Shown here in pieces: positions 1 to 64,000 of a stretch of DNA of 64,000 bases. The translations under genes and the position numbers were made by a program. Within the stretch, counting starts at the first letter, position 1. Every line of letters begins with the position of its first letter. The DNA comes from Thelephora terrestris. Taxonomy: Eukaryota > Basidiomycota > Agaricomycetes > Thelephorales > Thelephoraceae. Location of the stretch: NCBI GenBank assembly GCA_015956445.1, contig WIUZ02000010.1, forward strand, positions 434,001 through 498,000. The letters run 5' to 3'. The notes under the pieces were generated by a model that searched no databases, was not told where the DNA came from, and saw nothing but the letters and a program-made list of their open reading frames with translations.

Positions 1-1882
1 CAGACCTCACAAAACCCGTCAGGGTCACCTTCATTGATGCTGCTCAACGACAGAACCTGCAAAACCTTCGTCCCAGACCAAGAAGAATCCGTGATTTGAT
101 CGATGACCTTCTGATGTGCAGCAGACACTTTTAAACCTGTTGCAATGCGTGAGGGACAATTCGGTGAGGAACACGTTTGGGAGATCTTTGGCCCCAGGAC
201 CAGACGGTATGTCTCGTTGAGCTCCAATTTTTGAAGCGCCACGAGGCCTTTGATCGCAGACTCGAGGACCTCGGGAGAGAGAGTGGCCCTCTGAGATAGG
301 CTTCTGTCCATCAGCGAACTGATACCCCTTCTGGCCGCCATGTAGTACGCCACCGGTAGCGCGGATGTGAGCCCCTGCTGGACGAATAGGTTGAGGACCT
401 CGTTCGGATGCGGGGTCGGTCCGCTGAAAACCCTTTCCCCAATTGACTTGGTGGGCGTGACTCCCTCAAATGTCTCCGGGTACGCGTCACGAACAACCTC
501 GATCAGCTGGGTTCGCACGGCCGGCATCTCATAATTTGCCGTGATCCGGAGGAGGGATGAGAACGTGTTAAAATCCGAGACTTTGTTCCGCTCAGGGTAC
601 CTGCAGACTTGTGATCAACGGAGGAATGATAGGTGTAGAGATCAGTTAACATACCCAGGAAGATATATTACCTTGAGAAGTGTGGCGAAATCTGTTGCCG
701 TGTCGGAGGACAGGATACGAGGGCAACCGTTGGGCGATTCGGCAGCTGCGAGGTTGGCCGGAATGAACATCTGACGGAGGGCAGCGGAATGGAGCGAAAG
801 GATGCTTGTGTGGACACGGAAGAGGGTGTTCCCACATAAAACTTCCACGTTTCCATCCTCGAAGTTGAACAGTGTGCTGTGGGGGGTAACGGTTGTGAGG
901 TCGAGGGGAGACTCATCGTCGGAAACATCTGCAACGGTGAAGTCGGACAGAGTGGCAATGCTAGTGGACGGAGACAGGGTTACGGGAAATCTGGAGATCA
1001 TCTCTGTCTCTGGAGTGGTTAGTGATTCGAGCGGAAGAGATTGAGGGATCTGAGGTTCGTGGTCTGCATTCGGTAGTCCCAGGGACGTGGCGACGGGAGT
1101 TACGATGGGATCTTCCTGGCCCGTGTTGGTTTGCTCTGCTCTGCTGGTTGCGAATACCGGCGGAGAAGACAGTCCCTCCCAACCACTGTTCCGTAGTTGA
1201 AGTAACCTCTGCAACTCATCTTAGCTCCAATCAAGCTCCCGTCGTGGAGTTCGCCCACCTTTATCTGCTTCCGTCGCGAGGCGAAGATATAGCTGTGATC
1301 ACTGAGAAGCTCAAAGCAGTGGTCAACCGCCGAAGGGTCAGCGTATGCGTCAAATGTGGCCCCTGCTATTTCGAAAAGCACACAGAGCACGTCGACCTGG
1401 TGATCGTATAGCGTCGGAAGGAACATTGCGGTGAGGAGCTGAAGGATGTGCGGGCGGATCGCAGTTTCCTCTATAAATCCAAGATTGGCACCATGTGCAA
1501 CGAGGTTAGCGAGGAGATTATTCCCCCCTGATCCGGACAGGAGACCCAACCCAACATTGAGGAATTCTCTGAGAATAGTTGTGCAGAGGCGGCTTCGGAG
1601 TCCAGCGCTGTGCGGAGCAAGGATGCTGTCTGACTCTGCGTCGCTGGCGAAACGAAGAATTAACTGGGAGGTCGGGTAGAAGAGGTTATCGGGCGTAGGG
1701 AGCCTCCATGCGTGCTTCCAGATCGAATCGAAGACCAGATCGGTGGGAACTTGGGAGTAGGTCTGCGCGAGCTCGAACAGAAAACGATAGTTGGCGAGCG
1801 ATTGTTCGTAGTTCTCTTCAGTCAAGGCACCGACTACTCTACCCAATGCCTCTTCGATGTTGGACATCGTTGTTGTCGCCAT
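1..1882 (-). CDS. MIF4G-like/BTB-POZ fusion protein, copy A (3' end beyond window)
   Basis: Minus-strand gene starting at the ATG at 1882 (MATTTMSNIEEALGRVVG) and running off the left edge. Residues about 1-210 form an all-helical region whose pattern (LTEENYEQSL at the start, then LVAHGANLGFIEE, then VDVLCVLFEIAG and a closing AVDHCFELL) matches the layout of MIF4G domains of eIF4G/CNOT1 type. A Pro/Ser/Thr-rich linker (GWEGLSSPPVFAT) follows, then a BTB/POZ domain (FEDGNVEVLCGNTLFRVHTS to FATLLKVIYLPG). After a second intron comes the conserved tail that starts YPERNKVSDF and includes EMPAVR and DAYPETFEG. Introns are inferred near 1268-1212 (GTGGGC...TTGCAG) and 655-605 (GTATGT...CTGCAG). 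BTB proteins usually dimerise and often recruit CUL3; the role of the MIF4G-like part is unknown. About 92-95% alike by eye to the copy at 62584-64000. Confidence 0.8.
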
Positions 1883-2643
1883 GATGAGTGGGAGGTGGGT
1901 GGTTACGTAAACCAGCCACAGGGTTTGGGCGTTTTAGACTGACCGCCATATCACAGCACGTCAGTGCGTTCCTCAGCCGCTACTTGATTTCTACTCCGCG
2001 CTGTGGTTTTCCGCCGAGAGCACGAATGCTCTGACAAGAACACACCACAAAATATCGGAAAGCGTGGTTACAGATGACATTGTCGTAGCTCTGGCGCCTT
2101 TCTCGACTCCGGCTGTTCCTGAACACCCGAAAGCCATTCGGAAGAGCTTATTGCTTCCCCTCGGTTTCATCCTTCCGATGTTATTTCTGAATGTATATCC
2201 TACAATGAAGATGAGAGTGAAAGTTTTTCGCACATTGACGAAACAGCGCAGATCCGCAAGTCGCTTTTGCGCAGTCCTCACGGCTGCATCTGCAAGGTTA
2301 TGAACATGCAGATCGCGCTTACAGCCAGTGATAAAAACGTTAACGGTGCTAGAACACGCTTGAAAAAACCTGATTGCCCTATGGCCTTTGCATCCTGTTC
2401 GGGACATTCCCCCGCCCGGCCCCCATCGCCACCACGGGAATCACCAGGTCCACAATTTGGTATGCAAAAAACCGACGAGCTGATTGATAAGAACCTTTCA
2501 TTCGCACGTGTCGGGATAACGGTTTGTTCTTGGGCCGGAACCAGAGAGGTACAGTACAGGAAAAGAGGTCGTACTAAATACAAGTCAGCCAAACCAGGTG
2601 CTGGTAACTGGAACGCGCCAGTCGACACCAAATTTTTGGAAAC
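1883..2643. other. intergenic, no gene seen
   Basis: Open frames here are short, overlap on both strands and show no recognisable motif. This is the upstream side of copy A and the downstream side of copy B. Confidence 0.5.
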
Positions 2644-4618
2644 CTATTTCATCAAGCCGAAGGCACTAGGCAACATCACCCAAACCTTCTTTCTCAAGTC
2701 CGCATGCCCAGACTCCCATCTTCTCAAACAATTGACGCAGAAATCAGAAAAAACCCGTACATCGCCACCTTCTAGATTCGCATGGAATTGTGGGACCTGC
2801 AGCACTTTCGTCCCCCGCTGAGAGGGACCAACGATGTGATCAAACACCTTTTGGTAGACCGTCGCCGCTGCCGATCCATTTTGGTCGCGTGAAGGGCATT
2901 TCAGTTCGGAACATTTTTGAGAGTTTTTTGGACCAAATACCAAACGGTGGGTCTCATTGAGCTCTACCTCTCGAAGTGCCATGAGTCCTCCAATCGCGGA
3001 CTGGAGGACCTCGGGAGACAGCGTGGCGCCCCGTGGTAGGTGTTTGTCCATTAACGAACTTAGCCCCCTCCGAGCAGCCATGTAGTATGCCATCGGTAGC
3101 GCAGACGTGAGCTTCTGCTGGATGAAGAGGTTGAGGACTTCGTTCGGGTGAGGGGTCGGCCCACTGAAGACTTTCTCCCCGAGCGCCTTAGTTGGTGTGA
3201 TTCCTTCGAAAGTCTCCGGGTACGCATCACGGACGACGCCAAGCAACCGGGATCGGACAGCCGGCATCTCGTACTTCTCCGTGATTCGAAGGAGGGACGA
3301 AAAAGTACTGAAATCCGGTACTTTGTTCCATTCAGGGAACCTGCGTAGAGACTGTAAGCAGAAAGATTTGGCGGCGGAGGCGCGATGGGACGTACTCTGG
3401 AAGATATATCATCTTGAGAAGTGTGGTAAAATCTGTGGCCTTGTCATGGGACAGGATACGCGGGCAACCATTGGGCGATTCCGCCGTTGCTAGGCTGGCC
3501 TGAGCGAACATCTGACGGAGGGCAGGGGAATGGAGCGAGAGGATGCTAGTGTGGACACGGAAGAGGGTGTTCCCACACAACACTTCCACGTTCCCATCCT
3601 CGAAGTTGAAGGTGTCATGAGGGGTCATGGTCGTGGGGTCGACAGGAGACTCGTCCTCGAATATATCTGCAACCTCGAAGTCGGACAGAGTCGCAATGCT
3701 GATCGACGGAGACTGAGTGGCAGGAGGTGAGGGGGTCGTTTCGGTCTCTGGGACGGTGACTGTTTCGGGTGGAGGAGAATGAGGGACCTGGGGTTCGGGA
3801 TCACTGTCGGGAAGTCCCAGGGAAGTTGCGAGAGGAGTCGCGCCAGGATCTTCCTGACCTATGACGGTTGCGAATACGGGTGGGGGAGGGAGACCCTCCC
3901 AGCCACGCTTCCGTAAATCAAACAACTCCTTGAAATTCACGTCAATTTGATGACCGACTTCCTCCGTGTGGGTTACGCGCACCTGTACCAGTCTACATTT
4001 CACAGTATTGGAACCATAGTGGTCCTTGAGAAGCTCAAAGCAGCGATCGACCACAGAGGGATCAGCGTATGCCTCAAATGTCGCTCCTGCTATTTTGAAT
4101 AAGATGATGAGCGCATCTGCCTGAGCGTCGTGCAGCTTGGGCAGGGGCTCAAAGGTGAATGTCTGGAGGATATGGTTGCGAATCGCCGATTCCTCCACGT
4201 ATCCGATGTTAGCCCATCTGGCAACGAGGTTTGCAATGCTAACAAAGCGATTTTGGGTGTCAGGATGCTGCCAATGGCGCACGCACTCCACATTGGTCTC
4301 GAAGAAGCTCCCCAGGATCTTTTTGCAAATGCGGCTCTGAAGTTGAGCGGTGTATGGGGCAAGGGTAGGATCGGACTCTGCATCGCTCGCGAAACGGATG
4401 ACCAAGTGGGCGGTCGGATGGAAGAGGTTACTGTTCCCGGAAGACACCTTCCCAGAGCCTCTGGCATTCCAGAGATCATCAAGAATCTGGTCGGGGGCAA
4501 TTTTGGAATGGGTGAGTCCGATCTGTAACAAAAGACGATAGAAGGCGAGAGATTGTTCATAGTTTTGGTCAGACAAATTCCTGACCACTGAACTCAGGCG
4601 TTGCTGGATCTCACCCAT
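2644..4618 (-). CDS. MIF4G-like/BTB-POZ fusion protein, copy B
   Basis: Complete-looking gene from the ATG at 4618 (MGEIQQRLSSVVRNLSDQNY) to a stop at 2644. N-terminal helical MIF4G-like region about residues 1-215 (blocks NLVARWANIGYVEESAIR and ADALIILFKIAGATFEAY). Then a linker with GWEGLPPPPVFAT, a BTB domain (DGNVEVLCGNTLFRVHTS, LLKMIYLPE), one inferred intron (GTACGTCC...CTACGCAG, about 3395-3340) and the tail (FPEWNKVPDF, EMPAVRSRLL, DAYPETFEGI). The tail ends with a Cys pair CSELKC and a second pair CVNC, spaced as a possible zinc site, and finishes FGLMK. The segment corresponding to copy A's first intron is open here, so that intron may or may not be used. Same strand and order as A and C: a tandem family. 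Function unknown beyond the domains. Confidence 0.85.
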
Positions 4619-5124
4619 CGAGACTGTGGCGGAGAAGGTGGGGGTCGGAGCTCGTCTGTTGGTACGTAACGTGACAATCTCGAAAACAGTTGGCTCGTCA
4701 CGTGTACGAACAATCTACATCTGACAGCGACACAGTGAGTTTCTCCCTGCGTGCGCGATTGTTGAAATAAAATGATGCCAGGGCATACGTGTAAGCCGCT
4801 GGACAGATTGGTTCGTTTTTTCAGGGTGATGCGTGGACAAGAGACACCAGCGACTGAGAAAGGCTTACTTGTACCTAGCTTGGAGCCTCCCGATGGTGGT
4901 TTTTTGCGGGCTCAATAGATTCGGGGAGGTCACAAGAATGGGTATCGACAGCTAACATAATTTTACTGGCCTTGTTGTGGGTTCGGTTCCAGGGGGCCTT
5001 TCAAAACTGTGAGCAAGCTTAATGGCCCGAGATCAGAAACCCCAACCATGCGTATGGTAAACCAGCTAAATGATACATTTGAAAAACATTCAAGGCTGCC
5101 CGTCCAGAACCTCTCAACACGAAT
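4619..5124. other. intergenic, no gene seen
   Basis: Spacer between copies B and C. No open frame with recognisable content. It must hold the upstream region of B and the 3' side of C. Confidence 0.5.
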
Positions 5125-7144
5125 TCAACCCTTCAAACCAAAAACTTCCGGCAATCTCGCCCAGGCCCTCCTCCTCAAATTTGCATGCCCAGACTCCCAA
5201 TCCTCTACGCAGTTGCTACAAATAACAGGAAAAATGCGCGCAGCCCTGCCTCCCGCGTTTCGAGGGAATTTGGGAACCTGTAGCACTTTCGTTCCCAACT
5301 GAGAGGGGCCCACGATATCGTCAAAGACCTTCTTGTAGATCCCAAGCGCGGCTGGGTCCGGGGGACCACGTGAAGGGCATTTCAACTCGGAACAGGGCTG
5401 GGGGCCTTTGGGTCCGAAGATCAATTTGTGGGTCTCGTCTCGTTCCATCTCGCGCAGTTCTATCAGTCCTTTGATCGCGGTTTGAAGAACATCGGGGGAG
5501 AGTGTCGCACTCTGCGGTAGACGTCTGTCCATCAACGAATCGACACCTCTTCGAACTGCCATGTAGTAAGCCATCGGTAGCGCAGACGTAAGATCCTGCT
5601 GAACAAATAGGTTGAGGACCTCATTCGGGTGAGGGGTCGGTCCACTGAAAACACTTTCCCCAAGCGGCCTGGTAGGCGTGACTCCCTCGAAAGTCTCCGG
5701 GTACGCATCGTGGACAACCTTGAGCAGCTGAGGTCTAACGGCTGGCATCTCGTACTTCGCTGTGATTCGGAGGAGGGACGAGAATGTGTCGAAGTCTGGG
5801 ACTTTTTCCCGCTCAGGGAATCTGTAGCCATATGGTAAAGGGGACGATGCGTCGATGTAGAAATTTCCAAGCATACCCTGGAAGATACACTGTCTTGAGA
5901 AGTGCGGCAAAGTCCGTGGCTTTGTCGGGAGAGAGAATACGGGGGCAACCGTTGGGGGATTCTACTGTTGCCAAATTTTCCTGCGGGAACATCTGGCGGA
6001 GGGCAGGGGAATGGAGAGACAGGATGCTTGTGTGGACACGGAAGAGGGTATTCCCGCACAATACTTCCACGTTCCCGTCCTCGAAATTCAAGGTACCGTG
6101 CGGGGATATGCCCGTCGAATCAATGAGAGACTCGTCATCGGAAGGATCTGGGATTGTGAAGTCGGACAGAGTGGAGATACTTGTAGGTGGGGATTGGATA
6201 ACGGGGGATGAAGGAGTGATTTCGCTCTCCGGGGAGGTGACCTGTTTGAGTGGAGGGGCATACGTTATTTGGGGTTCGAAATCCGTGTTGGATAGCCCCA
6301 GGGAAGTGACGACGGGGGTTGCGCTGGGATCTTCGTTGCTTGTGCCATGTGGCTCTGGCTTATCGATCGCGAGTACGGGTGGGGGAGGGAGACCCTCCCA
6401 GCCACGCTCCCGTAATTTAAGTACCTCCTGGGCATTCTCGTCAGCTTTACGATGCATTCCGCTGTATGAGTGTACACATGCCTGTACGAGATTGTACCCT
6501 ATCGTATTCTTACCGTAGTGGTTCTTTAGGAGTTCGATGCATCGGTCGACCACTGAAGGGTCAGCATATGCTTCGAACGTCGCTCCTGCTGTTTTGAACA
6601 GGATAATAAGCGCGCTCGCCTGGTGTTCGTATAGCTTAGGGTGGGAGGTGAGTGATTGGAGGATATGGTTGCGAATGGTGGCTTCCTCCACGTATCCGGA
6701 ATTGGCCCACCATGCAAGGAGATTCGAGTCCACAGCAAATCGGTCTTCAATGCTTTGCAACTCCTGCAACCTCGAGGAACTCCTCCAGTTCTGATCCCTT
6801 CCCCATCTGCCCAAAACATTGTTCTCAAAAAACACTTGTACAGTCCTTGCGCTAAATCGCCTTTGGAGCCCGGCGCTGTGTGGACCAAGGATACAATCTA
6901 ACTCGGTGTCCTTCACAAAACGAAGGATTAAGTGAGCTGTCGGGTGGAAGAGTTTACCGTCCTTGGGTGACACTTCACTCGAGAACCTGTTGCCCCAGAT
7001 ATCATCGAATAACCGGTCGGAGGGGATTTGGAAGTAAGTGCGGCGAATGTCAAACCAAAGACGGTACAAGGCGAACGATTCCTCGTAGTTCTGGTCGGAA
7101 AGTTTTCCAACGGGTGAAATAAGCCATTTATCGATGTCGCTCAT
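5125..7144 (-). CDS. MIF4G-like/BTB-POZ fusion protein, copy C
   Basis: Complete-looking gene from the ATG at 7144 (MSDIDKWLISPVGKLSDQNY) to a stop at 5125. Same order as its neighbours: MIF4G-like helical region (NLLAWWANSGYVEEATIR, ASALIILFKTAGATFEAY, VVDRCIELL), linker with ERGWEGLPPPPV, BTB domain (DGNVEVLCGNTLFRVHTS, ATDFAALLKTVYLPG), intron near 5894-5824 (GTATGC...CTACAG), then FPEREKVPDF, EMPAVRPQLL and DAYPETFEGV. The C-terminal Cys pairs are CSELKC and CSNC, ending FGLKG. It differs from B throughout, mostly in the linker, so this is an older duplicate than the A/D pair. No localisation signal seen. Confidence 0.85.
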
Positions 7145-8125
7145 CGCGATCGTGGCGGCGGAGAGGGACAGGGATCGAGGGTCTCGTTTAATGGTTACGT
7201 AAACAGTCTCCGCGAGGCCTCTAGTGAGGTATACATATCTGGCGGGAAGGGTGTATCAAGACTGTGATCAGCACGGCGAGCAGTTCTGTGGCCCCGACGT
7301 TGTGTGCGAAGGGAAATCGATAAGGTTGTAATATCATGAAAAAAGGTGGTTGGTTGGTATATACTGGACGCGATCTCCCTGGAATAAGTAACCTGAAATT
7401 CACCCTCAAGTTAGAAAGGGGCTCACCTAACTGATCTATCCACAGCGAGCAACTTGTAAAATATCGTGGTCTCTATGAAAATTTCACTCCAGACTGCTCT
7501 CTTTGTTTCGTGGAATGTGGGACTCGTTGGGGCAAAAACGGAAACTTGCACGGATCACAAATGACCTGGGCTCATTTCCCACGTCAATAAACGCTCCCTG
7601 TCGCCTTCATTGGAATAGCCACCCTCAAAATTTACTTCCGTGCGGAGGAGACTGAAACTGGGCGAACTCCTGAGTGGCTAGTCTTGTTCCTGGAATGGTT
7701 GTATCTCGCATTTTATTTTTCAATTTCCAAATCGCGCGAGAACGCCTTTGTGAAAGACGCCGACCTGTGTTCGATCATCGGTCTCGACTTTTCGCGCGAG
7801 AGCTTTTCCCATTGTACGGACTTAGCGGTGTGCGGCAACGTCAATCCCGCGTGTCGGACGTTCGATTCTTTTCACTTCCCTTTCCTCCCCCCCAGCGGTT
7901 GGAACCGCACCCTTTGAATGCTACCTCCACCTTCCCATTCATTGTCGATAGTTCCTACTCCCCCCTCCCCTTCCCATTCCCCCCCTTCCTTTTATTTTAT
8001 TAGCATTCTCGGACTTCAGCCTAAAACAGAAATCAGGGTGTAGCGTCGTCTCCACTCTCCCCAATCCGCAATATTCTTAATTGGTAGAATACGCGATGTA
8101 CGCAGGTCACTCTTAGAAACTTATG

Positions 8126-8164
<39 letters not shown>

Positions 8165-8954
8165 GCTCGGGGCTACCACATACCATCTCCCACGCCTTAC
8201 AAAGGCGTGATCCATGGCCTTTCGTATCGCGACGGCTTCCATCGAAACACGACGCATTATTCCTAAACAAAACAAAGTAAGGTGCGTTGATCCTACTTGC
8301 CTCTGCGACGACGAATGCGAAGTCGCTGACCACGATACAGCGTAGGACATTTTTTGGGGAATGAAAGGGGGTTCTTTCGGGCCGTCAAGGGGGTGGGTGT
8401 ATCGCTCTATTGGTGGGGCGTTGTCTAGGATGCAGGTGCTGCAACGGTACACTATTCGCGTGTTGGAGGTGCGTGTTTGTGGGCGCACATTCAGTTCGGA
8501 ATGATATAAAAGGTCTAGGCGATCTTCTACACTGTCACTGACACTCACCCTCCTTCATTTTCTTCCGACGCTTTGTTCCTCAAGATCTCCCGCTTGGTCT
8601 CGAACTCCTGTTTATGCAGTCCTTGTGTTTGCGGCCCTTCTCCCTTGGAATTTTAACGCGGCGACTTTTCCCAATGGGGTCAACAGTTCACGACCTCACA
8701 TCCTCCGCCCCAGTGCTCACGGGATCGGCAGATTCAACTCTGCAATTCGTTTCACAAAACGTTTGCGATTTCCCTTCGATGGAGACCTTTGAATCCAGGA
8801 AGCGAGCTTGGTTCATTCTACAGATGCGATCCCAGAACGAAAACGGAACGGAATTCGAAAGTGCCCCGATGGTCGAATGAATAATAGAAAATCAATTCCG
8901 TTCTGATTCAAAACATCACCCTGAGAAAACCGGGCGGGAATGGTGTGGGACCGT
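7145..8954. other. long intergenic stretch, no convincing gene
   Basis: Pyrimidine-rich tracts lie near 7860-8000. A TATA-like word (gatataaaag) lies near 8504, followed by a short plus-strand open frame at about 8614-8880 with no recognisable motif. I do not call that frame a gene; it could be the start of something cut off by the LTR at 8955. Confidence 0.4.
8131..8163. repeat. uninterrupted A33 tract
   Basis: Thirty-three A in a row on the plus strand, following TTATGGTTTT. It could be the tail of a retroposed transcript or simple slippage. No LINE, SINE or processed gene is recognisable upstream, and no flanking direct repeat was found by eye. Confidence 0.7.
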
Positions 8955-10208
8955 TGTCGGACATGAGAACAACCATGTCATTATTTATGATAATTCACCA
9001 CAACAGGATTAGATTAGATAAGATAAGGACAAGAAACTCATGGAATGTTACAGAATGTTTAGGAACACCCTGGAATGTGCCGGAACATCCTGGAACTTGC
9101 CGGAATGTTCTAGAAGGTGACAGAACGTCACACCTTTTGTGACAGTTAGTCACACTTGTGACATGAGTCACACGTAGAAATAGTTTAGTTTACCATAGAA
9201 CAAGATGGAAGCAGACGGAATGTTCTAGAATAATCTTAGTTGTAAAAGTATATAAGAAGCTCAACCACAGTTCTAAGCAAAAAGGATCCTCCCCCCTCCC
9301 TTTCACCCCCCCAACCTTTTACCTCAGGAATTCCCCCTAAAGGAATTTCACCCTACCCTTTTACCCCTATCCTTTCACCTTATCCCTTTCACCTCTACCC
9401 CTTTACACCCCTTATCCTTAGAACTGATTGGAAGAGTGATTTTCAGTAATCATATTCCAGTTCAGCCCATACCTTTGTGAGAAGTATATCTAAGTTTGAT
9501 TGACCTTAGTACGCTTGACTCTGAGACGTTTGAGAGTATCCTGATCTCTGTAATTGCTGAAGGCAGTGCCCTTCAGGCAGAGAGTACTCCAACTCAGACT
9601 AGTGTTTGACTAAGCTTCACCCAAATTAGTGAAGTACCACATAGGCCCCAACATACCACATTTTCAGAAGTTCCCAGAAGTTTAACCCGTTTCAGATTAG
9701 CATTACGTTGCTCACCTCACGTTTCATTTACCCGACAGATATCAGCAGTTATAGGACATTCCCTAGGAGTTACTGAACATATCAGCACAGCCATCCACTG
9801 AACATATCAGCATAGCCACAGGCGTAATTGCACAGCCGCAGCACAGCCTCCTTACACAGCCCGTTACATAGCCCGTTTACATAGCCTGTTACACAGCCCA
9901 TTGCACAGCCTTTTGCACAGCCCATTACACAGCCTTCTTCACAGCCCCAGAACACAGCCCAAAGACACAGTTACAGTACACAGCCTCAAGAACACAGCCT
10001 CGATCACGCAAATCCTTGAGGATCCATCACCACATTCTCGATCATCAGTAAAGATCAGGCACCCACACTTATAAAGATCAGCAACCCCCTTTTTCATTCC
10101 AAAACAGGTGTTTGACCAGTAGGAACGATAGTACAACAAGGTTAAGGACAGTTGAACCCCTCTGAACAATACTGAAGGACAAAAGACAATCCTTCAGCGA
10201 ACTCATCA
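8955..10208 (+). repeat. 5' LTR of the Ty3/gypsy element (1254 bp), copy 1
   Basis: Begins TGTCGGACAT and ends ACTCATCA, so it has TG...CA ends. A TATA-like word (tatataag) lies near 9249 and a run of short cacagcc repeats at about 9830-9975. A copy of exactly the same length (1254 bp), with no difference seen by eye, lies at 44081-45334. Both are followed by the same 14 bases (GGTCTCGGAGCCGG), a likely primer-binding site, after which they diverge. It stands upstream of gag in the same orientation, fitting a 5' LTR. Confidence 0.65.
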
Positions 10209-11374
10209 GGTCTCGGAGCCGGTGACCCGCTGTCTATTCGCGCGACCTTCGAGTCTAGTGCTAGTCCCCAGTCCCTACCTCCCTACCCCGCTAGCTACTG
10301 ACTACGCGAGCCGACGACCCCTCGATCGGTCACAGGAGGGTCACGCCCACTTGACGTCCCGATCATCGAACCGTCCCCGCGATCCCTTCGACGCGCGTCA
10401 TCGCACGCTGTTTCTGCCTCCGTGGCCGTCCTCCCCGAACGGCATGTGATGTTGCAATCGGCCGATGTCTCCCGATCCCTTATCTTGTCGAGATGACGTG
10501 TCCCCTCCCTCGGTCCGGTTCCCTTCAGTCTAGACACGTGTCGACTCGTTCCCTCTCGCTCGCCAATCATCTTCGACTGCTCCCGCTCTCCCGCCCGGTT
10601 ACGATCTTTTGATCTCGAACCCGTAGACTTCCCCTTTCGGTCCTGTTTCTCACGATCGCTCCATCCTCTCGGTAAGACCTGTCCCAGCCTCGTTCCGGCC
10701 TCCCGATGAACCGTTTGTCTCCCTACCCTGCATCGGACTCTCGTTTATCCCCTTCTATCTACCTGTTCTTATTCTCCCACCGTTTCTCCATTTGTTCGCT
10801 ACTTTTCCCATCTCTTTCGCGTAGATCGCACTGTCTTTACCTATAAATACCCTGTACTAGCTAGTTGAACACCAAGAAACCCCTGGGCCTCTTCACACCT
10901 CTTCTCCCTTCTGCCTGAACGACCTGATCATCGAAAACCTCCAGCTCCTCGCTCTGACATCGATTCCACTAGCCCCATAGTTCCAATAGCCCCCTAGCCT
11001 ACTAGCCCATCGCCCACTAGCCCCCTAGCCCATCGTCATCGTCTAGCAGGAGTTTGCTAGTACGGAGTTCTCCCTTCTCGTCCCGACAACGTCGCGACCT
11101 ACCGTGGTTCCCTCTCCTCTGTCTAGCTTCTCTCCCCTTCCCGACCTCTGCACAACCGGTGACCCCTCACCCCCCACTTCTGCTATTCTGGTCGTGTCCC
11201 GACTCCACCCGGATAGTAGCAGTTCATTTTGGAACCCACGCCGAGACCGGTTCAGAGGTCACTTCTGGCTAGAAGCTATCAGCCATTCCACCCCGCGGAC
11301 AAGGTCGTGCGCAGAAGGTTATCCCGCTAGATTTCTCCCCCCCTCAGACGCGATCTCGCGCTTGGCTCCTGGAT

Positions 11375-14056
11375 TTGCAAGCCCCAGCCGAGATTAACCA
11401 AGACGTTCGGGAAGCCCGACAGGCTATTCTCGACACTCGCCAAACTCTCTCTCTACTCGACAACGCCGTTTCCGCCATCGTAGCCCGGCAGATCGCTTCC
11501 TCATCGAACAACCCTCTCCCACATCCCGAACAAGACGAGACCTTCTTCCGCACCCCACTATCTTCACCCACCGACTTGCCAGGCACCGTTCCGCCGTCGC
11601 GATCGCCCACTCCCCCAGACTCCCCGTCGCGACTCGCGCAGGCCCTCCCGATAACGACACCAACTTTTCCCACCCGCCCACCCGTATCTTATCCAGCAAT
11701 GACGGCCAACATGCCCCTGATGCACAGTCGCGAGGCTCCTCGGTTTGCCTCCGATACTGAGCAAGGCTTCAAGACCTTCTTTGACGAGCTCGAGGAGGTA
11801 GCCAAGCACGCAGGTCTAGACGACGCACAGATGATTGACTGGGCTCAGCGTTACGCCGGTCACGCAGCTGAATCCTGGGAGCACGTTCCCTGCTTGCACC
11901 CGGACGTCCTCGCTCACACTCCCGCCACTTGGGCTCAGTTCAAGATCGAAGTTAGACATCTTTACTCCCACCTCCAAGCGGATCGCCGCTGGACCACTCG
12001 AGACCTGGATACCCTCCTGGAACGCACTCGCGGGTACCGGGACATGAGTTGCGAAGACCTCGGCGACTACCACCGGTCCTTCCTTACCTATTCTGCGTAC
12101 CTCATTGCGAAGGGACACTACACCGCTCGGGAGCGTGACGCCGCCTATCTCAGGGGATTCCCCCAGCCTATCCGCGCACGAATCCTGCATCGACTGTCGA
12201 TCAAAAAGCCTGACGTCCTTCCCGACGACGGTTACCAGTTCTCTGATGTCCACGAGGCTGCGTTGTTCGTCCTTAACGCACGCGCTCCCGACGACAACCC
12301 CGACTCTCGAGCCGTCATCCCGAAGACGGAGCCCGCAGAGCAGGGGAGCGTCAGCGAGCTCATCCAGGCGATGTCAAACCTGACTCGGGTCTTCACCGTG
12401 AACGTACAGCCTCGCCGTGGGCCCCCTCCTTCTGCCCCTCCACCACGCCTCCCTCGTCCCGCTACTTCCCAGACTACTCCGGGAGGAGTATTTCAAAACG
12501 TTCCCCGGTGGAACACCCTAAACCCAGAGCAGTACACCCAGAACTGCGTGTTCTGTAGCGCCCATGACCACTTCGTTTGCGACTGCCCCATCGCAGCGGA
12601 CTACCTTGTACAAGGAAAGGTCATCAAGAATGGCTATGGGAAGCTATCCTTACCTGATGGCCGCTACCCTCCACGCAACATCCCCGGCAAGAATCTTCGC
12701 GAGCGAATCGACAACTACTGGACGTCAGAGGGCCTCGACGAAGGACAAAATCGCGACACCTTTGCAACTAACTTCTTAGAAGGCCCAGACGAGTGTGTGT
12801 TCACCATAGACATAGACCCCCCTGCCGAAGAGTATTACGCCCATCCCGACGAACAGTACGACCTCTTCGAGGAGGAATACGATCCCGACCAGGAGGACCA
12901 CACCACTACCAGCATACCATACACTCCCGTCGAGCATCGCTACGTCCCTACCCCCCTATCCAAGTACGACGACGAGACACTAGAACAGGTCGAACTGATG
13001 CAAGCCCAACTCGACTCCATTCGCAACGCCCAGATCTACGCCTTGCAGACTGGCCCTAAGAAGGTCAGATTCGACGGTGTCGAGATTGCGAGAAGAACAG
13101 GCCCACCCCGAAAAGATGGACGACTACCCCCTGCCCCTACGGGTCCTGCCCCAGTCAGTCGCGAGTCGGGACCGTCCAAAACCACTCCTGCTCCTACCCA
13201 GACCCAGACGACCCCCGCCAACACCTCCGGGAAGCCTGGAGCTCGAGCGGGAGATCGCCAGACACAGCGCCCCCAAGGACCGATGAGACCAGTCTCCTAT
13301 CCACCTAGACCACCCCCCGACGATTCCAAGTACCGTTTCCAAGCCCCGATCGAACACAACGTCAAGACGAGTGACATAGTCCATCGCGTGCTCGACTCCA
13401 AGGTCAACCTCAGTGCTCGCGAACTCCTAGCCGTTGCTCCCGACCTACGAAAGCACGTTCGGGAGATCGTCACCAGCAAGAAGATCTCGGCCAATACGGT
13501 GGAGATCGACGAAGTGGACGCCTACCTTACTGGTTGCCTCGACACCGAAACCCCCTCAGTCTTCCTGGACCTCGTGAAGTATGACTCATCATCCTCCGCA
13601 GCGGCTTCATCCCTGCCTCTTCGCGTCATCCACCCCACGTTCGGACCGGGTGTCGAACCCGAGTGCATTCTCGACGGAGGTGCTCAGGTCGTGGTGATGA
13701 GGAAGGATGTTTGGTCCCGACTGCAAGCACCCATCGTCGCGAGTCACGCTATGCCAATGGAGTCGGCGAACGCAAGCACCACCATGACGCTGGGTCTTAT
13801 TGAAGACCACCCAGTTCAGCTCGGTCCCATCACTATCTATCTCCAGATCCAGGTCGTCGAAGAAGCGCCTTTCGAGGTTCTTTTAGGACGACCTTTCTTC
13901 GATGTCATCAGCTGCTCCGAAGTCAGCAGCGCAGGAGGAAAGCACGAGATCCGCGTCAAAGATCCGAAGACGGGAAAGCTCTACGTGTTCGCGACGCAGC
14001 CCCGAATCCGCAAGTCTCCTCGACCAAATCCCGAGGAAGCGGTAAATTTTCATTAG
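11375..14056 (+). pseudogene. gag: gypsy gag and protease region (fossil)
   Basis: Capsid-like helical region in the first third (FKTFFDELEEVAKHAG and WAQFKIEVRHLY are typical of fungal Ty3/gypsy gag). A zinc knuckle follows (CVFCSAHDHFVCDC), then a Pro-rich acidic stretch, then a retropepsin-like region with ILDGGAQ near the active-site position and VLLGRPFF as the second hallmark. Part of the broken gypsy element. Confidence 0.75.
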
Positions 14057-14124
14057 CAGACGGCACTACGGTCGCGACAGAGCCCCAACCTCCCCCGCTC
14101 TCGCGCAAAGAGCCCCACATCTTC

Positions 14125-17106
14125 GTGGAGCCGTCTGAACCTACTCCCGCGTCCCGACTCAACCGACTTCCAGTGTCTGCAGTGCACGCCAAGCTGCAGC
14201 CCGCAAAACATCAGATACCCTATGATACCTCCCTGTCCCGGTCCCCTCTACCAGAACTTGCGTCAGTTTCACCTATGTCTCCTCTCCCACCTCCTCTTGT
14301 CTCGATTTCCTCCGTCCTTTCTCCTTTTCTCTCCTCCGCTCCCTTCCCCATATCATCCTACTATGCTGCCCCCACTCCTTTCTCCTCCTTCTTCATAGGA
14401 TACGATTCTATAGATGGCCATCCTGAGACCCCACCGGATCGCTCCACTCTCGATATCCCCGATCCTCCCGACGTTGCGACCACCTCATCGACACCAGCTC
14501 TCACCCGCCACCTGGCATTAGAGGTCTACAGAGCTCTCAGATCGAGTGTGACGGAAGGATCACCCCAAAACAATGCAGACACCCAAGACGGTTACCCGCC
14601 CCTCGAAGTGGCAGGGACTTCGTCAGAACGCCTAGAACATTTCTTCCTCGCAATGGGTAATTCTCCCGCCCGTCGCGACCTTTCGACAGAGTTTGCAGCC
14701 CTTTGCGAAGAGTTACCATCTCCCCCTCTCGACCCTCTTACTCCCGCACGAGCAGCCGGCATGTGGTTATCGGAGCTCTACTCCCAGATCCCGCTCGCTA
14801 GCGAAACCTTCGGTGGATCCACGTTCCTGTACAAGAAAGTAGCAAACAAGACTCGACCCGTCGCCACCACCCTGCCAGAGAACTTTCGGATCATTCGGCA
14901 CGACCATCCCGACCCCCTTGCCGACATGCCCCCCTTGCCTACGCACCCTCCCGAATACACCCCCGTCCCCCGCTTCACTCCCGAACGCCGGAAGCAAATG
15001 GCGCTTGGCAAAGGACTTCTGCTACCAGAAGAAGTGAAGCTCGCGGAGTGGATTGTTAGCACCCATCACACGGCATTCGCATGGACTGACGACGAGAGAG
15101 GGACATTTGATCCCAAGTACTTCGCCCCCATCGAGATCCCGCACATCGCGCACACGCCCTGGGTACTCAGACAAGGCCCCATCCCTCGCGGGATCCTCTC
15201 TGAGGTCACTCAGATCATCGAGAACAAGTGGCAGTCCGGTGTCTACGAACCCTCGTCCTCCTACAACAGTAGATGGTTCTGTGTCTACAAGAAGGATGGG
15301 AAGTCATTACGTCTGGTTCATTCCTTGGAGCCTCTCAACGCCGTTACGATCAAGAACGCCGCTATGCCTCCCTACACCGATGTGGTTGCCGAAGACTTCG
15401 CTGGTCGCTCCATCTACACCACGCTCGACCTATACGTTTCCTTCGACCAGCGTCAGCTTCATCCCGACTCTCGCGACATGACCACGTTCAACACACTGGG
15501 GACAAACTCCAGTTTCCCAGCCCGGGACATTGTAAATACATTGTAAGGAAATGGAAAATGTTCCTGGCAATGACCCACCTGGTACATCATAAATACATTC
15601 AAAATGTCCAGGTCAATTTCCTTAGAGTGTTGCCAGCACAGGAAATGCTCAGTACATTCATGGTGTTCCTGATCATGTGATCTCAGTGTTCCCATTAGGT
15701 AATCCATGGGAACATCATGAATTTTCCCAAAGAAATACCCATGATGTCCCTGAGCGGCTCATTGAAAGAAAACCCTGAGTGAGCCCACAGTTTCCCAGGT
15801 CATGTGACCTTGATGTCCTGATTAGGTAATCTGAGGGTAAACCATGAATTTTCCCAAAGAAAGTAACCATGGTGTTCCTGAGTGGCTCATTCACAGTGTT
15901 CTTTCCAGTGTTCCCAGTGGTGTGATCACGGTGTTCCCAGTCAGTAAAATTCAAATTGAGCCTTAACGGTGCGCCGGAAGTGTACCAGTGTGGTATATCC
16001 TGAAAGTACTAAAGCCTTCGACCATGATGTACCAAAATTTGGCAAACCATCAGGAAACTGTGGGAACACTGAAAGGAAACTGGGGACACTGGGAACATCA
16101 TAAACTCATTCAAAATGTTCCCAATTTCTCAGTTTCCTTTCAGTGTTCCCACAGTTTCCTGATGGTTTGCCAAATTTTGGTACATCATGGTCGAAGGCTT
16201 TAGTACTTTCAGGATATACCACACTGGTACACTTCCGGCGCACCGTTAAGGCTCAATTTGAATTTTACTGACTGGGAACACCGTGATCACACCACTGGGA
16301 ACACTGGAAAGAACACTGTGAATGAGCCACTCAGGAACACCATGGTTACTTTCTTTGGGAAAATTCATGGTTTACCCTCAGATTACCTAATCAGGACATC
16401 AAGGTCACATGACCTGGGAAACTGTGGGCTCACTCAGGGTTTTCTTTCAATGAGCCGCTCAGGGACATCATGGGTATTTCTTTGGGAAAATTCATGATGT
16501 TCCCATGGATTACCTAATGGGAACACTGAGATCACATGATCAGGAACACCATGAATGTACTGAGCATTTCCTGTGCTGGCAACACTCTAAGGAAATTGAC
16601 CTGGACATTTTGAATGTATTTATGATGTACCAGGTGGGTCATTGCCAGGAACATTTTCCATTTCCTTACAATGTATTTACAATGTCCCGGGCTGGGAAAC
16701 TGGGGTTTGTCCCCAGTGACACTCCCCTCGGCGCGTTCCGACTCACAGTTCTACCGATGGGTTGGACGAACTCCCCAGCCGTGTTACAGGGCGACGTATC
16801 CCACATCCTTCGACCTGAGATTCCACACTGGACCCAGCCTTTCGCCGACGACGTCCCCATCAAAGGCCCAAAGTCGCGATACGAGCTTCCCGACAGAACG
16901 TATGAGACTATCCCCGAAAACCCAGGCATATGACGATTCGTCTGGGAGCACTTCCAAGCAGTCCACCAGATCATCCAGCGCGTCAAGTCCTACGGGGCTA
17001 CGTTTAGCGGGAAGAAGGCTTTCATCGGAGTACCTCAGGCCGACATCCTTGGACACATCTGTACTTACGAAGGTCGTATCGCGGATCCTTCGCGAATCCA
17101 GGCCAT
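14125..17106 (+). pseudogene. pol: gypsy reverse transcriptase region (fossil, split by a palindrome)
   Basis: RT fingers/palm blocks are visible before 15494 (IIENKWQSGVYEPSSSYNSR, LRLVHSLEPLNAVTIKN, SIYTTLDLY) and further RT palm sequence after 16718 (FRLTVLPMGWTNSPAV). The 1225 bp CACTG palindrome lies between them. The next part of the same element is found only beyond the Plavaka insertion. Confidence 0.75.
15494..16718. mobile_element. 1225 bp near-perfect palindrome with CACTG ends (non-autonomous CACTA-like foldback)
   Basis: Left end CACTGGGGACAAAC; the right end is its inverse. The arms, each about 590 bp, are almost perfectly complementary around a loop near 16085-16135. Each arm repeats words such as CAGTGTTCC and GGGAACACTG, like the subterminal repeats that CACTA transposases bind. 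The 3-bp repeat ACA flanks it (15491-15493 and 16719-16721), and CACTG ends with a 3-bp duplication are the signature of CACTA/EnSpm elements. It has no transposase; the open frames of its two arms are mirror images. It lies in the gypsy RT region. Confidence 0.8.
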
Positions 17107-17279
17107 CATCAGGAAAAGGGGGAAACACTTATGAGGCCAAATGAGGTTTATAAGCACACAATAGCTTTGCCATATGTCATAAACTTAAGGAGGGTTTCAC
17201 AAGGTCATTGTTAGCTAAGGATTGGTTTATATGGCTGGCATATAATTAATAGGATTAAAATCCACTTTATATGAGGTAT

Positions 17280-18480
17280 GTGTGGACCAAAATTTATTTG
17301 TGATAACATTGAAAGGTGAATGTGATCTTATATATTCAGTGTTGGATAGATGATGACTTCATTAAGTTGACATCCATCTCATAAGTATTTGATCTGATAG
17401 TTGGGGATACTGAGAATTTTTCTTGTGGTTTATATACTGACATAACATTGATTGATGAGCTGTAGTGCAAATGTTTGGTATGTATAGTCATGGTATGTAT
17501 GGTGGGTGTATTGTAATCTCAATGTGGGGTTTTTCACCATGACACTGTCTTAACTTTACTTTTGACAAGTGAGTGGTAGTATATAACTTGTCCTAAGGTA
17601 AACAAAAGGGACATATTGTTTTCATACCATGGCAAGGTCACCACTAGGTCATTAGGGGTGCCAAAAAGTTTTCCTGGGGTATATATGATCAAAATACAGT
17701 AACTTGCTGGGGTGTTAATCTTATGAGACAATTGTAGTGTTGATAGCTAGTGTACATAGTCACTGTTTGTATGATTGGTATCTTATAACTTAGTAATAAG
17801 TAAACATGGAGAGTATTAATTTGTTGATATCGTGGGAAGGTTGATGGTAGGTAGTTGTGGGTATTGATAATTTTTCTTAGGGTTCATATAGTGATCATAT
17901 AGTTTATCACAGGGGTGTTAATCTTATGGAATGATTGTAGTGTGGATAGTCAGTATATCTGGTTGTTATATAAACAATGGGTGCGTTGTAATTTCAATGT
18001 AGAGATTATAATCACAGTATTGCTATAGCTAGACTGTTGTTAAATAAATGGGGGGTATATTACTTTGGTCAAGGTAAATGCAAAGGGTATTAATTTTTTG
18101 AGACTATGAATAGGTCTATGGTAAGTAGTTGTGGGCATCAGAAAATTTTTCTCAGGTTTGTATAGCTAGCATAAAGTTTATGACCAGAGCATTAATTTTA
18201 TGGAAAAGTTATGATATTGATGGTTACATATGTAGTTGGTCTATGTATGATGAGTGTATTGTAATTCTTGTATGGGGTTTATCATCATATTACTGAATAT
18301 ACAATATCCATTATTATTGTAACCAGGCTTCTGTCGAATAATTGATAGCATATAACTTGACTTGAAGTAAATGTAGAGGGTGCTAATTTTTTGATACTGT
18401 GAAAAGGTTGATGGTAGGCTCATGCAAGATTAAAATTTATTATGAGATATTGAAACCAAAGTTGTTTAGCTTACAAGGAC
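17280..18480. repeat. divergent subterminal repeats of the Plavaka element
   Basis: An AT-rich region in which blocks recur about every 270-480 bp: a gtgggtattgtaatctcaatgtg-like block near 17505, 17980 and 18250, and a ttgatggtaggtagttgtgg-like block near 17840, 18115 and 18408. No gene. Such repeats near the ends are usual transposase-binding regions in CACTA-type elements; that role is inferred. Confidence 0.55.
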
Positions 18481-18704
18481 ACCATTGGACATACGGTGTA
18501 TCATGAAATTATCTCACGATAGTGAATGTGCAGGTTGAATTGACCATTGAATCACAGTGGTCTTGTGCCTCTGCTACCTCTCTGAGGGGTGTAAGAAGCC
18601 TAAGAGTATGGATAGATAGATAAAATGTTTTTTTTACACAATGTACACTGTCCTGATACAAAATTGTACAGTACAAAAAGAATTGTTCCCATTTGTACAT
18701 GGTG

Positions 18705-21700
18705 CTAGAAGCCACTGAAGCCATACTCGCCATCAATTGTTTCTTCACCCTCTTCATCTGAAGAAACAGCATCAGGATCCATATCTGACTGGTGCTCTTG
18801 GTCTGAATCCATTTGGTGTGACTCTGCTGTATCTGAACCTTCTGACGCCTCATCCTCAGACTTTCTGTCACTTCCACTGTCCTCTTTGCCCTCCATGTCC
18901 TCATCATCTTCCTCAGGATCAATGTCCTCATTTGTGGGTGCCAGGACATCATCAGAACCCCACCCTGTCTCAGTGAGCCAAACTTCAATTGCTCGCATGT
19001 AGAGATGCCCAACGCCACCCCCTCGATATCTCATGAACATATCACGATCAACAAAGCTGTTGTGAATTGATCAGAATGTGAATGAATGAGGTTACAGTCA
19101 CAGTCACTTACATGTTCATATAGTAATAGTTCCAATCCTCCTCAAGGAACCGAACTGCATGAGAACCCTCAGGGCAAAGCTGATTGTCCATTAGGTCCCA
19201 TGCAAAGGCAGGGATTATGTGAGCAGCACGCAAGACATCAGATGGTGATATAAAACTGTGCCATTCAGCTGTGCTTTGAGGCTCAACAAATTCCAGCCTG
19301 GGGATGCGAAGATGGGAGAACCCATCTATGTGGGTGGTGTCCTGTTGAAACCAACGCACCCAGAGGACTTGGACATCTTGTCTCCTGGACCTGCCAGTGA
19401 TGTTCTTTGTGCCCTTATAGTGGATGGGGACCGTAAAGATGTCAATGAGATGGCCATATCGATAAGGGTGGGAGTGATTATCTTCAGTGGGAGCAACTAT
19501 GATATCAGGTCGCGTGCGGAGGTTGATAACGTCTGAACGCCTCTGTAGGTCATATGTTGTATAGTTGATACGCAGTGTCTTGTGAATAGAGATCTTTCCG
19601 CCTTTGTCGATATCAGTGTTTAGAATGTCTTCACTGGTGGGTTCATTGTCTTGAACTAGCAGCTGTGATAGGGCATATTTCTTGAGGTTCCAGACAAAAT
19701 CCTAAAAGGATCATTAGGAGATGTCATGTAAAAACAAATGTCTACTCACCTTAAACAAAGGGTCTGCCTCCTGCTCAATCATCCAACTGCGAGCAACCTT
19801 GCTCTCCTTCCAAGGCTTTGAAATGACATAGTCTGGGTTTGATGAAGGGTTTGGCACCGCTTCATCAGTGGGAACAGAGGACTTCTTTTTCTTTGTGAGC
19901 CTTCTGATCAGACGTTGACGTGCCTCTTGGCTGCTGATTGACTTGGCAACAAGTCGATGGTTTGTCTTGGCATAGAAGTGTTTTACACGCCGATGCTCAC
20001 ATTCTCCCTAGGGGAATTTGATATCAGTAGGTATAGATTAACATGAGAACGGTCTTACCATCTGTGTATTATAGGAGTCGGTTGTCCCTCGCTGACGGAT
20101 GGTGGAAACATAATCCCCAAGGGCATGTAGTTTGTAGGTGGAGAGGTTAAATTTTGCTTTTGTGCCTGCAGCTTTTTGTTTCTTGCTAGCCTTGCCTTGG
20201 TTTTTGCTCCTAGCTTCTCGTCGCTTTTGGGCTTCAGCCTCCTTTGGTAGCTCTTTGGTGTCAAAGTGATCACTGAGCTTTCCACCAAAGTGACGGAGGG
20301 CAACTCCAAGGGGTTTTGTCAGAGCATCGAAAGAGGCCAGTGTATTATCTGTGTGAAGTCTGAGCTTGGCATAGGCATGCCAAGTAGCAAGGATAAAGAT
20401 GAGGTCAAGAACATCATTCTCCTGTTCAGCAGGTAGAAGATCCTCAATTACTGGAATGATGCACTGCAAGTTGTGAGCAGATTGCCTTGGCCTACCCTCA
20501 TTAGCAGTATGAACATACCTGTAGAATATCCTCAAAATCTCGTGCAGCAAGCCTTTTCATCGCAGAGACGTTGTTGGAAAATTTCCGGATTGTATCAAGA
20601 CCATATGTTGGAACCTGTCGGAACCTACATTGATCAACACCCAGAAAGACAGAACAGGGTGATGTATCATGATTCACTTACCGGCGATCAAATTCTGTAA
20701 CAATTTCTGTGCCCTGAGAGTAGAGGATACGAATGAGGTGTGTCAACACTGCTTTCCAAACACCCAGTTCAAATTCATGCATGAGATCCACAACAAAAAG
20801 GGGGAAGGGATTAAACCCAAACTGGGAAAGAACAGAAACAAAGGCACTCTAGGGTGTAATCAGTGGTGGTGTGCTCATCATGCATATGACCGTTTTGACT
20901 TACACGTGTTGGGGTCAATGACTCTGATCCAATCACATTGTCAACAGCTTTTGAATTGACAACATATCCCTTTTTATAAATGATTTCTCTTGCTGTTTCA
21001 ATCTGGGCCTGGTATCTTCTATCACATCTCCGTGTTTTTGCCCTCCTTTGTCTGTCAGCCAGAGTTCCCAGACCCTTGATGTGTTCTCTCCTGATGAAAC
21101 ACCTTGGACATGGACAGGTGCCAAGATACCGTATACAAGCTAGAAGTACTCTTCCAAATCCATCAGCACAAACTTGAGATACACACAAACTCAACGACTT
21201 ACTTCTCTGGATAATCAGCCATGTATGCAAAGAACCGGGGGAACACACGGCGGATAACTTGGTCGGCAAAGCAGATGAGAATCCCAAATTGGTAGGCCTG
21301 CACAAAATCAGGGGCATTGAGGATGAGTAACCAGAGTGCCTGAAAGAGTTCCCGTTTGCAGTGTGTGATTGTTGCTTCTGATGGAGCTATCCCAAATGTG
21401 CCCTGGTACCAATCGGAGAATGAATCAGGAAGCTGTGCCAACCATTTGTTACTACATGATTAACAGATGATGTAAGGTAAATAAAACTTACCGAGGGGAA
21501 GTAGGCTGTGTGATGTGCCGCATGTGAGGAAGGTCGACAACGGATATACTTGGAGAGGTTGCCAAAGTAGATGTAGACTGGCCAGAGGGATGCGGTTCCA
21601 AACTGTGCCAGCATAGTGCCATCTGAGTAGGGAGCCAATTCAACAACAACATTCTCAGCATTGGGGTAGTCTGGATGTGGGGGGATTTTCTGGACTTCTT

Positions 21701-22858
21701 CATATGCATGGATCATTTCATCTGAGGTATATGCTTCTCCATACAGTCGGATTGGTGGTGTGTTGTCTGATGGTCTCCATCTCTCCTCGAAGGGTGTTGT
21801 ATGAAATGAATCCGATGTTGTCTCGTCCTCGCATGCATTCCGGATGATGGTTGTCAGATCTCGATAGAGGAGACCCTCAACTTCGAATTCAACAGCTTTG
21901 GACTCAGGAACCTTCTCCTTGGGGCAAGGGACAGAAATCTTGACATTACCCTTATTCCAACCCTGGCCTTCAAGACTCTCTTCAAAAGTGTCCAATTTCT
22001 TCAGCTCCCTAGACAAGTTGACTCCTTGGAGGTCCTCGGCCTTGAAATCCTCATGCAGGATAACATTGTCAATCAGATGTTGGACATCAGCTATAGACTT
22101 TTGACCAGTTCCTGAATAGAACCATTGGATGAGAAGCGCAACAGTTGTGTTCATAAACAAGCCTATCAAGTTGGACAGCCCTGTTATGAATGCAACTGGC
22201 ATCCGAAGCCCAGAGGCAAGATCTCCTGGATGTACCTCTTGGATCTCTCCAGACTCAGCAAAGTCATTATGGTCAGGAGGGGGTGCATTTGGAAGTTCCG
22301 AGGTGGGACATTGGTGATAAACCCTGAAGTGCCCGAACTCATCTTCCTCGGTTGTGAATGTTTCAAGTTCGACCAGAGGGGTTGGTGAATGAGGGGGTAT
22401 TGGTGAAGGACGTCTCTTTCCCTTGTCCTGGTGGATGTTGGCCTCTGTGCCATATCTGAGTGGTGGTAGGAGTGGACGGCCAAAGCGGCTCATAGAGGGT
22501 GCATTGACAGGGGGTAGAGGTAGGTCTGGCAGAGGTGTGTGATCCCACAGTTGATTTTCATCCTGATAAGAGATTGGCATCTGAATAAAATGTCTGGTTT
22601 CATACTATCTATGTTCATGGTACGTACCTCACAGTCAACATATGCAGTTTCCTCAACATCTACCATAACCTCTGGATGCTCAGGTGATAGGATCCTGCGC
22701 CGTTTGGGCTGCCTGTGGCCCTCAGCCTCGTGTTGCCCAATCTCTTCAGCAATTGAGGCCAGGCCAGCAGCAGCTTTCTTGCACTTTCCAATATGGGTAG
22801 TAAGAGCTCTGTCGCTCTTTGCTCTGAAGGTGCACCCTTCAGCAGGACAGGAAAGCAT
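18705..22858 (-). CDS. Plavaka transposase
   Basis: About ten exons from the ATG at 22858 to the stop at 18705. It opens with a C2H2-like finger (MLSCPAEGC, TTHIGKC). Exon 2 (22580-21492) has WDHTPLPDLPLPP, FEVEGLLYRDL, LYGEAYTSDEMI and FGTASLWPVYIYFGNLSKY. Later exons carry VIRRVFPRFFAYMADYPEK, RYLGTCPCPRCFIRREHI, FVVDLMHEFELGVWKA, ILATWHAYAKLRLHTD, LHALGDYVSTIRQRGTTDSY, GECEHRRVKHFYAKTN and VDRDMFMRYRGGGVGHLY, ending in an acidic tail. These blocks are the known Plavaka series. Introns have clean GT-AG ends (for example GTACGT after 22628, GTAAGT after 21492). No in-frame stop was seen in the exons I read, so it may be functional. It acts in the nucleus by DNA cleavage at the element ends. 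Confidence 0.85.
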
Positions 22859-23039
22859 AGTGGATGCAAGTTGACAGAGGGGGAAAAGAGGTTTTTTGCT
22901 ATGAGTCACAACCGGCGATCTGATTCCACAAGATTCCCACATGATCGGTTCTGTCCACATTTTTCAAAGTTTATCTCTCTGGGTCAAACTTATACATGAT
23001 ATTGAAGTAACAAACATTGAACACAAGAAAATGTAGTAG

Positions 23040-23515
23040 AGTTTCACAACAAAATAGTACTCATGAAGGAAGAGCTGTCTGTAGGACTGTATGCCGGAGA
23101 CAAGAGCGAGTGGTATACCTTCCTCCAATCCTGGCACATGTTCGTCCACTTGCAGATGGTCAGCCCGTGCACCGACGTTAGCAAGAACAATGAAAGATGC
23201 GACAATGGGAGACTTGAACTCCACAAAAGCAACCGCAGTGGGGGCGTCATGGAAGTTTCGAATGAGTACGGCAGCACGTTGAACGGAATGATACTCGTTG
23301 ACGACATTTTCGATCTCACCAAGCTCGATGCGTTCGCCGGACACAACTCTCCTTCGACGCCAATGGGGGTAGGACACAAGTCCTTGTCAAGGATGTGGAG
23401 GCGGTTGTTAGGGAGAGGGTGACCGATCACGCCAGTCAAGGAAGCGTCTGTGATGTGAGCGTGGATGCAGTCGATGGATGCCTCCGTAGGACCATACAGA
23501 GACGGTTCGACCGAT
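23040..23515 (-). pseudogene. NRPS adenylation-domain fragment 2 (passenger in Plavaka)
   Basis: Minus-strand remnants of the second half of an adenylation (AMP-binding) domain: YGPTEASIDCIHAH-like sequence (motif A5), then [16 protein letters not shown], then RIELGEIENVV (motif A8). It lies just upstream of the transposase start, inside the transposon. It overlaps in content with fragment 1: about 155 bp (23343-23498) repeat 26654-26808 with few differences. Too short to be a working gene. Confidence 0.7.
23343..23498. repeat. 155-bp direct repeat, copy 1 (bracketing the Rap1-like region)
   Basis: Matches 26654-26808 with a handful of differences, including the shared run taggacacaagtccttgtc. 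The content is the NRPS A5-A6 region. Confidence 0.8.
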
Positions 23516-23549
23516 TAATCGTTTGAGGCTGCCAATCGTGTTACGGAAG

Positions 23550-26345
23550 TTAGAAGTCTCTTGGGTTCTCCTGGTCCTCGTCTTTGTCTTCCTCATCTCT
23601 CATGTCGTAACTCCATCTGTGCGTCCGACTCTGACCTCCGTCCCCGTCCCAATAAGACGAACCGTCTCCAGACCGTTCGCTCATCCTCATCCTCTCGGTC
23701 TTCTCCCTAACTTTCATAATCCTCTCGACGGCATCCTTCTCCGCGGCACGCTTCATCCCAATCACGATCTCCTCGGCCTTGCGTAGATCCTTCACCCCCT
23801 GATACACCCTAAACACCACGTCGCTCTGAAACCCGTGCGTCTTTGCGATTTTCTCGCACGCGACTTGGATCCCGAGGTACGCGTCCATCTCTGACGGGGC
23901 GAAACCCAAACCTAAAGGCCCGGCCATGATCCCCACGGCAGGTGACGCGGTCGAGGTGGAGCTCCCGAAGCTTGGCCTGGAAGAAAACGAGGTGGATGAG
24001 GTGGTTCTGTCTAGCCTGTCGTGACTGCCGCGACCGGTTCGGCGAGCGTTGGGAGGGGACGACGTGGCGATGGGAGAACTGAATGATATCCCGGATGACC
24101 TCCTTGTGTTCCGTCGTTGCTCGCGGTCATCATGAGCATCCCTCTCAACTTCTCGAAAGTCGGTTAGGGACAATGACGTCCCGTGGCGTGTGTGAGAAGA
24201 TGCTCGGTAAGTGGGGGGTATTCTCTTCGGTGGCCGGACGGAAAGGTCCGTCATCGGTGTCCCGCTGACGTCGTAAAGGTCGTGTTCAATGTCATAGGTC
24301 TGAGATTCTTCCACATCTTCCATATTCTCTTCTTCGCGTGTCTGGAAGGATGTCTCTACTTTTCTCAGAGCGGTACTGATGGCGGGCTTGAGAGATTTCG
24401 AAGAGCTGGGGAGCTCCAAACCGTGCGAACGTCGATTTCTATCCTGTACGGCTTCTCTCCGTACCTGCCTTGACCTGATGGTCCCATCAAGCCCACTCTG
24501 TGATGTCGTGAGAGACGCGAGAGGCGATTGTTGCTCGTCGTCTGGGATGGTAACGTCGATCGGTGGATGTGGAGACGATAGCCTCAAGCCGACGGGGGAT
24601 GAGAAAGGATCGTCATTTGCCACCGACTTGGACCTGAGATGGTACCCGGGAGTGACCGTTTCTGATTTTACTACGACTTAGAATTCAGCACCCTTGTTCT
24701 CGGGAGGGTTCAAATGATCCTACCTGATGATTCTGAAAACCGGGTTCTGTGCGCGAGCTGTTTGCCCTCGGAAGTCTTGGGAGGTTTCTCTGCCGTCGTC
24801 TATCGAACATGCTATCGAGCATGCTATCGAGCACGCTATCCGGTGGTCCCTGAGTGCTCTCGTCGAAGGGGTGGGTTTCTTGACTCTGGGTGTGGGAGTC
24901 TTCGTCAAACGGGTGTTTCCTGGGTTTGGGTCTGAGAGTCATCGAGGAAACGCGTGGTCTCGTCGAACGGATGCGTGGTTTCATCGAAGGGGTGTGTAGT
25001 TTCGTCAAATGGGTGAGTAGACTCGTCAAATGGGTGCGATCCTTCATCATTTATCCTCGTGCCGGAGGACTTGGGACCAAGAGTAGAACGAGGAAATCGA
25101 TCCCGGAATCTAAGCGCGAGTTTGGAAAGCTCCTCGCGAGCCTCTATCATTTTCTTCTCGGTAGCGTCTATCGTGCTGGAAGGCGGTCGTTCTGGGCGCA
25201 GTCGAGGGGTGGACTGTTCGTTACCAAGGCTCAAAAGGGATGAACCGCGCGGTTCCATGGACCTACGTTTGGAAGTGGATGGAGTGGAAGGCCCGGGTTC
25301 GGGAGTGTCACGTTGAGGTTCCCGTACTCCCTCCCAGGCTGTACTGTTCCCAGCCGAACGAGCTTCTGGGAGTTTAGGAGCCCCAGCCTTCCGGGCCGCA
25401 CGTCTCTCGATGAGAAGGTCAAACTCTGGTGGCGAGTTTGAGACGAACGGACGGGGCCGTCTTGCTCGTTCCGACCAAACGCACTTTCGACGATCTTTGG
25501 AACTGTTCGTTTCCGAAGGCGCTTGGGTACGACTAACGATTCCTCCACTTCCGACTCATCGAGGTCGACTGTTGAGAAAGGGCTTGGGGTGGGATTTTTG
25601 GGACTGTGCGGTCTGTGTACTGGTTCGCGAGGTTGGGAAGGGCGCTGCGGTTTGGAAGTAGATGCCACTGGGTCACTAGTCCGAAGGAGTTGAGCGGGCC
25701 GCTTTGGTGTGCTCACCCCAAGGGAGTTGTCGTGTGATCTATGGGAACATGAAATCTCTGGAAGGGATGCAGAAAAAACAGGACGTACCGTACTATCGTC
25801 TCCTCGTCTGACGGGTAGAAAAGATTATGTTCGACCTCTAGAGTTTCTTCACCTTGAGAGTCTTGGTCCATGACATCCTCTTCCTTCTCCTCAGAGAGAC
25901 CACTGGTAGAATTTCCCCTCTCCAACTCGCCGTTTCTACCATCATCAGTAACTCTTGTACGTTTCGGTGTCCTGTCAGTGGTATCGCTAACCCTCTTCCG
26001 CTTGGAGATAGGTTGCTGTGACGTCGTTGCGACCTTGCTGACGGGCCTGGGCAGAGGCTTCGCCAAATCCCTGTATTCATCGTCCGAGTCTGAATCGAAC
26101 CGAGCAAGCCTCTTTGCTCGGGGCGGCCTGTCCTCTTCCTCCTCCTCGTCCGTTCCAAAGTCATCCAAATCTTCCACGCCGCTCTTGAGCATCGCCCCGA
26201 ATCCGACAGAAACAGGCCGTCTGGATAACTTGTTCTTTTGCTGGAACACCTTGATGTGGTGATTGAAACGGCCTTCGTTGTTCTTGTACCGCTCTCTCCA
26301 TGACATCCAGGTGTGCCGTCTTCCCCAAGGCCACTTATTGGGATA
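23550..26345 (-). pseudogene. Rap1-like telomere protein gene fragment (passenger in Plavaka)
   Basis: Minus-strand coding-like sequence in several open stretches. The first (about 26345-25790) starts with RRHTWMSWRERYKNNEGRF, which resembles the end of the Rap1 Myb domain (HTWxSWRxRY), followed by acidic and basic low-complexity sequence. A likely intron (GTACGTCC) separates it from a Ser/Pro-rich stretch (25716-25231), then a repeat of HPFDETT units. The last stretch (24623-23550) ends in a helical block (YLGIQVACEKIAKTHGFQSD, then VVFRVYQGVKDLRKAEE) like a Rap1 C-terminal (RCT) domain. Rap1 binds telomeres through shelterin partners. The N-terminal BRCT part was not seen. NRPS pieces lie on both sides. 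Identification is by motif shape only. Confidence 0.5.
24860..25055. repeat. HPFDE[S/T]T-coding minisatellite
   Basis: Short direct repeats around tcaaatgggtg / tcgaaggggtg. On the minus strand they encode repeated HPFDETT units inside the Rap1-like region. They probably expanded by slippage. Confidence 0.6.
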
Positions 26346-26639
26346 AGATTCCCGGGGAAATTAGAGATGGCTTGAGTGGTTGAGATCGAGGGAGATCCTT
26401 GCCTGCTCGGTGACAGACCGAAGGATTTTGGTGCGATAGGACGCACTGCTTCCGTCTCGTGCTGCTCTAAATACTTGTCAGAGACATACAGGGTTTGTGG
26501 ACTCTTTTGACTCCGAGGCCATTGGCTAACACATACAGCAGCGGACAGGACGGCCACCGAAAACGACTGGGAACAGGTGGGGCGAAGGCGGAAGAGGGGA
26601 CAAGGAATTAGGCTGATTGAGGTGGCCACGAGCGAGTTG

Positions 26640-27680
26640 GACACCGCCAATGTACAACTCCCCTTTGACACCAGTGGGGGTAGGACACAAGTCCTTGTCG
26701 GAGAGTGGAGGCGGTTGTTAGGGAGAGGGTGACCGACCACGCCAGTCAAGGAAGCGTCTGTGACGTGAGCGTGGATGCAGTCGATGGATGCCTCTGTAGG
26801 ACCATACATGTTCATAAACTTGAGGCGCTTGGACTAGTCTTCAATCAGTTTCTTCCTGAGGGCTTCACCGGCAACGATGACCGTCTCCAAAGTAGGGTAA
26901 TGCTCAACTGGGACAACAGCGAGGATGCTGGGTGTGCACTGAACAACATTTATGCTGAGTTTTTGGACGGCTCTTCCTATGTCGCCGAGCACGAGTTCTT
27001 TGCGCCCAGTAACGAGGTTAGTGCTGCAGTACAGAGTAACGAAAACGTCGACGACAAAGCGATCGAAGGTGTAAGCGAGGGAGGAGAAAACACGTGGACC
27101 GCAGTGGTATCCATAAGGTTGGGAGTTTTGCACCAAGTTGGAGATCGAGCGGTGCTCGATCATGACTCCCCTGGGCTTGCCGGTACTTCCACTCGTGAAC
27201 CTGTTCGAGACATTTAGAGGTCATTCAAAACAGTAAGAATGAGAACTAACATGACGTAAGCGAGATTGGCGGATGTATGCCCAGGGACTTCGAAGTTGCT
27301 GTCATCAAGCTTCTGCAGCCTCTTCTCGAATGTAGCGTCATCGATGTACACGACCTGGGAAAGGGGTTCTTAACGAAAGGGATGTTATTTAAAAGCATCA
27401 CTTACGATAACTTTCGACACGAGCGCCTTGTCGAAGTCCCGATGTTTGGAATAGGTGGTAAGATCTTCGCGTCGGTATCGACGATCAGCATTTCCTTTCG
27501 AAGGGTGGGGTCATCGAAATCAAGTGGCATGAATGAACCACCGGCCTTGAGGATGGCGAGGACCTGCGGGATACCGCGTTCAAAGCAAATGGCAACAGAG
27601 CTACACCTAGCTGTTGATACCGTGTGCATAGAGCTGGAAGAGGTAGCAGAGGAAGCTGCCAAGCGGAACGAGTTTAGGGG
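26640..27680 (-). pseudogene. NRPS adenylation-domain fragment 1 (passenger in Plavaka, intron kept)
   Basis: Minus-strand remnants of an adenylation domain in the right order: VLAILKAGGSFMPLD (A2), FTSGSTGKPRGVMIEHR (A3), VIVAGEAL (A4 region) and NMYGPTEASID (A5). The A3 motif is interrupted by a GT...AG stretch (about 27250-27204) that behaves as an intron, so the piece was taken up as genomic DNA, not as cDNA. The sequence is broken and incomplete. Enzymes of this family activate amino or other carboxylic acids with ATP. The source gene is not in this window. Confidence 0.75.
26654..26808. repeat. 155-bp direct repeat, copy 2 (bracketing the Rap1-like region)
   Basis: Partner of 23343-23498. 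The two copies, in the same orientation, enclose the Rap1-like fragment, as expected if it entered an NRPS piece together with a duplication. Confidence 0.8.
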
Positions 27681-28473
27681 GTTTAACCGAACGGAGCGAC
27701 AAGGGGGGTCGCTCGATGCTCAAGATTAAACCCCGACGTTCCTCCTCCTGGAGTTGTCGTATTTGAGCTTAAGACAATAAAAATGAGTAAAATACAATAA
27801 AGCAAAGCGCTTGACAACACACTCGAGCCAACCAGATGCAGATGCGGTCCTGGTGAGGGGAAGTGTCGGTGGTATAGGGCTCGTCGTAGCAGACGGTCGT
27901 TCAAGATAGGAACGAGGGGTCGAGCGTGCTTGGCCGAAGAGCGGTAGAGTAGCCTGCCAACTCCGATTCAGTTGCCCGAAATTTGGCAATGAGCTCGTTC
28001 GGGACGCTAACCGTCGACGGTGATCCCAACGACTCCATTGGGAGGTGAATCGAGTGGCTGTGTGCAGGACTGTGTTAGTTACGCAACGGAAGTGAGGGCT
28101 CGGGCGTACCAGCGAGGGAATCCAGACCATAAGAAGTGATCAGGATATTATCCCAGATCTTTTCGACAGGAGTCCGGGGGTTGAGAGGGTTGAGAGAGGG
28201 CGTCCGGGGGTCGAAAGCGTCGAAAAAGAGAGCTCAGAACTGGGGGCGTCGGAAAAGAGAGCGCAACGTCCACAAGGCGGGACATGGCACAAGCCGTTAT
28301 GCATTACTCATCGCGGACTTGTGTCGGCAATCGCCGCTCTTCCTTACACTGCGATGACTTCAACGACTCCCTCCCTCCCTCTTTATCTCTCTCGTCTTCC
28401 TCCATCCTGACTGGCTACTCGTCAAATACCTGTTGATCCACCCCACTGGTCCTCCATAGACAGGACACCGACC

Positions 28474-31191
28474 ATGGTGCGCCATCGCGGATCACAAGAT
28501 GTCGCGACGAAGAAGCATCCGAGACGCGCCTTCAGCTTCATGTCACTTGGGATGAGAACAAAAGGGTAAGTACATGAAAGACACATTATCCAATGGCTAA
28601 ATAAACTCGATAGTTGGGATAAAAACACCCCTTCGAGAGACTGCGCGTATGGGGTTTTCGGAAAGCGAATGCAGAGGTCGATAATGGGATTTGGGTCCCT
28701 CGCGACCGCTATCTACTCACGTGACCTGATCTCTGAGACGATTCTTAATCAGAGCCATGGCAACTTGAGTCCAGGCAAAAGTGGGATGCGGTATTTCCAT
28801 CAACGGGTGGAACATCATAAGTACGTCCCAACTTTTTGCTTGAGAAAGATGAACTCTTATCATAGAACTGTAGGAAGAACACAACCACAGAGTATAAAGT
28901 CATGTGTAGGGCCGTTGAGGCCTTGCTCGCTCGGTTCCCAGGCATCAGGCGTGACGTCGCACAGGCCAGCAAAGACATGCAACCGCTTATCACAAAAATC
29001 AGAAAGGTAAGTCCCAGTGCACGTCAAAGGATTCCGACATATGTGCCTGCATGTGACTATATGCGGATCACACATGCTTCTCGATGGGCTAATTACTTCA
29101 CAGGTCATGAAAGGGGCGCACGCAGCCCGCAACACAGATGCCAACTCGATCAGGCGTGAGATCTTTATCCTCTCCCACGACGATGCCAAAAAACGTGGCT
29201 GGTCAATGCCTGCAACGATTGAGAAGAGCGGCCGTGGCATCAAGACCGAGTTTACAGCTCGGTTCATCCTGCCTCTTGTGGAGCGCGAGAAGTACTTACA
29301 AGACCCGGCGGCGTAAGTCCCTTGCATCTGTTTATTTTGACAAACCACTCATGAACTGCCACAGTTATCGTGAGAAAGTCGAACGCGGCCAAATCAAGCT
29401 CTCACTGACAGGCACGTGGTCTGCTATCTTGTACGATGAAAGCATGCTTGAGGATGATGATGAACTTGCTGGGTTGCTCAGGAGCGAGACGCTCCTTCGG
29501 GTTTGTCGTTCACTCATTGATTTATTAAATAGCTAACACAATCTACACCCAGTGTGGGATCGCGATCTTGTGCAGCCCGTCTGCAGGACGCGAATGGAAG
29601 TTCCCCGAACCCGGCGCGCGCTCGTTCTCTGCCAGCCAGAAAGAATCCAATGCTGAGATCAATGGAATAAGCGAGATCACGCCTGAAGCGATCGCATACT
29701 TCTCGACTTTGGTACGTAGTACATTCTACTTAATAATCATGTGGACCTCTCGACCTTGCATTCCATAGGTCATTTCCGCCATCCACGACAACAACTGCTA
29801 CACCCGTGACCTGGGAGATATAGACCTTGCCGAACTCTATCATGATGTTGTTGCGGTGCTTCGGATGAAGACCGAATGGGCGGTTGAAACACTGGAATTT
29901 TGGAATAGGTCAAATCCTTAGTTCACATCCACCACACCAGCTAACCTCTGTAATTCAACAGAATCTTCTTTGGAGACAGAGAGGAAGACGAACCTGAGCC
30001 AAAGATCAACCGCGAGGATCGGTTCTGGAAACTTGAGGCAAAACAACGACAAAAGGAAGGGCTCATGGACGTTGTTTCCCGTGCTCCTCGGTCACAGGTC
30101 ACACCTTTGATACGCCCCCAACGTTCCCAAGGCAATTCTCACTCACGCCCACCGTCAGTGTCGCGATCAACAGGTATCCTTTTTCTTTGATATCTCCCAC
30201 ATTAAACTTGATCTGATTACATCTTCAACTCAGCCTCCTCTCCCCCACAACCGGAAACCATGCAAAAGAGAAAGATCAGTGGCACGTTTCTATGTTTTCT
30301 ATACTTGTGTTACGGACCCAGACTTATATTCAGTGCCAGTTTCCAATCCAGGTTCAGACTCAGACTTTACCGATACCGACAACGTGGTGATGCCGCCACC
30401 GAAAAGGCTTCAAAGGCGGCGCTCGGTGACACCACAACCCACGACAAATGAAAGAGCAGAGAAAGCTGCTGAGGTGCTCTCGTCCCGACCACTGGAGCAT
30501 TCCAGGGATCCGGAGATCGACGAAACTAACTATGTCGATGAAACTGAGTGGGAGGACGTCTGCAGGGACATGAAAAAGTGTAAGTGCTGCACGTCATATC
30601 AATGTCCTGCTGACACCGTTGGACTGATCAGCGAGCGAGCGAGCTATGGATGTCGGACTGGAGGAGGTTGGTGCAGAGCTCTTGAAGGTAGCATCCATGA
30701 CTGCAAAGAGGGGTACGAAATATTACAACACAAACTATGAGCGCATCGGTAAGTAAATGTATATTTCTGGTTTGGGTTTTTGCTGATCACCTTCATAGTA
30801 TGGTGGAAATTGGACATCGAAAGGAGATACAAGCTTGCCCAAATTGCAGGTGAGTATTTCGAATGCGATGAGCTTGCTGATGACTCAGGCTATTCCAGAA
30901 CCTGCCCCAACACCATCAACAAAAACCGCTTCCAAAAAAAAAGGTAATGATTTTCCCTCCCATACTGAATTCTAAATTAACATTGTTCTCATGAATTCCA
31001 CAGCACCACGAAAGGCTCGCAAAGGTATGTTAATTTATTTTGGTAGAGCAGAGTCTGACATATCTACAGTGATCCCCATCAAAGACGTGCCGCCACCAAG
31101 AGTTACCCGAAGCATTAGTGCCCAAGTTTCTCGTCAACTCGACCCCGGGCCCGATGTCGAACGAGAACCCCTCACCGAACTTGAAGATTAA
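28474..31191 (+). CDS. second gene of the Plavaka element (DUF6698-like protein)
   Basis: Plus-strand gene of many short exons. A possible start is the ATG at 28474, but the first exons are uncertain. The clear middle (about 28900-30000) reads CRAVEALLARFPGIRRDV, KGAHAARNTDANSIRREIF, IKLSLTGTWSAILYDES, DELAGLLRSETLLR, CGIAILCSPSAGREW, ITPEAIAYFSTL, AVETLEFWNR and IFFGDREEDEPEP, with GT-AG introns between. The order 'histidine/arginine-rich block, TGTW-x-LYDES, LLR, CSPS' matches the basidiomycete family I know as DUF6698, whose function is unknown. The tail is basic and Pro/Ser-rich. It diverges from the transposase across the passenger DNA, so it may be an accessory protein of the transposon. 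Confidence 0.55.
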
Positions 31192-31462
31192 CCTCCATCT
31201 TCTGTTGTGTCTACAAGAAAAAGTTGTACGGTTTGCACAACCCCAGGCCGCCTCCAGTAAAGCCATCTGGAATTTCCCTTCGCTGACTTATACTTCTTGC
31301 TGACCTGTCACTTTCATGGACCTCCCATGTTTTTGCTCGCTCCCCATGTTCTTTTCTTGGCCCTGATAGTACACCTAGAGCCGTAAATTTGATCCGGTGG
31401 TTGTTCATGTATCAGAATTCTTGGAACCCTATGTTGTTGCAATGAATAACAGTCTCAAACGA

Positions 31463-31850
31463 TGAGCCTCGGTTTTCCAGCATAAGCTCGGTTTTCCAAC
31501 ATAAGCTTGATTTTTCGACATAAACCCGGTTTTCCAACATAAGCTTGATTTTTCAACATAAGCCCAGTTTTCCAAGATAAGCTCGATTTTTCAACACAAG
31601 CCCGGTTTTCTGACATAAGCTTGATTTTTTGACATAAGCCTGGTTTTCCGACATAAGCTTGATTTTTTGACATAAGCTTAATCTTTTGACATAAGCTTGA
31701 TTTTTCGACATAAGCTTGGTTTTTCGACATGACCTCAGTTTTCTGACATAACCTCGGTTTTCTGACATAACCACGGTTTTCCGACATAACCTCGGTTTTC
31801 TGACATAACCTCGGTTTTCTGACATAACCTCAGTTTTCCAACATAACCAT
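31463..31850. repeat. 19-bp minisatellite near the right end of Plavaka
   Basis: About twenty units of an ACATAAGCTTGATTTTTCG type (variants ACATAACCTCGGTTTTCTG). All frames stay open on the minus strand, giving spurious Lys/Tyr/Val-rich open frames. It lies about 225 bp inside the right terminus, so it is probably a subterminal transposase-binding array (inferred). Confidence 0.8.
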
Positions 31851-32075
31851 CATCCCTCTTAACATAGACTGGTTAACTTTTTCACGGCTTACCAATGTGC
31901 TGCCAAGTATTTAGTGACATGATATGTGATATGTTATTTTCATTATTTAAATTAAGACCTCATGTGAACTTGGAGGTCTATTACGAAGAAGTATGGCCTA
32001 CACAAAGACCCACAAAATCTATGGGCCTTTACGTCCGTAAACAGGCCTCATAACTTCAACCCCCTTTTCCTGATG

Positions 32076-33134
32076 ATCCAGGACTGGCCAGTCCCGACAA
32101 ATGTTTCAGAGGTTCGAGCTTTTCTGGGAACCTGTGGAGTCCTTTGAATCTTCATCAAGAACTACACTCTCGTCGCAAGGCCCCTCATCCAGCTAACACG
32201 GAAAGACGAACCCTTCGAAATCGGACCCCCGCAGTTGGCAGCTATCGAGAACCTCAAGGCCGCGATCGTAAACTCACCAGCTCTACGCCCTATCGACTAC
32301 GAGTCGCAACGCCCAGTCATCCTAGCCGTCGACTCCTGCATGAACGGTGTTGGTTTCATTCTCCTTCAGGTCGGTGAAGACGGAAAGCGCTACCCCAGTC
32401 GATTCGGGTCCATCACGTTCAACGATCGCGAGTCGCGATACTCTCAGGCCAAGCTCGAGCTCTTCGGGCTGTTTCGCGCACTCAAGCAGACGCAGATTTA
32501 CACCATCGGCGTGAAGAAACTCACTGTGGAAATGGATGCCAAGTTTATCAAGGGGATGCTCAATAACCCTACGCTCCATCCCAACGATGCCGTGAACCGA
32601 TGGATATCCGCCATCCTGCTCTTTGACTTCGAACTCGTCCACGTCCCCGCTGACAAGCACACCAGAGCTGACGGTCTCTCCCGTCGTCCTCGCGCCCCTG
32701 ATGATCCGCCTCCCGACGATCCGGACGAACTAGAAGAGTGGATAGACCTCGGCGCAGGATTCTTCCTTAAAGTCAACACACCTCGATCCCCCCTAGACCC
32801 AGCACCTTCTATATTATTCGCCATTGAACCCGAATCAGCTCTGCATGCCTCCCCTCCTTCCCCTCGACCCTCTCCAGAACCTCCCGACGACTCTGCCGCT
32901 CCGTCGCGATCCTCTTCACCGGATCCTGAGACTGATGTCGCGATCCCCCAGTCCCCCAAAGGCCTCCGTCGCGAAGAACGGCTGGTCGTGATACAGAAGT
33001 TCCTGTCTGACCTGGAGCGCCCTCCAGACCTCTCTGATCACGACTACCGGCAGTTCATTCGCCAAGCCACAGACTACTTCCTCGTTGGCAACAAGCTGTT
33101 CCGGAAGAATCGCAAGGGTAGCCCACAGCTCGTC
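32076..33134 (+). pseudogene. pol: gypsy RT end and RNase H region (fossil)
   Basis: Resumes at the right end of the Plavaka insertion with the RT thumb block (VPTNVSEVRAFLGTCG) and continues into RNase H (VILAVDSCMNGVGFILLQV; ESRYSQAKLELFGLFRALK; HVPADKHTRADGLSRRP). The sequence then enters a Pro/Ser/Asp-rich spacer and meets the 3.7 kb palindrome at 33135. Recognised by family resemblance. Confidence 0.75.
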
Positions 33135-34249
33135 AGTAGTCCTTATTAAAAACATTAATGTTTTAGGAGTTTTTGTCGCAAATTTGAATGATTTTTCTCA
33201 TGAGTTTTTGAATGGCCTGAGGGGGGATATTTTACTCATAAAGTTTCAATGGAAATTATGGGGGGGACTGGGACCCAGCTTACTGGGCACTGGTGCTCCC
33301 AATTAGGCAGGTGCCGACAGTGTGGGTGGCCCGGGGGAGTGGATTGCTTATATAATAAAAATTGAAAAATTCAGGGAAATTCCAGAAAATTCTGAAAAAA
33401 TTCCCACGGGTGTCAGGGAGGGCAGAAAATAAAAAATGGACTGTGGGAATTTCCGATCAAAATTTCCCAAAAAGGAAATTTTTGATGGCTTACATAAGCA
33501 ACTCAAAATGATTTTGATATTGAATTTCCTTTTTGGGAAATTTTGATGGCTGACATAAGCAGGTCATGTGACTGAAAAAAGTGGGTGTTGCTTATGTAAT
33601 CAGGTCATGTGACCGACCAAAAAAGGAAAGTTTTGATGGCTTACATAAGCGTCTCAAAAATGCTTTTGGAGGGGTCTTTCCTAAAAAGGAAATTTTGATG
33701 GCTTACATAAGCGGCTCAAAAACGCTTTTTGCAAAAATTACCAAAAAAGGAAATTTCCTTTTTAGGAAAGAGCTTCCAAAAAAGGAAATTTTGATGGCTT
33801 ACATAAGCAACTCAAAAATTATTTTGGCAAAAATTACCAAAAAAGGAAATTTCCTAAAAAGGAAATTATATGCTAGAAAATTCGGAAAAATGCCAGAAAA
33901 ATCCTAAAAAATACTGAAAAAATTCCCACACGTCTAGAAAGTGCCCAAAATGGTAAATTATTCCCAGAAATATTCAAAAAATTGTTTTTCTGGCTGGAAA
34001 AATCAGGAAAAAATTCCAAAAAAATTCCAAAAATTCCAGAGTATAGATAAATATTTTATAAAAATTATTTCAATTTTTTTGGTCCATTGAATAGCCCATA
34101 ATTTCAATATTAATATATTTTTTGCCCAAAAAATTCAGAAAAATCCCAAAAAAATTGATAAAAATAGGGAAATACAAATATATCTGTAATATTCATTATA
34201 TCATGAAGTACAGACCAGTTTGTGGTCATAAACTAGCCCTAAACCTAGT

Positions 34250-34510
34250 CCTGGACCTAACCTAACCTAACCTAGCCTAACCCTAACCCTAACCCTAACC
34301 CTAACCTAGACCTAAACCTACACCTAACCTAAACCTAAACCTAACCTAACCTAACCTAACCTAAAACTAACCTAACCTAACCTAACCTAACCTAACCTAA
34401 CCCCAAACCTAACCTGCCCTAAACCCAGCCTGCCCCAAACCTATCCTAGCACCAAACCTAAACCTAAACCTAAACCTAAACCTAAACCTAAACCTAAACC
34501 TAACCTGCCC
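34250..34510. repeat. telomere-like tract, left arm of palindrome 2
   Basis: Mostly CCTAA units with a run of perfect CCCTAA units (ccctaaccctaaccctaa near 34282) and degenerate CCTAAA units. TTAGGG is the usual telomere repeat of filamentous fungi. Confidence 0.85.
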
Positions 34511-34548
34511 TAAACCTAACTCTGACCTGGCCTAGTTCAGCCTTATCT

Positions 34549-34579
<31 letters not shown>

Positions 34580-35629
34580 TCTTATTCTGTCTTACCTACC
34601 CTAGACCCAACCTAACCTGACATAGTCAACTTAACCTGGTCCACCACAGATCACCCAACCTAACCTAAAGTGGTCTACCTGACCTAGACTGATGCAACTT
34701 GAGTTTATTCTTCTAATCAGCTGTTATCTTATCTGGCCTTAATCTAAATACCGTAGCTAACCAACATCTAACCCAACCTCACCTGGCTCACCAGCAAGTA
34801 GCTGGGCTACAGGAACACACCCTGAGCTGCACCATCCCATATCCTGTATCCAACTGTCACTCAAACACAAGAACTGTGGTGGACCTACAAGTTAGTGGAC
34901 CCATAAGCCCACAGACCCACAAGTATAGGCTGTTCACTCAGTGGAAACATCTGTTATCCACCCTCACCCACGCACCACCCTCACTCTGTGTTCTGTGCCA
35001 GACTGCAACTTCACCACAGCTTATGTTCAGCCACCTGGCTGAACCTGCAAGTCAGGGTGATAGACTACTGGTTATGGATCCATGGATTTGTAGACCTGAT
35101 TGTACATGGGTTTAGCTAGGTGGCTGAACATGAGCTGTGGTGAAGTTGCAGTCTGGCACAGAACACAGAGTGAGGGTGGTGCGTGGGTGAGGGTGGATAA
35201 CAGATGTTTCCACTGAGTGAACAGCCTATACTTGTGGGTCTGTGGGCTTATGGGTCCACTAACTTGTAGGTCCACCACAATTCTTGTGTTTGAGTGACAG
35301 TTGGATACAGGATATGGGATAGTGCAGCTCAGGGTGTGTTCCTGTAGCGCAGTTACTTGCTGGTGAGCCAGGTGAGGTTGGGTTAAATGTTGGTTAGCTA
35401 GGGTATTTAGATTAAGGCCAGATAAGATAACAGCTGATTAGAAGAGATAAACTCAAGCTGCATCAGTCTGGGTCAGGTGGACCACTTTAGGTTAGGTTGG
35501 GTGATCTGTGGTGGACTAGGTTAAGTTGGCTATGTCAGGTTAGGTTTGGTCTAGGGTAGGTAAGACAGGATAAGATAGATAAGATAAGATAAGATAAGAT
35601 AAGACCGAACTAGGCCAGGTCAGAGTTAG

Positions 35630-35945
35630 GTTTAGGGCAGGTTAGGTTTAGGTTTAGGTTTAGTGCTAGGTTAGGTTTAGGGCAGGCTGGGTTTAGAGCA
35701 GGTTAGGTTTGGGGTTAGGTTAGGTTAGGTTAGGTTAGGTTTAGGTTAGGTTAGGTTTAGGTTAGGTTTAGGTTAGGTTTAGGTTAGGTTTAGGTTAGGT
35801 TTAGGTTGGGTTTAGGTTAGGTTTAGGGTTAGGGTTAGGGTTAGGTTAGGTTAGGTTAGGTTTAGGTTAGGTTAGGTGTAGGTTTAGGTGTAGGTTAGGG
35901 TTAGGGTTAGGGTTAGGGTTAGGCTAGGTTAGGTTAGGTTAGGTC
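35630..35945. repeat. telomere-like tract, right arm of palindrome 2
   Basis: Inverse of the left tract: TTAGG units with runs of TTAGGG near 35828 and 35897. It is longer than its partner, so the tracts have changed copy number independently. Confidence 0.85.
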
Positions 35946-36857
35946 CAGGACTAGGTTTAGGGCTGGTTTATGACCACAAACTGGTCTTTACTTCATGGTG
36001 TAATGAATGTTATAGATATATTTGTATTTTCCTATTTTTATTTTTATTTTTTGGGCAAAAAATACATTAATATTGGAATTATGGGCTATTCAATGGACCA
36101 AAATTTTTTTAAAAAATAGGTAAAATATTTATCTATATTCTGGAATTTTTGGGAATTTTTTCGGATTTTTTCCTGATTTTATCCAGCCAGAAAAACAATT
36201 TTTTGGATATTTCTGGAATTGATTTACCATTTTGGGCACTTTCTAGACCTGTGGGAATTTTTTCGGTATTTTTTAGGATTTTTCTGGCATTTTTCCGAAT
36301 TTTCTAGCACATAATTTCCTTTTTAGGAAATTTCCTTTTTTGGTAATTTTTGCCAAAATCATTTCTGAGTTGCTTATGTAAGCCATCAAAATTTCCTTTT
36401 TTGGTAATCCATCAAATATTTCCTAAAAAGGAAATTCCTTTTTAGGAAAGACCCCTTCAAACGCATTTTTGAGACGCTTATGTAAGCCATCAAAACTTTC
36501 CTTTTTTGGTCGATCACATGACCTGCTTACATAACCAAAACCCACTTTTTCCAGTCACATGACCTGCTTATATCAGCCATCAAAATTTCCCTTTTGGGAA
36601 AATTTTGATCGGAAATTCCCACAGTCTATTTTTCATTATATAAGCGATCCACTCTCCCGGGTCATCCACACCATCGGCACCTGCCTAATTGGGAACACCA
36701 GTGCCCGGTCAGCTGGGTCCTAGTCCCCCCCATAATTTTGATTAATACTCTATGAGTAAAATTTGCCCCCTTGGGGGCATTGAGGAACTCATGAGAAAAA
36801 TCATTCACTTTTAAGACAAAACATCACAAAGTCTTAATCATTTTAATAAGTACTACT

Positions 36858-37582
36858 GTCTGTTGATCGAAGCCACCCGTGTTCCAATTTCCCCGTCTTT
36901 ACACTCACCCATCCCTTTCCATTGCGCGGTCATACTACTACTTACTTCTTAAGTATTTTAGTGGTACCTTATTTGCCTCTACCTACCCGCTTTGTGAAAC
37001 AATTGGAGTTCCACCCCTCGTACCTCGTGTGACGCAAGATCTACCCGCTATTCCAGCAGGTAAGTATTGTCCCTGCCTACAACGCAGCACACCTTGAAAA
37101 GTTCCCCGCGGTGGCTCCTCTCTCCCATCCTCTTCCCACACTCTCTGTTATCTTCTTGCGCGGCGCAACGAACTCTAAAAAATGTTCCCCGCGATCCCCG
37201 TTCCTAGTTCCCCATTTATTTTATTTTTCCTCCACACTCCCTCTCCGTCCTCACGATCGGCGCCTTCTCCTTATGTCGCGACCTCATTTAAACTTCCTTT
37301 CCTTCCGATCGCATTTTTCCTTCCTCTGACATATCTCCCTCTTCCATTTAAAATTTCCCACGACTGCTACCCATCATTTCACCCTTTTATTTCTCCTTTG
37401 TTTGTTCTTCCCCGCATTCCTTTCAACTGCTTGTTGCCTCCCTCCCTCCCTCTCTCGTCGTTTTCTTTCCTGGGATTTTCTTCTTCCCTTTCCGTCTTTT
37501 CTATTTTTTTAATTTTTTTAATTTTCCTTATGGTGGGTACCTGTGGTACAGGTGAAATATAATTTTTTATATCTTCCCTACC
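36858..37582. other. pyrimidine-rich stretch, no gene seen
   Basis: Strong C/T bias on the plus strand produces open frames with no protein-like content. A donor-like ggtaagtat lies near 37058. It could be the upstream region of the small-protein cluster. Confidence 0.4.
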
Positions 37583-37904
37583 ATGGCCCACGCATTCTCC
37601 TTTGTAGACAGTATTCAACGGTCACTCTAGTTACTCTCTGTTTTTCCTTTCACTGACACATCCAATTTCTTATTCCCCATTTTATTTTGTGCCCCGTCTA
37701 TTCCCTCCGACACCTCCTTCTGATGATCACCCTCTTCCAATTCACTGGATACATCAAATTCTATTTTTGTTTTATCACACCACATTCATTGTCCATCCCC
37801 TTCGCAATCCTCCACTCCGTCTCGAAAGCTACCATAGCGATGCTGAATTGGTAGAATTAATCTACAATAGATTAGAAATAGAATGTGGGACCTGCGTCAG
37901 CTAG
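37583..37904 (+). pseudogene. small-protein family member 1 (fragmentary)
   Basis: A possible first exon starts at the ATG at 37583 (MAHAFSFVDSIQR). The only clear family block is at the end: TTFIVHPLRNPPLRLESYHS and LVELIYNRLE, matching IVHPLLNPPLRL and FVDLINDRL of the member at 39760-40179. The middle cannot be followed, so this is probably a decayed or misread copy. Confidence 0.4.
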
Positions 37905-38368
37905 ATTTACTTTTTCCTATAACATGGTGCTCTGTAATCATGACATGATTAGTTGGATGACATCTCTTTTGTCCTATACCAACCCCTCCCCTCATTCCCA
38001 CGCATAGAATAATGTCACGTCTAAAGCCATTCAATTCAGGTTGTATATGGAAATGGCCGCCCGATCATCAAACCTTATCACAACGCGGAGCGCCCAGCAA
38101 TGACATAACCTGCAGACGGCGACCTCAGCTCTCCTTCAAGACCCAACCGCCTCCTCTCCTTTACCCTTTCACCATCTCTCATCAGCCTGCCAACCTTACT
38201 CCAACACATTACTGTGCTATTCACTCTCCCTCATATTCACCAAGAAAAGCCCTGTTGGTACGTGTTAAATCCAACTCTGACGTTACCCTCCTTTCGACAA
38301 CCTTCGTTTCAAGCAGAATAACCTTGCCACCAACCCTCCCTTCCTTCACTTCAAATCTTTTCCTCACC

Positions 38369-38656
38369 ATGTCCCCTAAGACCCTCCGTCGTTCCCAATC
38401 ATCCCTTGCCTTCCCCACCAACGCCGACTTCAAAACAGAAAAGGAACTCCTCAAATACTACTACAAAAGTAGGGACGCCCGCCTTGCCCTACTCCAGGCT
38501 GTGCGACAAGAACAAGGCAACATGGAGGCCATCGTCTATTTTAATCACTATCTCCTCTATTCGCCCATCACAATCTACCCCGATACGACCGAAGACTACG
38601 TAAAGGAGCTATTTGAATACCAGCTGTCTATACTTGACCCATGGAAGTATATCTAG
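38369..38656 (+). CDS. small-protein family member 2
   Basis: Intronless frame of 95 residues starting MSPKTLRRSQSSLAFPTN. It shows the family layout: KELLKYYYKSRDARLALLQ, then a gap, then MEAIVYFNHYLLYSPITIYP and YVKELFEYQLSIL, the places where other members have ALEYL...SARKLI, YIVHPL..PL.L and FVDLINDRL. Rich in Tyr and Leu. No signal peptide or known domain recognised. Function unknown. Confidence 0.5.
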   Translation: MSPKTLRRSQSSLAFPTNADFKTEKELLKYYYKSRDARLALLQAVRQEQGNMEAIVYFNHYLLYSPITIYPDTTEDYVKELFEYQLSILDPWKYI

Positions 38657-38918
38657 AAGCATTAGTTGGTAGCCCTCCTCCACCTACATAGAAAACCGTT
38701 CCTCCATTAAATCAATGCGTATATCCCACCATGTTAATGCCATCAAAGAACGATCAAATTTAAAATGGAGGAACAATGAGTTGTCATCATGATGACTCAA
38801 TATATCGGCCAACCACGAACGCCACGTCACAATGAAACAACCTCTCACAACTTTCGTCTTTGTGGCCGCCTTTCATATTCCAACTCAGCGCACCCAGAAA
38901 ACCTACACATCGGAAATC

Positions 38919-39354
38919 ATGGGAGTAAAATTGGTTTACTACGTCCAAGATCCCAAAACACATCAATGGGAACTAGCGTAAGCTCTACGCTATGCACAAC
39001 ATTTTGACACTCTGACCTCAAATCAGCCCCAGTATCAACCCTACCCCACCAAGCTCAGACGAGTACAACCGATACGACACCGTACCTCTCATCGATTACA
39101 TGGGACAGGGCTGGAAGACTGATGTTGAAGCCCTGGAATACTTAAAGACCAAGAAGAGCGCCCGAAAACTGATCTCACGTCAAGCTTGGACCTACATGTA
39201 TCAAGGAGCAGGAGTAATGTACATCGTCCACCCCCTTTTTGAAGTACCTCTAGTCCTTGGCCCCCATGACAGCGAGGAAAGTATATTACGCAAGGTTACT
39301 ATACGGCTGGATACTTTAAAGAGAGTAGCAGACAAGTACTCTGGGAACGTTTAA
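38919..39354 (+). CDS. small-protein family member 3
   Basis: Two exons: 38919-38977 (MGVKLVYYVQDPKTHQWELA) and 39027-39354, joined over a 49-bp GTAAGC...CAG intron that keeps the frame. The second exon carries YDTVPLIDYMGQGWKTDVEA, LEYLKTKKSARKLI, VMYIVHPLFEVPLVLG and a charged helix to the stop. About 128 residues, no known domain. The DP-x-THQW word of exon 1 recurs in the member at 39760, and the IVHPL block recurs in most members. There is a distant similarity of layout to DUF6699 (a short hydrophobic strand, then A-x2-LL, then PLL-x-PL), which I hold only weakly. Confidence 0.65.
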
Positions 39355-39439
39355 TTACCCTATGTACGGTATTCCCTACCTTGCCACCCCTATGTTTACG
39401 ACGCCCCATTATTCCCTTCCCCTTTGTTTGTTCAACCAA

Positions 39440-39642
39440 GGAATAAACAGACTTTTCATCATTCATACATTTCATCATCTCATCATGGGACTTCCGATGA
39501 TGACACCCTTCTCCAGTTCACCAAGCCATCAAACTTTATTTTAGTATATCACAATGTTTCAATCGAGACCCTGGTGCCTCCTTCTTTTCGGCACCGGATC
39601 ATTACTTATTACGTATATGGCTTCCTTCTTCCCCACGTTTAA
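39440..39642 (+). pseudogene. small-protein family fragment
   Basis: A short frame containing DDTLLQFTKPSNFILVYHNV, whose DNA resembles the stretch just before the IVHPL block at 37720-37790. Probably a decayed duplicate. No start or full family block. Confidence 0.3.
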
Positions 39643-39759
39643 TATTTGTCATTCGCATTGCTTCACCAGCATGTTCCTCTCGCTTTCCTTTCTCTTTCTC
39701 CCTGCCCCTGGTTCTTATTCCCCCCCCCCCAGAACACTGCTTACTCTACGGTGTACCCC

Positions 39760-40179
39760 ATGGACACGCAACACTGCTTCATTTTAGACCCCTGCACCCA
39801 CCAATGGAGAAGCACGTACGCTCTTTTTCTTACGTATTTTTTATCAAGATTTTGACACGCGCTCAGCCTTTCCTGGGAAATGCCCTGGAAGGTACACCAC
39901 CACCCCTATTTCTATGAAGAAATCCTTGTAGTCGACTACATGGGATTAAACTGGGCAACCCCCGAAGACGTCCTTGAATACCTCCAGCAAAACCAGAGCG
40001 CCAGGCGCCTCCTCCATAAAATATCCGAAGACATCCTGCTCACAGGATGGGACACTACCTACATTGTCCACCCCCTCCTTAACCCACCATTACGCCTTGA
40101 TATCTACCTCAGTGATGATGAGTTCGTAGATTTAATTAACGATAGGCTAGCCACCGAACAACGAGTCCGCGCTGGTTAG
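39760..40179 (+). CDS. small-protein family member 4
   Basis: Two exons: 39760-39815 (MDTQHCFILDPCTHQWRS) and 39867-40179, with a 51-bp GTACGC...CAG intron that keeps the frame. The second exon reads MPWKVHHHPYFYEEILVVDY, MGLNWATPEDVLEYLQQNQ, SARRLLHKISEDI, TTYIVHPLLNPPLRL and DDEFVDLINDRLATE. About 122 residues, the best preserved copy beside member 3, which shares the intron position. No known function; probably soluble, mixed alpha/beta. Confidence 0.65.
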
Positions 40180-41666
40180 GAATTATGCACATGTACTTCG
40201 CCTCACCTAACCCACCATGTTGATGACATCGTGAGAAAAAGCTCACCCAAATAAGGAAAGACGGACACACCAACTGTTATAACCCAAATCGGCGTCTCAA
40301 CATGATTGGACCCACAGTGTCAGGGCCACTCTACCCCAACAACTACCAGTGCACTGAGCCGACTCCGCAGAGTACTCACTAGTCCAACTAGCTTGTGAGA
40401 GAACGATCACGTCTCTATTCTTCCGGTAGGTTGTCCGAGGTCACTACAAGTCAGGTCGAAATCCTAAAGAGAAACCCAACCTAAACCGTACTTCGTTCGG
40501 TTTAACAGACAAGGGTTTATCCCTACAACAGGATTGATGACTCCACCAGGTGATCGACTGGACGCTCGAGGTGTTCTATAAGGTGAACGCTGAGGTTCTA
40601 TAGTTACGAGGCGCAGTTGACGCGCAGAGCGGGAGGGAGAGCAGATGGGGGGATGTCTTGGATCAAACAAGAAACTCTGACTTGTCCTTAACTGCAACTG
40701 GGCTGAGAAGGGCAGAGGATTTCCTGAGGTAACAAAACTAAGGTACTACGATACAGCCACAGTTGCTACTTATACTAAAGGAGTGGCCATGACGTCAATA
40801 CCCTAATATACCCTTATCAAGTCCGAACAAAGGGAGATAAGGAGTGTGTGAACGCTAAGTAAGGGAAGCGAACTAATATGACGCATGGGAGAATAAAGGA
40901 CAAAGGGCCTTACTAGCGTGTGAAGGATTGCATAAAAGATAAGGAATGTCCGCATGAAACATAGGGGTAAAGATAACACTAGTCCTAAAAGAAAGAGGGG
41001 CATGGGGTCATGAAAGTTCGTACCTGGGGATCACACCCAAGGGCTAGGTGAGAACCTTCTTGGATGCTTCCTTTGGAGAGGCCAAAGATAGAGACCATAC
41101 AGCATCACGGACTAGTGGTAACCTTATCGTGCGTCCGAACATGAGGAGCGAGGGCCTAGACTCATGGGACATAAGGGATTACAGATTCGCCGGCGTTTCA
41201 CGCTAACGGCTACTCCACATGCGCTGGGCTAACCAGAAGAATCCTAAGGCAATGCTTCCGAATAGCGGCGAGTCCTTCCTCCGGTTAGGAGACTGTGATG
41301 TGACTGTCCACGTGTGTGATCAGGGTCCAGGGTTGATCGTAATCGTAAAGTCATGAGGGGTCGTAAAAGGGGTTCGTGATGTCATAAAAGGGGTCATCAG
41401 GGTCTTGAGACCTATTTTTAGTGCGCGCGCGTTCTAGGCGTTCCGGAACGAAGTTCTTCCAAGGCCGTCCCGCGGGCCGAGGTGTCAGCTTGATGTAGTA
41501 AGCCAACAATGATGGTACAAGGGCGGAAGTTGATGTGACCCGGACCAATGAGGTTCGTCGAGGTAGGTCACGTGAAGGATCACCGATCTAGGCTATAAGA
41601 AGGACGTCTTCTTGGAGCCATCCTTGATCAGCAACACCAGTAACTTCCCCATCATCTTACCAAAAC
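40180..41666. other. 1.5 kb without a gene
   Basis: No credible open frame. A TGTTATAACCC word at 40278 resembles LTR starts in mushroom genomes, and a TATA-like word (ctataagaa) lies at about 41593, 75 bp before the coiled-coil gene. I could not find a matching second copy, so an LTR is only a possibility. Confidence 0.4.
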
Positions 41667-43268
41667 ATGTCCTTCCCTAACAACCATACCTACAAAGTTG
41701 CCAATGGCATCTCCACCATCTCCCGTATCGATCGTCGTGCCGCCGCCCGCAAGACCTACGCCAACGCAGCTGGAACTCCCTATACCACGGATGATCAGGT
41801 ATGGGGGAGAGCTAGGGCTTCTTGTATTAGCGCTAACTCCTTCCTCTAGGTAGAGGTTACGTTCTTTTGGGCGTTGATGTCCAGCTAACGGCTTCTAGAT
41901 CTTGGAGATCGTCAAGGAGGTGGACGCCGAACGTCTCAGGGAGACGATCCCTCACTTGATGGGGTTGACCTGGGACGATGAGCTCTGGGTCCGGTCCATG
42001 ATTGCCGAGAAGGTGATCTTCCAGATGAGGGGTAGGTTCGGGGAGTTGGAGCACCCGATCAAGAAGGAGCTCTGGTACACCCTTCAGAGGGGTATCTATG
42101 ATCAGGACCTGTTGGAGCACGGAGCAACTGTTCCTCGGGCTGTCCGCCATGCCACTGCCGCTACCTCGTTATTGTGGTCGCTCGTTCGGGAGGGAGAGAG
42201 CCGGGTAGGTTCTCTGTTTGAATATTCGAGTATGACTCTCGACTAATCAAACTGCCTAGGTTGAACGTTTAGAGCGCGAGGTGAGGGAGGCGAAGGCAGA
42301 CGTCCTTCGTTTGTCGGCGGAGGGTCTTCGGATGAAGGAGACTCTGGCCGCCTTCCAGCAGGGAACGAATGAGGCGTTGGAGGCGATGGTTGCCAACCAT
42401 CAAGAGTTGATCGCCGGGCTGAAGGTCAGGGATAACAACATCAAGGGGGCGTTGGCCAGGAGGGATGAAAAGGTGCTTTCAGCCTTTGCAGGTTTATGCA
42501 ATGACTGAGAGGTTCTCCTAGACTGAACAGCTCGAGGATGTGGTCGCCGTGTTGACTGCGCAGGTCGCTTCCTTACAGGATAAGACCTGTAACTGCAAGG
42601 AGGGTCCGGTGTTGGTTGGTGAGGGGACAGCCGACGTTCCGTTCGAACTGGAGTACGCCGACGAGGTGGTACTTCCATCGCCTAACCCGTCGTCCTATGC
42701 GACACCTCCGGTAGAGAACACGGTTCCCGTCCCGACTCCAGCTCCGGCTTCCACGTTGGCCGAGTCCGACAAGGAGAACTGTCGGCGCTGCCCGTTGCAG
42801 CCGATCAGTCAGCTGGTCAAGATCGAGGACGAGGTCATGGATGTCGACCGGGCCGAAGATGTTCCGAAGGCCATAGAGGTACGTCCGGTGACAACAGGGC
42901 AGCGTTGCAAACGCTCTCGACGCCGTGTTGCTCATCGCATGGCTCTTTCGGCTAACCCATACCCGCGTCCAGTTGAGTCGGATGGTGACCAGTCTGGTCG
43001 AGATAGGGGACGAGAGTTCCGCTATCGGGTCAACCGTCCCTACCGACAGGTCGAGTCGGAGATCCAGCTTCGCCACCAGCTTCGACTCGCAAGAGAGGAT
43101 CCCACCCAGGGGTGTGATGAGGGAGACGGAGGGTCGCTCATCGACTACGTCGATAGTGCTGCCGAGCAGTCACCCGGTGATGGAGATGTGGGACCAGGTG
43201 TTCCAAAGTTCGGTGACATCTGGGAGGCTGATCGGTCCGCTCGAAGGCATCTCTTCTTATCGGCTTGA
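41667..43268 (+). CDS. uncharacterised coiled-coil protein
   Basis: Four exons: 41667-41798, 41899-42204, 42260-42472 and 42522-43268, all with GT-AG ends and kept frame (about 465 residues). Starts MSFPNNHTYKVANGISTISR. Exon 2 is helical (ILEIVKEVDAERLRETIPHL, MGLTWDDELWVRSMI). Exon 3 is a heptad-rich coiled coil (VERLEREVREAKADVLRLSA) continuing into exon 4 (TEQLEDVVAVLTAQVASLQD). The rest is Pro-rich and charged, with arginine clusters (CKRSRRRVAHR). No enzymatic motif. The other plus frame over the last 300 bp is also protein-like to 43404 (LVVQLSAEDGDAMFGEVL), so the C-terminus may differ through another intron or a frame change. A TATA-like box stands 75 bp upstream. A gag-like origin cannot be excluded. 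Confidence 0.65.
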
Positions 43269-43611
43269 ACTAGTCGTTCAGCTGAGTGCCGAAGATGGTG
43301 ACGCCATGTTCGGAGAGGTCCTTGCGAGGAGGGGCCAGCATTACGATCTCCGGGATGGACAGGTGATGATTACGAGGCCTGCCGTAGATAGAGTCGACTT
43401 TTGAGGACGTTGTATAAGCATTGTATAGCCAGTTGTTTCGTATTGCCGAGAATGTATGCGCGTTTGTGTCTTTGAATGATGGGTGTGAAGGATAAGGAGT
43501 GTGAAGCATTCAAAACATAAGAAGTGGTAAGAAGAGTTCGAAGAAGGAGCGTGTTATAAAAAGTTTAAAAATACCATGTTCCTGACACACAGACACAAAC
43601 AAATTGACGTG

Positions 43612-44007
43612 ATGGCAACCGAGTCTGCCAGCACATCGCCTTCAACAGCAAAACCATCTCACTATCACATCCCACCTCTCTTCCACATGCAAATCATCCA
43701 CTACCACGTAAATCCACAAGGACTAGATACGTATTGGACAACCGCCCTCGAGCTCTACTGCTATCTATATACCAACAAAAGCGAACGCACCCGTTTACGA
43801 ACAATGGTCGACCAGTTAGGAAACCACAATAACCGAATATTCATCATTCATCATCGCTGCGCTCCCTGGACCATATGCCTTGTGATGGGACAAACCGACG
43901 AGTCATTTGTACAGCACATTGAATGTCTCCTCCAAGGCATAGGAATTGTAATCCCTCAAGACCATTCCATTCAAGGTATTTCGGCCACTATATGTGCATT
44001 ATCATAA
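43612..44007 (+). CDS. small-protein family member 5
   Basis: Intronless frame of 131 residues from the ATG at 43612 (MATESASTSPSTAKPSHYHI); an in-frame ATG also lies at 43576. It carries the family pattern without the intron: MQIIHYHVNPQGLDTYWTTA aligns with the LVYYVQDPKTHQWELA exon, then LELYCYLYTNKSERTRLRTM, then RIFIIHHRCAPWTICLVMG and FVQHIECLLQGIGI. Lies 73 bp upstream of the second LTR copy. Function unknown. Confidence 0.55.
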   Translation: MATESASTSPSTAKPSHYHIPPLFHMQIIHYHVNPQGLDTYWTTALELYCYLYTNKSERTRLRTMVDQLGNHNNRIFIIHHRCAPWTICLVMGQTDESFVQHIECLLQGIGIVIPQDHSIQGISATICALS

Positions 44008-44080
44008 ATAAAGTCAGTATTGTTCTAGACTAGTTGGGATAATTGCGATCAGGGATGATCGTTCAAAAGTTCCCTGCGGA

Positions 44081-45348
44081 TGTCGGACATGAGAACAACC
44101 ATGTCATTATTTATGATAATTCACCACAACAGGATTAGATTAGATAAGATAAGGACAAGAAACTCATGGAATGTTACAGAATGTTTAGGAACACCCTGGA
44201 ATGTGCCGGAACATCCTGGAACTTGCCGGAATGTTCTAGAAGGTGACAGAACGTCACACCTTTTGTGACAGTTAGTCACACTTGTGACATGAGTCACACG
44301 TAGAAATAGTTTAGTTTACCATAGAACAAGATGGAAGCAGACGGAATGTTCTAGAATAATCTTAGTTGTAAAAGTATATAAGAAGCTCAACCACAGTTCT
44401 AAGCAAAAAGGATCCTCCCCCCTCCCTTTCACCCCCCCAACCTTTTACCTCAGGAATTCCCCCTAAAGGAATTTCACCCTACCCTTTTACCCCTATCCTT
44501 TCACCTTATCCCTTTCACCTCTACCCCTTTACACCCCTTATCCTTAGAACTGATTGGAAGAGTGATTTTCAGTAATCATATTCCAGTTCAGCCCATACCT
44601 TTGTGAGAAGTATATCTAAGTTTGATTGACCTTAGTACGCTTGACTCTGAGACGTTTGAGAGTATCCTGATCTCTGTAATTGCTGAAGGCAGTGCCCTTC
44701 AGGCAGAGAGTACTCCAACTCAGACTAGTGTTTGACTAAGCTTCACCCAAATTAGTGAAGTACCACATAGGCCCCAACATACCACATTTTCAGAAGTTCC
44801 CAGAAGTTTAACCCGTTTCAGATTAGCATTACGTTGCTCACCTCACGTTTCATTTACCCGACAGATATCAGCAGTTATAGGACATTCCCTAGGAGTTACT
44901 GAACATATCAGCACAGCCATCCACTGAACATATCAGCATAGCCACAGGCGTAATTGCACAGCCGCAGCACAGCCTCCTTACACAGCCCGTTACATAGCCC
45001 GTTTACATAGCCTGTTACACAGCCCATTGCACAGCCTTTTGCACAGCCCATTACACAGCCTTCTTCACAGCCCCAGAACACAGCCCAAAGACACAGTTAC
45101 AGTACACAGCCTCAAGAACACAGCCTCGATCACGCAAATCCTTGAGGATCCATCACCACATTCTCGATCATCAGTAAAGATCAGGCACCCACACTTATAA
45201 AGATCAGCAACCCCCTTTTTCATTCCAAAACAGGTGTTTGACCAGTAGGAACGATAGTACAACAAGGTTAAGGACAGTTGAACCCCTCTGAACAATACTG
45301 AAGGACAAAAGACAATCCTTCAGCGAACTCATCAGGTCTCGGAGCCGG
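44081..45348 (+). repeat. second copy of the gypsy LTR plus 14 bp of primer-binding-like site
   Basis: 44081-45334 matches 8955-10208 in length (1254 bp) and, by eye, in every base checked. The next 14 bases (GGTCTCGGAGCCGG) also match; then both copies diverge. There is no polypurine tract on its left and no flanking target repeat, so it is not a simple 3' LTR or a simple solo LTR. It abuts the 3' side of a host gene at 45437. Confidence 0.75.
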
Positions 45349-45436
45349 AAAGTGCAAAACCCCGCCCACCCTGTGGAGTTGATAGTCGGGATAACTGACT
45401 TCTCAACCAGCCAACTTAGTTGTTAACGCTTAGCTT

Positions 45437-46146
45437 CTAAGTAAACCAAGAAGGACTAGTAAGAGTTCTTATAGACCTCTTCACTACAACCCCAGCTAAC
45501 TCGACACCGTACAAAAGGAATAAGGCTGCTGGAACGTGTTTGGTAAGCGAACAGTCACGCCAAACTACACGGAAGATCATCTCACCCAGACTTAGCACGT
45601 CCTTTTTCGACCAGGGCTTTGCGGGCTCCCTAAACAACCGGCTGACCCTCTCCAGGTGGTGTTTTTCCTTCTCCCTTCTCTTCTGCTCCGCCCGGCTCCT
45701 CTTCGTCTGTTCTTTTTCCGCTTTCTTCCCAACCCCAGGGACACCGTTTATTTGGCGGAGCGCCGATTGTGGGTTCACAACCGCCAGCCTCATCTCAAGC
45801 TCATCTGCAACTGCAAGATTCGATCAGCTCGCCGCGTCACGTCAAGCTGGGGGGCCGAAATGCTTACGCCTTGAGAGTGCGGCCACCGTCGTATCCTTCT
45901 CATTCAATCCACTCTCCGGAATGGAAGTCAGCTCTACTGGGAGAATCGCCTGCAGTAAGCCTTCTAGATATTTCTCCACATTCCGGGAGCGTTTTCCTTC
46001 TCCGGCCTTCGTGTCACGGAGTGGCTGTTGCCAGGTCGACGAATTTGTGAAATGATGAGCGAAAACACAGTAAAAAAAGCCGCTTACTGATCGTTTGAGG
46101 TCTTCTTTAACAAATTTGTCTATTCTGGCAAGAGCCATCTCAGGTT
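45437..46146 (-). pseudogene. 3' part of a host gene split by copia (possible bHLH regulator)
   Basis: Three exons on the minus strand. The first begins at the copia target site (EPEMALARIDKFVKEDLKRS) and ends at GTAAGCGG. The second reads TKAGEGKRSRNVEKYLEGLL, LPVELTSIPESGLNEKD. The third reads MRLAVVNPQSALRQINGVPG, KRSRAEQKRREKEKHHLERV, SRLFREPAKPWSKKDVLSLG and runs to a stop at 45437. The basic block followed by a hydrophobic helix and a Lys-started second helix resembles a bHLH domain of the basidiomycete RxEQKRR type, pointing to a nuclear DNA-binding role; this is inference. The 5' part lies at 55505-56475. Confidence 0.55.
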
Positions 46147-46479
46147 CTAACTGTTCGATAATCTAGCAGAGATAGATGAGAACATTGTCCTCAGCAGAGA
46201 TCAAGATAACAGCTGATGTATTCAGTACCTAGCAGAGATAGATGAGAACGTTGCTAGGGACCTGGTAAGTACAGAGAAAGAATAATACAGAAGGAAAGAA
46301 CGTACTCCTCAGCAGAGATCAAGATAACACACAGGGTTCAGCTATCTTTTCTCCATGGGTCATGGACCATACATCGTGACAATTCTCCATGGGTCATGGG
46401 CCATGCAACGTTGTACAACGTGTTGTACAACCCATGACCCATGGAGAAAAGATACCATTGTACAACCCATGACCCATGG

Positions 46480-47540
46480 GTAATGGAATAGTATCCGTTA
46501 CCCATGCCCCATGGGTTGTACAACACTATCCCTTCCCCATGCCTCATGGGTTGTACAATGCTATCCTTTCCCCATGGGGCATGGGTTGTACAACGCTATC
46601 CAATTCCCATGCCCCATGGGTTGTACAATGCTATCCATTTCCCATGCCCCATGGGTTGTACAATGCTATCTGTTCCCCATGGGTCATGGGTTGTACAACG
46701 CTATCCGATTCCCATGCCCCATGGGTTGTACAACGCTATCCGATTCCCATGCCCCATGGGTTGTACAACGCTATCCGATTCCCATGCCCCATGGGTTGTA
46801 CAACGCTATCCGTTGCCCATGGGGCATGGGTTGTACAACGCTATCCGTTCCCCATGGGGCATGGGTTGTACAACGCTATCCATTCTCCATGCCCCATGGG
46901 TTGTACAACGCTATCCTTTCTCCATGGGGCATGGGTTGTACAACACTATCCATTCTCCATGGGGCATGGGTTGTACAACACTATCCAGTTCCCATGGGTC
47001 ATGGGTTGTACAACCCTATCCAATTCCCATGCTCCATGGGTTGTACAACCCTATCTGTTCCCCATGGGGCATGGATTGTACAACGCTATCCGTTCCCCAT
47101 GGGTCATGGGTTGTACAACACTATCCATTTCCCATGGGGCATGGGTTGTACAACGCTATCTGTTCCCCATGGGGCATGGGTTGTACAACACTATCCAATT
47201 CCCATGGCCCATGGGTTGTACAATGCTATCCATTTTCCATGCCCCATGGGTTGTACAACACTATCCTTTCCCCATGGGGCATGGGTTGTACAACACTACC
47301 CATTCTCCATGCCCCATGGGTTGTACAACACTATCCATTCTCCATGGTGCATGGGTTGTACAACACTATCTATTTTCCATGCCCCATGGGTTGTACAATG
47401 CTATCCAATTCCCATGCCCCATGGGTTGTACATCACTATCCAATTCCCATGCACCATGGGTTGTACAACAGCATCTTGTGCCCATGGGGCATCAGTTGCA
47501 GAATGGTGTCCTTTCTCCATGTCCCATGGATTATATTACT
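46480..47540. repeat. 35-bp satellite array, left arm
   Basis: About 30 units built around CCCATGNNNCATGGG + TTGTACAAC + a variable CTATCC spacer. Both CCCATG...CATGGG and GTTGTACAAC are themselves palindromes. Because 35 is not a multiple of three and the unit has no stop, all three plus-strand frames stay open; the long frames here are not genes. Confidence 0.9.
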
Positions 47541-47789
47541 ATTCCAGGAAAGGAGATACTTTATAAATCAACCATTAGCTGTGTGAATTTGAAAAAATTA
47601 GACTCTGTTTGTATGCATGATAGACCATATATCAGTTTGTGGCTCTAACCTAATGGAAACTAAACTTAACCTGATAATAGCCACAACCTAATCCTCAATC
47701 TAACCTGAGCCAATGTAAACTTGACCCATGAACCTAAGCCTAACCTAATCCTAAACCTGGTCTAATCCCAAATCTAACCCTAACCTGAC

Positions 47790-47850
47790 CTGACCTAACC
47801 TAACCTAACCTAACCTAACCTAACCTAACCTAACCTATACCTAACCTAAC
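47790..47850. repeat. CCTAA tract, left arm of palindrome 3
   Basis: About ten CCTAA units within a longer degenerate zone from about 47650. Its mirror is at 48490-48550. Confidence 0.8.
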
Positions 47851-48489
47851 CTGGTATGGGCAAACCTAACCTACCTATCATGATCTGTTTCAGCCTAATG
47901 TCATGTATGCCAGCCAAGACTAACTTCACCCAGTTGCAAACATATGACTTGGGTCACAGGACCATAAAGCAAACTGCAGTCCCCTCACTCTGTGCCCAAC
48001 CATCCCATAAGCCCACAGACGCACATATATATCATCAGCAACCCAGCATCATGCTTATCACCCATGTTCAACCACAAACCATTCTCACCCTTTGTTCTGT
48101 GCCATCTCACAGACAAACCACAACTCAAGTTCATCCACCTCCTTGGGCCCACAAGCAAGTGGCCTACAAACATATGGTTTATAGACTTATAACATCTTCC
48201 ACACAAGGATTAATATGGGTGGGTGAGCTAGAGTTATGGTTAGGCTTTGAGATAGCACAGAACAAAGGGTGAGAGTGGTTTGTGGTTGAACATGGGTGAT
48301 AAGCATGATGCTGGGTTGCTGATGATATATGTGCGTCTGTGGGCTTATGGGATGGTTGGGCACAGAGTGAGGGGACTGCAGTTTGCTTTATGGTCCTGTG
48401 ACCCAAGTCATATGTTTGCAACTGGGTGAAGTTAGTCTTGGCTGGCATACATGACATTAGGCTGAAACAGATCATGATAGGTAGGTTAG

Positions 48490-48550
48490 GTTTGCCCATA
48501 CCAGGTTAGGTTAGGTATAGGTTAGGTTAGGTTAGGTTAGGTTAGGTCAG
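48490..48550. repeat. TTAGG tract, right arm of palindrome 3
   Basis: Inverse of 47790-47850. The tracts point toward the centre in the same way as those of palindrome 2. Confidence 0.8.
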
Positions 48551-48799
48551 GTCAGGTTAGGGTTAGATTTGGGATTAGACCAGGTTTAGGATTAGGTTAG
48601 GCTTAGGTTCATGGGTCAAGTTTACATTGGCTCAGGTTAGATTGAGGATTAGGTTGTGGCTATTATCAGGTTAAGTTTAGTTTCCATTAGGTTAGAGCCA
48701 CAAACTGATATATGGTCTATCATGCATACAAACAGAGTCTAATTTTTTCAAATTCACACAGCTAATGGTTGATTTATAAAGTATCTCCTTTCCTGGAAT

Positions 48800-50500
48800 A
48801 GTAATATAATCCATGGGACATGGAGAAAGGACACCATTCTGCAACTGATGCCCCATGGGCACAAGATGCTGTTGTACAACCCATGGTGCATGGGAATTGG
48901 ATAGTGATGTACAACCCATGGGGCATGGGAATTGGATAGCATTGTACAACCCATGGGGCATGGAGAATGGGTAGTGTTGTACAACCCATGCCCCATGGGG
49001 AAAGGATAGTGTTGTACAACCCATGGGGCATGGAAAATGGATAGCATTGTACAACCCATGGGCCATGGGAATTGGATAGTGTTGTACAACCCATGCCCCA
49101 TGGGGAACAGATAGCGTTGTACAACCCATGCCCCATGGGAAATGGATAGTGTTGTATAACCCATGACCCATGGGGAACGGATAGCGTTGTACAATCCATG
49201 CCCCATGGGGAACAGATAGGGTTGTACAACCCATGGAGCATGGGAATTGGATAGGGTTGTACAACCCATGACCCATGGGAACTGGATAGTGTTGTACAAC
49301 CCATGCCCCATGGAGAATGGATAGTGTTGTACAACCCATGACCCATGGGAAATGGATAGTGTTGTACAACCCATGCCCCATGGAGAATGGATAGTGTTGT
49401 ACAACCCATGCCCCATGGAGAATGGATAGTGTTGTACAATCCATGACCCATGGGGAACAGATAGTGTTGTACAACCCATGGGGCATGGGAATTGGATAGC
49501 GTTGTACAACCCATGGGGCATGGGAAATGGATAGTGTTGTACAACCCATGACCCATGGGAAATGGATAGCGTTGTACAACCCATGCCCCATGGAGAAAGG
49601 ATAGCGTTGTACAACCCATGCCCCATGGAGAATGGATAGCGTTGTACAACCCATGACCCATGGGGAACAGATAGCGTTGTACAACCCATGGGGCATGGGA
49701 ATTGGATAGCGTTGTACAACCCATGCCCCATGGGGAAAGGATAGCATTGTACAACCCATGAGGCATGGGGAACGGATAGTGTTGTACAACCCATGGGGCA
49801 TGGGAATTGGATAGCGTTGTACAACCCATGACCCATGGGGAACAGATAGTGTTGTACAACCCATGGGGCATGGAGAATGGGTAGTGTTGTACAACCCATG
49901 CCCCATGGGGAAAGGATAGTGTTGTACAACCCATGCCCCATGGGAAACGGATAGTGTTGTACAACCCATGGGGCATGGGAAATGGATAGCGTTGTACAAC
50001 CCATGACCCATGGGGAACAGATAGCGTTGTACAACCCATGACCCATGGGGAATGGATAGCGTTGTACAACCCATGAGGCATGGGGAACGGATAGTGTTGT
50101 ACAATCCATGCCCCATGGGGAACAGATAGCGTTGTACAACCCATGGGGCATGGGAATTGGATAGGGTTGTACAACCCATGACCCATGGGAACTGGATAGT
50201 GTTGTACAACCCATGCCCCATGGAGAATGGATAGTGTTGTACAACCCATGACCCATGGAGAATGGATAGCGTTGTACAACCCATGACCCATGGGGAACAG
50301 ATAGTGTTGTACAACCCATGGGGCATGGGAATTGGATAGCGTTGTACAACCCATGCCCCATGGGGAAAGGATAGCATTGTACAACCCATGAGGCATGGGG
50401 AAGGGATAGTGTTGTACAACCCATGGGGCATGGGCAACAGATACTATTCCATTACCCATGGGTCATGGGTTGTACAATGGTATCTTTTCTCCATGGGTCA
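48800..50500. repeat. 35-bp satellite array, right arm
   Basis: Inverse of the left array and longer, about 47 units. The unit variants are shuffled relative to the left arm, so the arms have exchanged or amplified units since they formed. Confidence 0.9.
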
Positions 50501-50777
50501 TGGGTTGTACAACGCGTTGTACAACATTGCATGGCCCATGACCCATAGAGAATTGTCACGATGTATGGTCCATGACCCATGGAGAAAAGATAGCTGAAGG
50601 GGCTCGATAACAGCTGAGGAGATGAAAAAACGGGCGAGCGAACCGTTAAGGAAATTGTGGCTGACGAACAAATAGGGACAAATAAGAGAAGGTAAACTAC
50701 GAGAACGCAATATTTCAACACTCCCTCTCGTTCGAGTATTTGTAAGTCATAAGCCAGGAAGAAAGAAGGAAGGGTAT

Positions 50778-53522
50778 CTACTTCAAATCACTGAACCAAT
50801 CAAAACCAAGGAAGTCTACAAGATAGTCAAACTTTTCCTTAGATAGGGCCTTGGTAAATTGATCAGCAATGTTTTCGGTTGAGGCAACGTAAGTCACCAA
50901 AATCTCGTTTTTAGAGACACGATCGCGAACAGCATGGTATTTGACGTTCATGTGCTTGGATCGCTTGAACGTTATCTCTTCTCCATTGGCGACTTTGATT
51001 GCAGCTTCATTGTCGCAGAAGATGGGGAGGGGATTGGGGAGAGGATAGCCAATCTCTTCCATGAAACCATTGATCCAGGCAGCGTGTCGTGCAGCGAGGG
51101 AAAGGCCAATGTACTCGGCTTCCATTGTGGATTCTGCGACTGTTTCTTGTTTTCGACTCGACCAAGAGAACGCAGCCTTGCATGAGCGAAAAACGTAGCC
51201 GGAAGTGGATTTCGCGGTAGATACTTCTCCAGCCCAATCAGCATCGGTGTACCCGTCGATAGTCGTAGGGGGAACATCCTGATCTTGATAGTAGGTTAAG
51301 GAGGCTTCGGTAAAATATTCCAGATATCCGAAGACACGAGCAACGGCTTGGAGGTGATCATCTGAGGGGTTGGAAGAGAAACAGGATAGCATTCCAATGG
51401 CGTGGGCTATGTCAGGACGAGTTCCCATCATCACATACATAAGTTGTCCAATGTAACTTTGGTATTGGGTGACAACTTCCGGATTAGCGTTTTCCTTGGG
51501 TGCGGTGTTCTCTGTGAGCTTCCTCGAAGGCAAGGGGGTATGGTGTTCCATGAGCTCTCCCTTGTAGCGAGAGATAATCGACTCGACGTATTTTATTTGA
51601 TCGAGGGCGATGTAAGGTGACCCTTCGTTAGGGGACCGGTTCTGCTTGACACGAATACCAAGGAAGTAGTGAGCGTCGCAGGGAGGAGAAATCTCAAAGT
51701 AGTTGGGGATCCATTTTTCGAATTCGTCGACAAGCACCTTATCCCCGATAGGGAATAAGTCGTCCACGTAGATGGGGATGATAAGCGTGTGCCTAATACC
51801 ATCAACCACCTTGTGGCCAACGAAGGTGTGAGGCTTGTTTCAAACCTGTTTGAGATCGAATTCAGCCATGGATTCCTTGAGTTTCCTGTACCATTGGCGA
51901 CCAGCCTGCTTTAGCCCATAAAGAGCTTTCCGGAGTAGGAGCACGTGACCTTCAGGGACGTCAAGTCCTTCAGGTGGCTCCATAAAGATTTCTTCATCTA
52001 AGTCGCCGTAGAGGTAGGCGGTTTTTACATCGATTTGACGTACTTCCCAGTCCTTTTGAGCAGCCAATGCAAACAGAAGCCGTATGGTCTCTAGGCGAGT
52101 AACCGGGGCAAAGGTTTCAGTGTAGTCAACACCAAAAACCTGTGTAAAGCCGCGGGCGACCAAACGAGCTTTGTAGCAGGAGATATTGCCATCAGCGTCG
52201 TACTTGACGCGGTAAACCCACTTGGAGCTGACAATTCGGCGATTTTCAGGATGGGGTACGACTTCCCATGTTCCATGCTTTTCCAAGGATTCAATTTCTT
52301 CATCCATGGCCTTTTTCCAGTCTTCCACGTCAGGACCATTGACCGCTTCGCGATAAGTCTGTGGTTCACCGGAGGAATTGGCGGAGATGTAAAGCTGGAC
52401 GGCGCCCAGATAGGCTTCGTCGAACGAGTTCTCAACTCCCTCTGTCTCTGCTGAGCCTAAACCGGAAGAACCAGCGGCGTATTTTTCAACACCTTTACGT
52501 TTGCGCAAAGACTTGCGCTGAGCCGGAGGGGTAGAAGGCTCAGGTGTGGAATCGGGTTCTTCTTGAGGTTCTTCATCAGACAATGGAAGTGGCGGCAGAT
52601 TTGAGAGAGGAGGGGAGAACATTGGCTTGGACGTAGATGGATGAGCTACAGTTGAAACAGGGGGAGTGGGAAGTTGGGCGACGATGGGAGGAGGAGGAGG
52701 TAGTCTGAGACGAGGCTTGGTGGCCTCATCATCTTCAAAGAAGGAGAGTGGGAGAATGGTCTCCGTGGGAGGCAATTTGGTCTTTGAGGAAGAAGCAACA
52801 GGAGGTGAAGGAGTAGTGGGAGTGAGGCTGAGAGGAGGAGGGACCGGGTAAGCGGGCCGATACGGGAACTCTTGTTCGCTGAAGCGAACGTTAGCGCTGA
52901 TCACTATGGATCGTGTTTTCGGGTTCCAGAGACGGAAGGCCTTAGCTCCGGTTTTGTATCCAACAAAAATCATCGGAATCGATTTGGGGTCCCATTTCTT
53001 GCCTTGCTCGTTGTACACCCAGGCACGGCAGCCAAAGACTCTTAGATAAGAGACGTCCGGAATGCGTCCGTAGAGGAGTTCGTAAGGTGTTTTCCAGCCG
53101 AGACCTTTGCGAGGAGCGCGATTGATAACGTGTGTCGCAACACCAAATGCTTCGGCCCAGAATCCTTTGGACATACCAGAGTGGTGGAGTAGAGCACGTG
53201 CGCCACCCATGAGGGTTTGGTTCATTCGCTCGGCAACTCCATTTTGCTGCGGTGTGTGAGGTGCGCTCGTTTCTTTAACAATGCCTTGTTCTTCCAAGAA
53301 CTTGTCGAAGTCCTCCGACACATATTCGCCTCCTCGATCTGATCTGAAGAACTTGATCTTTTGGCCTGTCTGCTTTTCGATCATCGGAACGAAACACTTG
53401 AATTTGTCGATGGTTTGGCTTTTTTCCTTGAGGAGGTATACCCAGGCGTAAGACGTGTAATCGCAAGTGAAAACACAGACGTAACGGTGTCCGCTGATAG
53501 AGGTAACTTCCATAGGGCCCAT
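50778..53522 (-). pseudogene. pol: copia integrase, reverse transcriptase and RNase H
   Basis: Integrase core (FRSDRGGEYVSEDF, HTPQQNGVAERMNQTL, LRVFGCRAWV) lies at about 53520-52900. A Pro-rich linker follows, then reverse transcriptase (YKARLVARGFTQVFGVDYTE, VKTAYLYGDLDEEIFMEPPE, LYGLKQAGRQWY, IYVDDLFPIGD), then RNase H (EAEYIGLSLAARHAAWINGF, FCDNEAAIKVA, STENIADQFTKAL). Confidence 0.9.
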
Positions 53523-54047
53523 GAGATCGGAGTGAATACGTTCAATAGGTTTGGACGATCGAGTGTGACGTGAGACTTGTGACTTGAACGTGCGGCGTTT
53601 CGCTTTGCCAACGGCGCAGCCGGAACAAGTTTCGTGAGGAGGAGGAGAAGCATCGAGTTTTATGCCAGTGAAAGGAGGGTTGTCGGATCGGGTTTTGTTT
53701 ATTGCGTCCCAGTTGAGATGGCCTAGCCAATCGTGCCAAATTTTAATCGGGAGGGATTGAACTGCGTTCAGGCCATGAGCGCCGAGCGGTTTGTCGATGT
53801 GGAGCGAGCAGTTGTAGAGATAGCCTGGGCTGGGCTTGAGTCCTTTGAAAGCGAACTTCTCTTTGGATACAGTGAGCCGTGAACTTGATATGGTGATGGT
53901 AAAACCTTTGTCGTCAAGTCGGCCAATCGAGAGAAAACGCTTGCCGATGCCATCGACATGAAGTACGTCTTGAAGGACAAGCTGGCGGTAGTGGTTGGGG
54001 ATAATTTCGACCCAACGTTGAACATTTCCTTTGCCAAGGATTTTGCA

Positions 54048-55097
54048 TCATGAGGAGCCATCACTGAGTACAACAGTTCGTGACTCAACGAACTTGACAT
54101 ATGACATCGCAATGAAGTCAGATCCGTAGGGTGTCATATGGTCGGTGGCTCCAGAATCCATTAGCCAGTTTTCAGGTGCACCAACATAGCAGAGAACGGG
54201 GGAGTCAGATTCGGCATCAGAAGTCTCTACTACATTGAGCGAACTAGTGTTGTTACTAGCATTACGTTGTCCCGAGTTGCTCGGGCCGGCGTTGGATTGT
54301 TGGTTGTTCTGCTTTTTTGAGCGGCACTGCCTCGCCCAATGTCCCTTCTTTCCGCACGCATGGCAAGGGCGGTCGTCTGGTGGCGCTTTGCTCTTTTTCT
54401 TCTTGGTGGAAGAGTTGGGGGCTTGGCCCTGATGAGCGATGACGTTGGCGGCAGACTGATCGGCCTCGGTTTTGATGCGGCGTTGTCGATCAAGGATGCG
54501 AGTACGGATTTCGTCGTACTTGAGCGTCGTGGGATCGACCTTGTCAAGGTAATAGTCCTTGATGGTGACGTAGGAGGGAGGGAGTGTGAGGATAACGTGG
54601 ATGGCGAATTGCCAATCTTCGAGGGTGTATTTGTTGAGCGCGCAGCGGGCTCGCCTGTCTTGGTGCTCGTTGAGTTGGTTTTCGAGTGTGCCATCGTCCA
54701 CGAACTTGAAGGTGAAGAACTCTTGATACAACTGGATCACAGAGATGCTACTCTGCTGAGAGAATTTCTTCTCGAGATACGTCCAGATGTCGTTGGCGTT
54801 AGGCTCCTTTGTGGCGCCGGTGTTGGTAGAGTCAGGGACCTTTAGATCATCAAGTTCAGTTTGGAGGTGAGTGGAGACGTTGGCGGTGATAAGGCCGATT
54901 GCTTTGTCTTCGCGTTTTTGGTGATCGAAGACGGATTCAGCGTTGGTGGGATCGGTGGGTTTGTCGGTACCATTGATGGTGACCCACACAGTGGCAAGAC
55001 GAGCAGCAGCTTTGACTTTTACGGCCCAAACACGATAATCATCGTGTCCCTGAAGAGTGGGGACTTTGATGATCGCTTGGGTAGCCTCAGAAGACAT
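54048..55097 (-). pseudogene. gag: copia gag and start of protease
   Basis: From the ATG at 55097 (MSSEATQAIIKVPTLQGHDD). It has the copia gag block (YRVWAVKVKAAARLATVW, LQLYQEF-like region), a CCHC knuckle (CHACGKKGHWARQCRSKK), and the protease motif LMDSGATDHMTPYG toward the end. Confidence 0.85.
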
Positions 55098-55197
55098 GAT
55101 AAGAGATCCAGCAGGTAGATCTTGTTGATGAGGGGGTAGATAGCAAAGGGGTGATCTCCAGATGAGAGGAAAAGCGACGTCCGGGTTAGAGCGGCAA

Positions 55198-55213
55198 AGC
55201 CGGGCTCATAACC
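55198..55213 (-). promoter_or_regulatory. copia primer-binding site (initiator-tRNA half-molecule type)
   Basis: Directly after the 5' LTR the minus strand reads GGTTATGAGCCCGGC. It contains the complement of the initiator methionine tRNA anticodon loop (CTCAT flanked by its stem). Copia of Drosophila and Ty5 are known to prime from such a cut tRNA half. Confidence 0.65.
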
Positions 55214-55499
55214 TGTTCGATAATCTAGCAGAGATAGATGAGAACATTGTCCTCAGCAGAGATCAAGATAACAGCTGATGTATTCAGTACCTAGCAGAGA
55301 TAGATGAGAACGTTGCTAGGGACCTGGTAAGTACAGAGAAAGAATAATACAGAAGGAAAGAACGTACTCCTCAGCAGAGATCAAGATAACAGCTGAGGAG
55401 ACGAAAAAACGGGTGAGCGAACCATTAAGGAAATTGTGGCTGACGAACAAATAGGGACAAATAAGAGAAGGTAAACTACGAGAACGCAATATTTCAACA
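55214..55499 (-). repeat. copia 5' LTR
   Basis: 286 bp, with TG...CA ends on the minus strand (TGTT...AACA). Unbroken reference for the split 3' LTR. Confidence 0.9.
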
Positions 55500-55504
55500 C
55501 TAAC

Positions 55505-56475
55505 CCCCCGGAGGGTTGTCCATTATGGACACTGTAAGTGATACTGAATTCTGTGCCAAAATTTGCTTGGAACCTAACCAGAGTCTGGTTCCAGCCGCCT
55601 TTGTCTGAGTCGGGCACCTTCTTGGCCCACTTGACAGGGTCATACCTTCGCCCCTCCCTCACAGGCTGCCTAGTCCGTCGCGCAGTGGAAGAAGACGCGA
55701 CGGGAGTAGGGCAACACAATTCACCCTGCATAGTCTTGTAAGTGGATGGTACTATCGATGGCATTTGACACGCTTACTGTGATTAGGCCAGGAGGGGATA
55801 GGTCAAGGTGTAGTGAATTTGTTTGGGGATACGGTTCGTAGAGCGGGTTATGTGCTGGGGGAGGGCTCATATCGGGTAGGTGGAAACTCTCTGCCAGGGT
55901 GGGAAAGCCGAGGCCCAGGTCACCCATTTCGGTGGCGGCCTGAGGTTGATTGTATGGGTATGAAGCGGAGGGTGTGGAAGTGGTGTATGATTCTGGAGAG
56001 AGGGATGGGCCAATAATGAAAGGTGAGTGAGTACATTTCAATAAGCGACGGAGAGACACCTACGTCCGTACGAGAGTGTCAGTATAGGTGAGGAGGAGTC
56101 GAGTCGTGGGGAAGGAAGTGGAAGGGTCCCCAATTGCGGCGAGAAAGTGGGCATGCCCATGCCCTGGTAAGAAGGGGAGTTGCGGCCTGCGGTTAAAGCG
56201 TGAGTCTTTGAATGATAGTCGTTGATTGTGCAACGTGGCTTACTCTCATCAGGGTATGCCTCATGAGCCGGGAGCAGGGTTCTGGACGGAGAACAGAACC
56301 CAGGGTAGCTTTCTAGCTCTACCCATAAATCCGAACCCGTCGAGGGCTGGCTTGGACCAGCGACGTTCAACAAATTTGCCGGATAATTAACTCCGTTGAA
56401 ACCGAGACCGGTCGCAGAATCGTTATTGTCATCGAAGAGGGCAAGGTTGGACTTTGTGATTCCGTCGGTGATCAT
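55505..56475 (-). pseudogene. 5' part of the host gene split by copia
   Basis: Four exons on the minus strand from the ATG at 56475 (MITDGITKSNLALFDDNNDS). Introns start GTAAGCCACG, GTAGGTGTC and GTAAGCGTG and keep the frame. The encoded sequence is Ser/Pro/Tyr-rich and disordered (SYTTSTPSASYPYNQPQ), then a denser block (RRYDPVKWAKKVPDSDKGGW, NQTLVRFQANFGTEFSITYS, VHNGQPSGGL) that reaches the 5-bp copia target repeat CTAAC at 55500-55504. The same reading phase continues on the other side of the element at 46146. Low-complexity N-terminus plus a basic C-terminal region suits a transcription factor. The insertion in a coding exon should inactivate this allele. Confidence 0.6.
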
Positions 56476-56505
56476 CGTTACAAAGGTCTCCTCTGAGGCA
56501 AGCAA

Positions 56506-58409
56506 GGGAATCGCAGACTGTGGTAACGTGGAGGCGCGTGGAGGACGGTGGTATTGGGGAAGACCCCTACTCTCGGGCGGTTTTTATATTTCACGAGAGG
56601 CTGTCCTTTGGGTGTTCACCTCAGTGAGCCGCTGATGCTCTAGAGTTTGCAACCCCCCGAAATTTGATAATCAAAACTGGGGACATGGGCACTATTGGTT
56701 TGTATGTGGACGGGCTGGGTCCTGTGCTCTCGTGTTTCTTGCAGGAGTTGGGATAAAGAATTTCAGGGTGGTCATGTCGAATCTTTGTCGTGCAATTCGG
56801 ACGCGGTTTGTACCAGGAAGTTCCGAGGCATTCTGCTTCCCCCCCCCCCCTCCACACGTGGTGCCGACACATTGGATCTAGTACAAACCGTCAATCAATT
56901 TTATTGAACCCGGATGTCTGAGGATCCCGTTCACTCCACGGTCTTTCCGAATCTATACCGGCAAGATTGGGGTGCATCGCGAGAACGACGAGAAGACGCA
57001 GAGGTGCGCTGAGTAGTGTCGTCCCATGCATTGGCCCTTCCAGCGATCGGAACAGCAGCCGTTTGCTTGGGCCTTCCAAGCTTGTTGCGGGATGGGCGTT
57101 TGGCATTGCCTTCAGTTCCTTCGACGTCCAGATCGACCCCTTGGAAGGAACGCCCATTAATTTTCAATGTGCTCATTCAGTTTCAGCCTCGATGTGGATT
57201 AAAGGGTTTGCATATGATCATATGACGTGGAAATGACTATTTCGTTCCTAGAGAATCCTACGCTGGGCGAAACCAGTCCTGATGAGATCACATTGGTATC
57301 GTTGCCGTCCGGAATACGTGCGAAGTGCTTTAAAGAGCCAAAAGAGCCAAAGTTTCATGGATTGTTTTACTGATGTGTTTCTCATATGCCAAAACAAGAT
57401 CCAGTGCCCCCTTTGTGTCTTTTCGGGGCGAAACCGCCAGCGTTTGCGGACTTGGGCTAGGCTCGTGTTGCCTCTTCGCCGCATGGGTGGCACTCGGCGC
57501 TTACACCAAACAAAGCGCTGCCCATCAAATTCACTTCTCCCGATCCTTCTTCGCAACTCTCTCTCTCCGCATCCCTAATTCCCGGTGTGACGCTCATTCG
57601 TCCCTGAACCTGCTGCTGGACGGGCATTTCAATATGAAAACTTTTCAGCTGTGCCTCGTGACGAAATGGACGTTCACACGTTCACAGCTGAACAAAAGGC
57701 GGACTATGAACCGGTAGAGGCACCGCATCCAGCGGAGATATAGGGCAGGCGTGTGTACCGCGGGGCGCCGGTCTTATGAAGAAGCCCCCATCAGTGGATA
57801 CTCAACTGCTCAACACCTTCCAAGCATGACGCGGTTGAAGAGCCGTCGTGGAAGAAGTGCGGAGACATCTTCCGTCGCAGTAACATCGAGTTCAGGGATA
57901 ACGAAAGGATCAAAACCGCCCCAAACGGGAAGAACCTTTGGGACTATATGCTCAAGAGCTTTCTTCAGCTTGTGTCGCGGCGAAGGAGTCTTCAGATACC
58001 AATCGTGCTTGTCATATAGCTCCCTACCGCAAATGCACTTCTCTTGCGCGACCTCCAATATGGTGGATGGGGTTTGTCGTGGCTCGGAGCGTAGCAGGCA
58101 GACGATAAGGCTCGGCTGTACTCGAGAGCATGAGATTGGAGCGTTTTCGTATATCGGGCCGCGACATCAAGAAATTTAAGGCGGTGTTTTGCTTGGGATT
58201 GATGGAGGGGCTTAGGAAGATAGCAAAGACGAAAAAATAACATCGCTCGAAAGCCCACGGGAGTAAACCACTAGACCACTTTAATGAGTCGCTGGGGAAC
58301 CCGTGCCCACAGGCGCCTCGACCTCGCCTAAGATCCGCCGCTCGAACTTCTTTCTGGGTCTGAGCCTCAAAGCCCTGAAGCGACACGCTCAACTTTGGAT
58401 CACACGCCC
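56506..58409. other. 1.9 kb without a firm gene
   Basis: Two minus-strand frames are mildly protein-like: 57176-56931 from an ATG (MSTLKINGRSFQGVDLDVEG) and 58058-57810 (CICGRELYDKHDWYLKTP, LPVWGGFDPFVIPEL). Neither matches a family I know, and flanking exons cannot be assembled. They may be remnants of a gene or the 5' region of the split host gene. Confidence 0.35.
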
Positions 58410-59849
58410 ATGTTGAAAGCGAACCTCGATGGAAGACTCCCAGGTACTCAGCGAGTCGCACCCTGTTGCCCCTACCATCGCAATCACCCATTGACCTACG
58501 TGTGGCTACTCTAGGAACCGAGCTCTTCGCCAGCACCGTTTGGCACCGGCTCAAGGCCAGATTTGTGGGCATTCTTGCACACAGGCCCCTGGATCCCCCC
58601 ACAACGCGCGCTCAGCCAAGTCTTTTTCCTCCGGAAATTGAGGAGATGATCATCGCCCACCTCAAATACGACACCCCGGCTCTCAAGGCGTGCGCGGCGA
58701 CTTGTTTCCGCTGGTACACCATCGCGACTCCACATCTCCACCGTGTCCTAATACTTCAGGAATGGACCTCAAACAAGTTCCGAAATCAGCGATCTAATCC
58801 GCTCTCATCCTTGTTTAAACTTGGACTATTGCCGTTCGTCAAGCAACTGCAGCTGAGGGGGATAGTATTCGGTGCGCGTTGTTGGATCGCTCCCGCTGTT
58901 TTCGATTCCCGGACCATGCAATATTTTCGCGCCATGATTAACTTACAGGTCCTCGAAATCAGCAACCTGGACTTCTCCAAGTTTCCGGTGGGGTTTGAGA
59001 AATACTTCGGGCACTTCGCGCCCACGTTGCGATCGGTGGCGTTGAGTCGGCCGAACGGTACTCGTCGACAGTTACTTGACTTCTTCAGGCTATTCCCAAA
59101 GTTGGACGACATTGGGATATCAAGTTACAGCCCCATGTTGGAGGAATATGTGGGATTTGACAACCAACTCGTCGCCATCAGCGGAGGGTTGCGGGGTAGA
59201 TTGACCCTTCACACGTTTGGCGAAGAGGGGTTGTTGAAGGATATAATCGTCGCATTTGGGGGGATGAGATTCACTTCCATGGATCTGCGTAGAACACGGG
59301 GGGTGCAACTTCTTTTGGATACTTGTGCAGACACTTTGGAGATCCTACGCATATATCCAGAAGATATGTACCCTTGTACGCGGCCTTTTAATCCCGGTGA
59401 GAGGGTTTTTGATTGATGGAAGCGCGCACTCTTGGCATGATCTGATCTTGTTTTTTCAAGTATACTCCCGTGTCCAGAATTTCAACCTATCTTCCAGCAC
59501 CGCCCTTCGATCTATAGAGATGCCAATCCTCTCGTTGTTTTTCTCCAAGCAGGTTCTTTCCACCATCACATCTCCGATGTTTTACGAGCTTGTGGTCATA
59601 TTCCCTGGGGGCGAAGTGGGCCGCCCATCGGGGACCTTGGTTTGTGTATTGCGCGAGTTATACGAGGTCAGAGAATTTAGCGTGGCGTTTTGTTTGGAGG
59701 CGTTGCAAATGTCGAGGGCAGAGGATCTACGCAAAGTGAAACTTGAGGCTGAGGTAGCCGTGGAGGCGGGTCTTTATGATTTTCTCCCTCGCCCGCCTTT
59801 AGTCTTCTTTCAAAAGGTTGCGAACTATGTTCCTCATTACACGAGCTAG
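58410..59849 (+). CDS. F-box protein
   Basis: Three exons: 58410-58443, 58515-59396 and 59461-59849, with GTACTC...CTCTAG and GTGAGA...TTCAAG introns that keep the frame (about 434 residues). The start is the ATG at 58410 (MLKANLDGRLPG). The F-box-like segment is around residues 60-100: LFPPEIEEMIIAHLKYDTPA, then LKACAATCFRWYTIATPHLH. The remainder is leucine-rich and repeat-like (LLPFVKQLQLRG, INLQVLEISNLDFSKFP, LRSVALSRPNGTRRQLLDFF, LFPKLDDIGI), typical of the large agaricomycete F-box families. F-box proteins couple substrates to SKP1-CUL1 ubiquitin ligases in cytosol or nucleus. The substrate is unknown. No damage seen. Confidence 0.75.
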
Positions 59850-60335
59850 ATACTAGGGGATTTGTACATAGGTAGTACTGGGTCGTGCGATGATCAAACA
59901 CCAAGCGTAATGTGGATCCCAGTGCCGCTAGGTCCGAGCATGGACTACCGCGTACGGGTCACTGAGTCCTCTGTAGTTGAAGGTTCCATGCTCCCGACAC
60001 ACTGTAGAATTGCAACGGAGGGCGATTAAATCAAGGTGGTGCTCTACTGTCGAAGAAACCACAAGGCTTCACGGCAATAGGTAGATGCAGCTGGAGCATG
60101 CACATGCACTGCCAGATAAATGGTTGCTTGTCACGAACTCGGATGACCGGGGTTACAGGTTGCGCCCATGGGTTTAAACCAATCACATGTTACCCGTGGC
60201 GAAAGCAGGGCCGCTTAGAAGCGTTTGTGGGATGGTCAGAGTATCGCTAAGATGTCAGGGGAATGTATTTGGTACAGAACAAGCGATAACTCAGGAAAAA
60301 CGCTAGAAACCATGCACGTGCGCCAGAGTTAAGGA
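59850..60335. other. intergenic, nothing recognised
   Basis: Spacer between the convergent F-box gene and BTB copy E; no open frame of note. Confidence 0.5.
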
Positions 60336-62393
60336 TTACAAGTCGTCCCAACTACGAGAGATATTAAACGCTGGCGGAAGTTTCCTCCAAACATCTGGAG
60401 CCCAGATGGCGTGAGTCATTCCCACATGCTTCGCACACTTTGTGCAGAGGAGGTGCCCCAAAGAAGGCGGACTCAACAATCCGCCTTCCCTCTTGTCAAT
60501 CACCGCGGAACAGACCTTCTCCATCGCTATCACCCTCTTCTTAACGGAGCTGATCTCAACGTTCAAAGTGCACGACTCGTTGGAACACACCCGGAGGAAT
60601 CCCATGTAAACAGCTATATGCGCGAAATTGGAGGCTGCGGCTCGTAGTACGTGGATGCCGTTGATGGCAGTTGCCAGGGTGCGGGGTGGGAGGACGGTAC
60701 CAGGTTTGTCGCTCATAAGAGCGGAGAAACCACCGATGGAAGCACGATAGGCGGCAAAAGGAATCGCGAACTGGACTTTCTCCGCCTCGAAAAGATTCAA
60801 TACCGCGTTAGGATGGGGTTTGGGCGACCCGAAAAAGTCTTCTCCAAGAGCCTTTGCCCCTTGGAAGTTTTCCCATTTGGTAGGGTAAGCATCCCTGATG
60901 TCCTTGACGAGCTGGTCACGGACGCTGGAGAAGCCGTATCTCGTCGTCATCCGGAGGAGCGATGCGAATACCGTAAACTCCGGAACCTCGTGTCTCGGAG
61001 GGAAACTGGACATTGGTCCGGCGGTCAGTTTGCATGATTCAAATAAAGGGATGGAAGGATTTACCCTGGGGTGTAGATCATCTTCAATAGGACAGCAAAG
61101 TCTTCAGCGCTATCTGAGATGGTGACTCGAGGGCATTCTCCCGGAGTTGGAGCATGGAGGAGCGTCGATTGGGAGAGGATGTCCCGGAGTTTGGGAGACG
61201 AAAACGAGACGACGGTGGAATGAACCCTGAAGACGGTGCTTCCGCAGATAATCTCTACATTCCCGTCTTCGAAGTAGAACGTATCGTGGCGAGCAGGAAC
61301 CTTCTCCTCACCGTGTTCGATGTCTTCACCGAGCTCCGTCGGTGTAAAGTCGGATATGGTTGAGATGCTGAGCGTGGGGGAGGAGGTTGGGCCGGTCGCA
61401 ACGCTGATAAATGACTCGGGTAAAGAGTCTACGTCATCAAAGACGGAAGGCTCTATGTCTTGGGAGATACTGGGAGGGATCTCGACATCGATCGTAGCAG
61501 CGGGGAGATTTTGAGGAACGAAAGCCACTGGTGTTTCGGCCTCTGCGGAGACTTCTGCGTCGGTATCGTCTGCTCGTCCTTGACATTCTTCGCTCTCCTT
61601 TGCATTCTTCTGACCTTCCTCCTCTTTCTGCTGCATCCATGCGGCGTGGATATCGCGGAATTCCTGTTCGGAAGTCAAACTCCAATGCAACCGCGAGCGG
61701 TGCGCTGTACCGTACCTGTAGTTTCACCGACTCGAATCCATTTATCCATTTGCCTCGGAGCTCAAGTACATTGAAGCAGACTTGAACATCTTCGGGTTCG
61801 AGAAGTCCCTGAAGTAAGGTGTTCCCCGCAGCAATGAACAGTTGGTAGATCGCGTTGGCCCGGACAGCTTCAGGGGAATCTTTGTCACCGGATGTATACT
61901 GGTGGTTGGTCAGCGGCTTGATGAGGTGTTGTCTCGCGAGCTCGGGGGCGAGCAAGCCCCACTCGATGAGAGATCCAACGAATGATGCAGCGAAAATGAA
62001 GCCACTTCCTTGGTTGGTTGCAATCAAGTAGTTGGCGTAACGTTTCCAATCCATTGTAAGGTCCTCCACGGATGCTATCGCAAACCAACGGATGACGTAA
62101 GTGCACAACTGAGCGACAAAGGACCTCGCATCTTCAGAGCGGTGAGGCGCATCATGGAACTCCTTGAGGAACCGCCCCACACTTGCAAAAGAGCGACCAC
62201 CACCCCATGCGACTTCTGATACTCCCTCCACAAGTTCATCGACCGTCGCAAAACCCTCGCGGAGGACATATTCGATCCAGTATTCGATCTTTGGTGTGAT
62301 TTCATCGTACGCCGACGGCACGTTGACGAGAGAGGTGAGCAGAGAGCGGATCTTCGTGCAAATGGGACCTTTCCGTTCGTGATAGCCCGGCAT
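60336..62393 (-). CDS. MIF4G-like/BTB-POZ fusion protein, copy E (divergent)
   Basis: Three exons: 62393-61716, 61663-61065 and 61005-60336, with GTACGG...AACAG and GTAAATC...CCAG introns that keep the frame (648 residues). From the ATG at 62393 (MPGYHERKGPICTKIRSLLT). N-terminal MIF4G-like helices (FIFAASFVGSLIEWGLL, ANAIYQLFIAAGNTLLQGLL, VQVCFNVLELRGKW), a charged linker (EFRDIHAAWMQQKEEEGQKN), BTB domain (EDGNVEIICGSTVFRVHSTV, FAVLLKMIYTPG), tail (RHEVPEFTVFASLLRMTTRY, DAYPTKWENF) and Cys pairs CSNESC and CTKC. It has the same domain order and intron places as A-D but low identity, so it is the oldest branch here. Confidence 0.8.
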
Positions 62394-62583
62394 TGTCACG
62401 GAGCAGGAAAAAGTGTGGCGGGTGTGGACCCACAGCAAGTGATTGAACTATGGCCTCTTGAATTGGAACGTCCTTTCGAAAGATAATTAAATAATCACGG
62501 ATGCTGAATGGGAACACAAAAGAGTTACAAGGATAGTACAACGGTGAACACCCGAGACCTGATATCGAGCTCGCACAGCAAAT

Positions 62584-64000
62584 CTAATCCTTCAATCCAA
62601 ACGCATCCGGCAACATATTCCATGCCTTCTTTCTCACTTCTACGTGCCCGGCTTCCCACCCCTTGACACAGACCTCGCAAAACCCATCACGGTGACCTTC
62701 GATGCTGCTCGACGACAGAACCTGCAAGACCTTCGTCCCAGACCGAGAAGAATCCGTGATTCGATCGATGACCTTCTGATGTGCATCAGAAACTTTTAAA
62801 CCTGTTGCGTTGCGTGAGTGACAATTTGGCGAGGAACACGTTTGGGAGATCTTTGGCCCCAGGACCAGACGGTATGTCTCGTTGAGCTCCAGTTTTTGAA
62901 GCGCCACGAGGCCTTTGATCGCAGACTCGAGGACCTCGGGAGAGAGAGTGGCCCTCTGAGATAGGCTTCTGTCCATCAGTGAACTGACACCCCTTCTAGC
63001 CGCCATGTAGTACGCCACCGGTAGCGCGGATGTGAGCCCCTGCTGAACAAATAGGTTGAGGACCTCGTTCGGATGTGGGGTTGGTCCACTGAACACCCTC
63101 TCCCCAATTGACTTGGTAGGCGTGACTCCCTCAAACGTCTCCGGGTACGCATCACGAACAACCTCGATTAGTTGAGGTCGTACAGCAGGCATCTCGTACT
63201 TTGCCGTGATTCGGAGGAGGGATGAGAACGTGTTGAAATCCGGGACTTTGTTTCGCTCAGGGTACCTGCAGACTTGCGATCAACAGAGGAATGATAGATA
63301 TAGAGATAACAGAAGCATACCCAGGAAGATATATTACCTTGAGAAGTGTGGCGAAATCTGTTGCCGTGTCGGAGGACAGGATACTAGGGCAACCGTTGGG
63401 CGATTCGGCAGCGGCGAGATTGGCCCGAACGAACATTTGACGGAGGGCAGGGGAATGGAAAGAAAGGATGCTTGTGTGTACACGGAAGAGGGTGTTCCCA
63501 CATAAAACTTCCACGTTTCCATCCGCGAAGTTGAACGTGCTATGGGGGGTAATGGTTGTGAGGTCGACGGGAGACTCATCGTCGGAAACATCTGCAACGG
63601 TGAAGTCGGACAGAGTGGCAATGCTAGTGGACGGAGACAGGGTGACGGGGGATCTGGAGATCATCTCTGTCTCTGGGGTGGCAATCGAATCGAGCGGAGG
63701 GGGCCCAAAAGTCTGAGATTCGAGGTCTACGTCGGGCAGCCCCAGAGATGTGGCGACGGGGGTTGCACTGGGATCTTCCTGGCCCATGTTGGTTTGCTCT
63801 GGTCTGCTGGTTGTGAATACGGGTGGGGGCGGTGGCAGGCCCTCCCAACCACGTTCACGTAGTCGAAATACCTCCTGCAATTTATCTTAGTTCCTAGCAA
63901 GCTCCCTTCATAGAGTTCGCCCACCTGTATCTCCTCCCAACGCCAGCTGTTGAGATTGCTGTAGTCCCTGATAAGCTTAAAGCAGCGGTCGACCACTAAA
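62584..64000 (-). CDS. MIF4G-like/BTB-POZ fusion protein, copy D (5' end beyond window)
   Basis: Minus-strand gene entering from the right edge and stopping at 62584. Visible parts: end of the MIF4G-like region (RCFKLIRDYSN), an intron (GTGGGCGAAC...TTGCAG, near 63927-63877), linker (RGWEGLPPPPPVFTTS), BTB domain (DGNVEVLCGNTLFRVHTS, ATDFATLLKVIYLPG), an intron near 63335-63268, and the tail (EMPAVRPQLIEVVRDAYPE, TFEGVTPTKSIGERVF) with Cys pairs CSSPNC and CEVC, ending FGLKD. Its sequence is very close to copy A (introns included), so the two are a recent duplication about 62 kb apart in the same orientation. Confidence 0.8.

Follow-up and report, generated by a model that had tools for sequence, protein, structure and literature searches.

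Long palindromes are unstable sequences, and transposons that hold telomere-like repeats are known from ciliates, whose TBE and Tec elements are telomere-bearing transposons with such repeats at their ends. The Galileo and Foldback elements of Drosophila are characterized by very long inverted repeats with repetitive interiors, by copies made of two arms only and by 7-bp target-site duplications (PMC3573991, PMC3688188, in the parts available), and Galileo, a P-superfamily element with a THAP-domain transposase, also includes chimeras whose two arms differ and whose flanks do not match (PMC3573991, in part). The Tm1 Mutator/Foldback elements of root-knot nematodes have composite inverted repeats of variable length and form several groups, with 9-bp duplications, a Mutator transposase and histone-hairpin motifs (PMC3169594, in part). 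In the KDZ (Kyakuja-Dileera-Zisupton) superfamily, Kyakuja elements of Agaricomycotina are reported, in the available portion of the source, with 7-bp duplications, CA..TG ends and no inverted repeats (PMC12730594), while KDZ1-3 of Cryptococcus have inverted repeats of 139-241 bp and 4-8-bp duplications (PMC12810828, in part).

The window studied here, a 64-kb stretch of the Thelephora terrestris genome, contains two palindromes, P2 and P3, which resemble Foldback and Galileo in that tandem repeats lie within very long inverted repeats and the unique centre is small or absent. They differ from Galileo in taxon and in a CCTAA-tract core, since the accessible part of the Galileo description mentions no telomere-like core (PMC3573991), and from Tm1, which likewise has several groups with composite inverted repeats of variable length, in having CCTAA repeats where the latter has histone-hairpin motifs. 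Unlike in TBE and Tec, the telomere-like repeats lie deep inside, next to the centre. The features of both palindromes are as follows.

33134-36858, no strand: P2, palindromic element of 3,725 bp, termini CAGTAGT...ACTACTG, a copy without target-site duplication
33134-34216, forward: AT-rich left arm of P2, of subfamily a (CAGTAGTCCTT), with AAAAAGGAAATTTTGATGGCTTAC repeats
34217-34225, forward: AGTTTGTGG anchor, P2 left half
34238-34520, forward: CCTAA/CCTAAA/CCCTAA tract, P2 left half
34775-35045, forward: P2 core, left half, with homology to its counterparts in P3 and P4
35046-35108, no strand: P2 asymmetric loop between the half-cores
35109-35379, reverse: P2 core, right half
35625-35961, reverse: TTAGG tract, P2 right half
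35974-35982, reverse: anchor (CCACAAACT), P2 right half
35983-36858, reverse: P2 right arm, subfamily b (CAGTAGTACTT), the copy being an a/b chimera
46323-46329, no strand: left 7-bp target-site duplication of P3, GATAACA
46330-50605, no strand: P3, palindromic element of 4,276 bp, termini CACAGGG-TTCAGCTA and GAGCCCC-TTCAGCTA
46466-47529, forward: P3 left array of ~35-bp CATGG/TTGTACAAC units
47634-47642, forward: AGTTTGTGG anchor, P3 left half
47731-47852, forward: CCTAA tract, P3 left half
47921-48140, forward: P3 core, left half
48217-48434, reverse: P3 core, right half
48503-48609, reverse: TTAGG tract, P3 right half
48698-48706, reverse: anchor (CCACAAACT), P3 right half
48870-50434, reverse: P3 right array of 35-bp units, exceeding the left one by ~500 bp
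50606-50612, no strand: right 7-bp target-site duplication of P3, GATAACA
55213-55501, forward: P3 empty site, an uninterrupted copy of the target matching 46151-46329 plus 50606-50722 with an overlap of exactly 7 bp

A sequence-only reading had proposed two giant palindromes with unrelated outer arms, each half holding an anchor, a CCTAA/CCCTAA tract and a core. Both palindromes were borne out, with the P2 ends placed one base further out on each side (33134 and 36858), the three parts are present and mirrored in P2 and P3, and BLAST of arm against arm gave no match at E<=1. Two landmark words had also been placed 91 bp apart in both cores, and this spacing holds: CCCATAAGCCCACAGAC begins at 34900 in P2 (mirrored at 35238) and at 48004 in P3 (mirrored at 48335), and TTCTGTGCCA follows at 34991 and 48095. 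The exact TTCTGTGCCA is restricted to three of the four halves, the right half of P3 being one base off, and occurs once outside P2 and P3 in the window, at 55549. An Rfam scan of 33000-50700 gave no telomerase RNA match; its six matches to miRNA-type hairpins were far under the gathering scores and were set aside as hairpin noise.

Similarity between the cores extends beyond the landmark words, so the suspicion that it might fall to chance level outside them did not stand. The post-tract cores of P2 and P3 aligned with a score of 464, against a mean of 273.6 (sd 19.7, maximum 338) for 400 dinucleotide shuffles, none of which reached it (z 9.7), and a second comparison supported homology at E 1.9e-10. 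Tract and homologous core are also shared by a further palindrome type, P4, whose outer arm is P3-like (E 2.8e-18) and whose inner arm is P2-like (E 2e-6); in profile comparison the match between the cores of P3 and P4 is weak (E 0.013-0.028). P4 links P2 and P3, with P3-like ends, P2-like inner arms and a related core. A variant, P5 (L088), combines a tract with an end like that of P3, its core as read being too short for comparison. One type of terminus is common to P3, P4 and P5 and another is found in P2. In all halves read of the four, the tract is oriented alike, with the C-rich strand running inward from the left end. The core-family model was applied to the collected loci only, and its matches to its own families arise by construction. 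A degenerate CCTAA-like sequence at the right end of contig C23 gave no core match at E<=0.01 nor, in a second search, at E<=10.

The possibility that the core was confined to this locus was refuted by a search of the 40.6-Mb assembly, which revealed many dispersed copies. A mirrored partner accompanied the P2 core at 39 of 40 loci scored among 107 candidates and the P3 core at all 40 scored among 78; all 30 P4 core loci were scored, 29 of them mirrored and one a 56-base fragment (C23:2093791). No free core was demonstrated among the loci scored for the three families, the unpartnered P2-core match lying at C2:864959. P2 termini with at most 1 mismatch numbered 121 (59 + 62) and P3/P4 termini with at most 3 mismatches 173 (84 + 89), the reversed control patterns giving 0 + 0 in both cases. 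Among 100 listed of the 121 P2 ends, neighbours formed 43 convergent pairs, of which 28 span 3.2-4.2 kb, and elements are mostly 3-4.5 kb long. MITEs are short, below about 800 bp, and have no coding capacity; the commonest P2 spans exceed that length. In one P2 comparison, P2mid matches below 250 nt and any matches of 70 nt or less were left out, and what remains is among the matches listed; from a sample of 20 stretches, L076 was omitted, its partner end being absent from the sample. Two loci considered as autonomous elements (L049 and L050) were rejected, as they are P2 copies with a 3.3-kb, LTR-like insert bounded by TGTCAGG.

P3 copies carry an exact 7-bp target-site duplication in 10 of 11 cases, the remaining one agreeing in 6 of 7 bases, and the one P4 copy tested also has an exact 7-bp duplication. 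For P2, 7 of 28 loci were dropped for want of both P2 ends; of the other 21, six have a duplication (five of 7 bp, one of 8 bp) and 15 have both ends without a duplication of 5-12 bp. The empty site of the window P3 was found among 81 of 342 matches listed, excluding matches inside the P3 arrays or below 80 nt. The P2 copy L010 has its empty site at L028, where the flanks overlap by 7 bp, and the flanks of L022 lie 202 bp apart in an uninterrupted relative, with no overlap. We did not adopt ectopic flank swapping as the general cause of the absent P2 duplications, clear junctions being limited to these two copies; assembly mis-joins at palindromes could partly explain the missing duplications and the L022 gap. 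Given their precise termini, 7-bp duplications, empty sites and many dispersed copies, P2, P3 and P4 are DNA transposons.

The halves of the window P2 are 85% alike in the inner 1.5 kb and 73% in the outer 0.45 kb. Its arms belong to different subfamilies, a on the left and b on the right (matches of 100 nt or less left out), and its flanks are two different repeats, which occur together in none of the 28 matches found; the copy is a chimera of the two subfamilies, by recombination or through an assembly join, and in its unlike arms and mismatched flanks it resembles chimeric Galileo copies. Across P2 copies, left-right divergence averages 0.69% (gaps excluded from mismatch positions), compared with 2.8% when partners are shuffled, with 0 of 5000 shuffles as low, and 8 of 16 copies have inner lengths that are equal, where shuffling gives 0.56 on average, after loci without both halves complete (5 of 21 inner, 8 of 21 outer) were dropped. 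The arms within a P2 copy thus mirror each other, and these mirrored, copy-specific changes suggest arm-to-arm conversion. In the window P3 the arms, 1,356 nt in length, are 90% alike, with left and right arrays that differ by ~500 bp and tracts that differ by 15 bp, and such length differences indicate that mirroring is not general.

Neither window palindrome has a transposase gene, and contig C2 had no match to a KDZ model among the matches listed, hence none in the window P2 or P3. The same model gave 125 matches in the T. terrestris genome and none in 14 control genomes. One of them lies in a 12,375-bp element (C3:1044747-1057121) that encodes a KDZ transposase (domain E 1.1e-34). It ends in CAGTAGTACTTATTAAAA on either side, is flanked by a 7-bp target-site duplication, GCCGTGA, and has 1,283-bp inverted repeats that are 100% identical; the predicted transposase, possibly incomplete, has an in-frame stop in the match to domain positions 50-103, in a search without intron modelling. 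Its outer 155 bp are 81% identical to P2a and its outer 118 bp 82% identical to P2b, sequence in common with P2 being limited to about 155 terminal bases, and no further occurrence of the inner part of its inverted repeat was found in the genome. It resembles Kyakuja in its transposase, duplication length and CA..TG ends and differs from it, as described in the part available, by its inverted repeats (PMC12730594); it shares inverted repeats with KDZ1-3, which are far shorter than its 1,283 bp (PMC12810828, in part). Since the genome holds a KDZ element with P2-type ends and a duplication of equal length, P2 is probably a non-autonomous foldback partner of a KDZ transposon. Unlike KDZ transposons, the window P2 and P3 are gene-less palindromes with a CCTAA core, and while P2 and the KDZ element share CA..TG termini, the two ends of P3 and P4 read CACAGG and GAGCCC. 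A search for GAGCCCNTTCAGC ends gave 94 matches (reversed control 0 + 4), 91 of which resemble P3, P4 or P5 ends, and yielded no autonomous partner of P3/P4, with C8:108848 unread and a pattern that omits ends with A last; C27:46398 and C56:2183421 proved on reading to be chance matches with no element.

We therefore consider it likely that the palindromes are cut-and-paste DNA transposons of the non-autonomous foldback type, in at least three families (P2, P3 and P4, plus the variant P5) that diversified round an inherited CCTAA-tract core, with KDZ as the most likely transposase source for P2. A transposase supplied in trans, for P2 most likely of the KDZ superfamily, would bind the termini, excise the element and insert it, making a stagger of 7 bp. 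In P2, arm-to-arm conversion or hairpin-templated repair would keep the long mirror arms alike, as their mirrored copy-specific changes suggest, and the families would have diversified as termini and arms were replaced round the core via ectopic recombination between copies.

It is unlikely, in our estimation, that the termini instead derive from another superfamily with 7-bp duplications, P/Galileo-like or hAT7, and that recombination gave the KDZ element its P2-like ends. Galileo combines such duplications with very long inverted repeats and chimeric copies (PMC3573991, in part), hAT7 also yields 7-bp duplications (PMC12730594, in part), and the CACAGG/GAGCCC ends of P3/P4 depart from plain CA..TG; against this, Kyakuja is reported with both 7-bp duplications and CA..TG ends (PMC12730594, in part), and KDZ is what is encoded by the one element with a gene that was found to combine P2 ends and a target-site duplication, in a domain search that covered KDZ, with P-element, hAT and THAP models outside it.

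A passenger role is our default for tract and core. Three P2 copies (L051-L053; matches of 100 nt or less left out) keep both ends with no detectable core, so that the core is dispensable for having ends. We regard as rather improbable that the two form a selfish, transferable heart, carried between elements with different termini and hence different transposases, which would let very long palindromes survive and spread, for example through host telomere-binding proteins that protect or replicate the hairpin. We give still less credence to an origin of tracts and core in a linear palindrome with telomere caps (5'-CCCTAA...TTAGGG-3', minichromosome-like), domesticated or captured and picked up by several transposons, whose tract recruits telomere-binding proteins. 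As in a linear chromosome with its two ends, the tracts are oriented in the halves read of all four types; the 22 CCTAACCTAA and 25 TTAGGTTAGG matches of the 64 kb all fall within the two palindromes; and of just 12 exact (TTAGGG)5 sites genome-wide, 7 lie inside identified P2 loci. However, the tract is degenerate and mostly of 5-mers, none of the 20 contig ends read has telomere repeats, none of the 12 (TTAGGG)5 sites is at a contig end, and candidates for a free core are limited to the unpartnered C2 and 56-base C23 matches. Inverted duplications made by assembly or missed adapters, with low-complexity similarity of cores, are scarcely credible and for the families as a whole refuted. In their favour, at L016 at least 414 bp of flank plus the P2 arm are mirrored at 100% round a 4.4-kb centre, and one contig end falls inside a P2 arm; single copies may be artefacts. 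Against them, no artefact can give dozens of loci the same termini together with empty sites and 7-bp duplications specific to each copy, P2 retains fixed differences between its arms near the loop, and core similarity outside simple repeats exceeds that of dinucleotide shuffles.

For the foldback-type families favoured here, the earlier idea of a modular palindrome family with a shared heart and different termini holds, while the direction of swapping, the function of the heart and its telomeric identity did not gain support. Nor is the layout without precedent, long inverted repeats with tandem repeats being already known in the comparable Galileo (PMC3573991, in part); the novelty lies in a CCTAA core common to the families and in the connection of P2 with a KDZ transposon, and search listings of the literature searched gave no description of a link between foldback elements and KDZ. 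If the ends pair, the 121 P2 ends and 91 P3/P4/P5-like GAGCCC ends imply well over a hundred elements in a 40-Mb assembly. Foldback elements would also be linked to the KDZ superfamily, and because elements whose ends differ have a telomere-like centre in common, whether such a centre stabilises or mobilises hairpins becomes testable.

The two giant palindromes of the window, P2 and P3, each carry an anchor, a CCTAA tract and a core in both halves, and occupy these window positions:

33134-36858, palindrome P2
46330-50605, palindrome P3

The core landmarks fall in both where the sequence-only reading had placed them, and its view that the outer arms are unrelated held, since comparison of arm against arm gave no match at E<=1. 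The same reading had proposed a common core, and alignment of the stretches from tract to loop scored far above dinucleotide shuffles for P2 and P3 (z 9.7), as it did for P2 and P3 with a related palindrome family, P4 (z 9.0 and 5.7, respectively); for each of the three pairs, not one of 400 shuffles scored as high. As a further check, a profile built from P2 cores, with P3 and P4 left out of its training, recovered P4 at 2.3e-16 and P3 at 1.9e-10. The P3 profile found P2 at 4.1e-9 and P4 weakly (0.013), and the P4 profile found P2 at 3e-12 and P3 weakly (0.027).

All three families are repeated in the assembly searched (40.6 Mb in 60 contigs, with the window at C2:434001-498000). A mirrored partner accompanied the P2 core at 39 of 40 loci (the best 40 of 107 candidates) and the P3 core at 40 of 40 (the best 40 of 78), while the 30 candidates scored for the P4 core comprised 29 mirrored loci and one 56-base fragment. 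The one unpartnered locus among those 40 for the P2 core (G000, C2:864959-865134) is possibly a half palindrome or a solo core. Assembly-wide, with 1 mismatch allowed, 121 P2-type ends were counted (59 + 62) against 0 in the control, and P2 divides by its ends into subfamilies a and b. With 3 mismatches allowed, P3/P4-type ends came to 173 (84 + 89), the control again giving 0.

P4, first met by chance adjoining P2 copies (L015, L018), matches the P3 outer arm over its outer 116 bp (75%, E 2.8e-18), resembles P2-arm repeats in its inner arm (E 2e-6), and also has the tract and core. A variant, P5 (L088), combines a P3-type end and a short array of P3-type units with an inner stretch containing AAAAATAGGAAA and a tract. 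From the make-up of P4 and P5, therefore, three modules recur in different sets: termini with CATGG arrays (P3, P4 and P5), inner arms of the AAAAAGGAAA type (in P2 and P4, and weakly in P5), and the tract plus core (P2, P3 and P4). The proposal of a modular family thus stands for the reuse of modules in varied combinations, and its shared core applies to P2, P3 and P4, the P5 read covering the tract and stopping short of the core.

P3 inserts with a precise duplication of its target. The window copy is flanked by GATAACA, and positions 55213-55501 hold a second, uninterrupted copy of the target in which the two sides overlap by exactly the 7 duplicated bases. Exact 7-bp duplications flank 10 of 11 P3 copies overall, including one at C3:209-212 kb; among the nine fetched end pairs eight have one, and the ninth matches at 6 of 7 bases. 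The outermost 7 bases of P3 are CACAGGG at one end and GAGCCCC at the other, and TTCAGCTA follows both. The one P4 copy tested has CCCATCT on both sides. Among the 21 P2 copies with both ends, 6 have duplications (five of 7 bp, one of 8), and no duplication of 5-12 bp was found at the other 15. One P2 copy without a duplication (L022:3073-6755) has flanks that lie 202 bp apart in an uninterrupted relative (L010:8140-8400), where CCCCATT is present at both breakpoints; either target sequence was lost on insertion or the deletion was already present in the target.

A candidate source of the P2 transposase was found elsewhere in the assembly:

C3:1044747-1057121 (L083/L084), KDZ element with a P2 terminus at both ends, 12,375 bp

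This element lies between two copies of GCCGTGA, its 1,283-bp inverted repeats are 100% identical, its outer 155 bp is 81% like P2a, and it holds an ORF matching KDZ transposase (1.1e-34), a model with 125 matches in the assembly and none in 14 control genomes. So many KDZ matches suggest that the assembly is fungal, probably from an agaricomycete. A search of the assembly for the element's inner inverted repeat brought up just its own two ends (2 of 2 candidates). It also contains a block of short tandem repeats and an ORF with a weak fungal protein kinase match (E 5.1e-5, below the model cut-off). Because a KDZ element with P2 ends has a 7-bp duplication, and 7-bp duplications and CA..TG ends are reported for Kyakuja, of the KDZ group (PMC12730594), P2 is likely to be moved by a KDZ transposase. 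This assignment, drawn from sequence, concerns P2 alone; when a mover of P3 and P4 was sought through the GAGCCC end, the assembly yielded 94 matches (reversed control 0 + 4), of which 91 were P3, P4 or P5 ends.

The halves of a P2 copy resemble each other more than they do the halves of other copies. Divergence between halves averaged 0.69%, versus 2.8% with partners shuffled, and none of 5000 shuffles gave so low a value. Inner lengths were equal in 8 of 16 copies versus 0.56 expected. The copy's own partner was the nearest half, counting ties, in 13 of 16 cases among inner halves and in 12 of 13 among outer ones. In all copies but L009, L021 and that of the window, the mismatches that remain between inner halves, gaps not counted, are no more than 24 bases from the loop. 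Such mirroring would be expected from gene conversion between arms or from hairpin-templated repair. Uniform polishing error is a less likely cause, since fixed differences close to the loop remain. The window P3 is less well mirrored, its arrays differing by about 500 bp in length and its tracts by 15.

The window P2 joins a left arm of subfamily a to a right arm of subfamily b. Its left flank is a repeat with 14 other copies (94-97%) and its right flank a different repeat with 3 (80-99%), and none of 28 matches held both flanks together; this copy is a recombinant or a mis-join. Its unlike arms parallel the chimeric copies published for Galileo, which have mismatched 7-bp flanks and for which the authors also consider assembly error (PMC3573991). 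Contig C56 stops at its right end within an arm like P2 subfamily b (L038), so palindromes may break this assembly. At L016 (1-2057 and 6434-8490) at least 414 bp of outside flank is mirrored together with the P2 copy, at 100%, around a 4.4-kb centre, as either a fresh inverted duplication or an assembly or read artefact. Two further P2 copies (L049 and L050, about 2.5-5.9 kb) share a 3.3-kb insert bounded by TGTCAGG (90% alike), perhaps a retroelement, in the tract/core region.

The window holds other repeats. A third palindrome (15494-16718; 1,225 bp, 98% self-inverted) has termini CACTGGGGACAAAC and ACA at both sides, contains neither CCTAA tract nor core match, and looks like a CACTA-type non-autonomous palindrome with a 3-bp duplication. 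Direct copies at 8955-10222 and 44081-45348 (1,268 bp, 100% identical, 35 kb apart), with CACAGCCC tandem repeats, are perhaps retroelement terminal repeats, and blocks of 1-1.7 kb repeated at both window ends (1-6724 and 62669-63994; 70-89% identity) perhaps belong to a multigene or retroelement family.

KDZ transposons and foldback elements, like chimeric copies of Galileo, have been described before. Our searches of the open-access literature showed neither a palindrome without genes that is linked to KDZ ends nor a CCTAA core common to elements with different ends.

Within the window the tract is restricted to the palindromes, and in all P2, P3, P4 and P5 halves read the C-rich strand comes first from the left, an orientation resembling both ends of a linear chromosome. 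Exact (TTAGGG)5 occurs at 12 places genome-wide, 7 in P2 loci identified here, 3 in a mirrored set on contig C60 and 2 on C8; none of the 20 contig ends read carried telomere repeats. No core was detectable in three P2 copies that keep both ends (L051-L053), all of different lengths and lacking a duplication. They are outnumbered by copies with the core, a slight hint, from just three copies, that the core may have a role. A functional module would be the bold reading of this telomere-like heart; by default, we regard it as a passenger passed down from a common ancestor.
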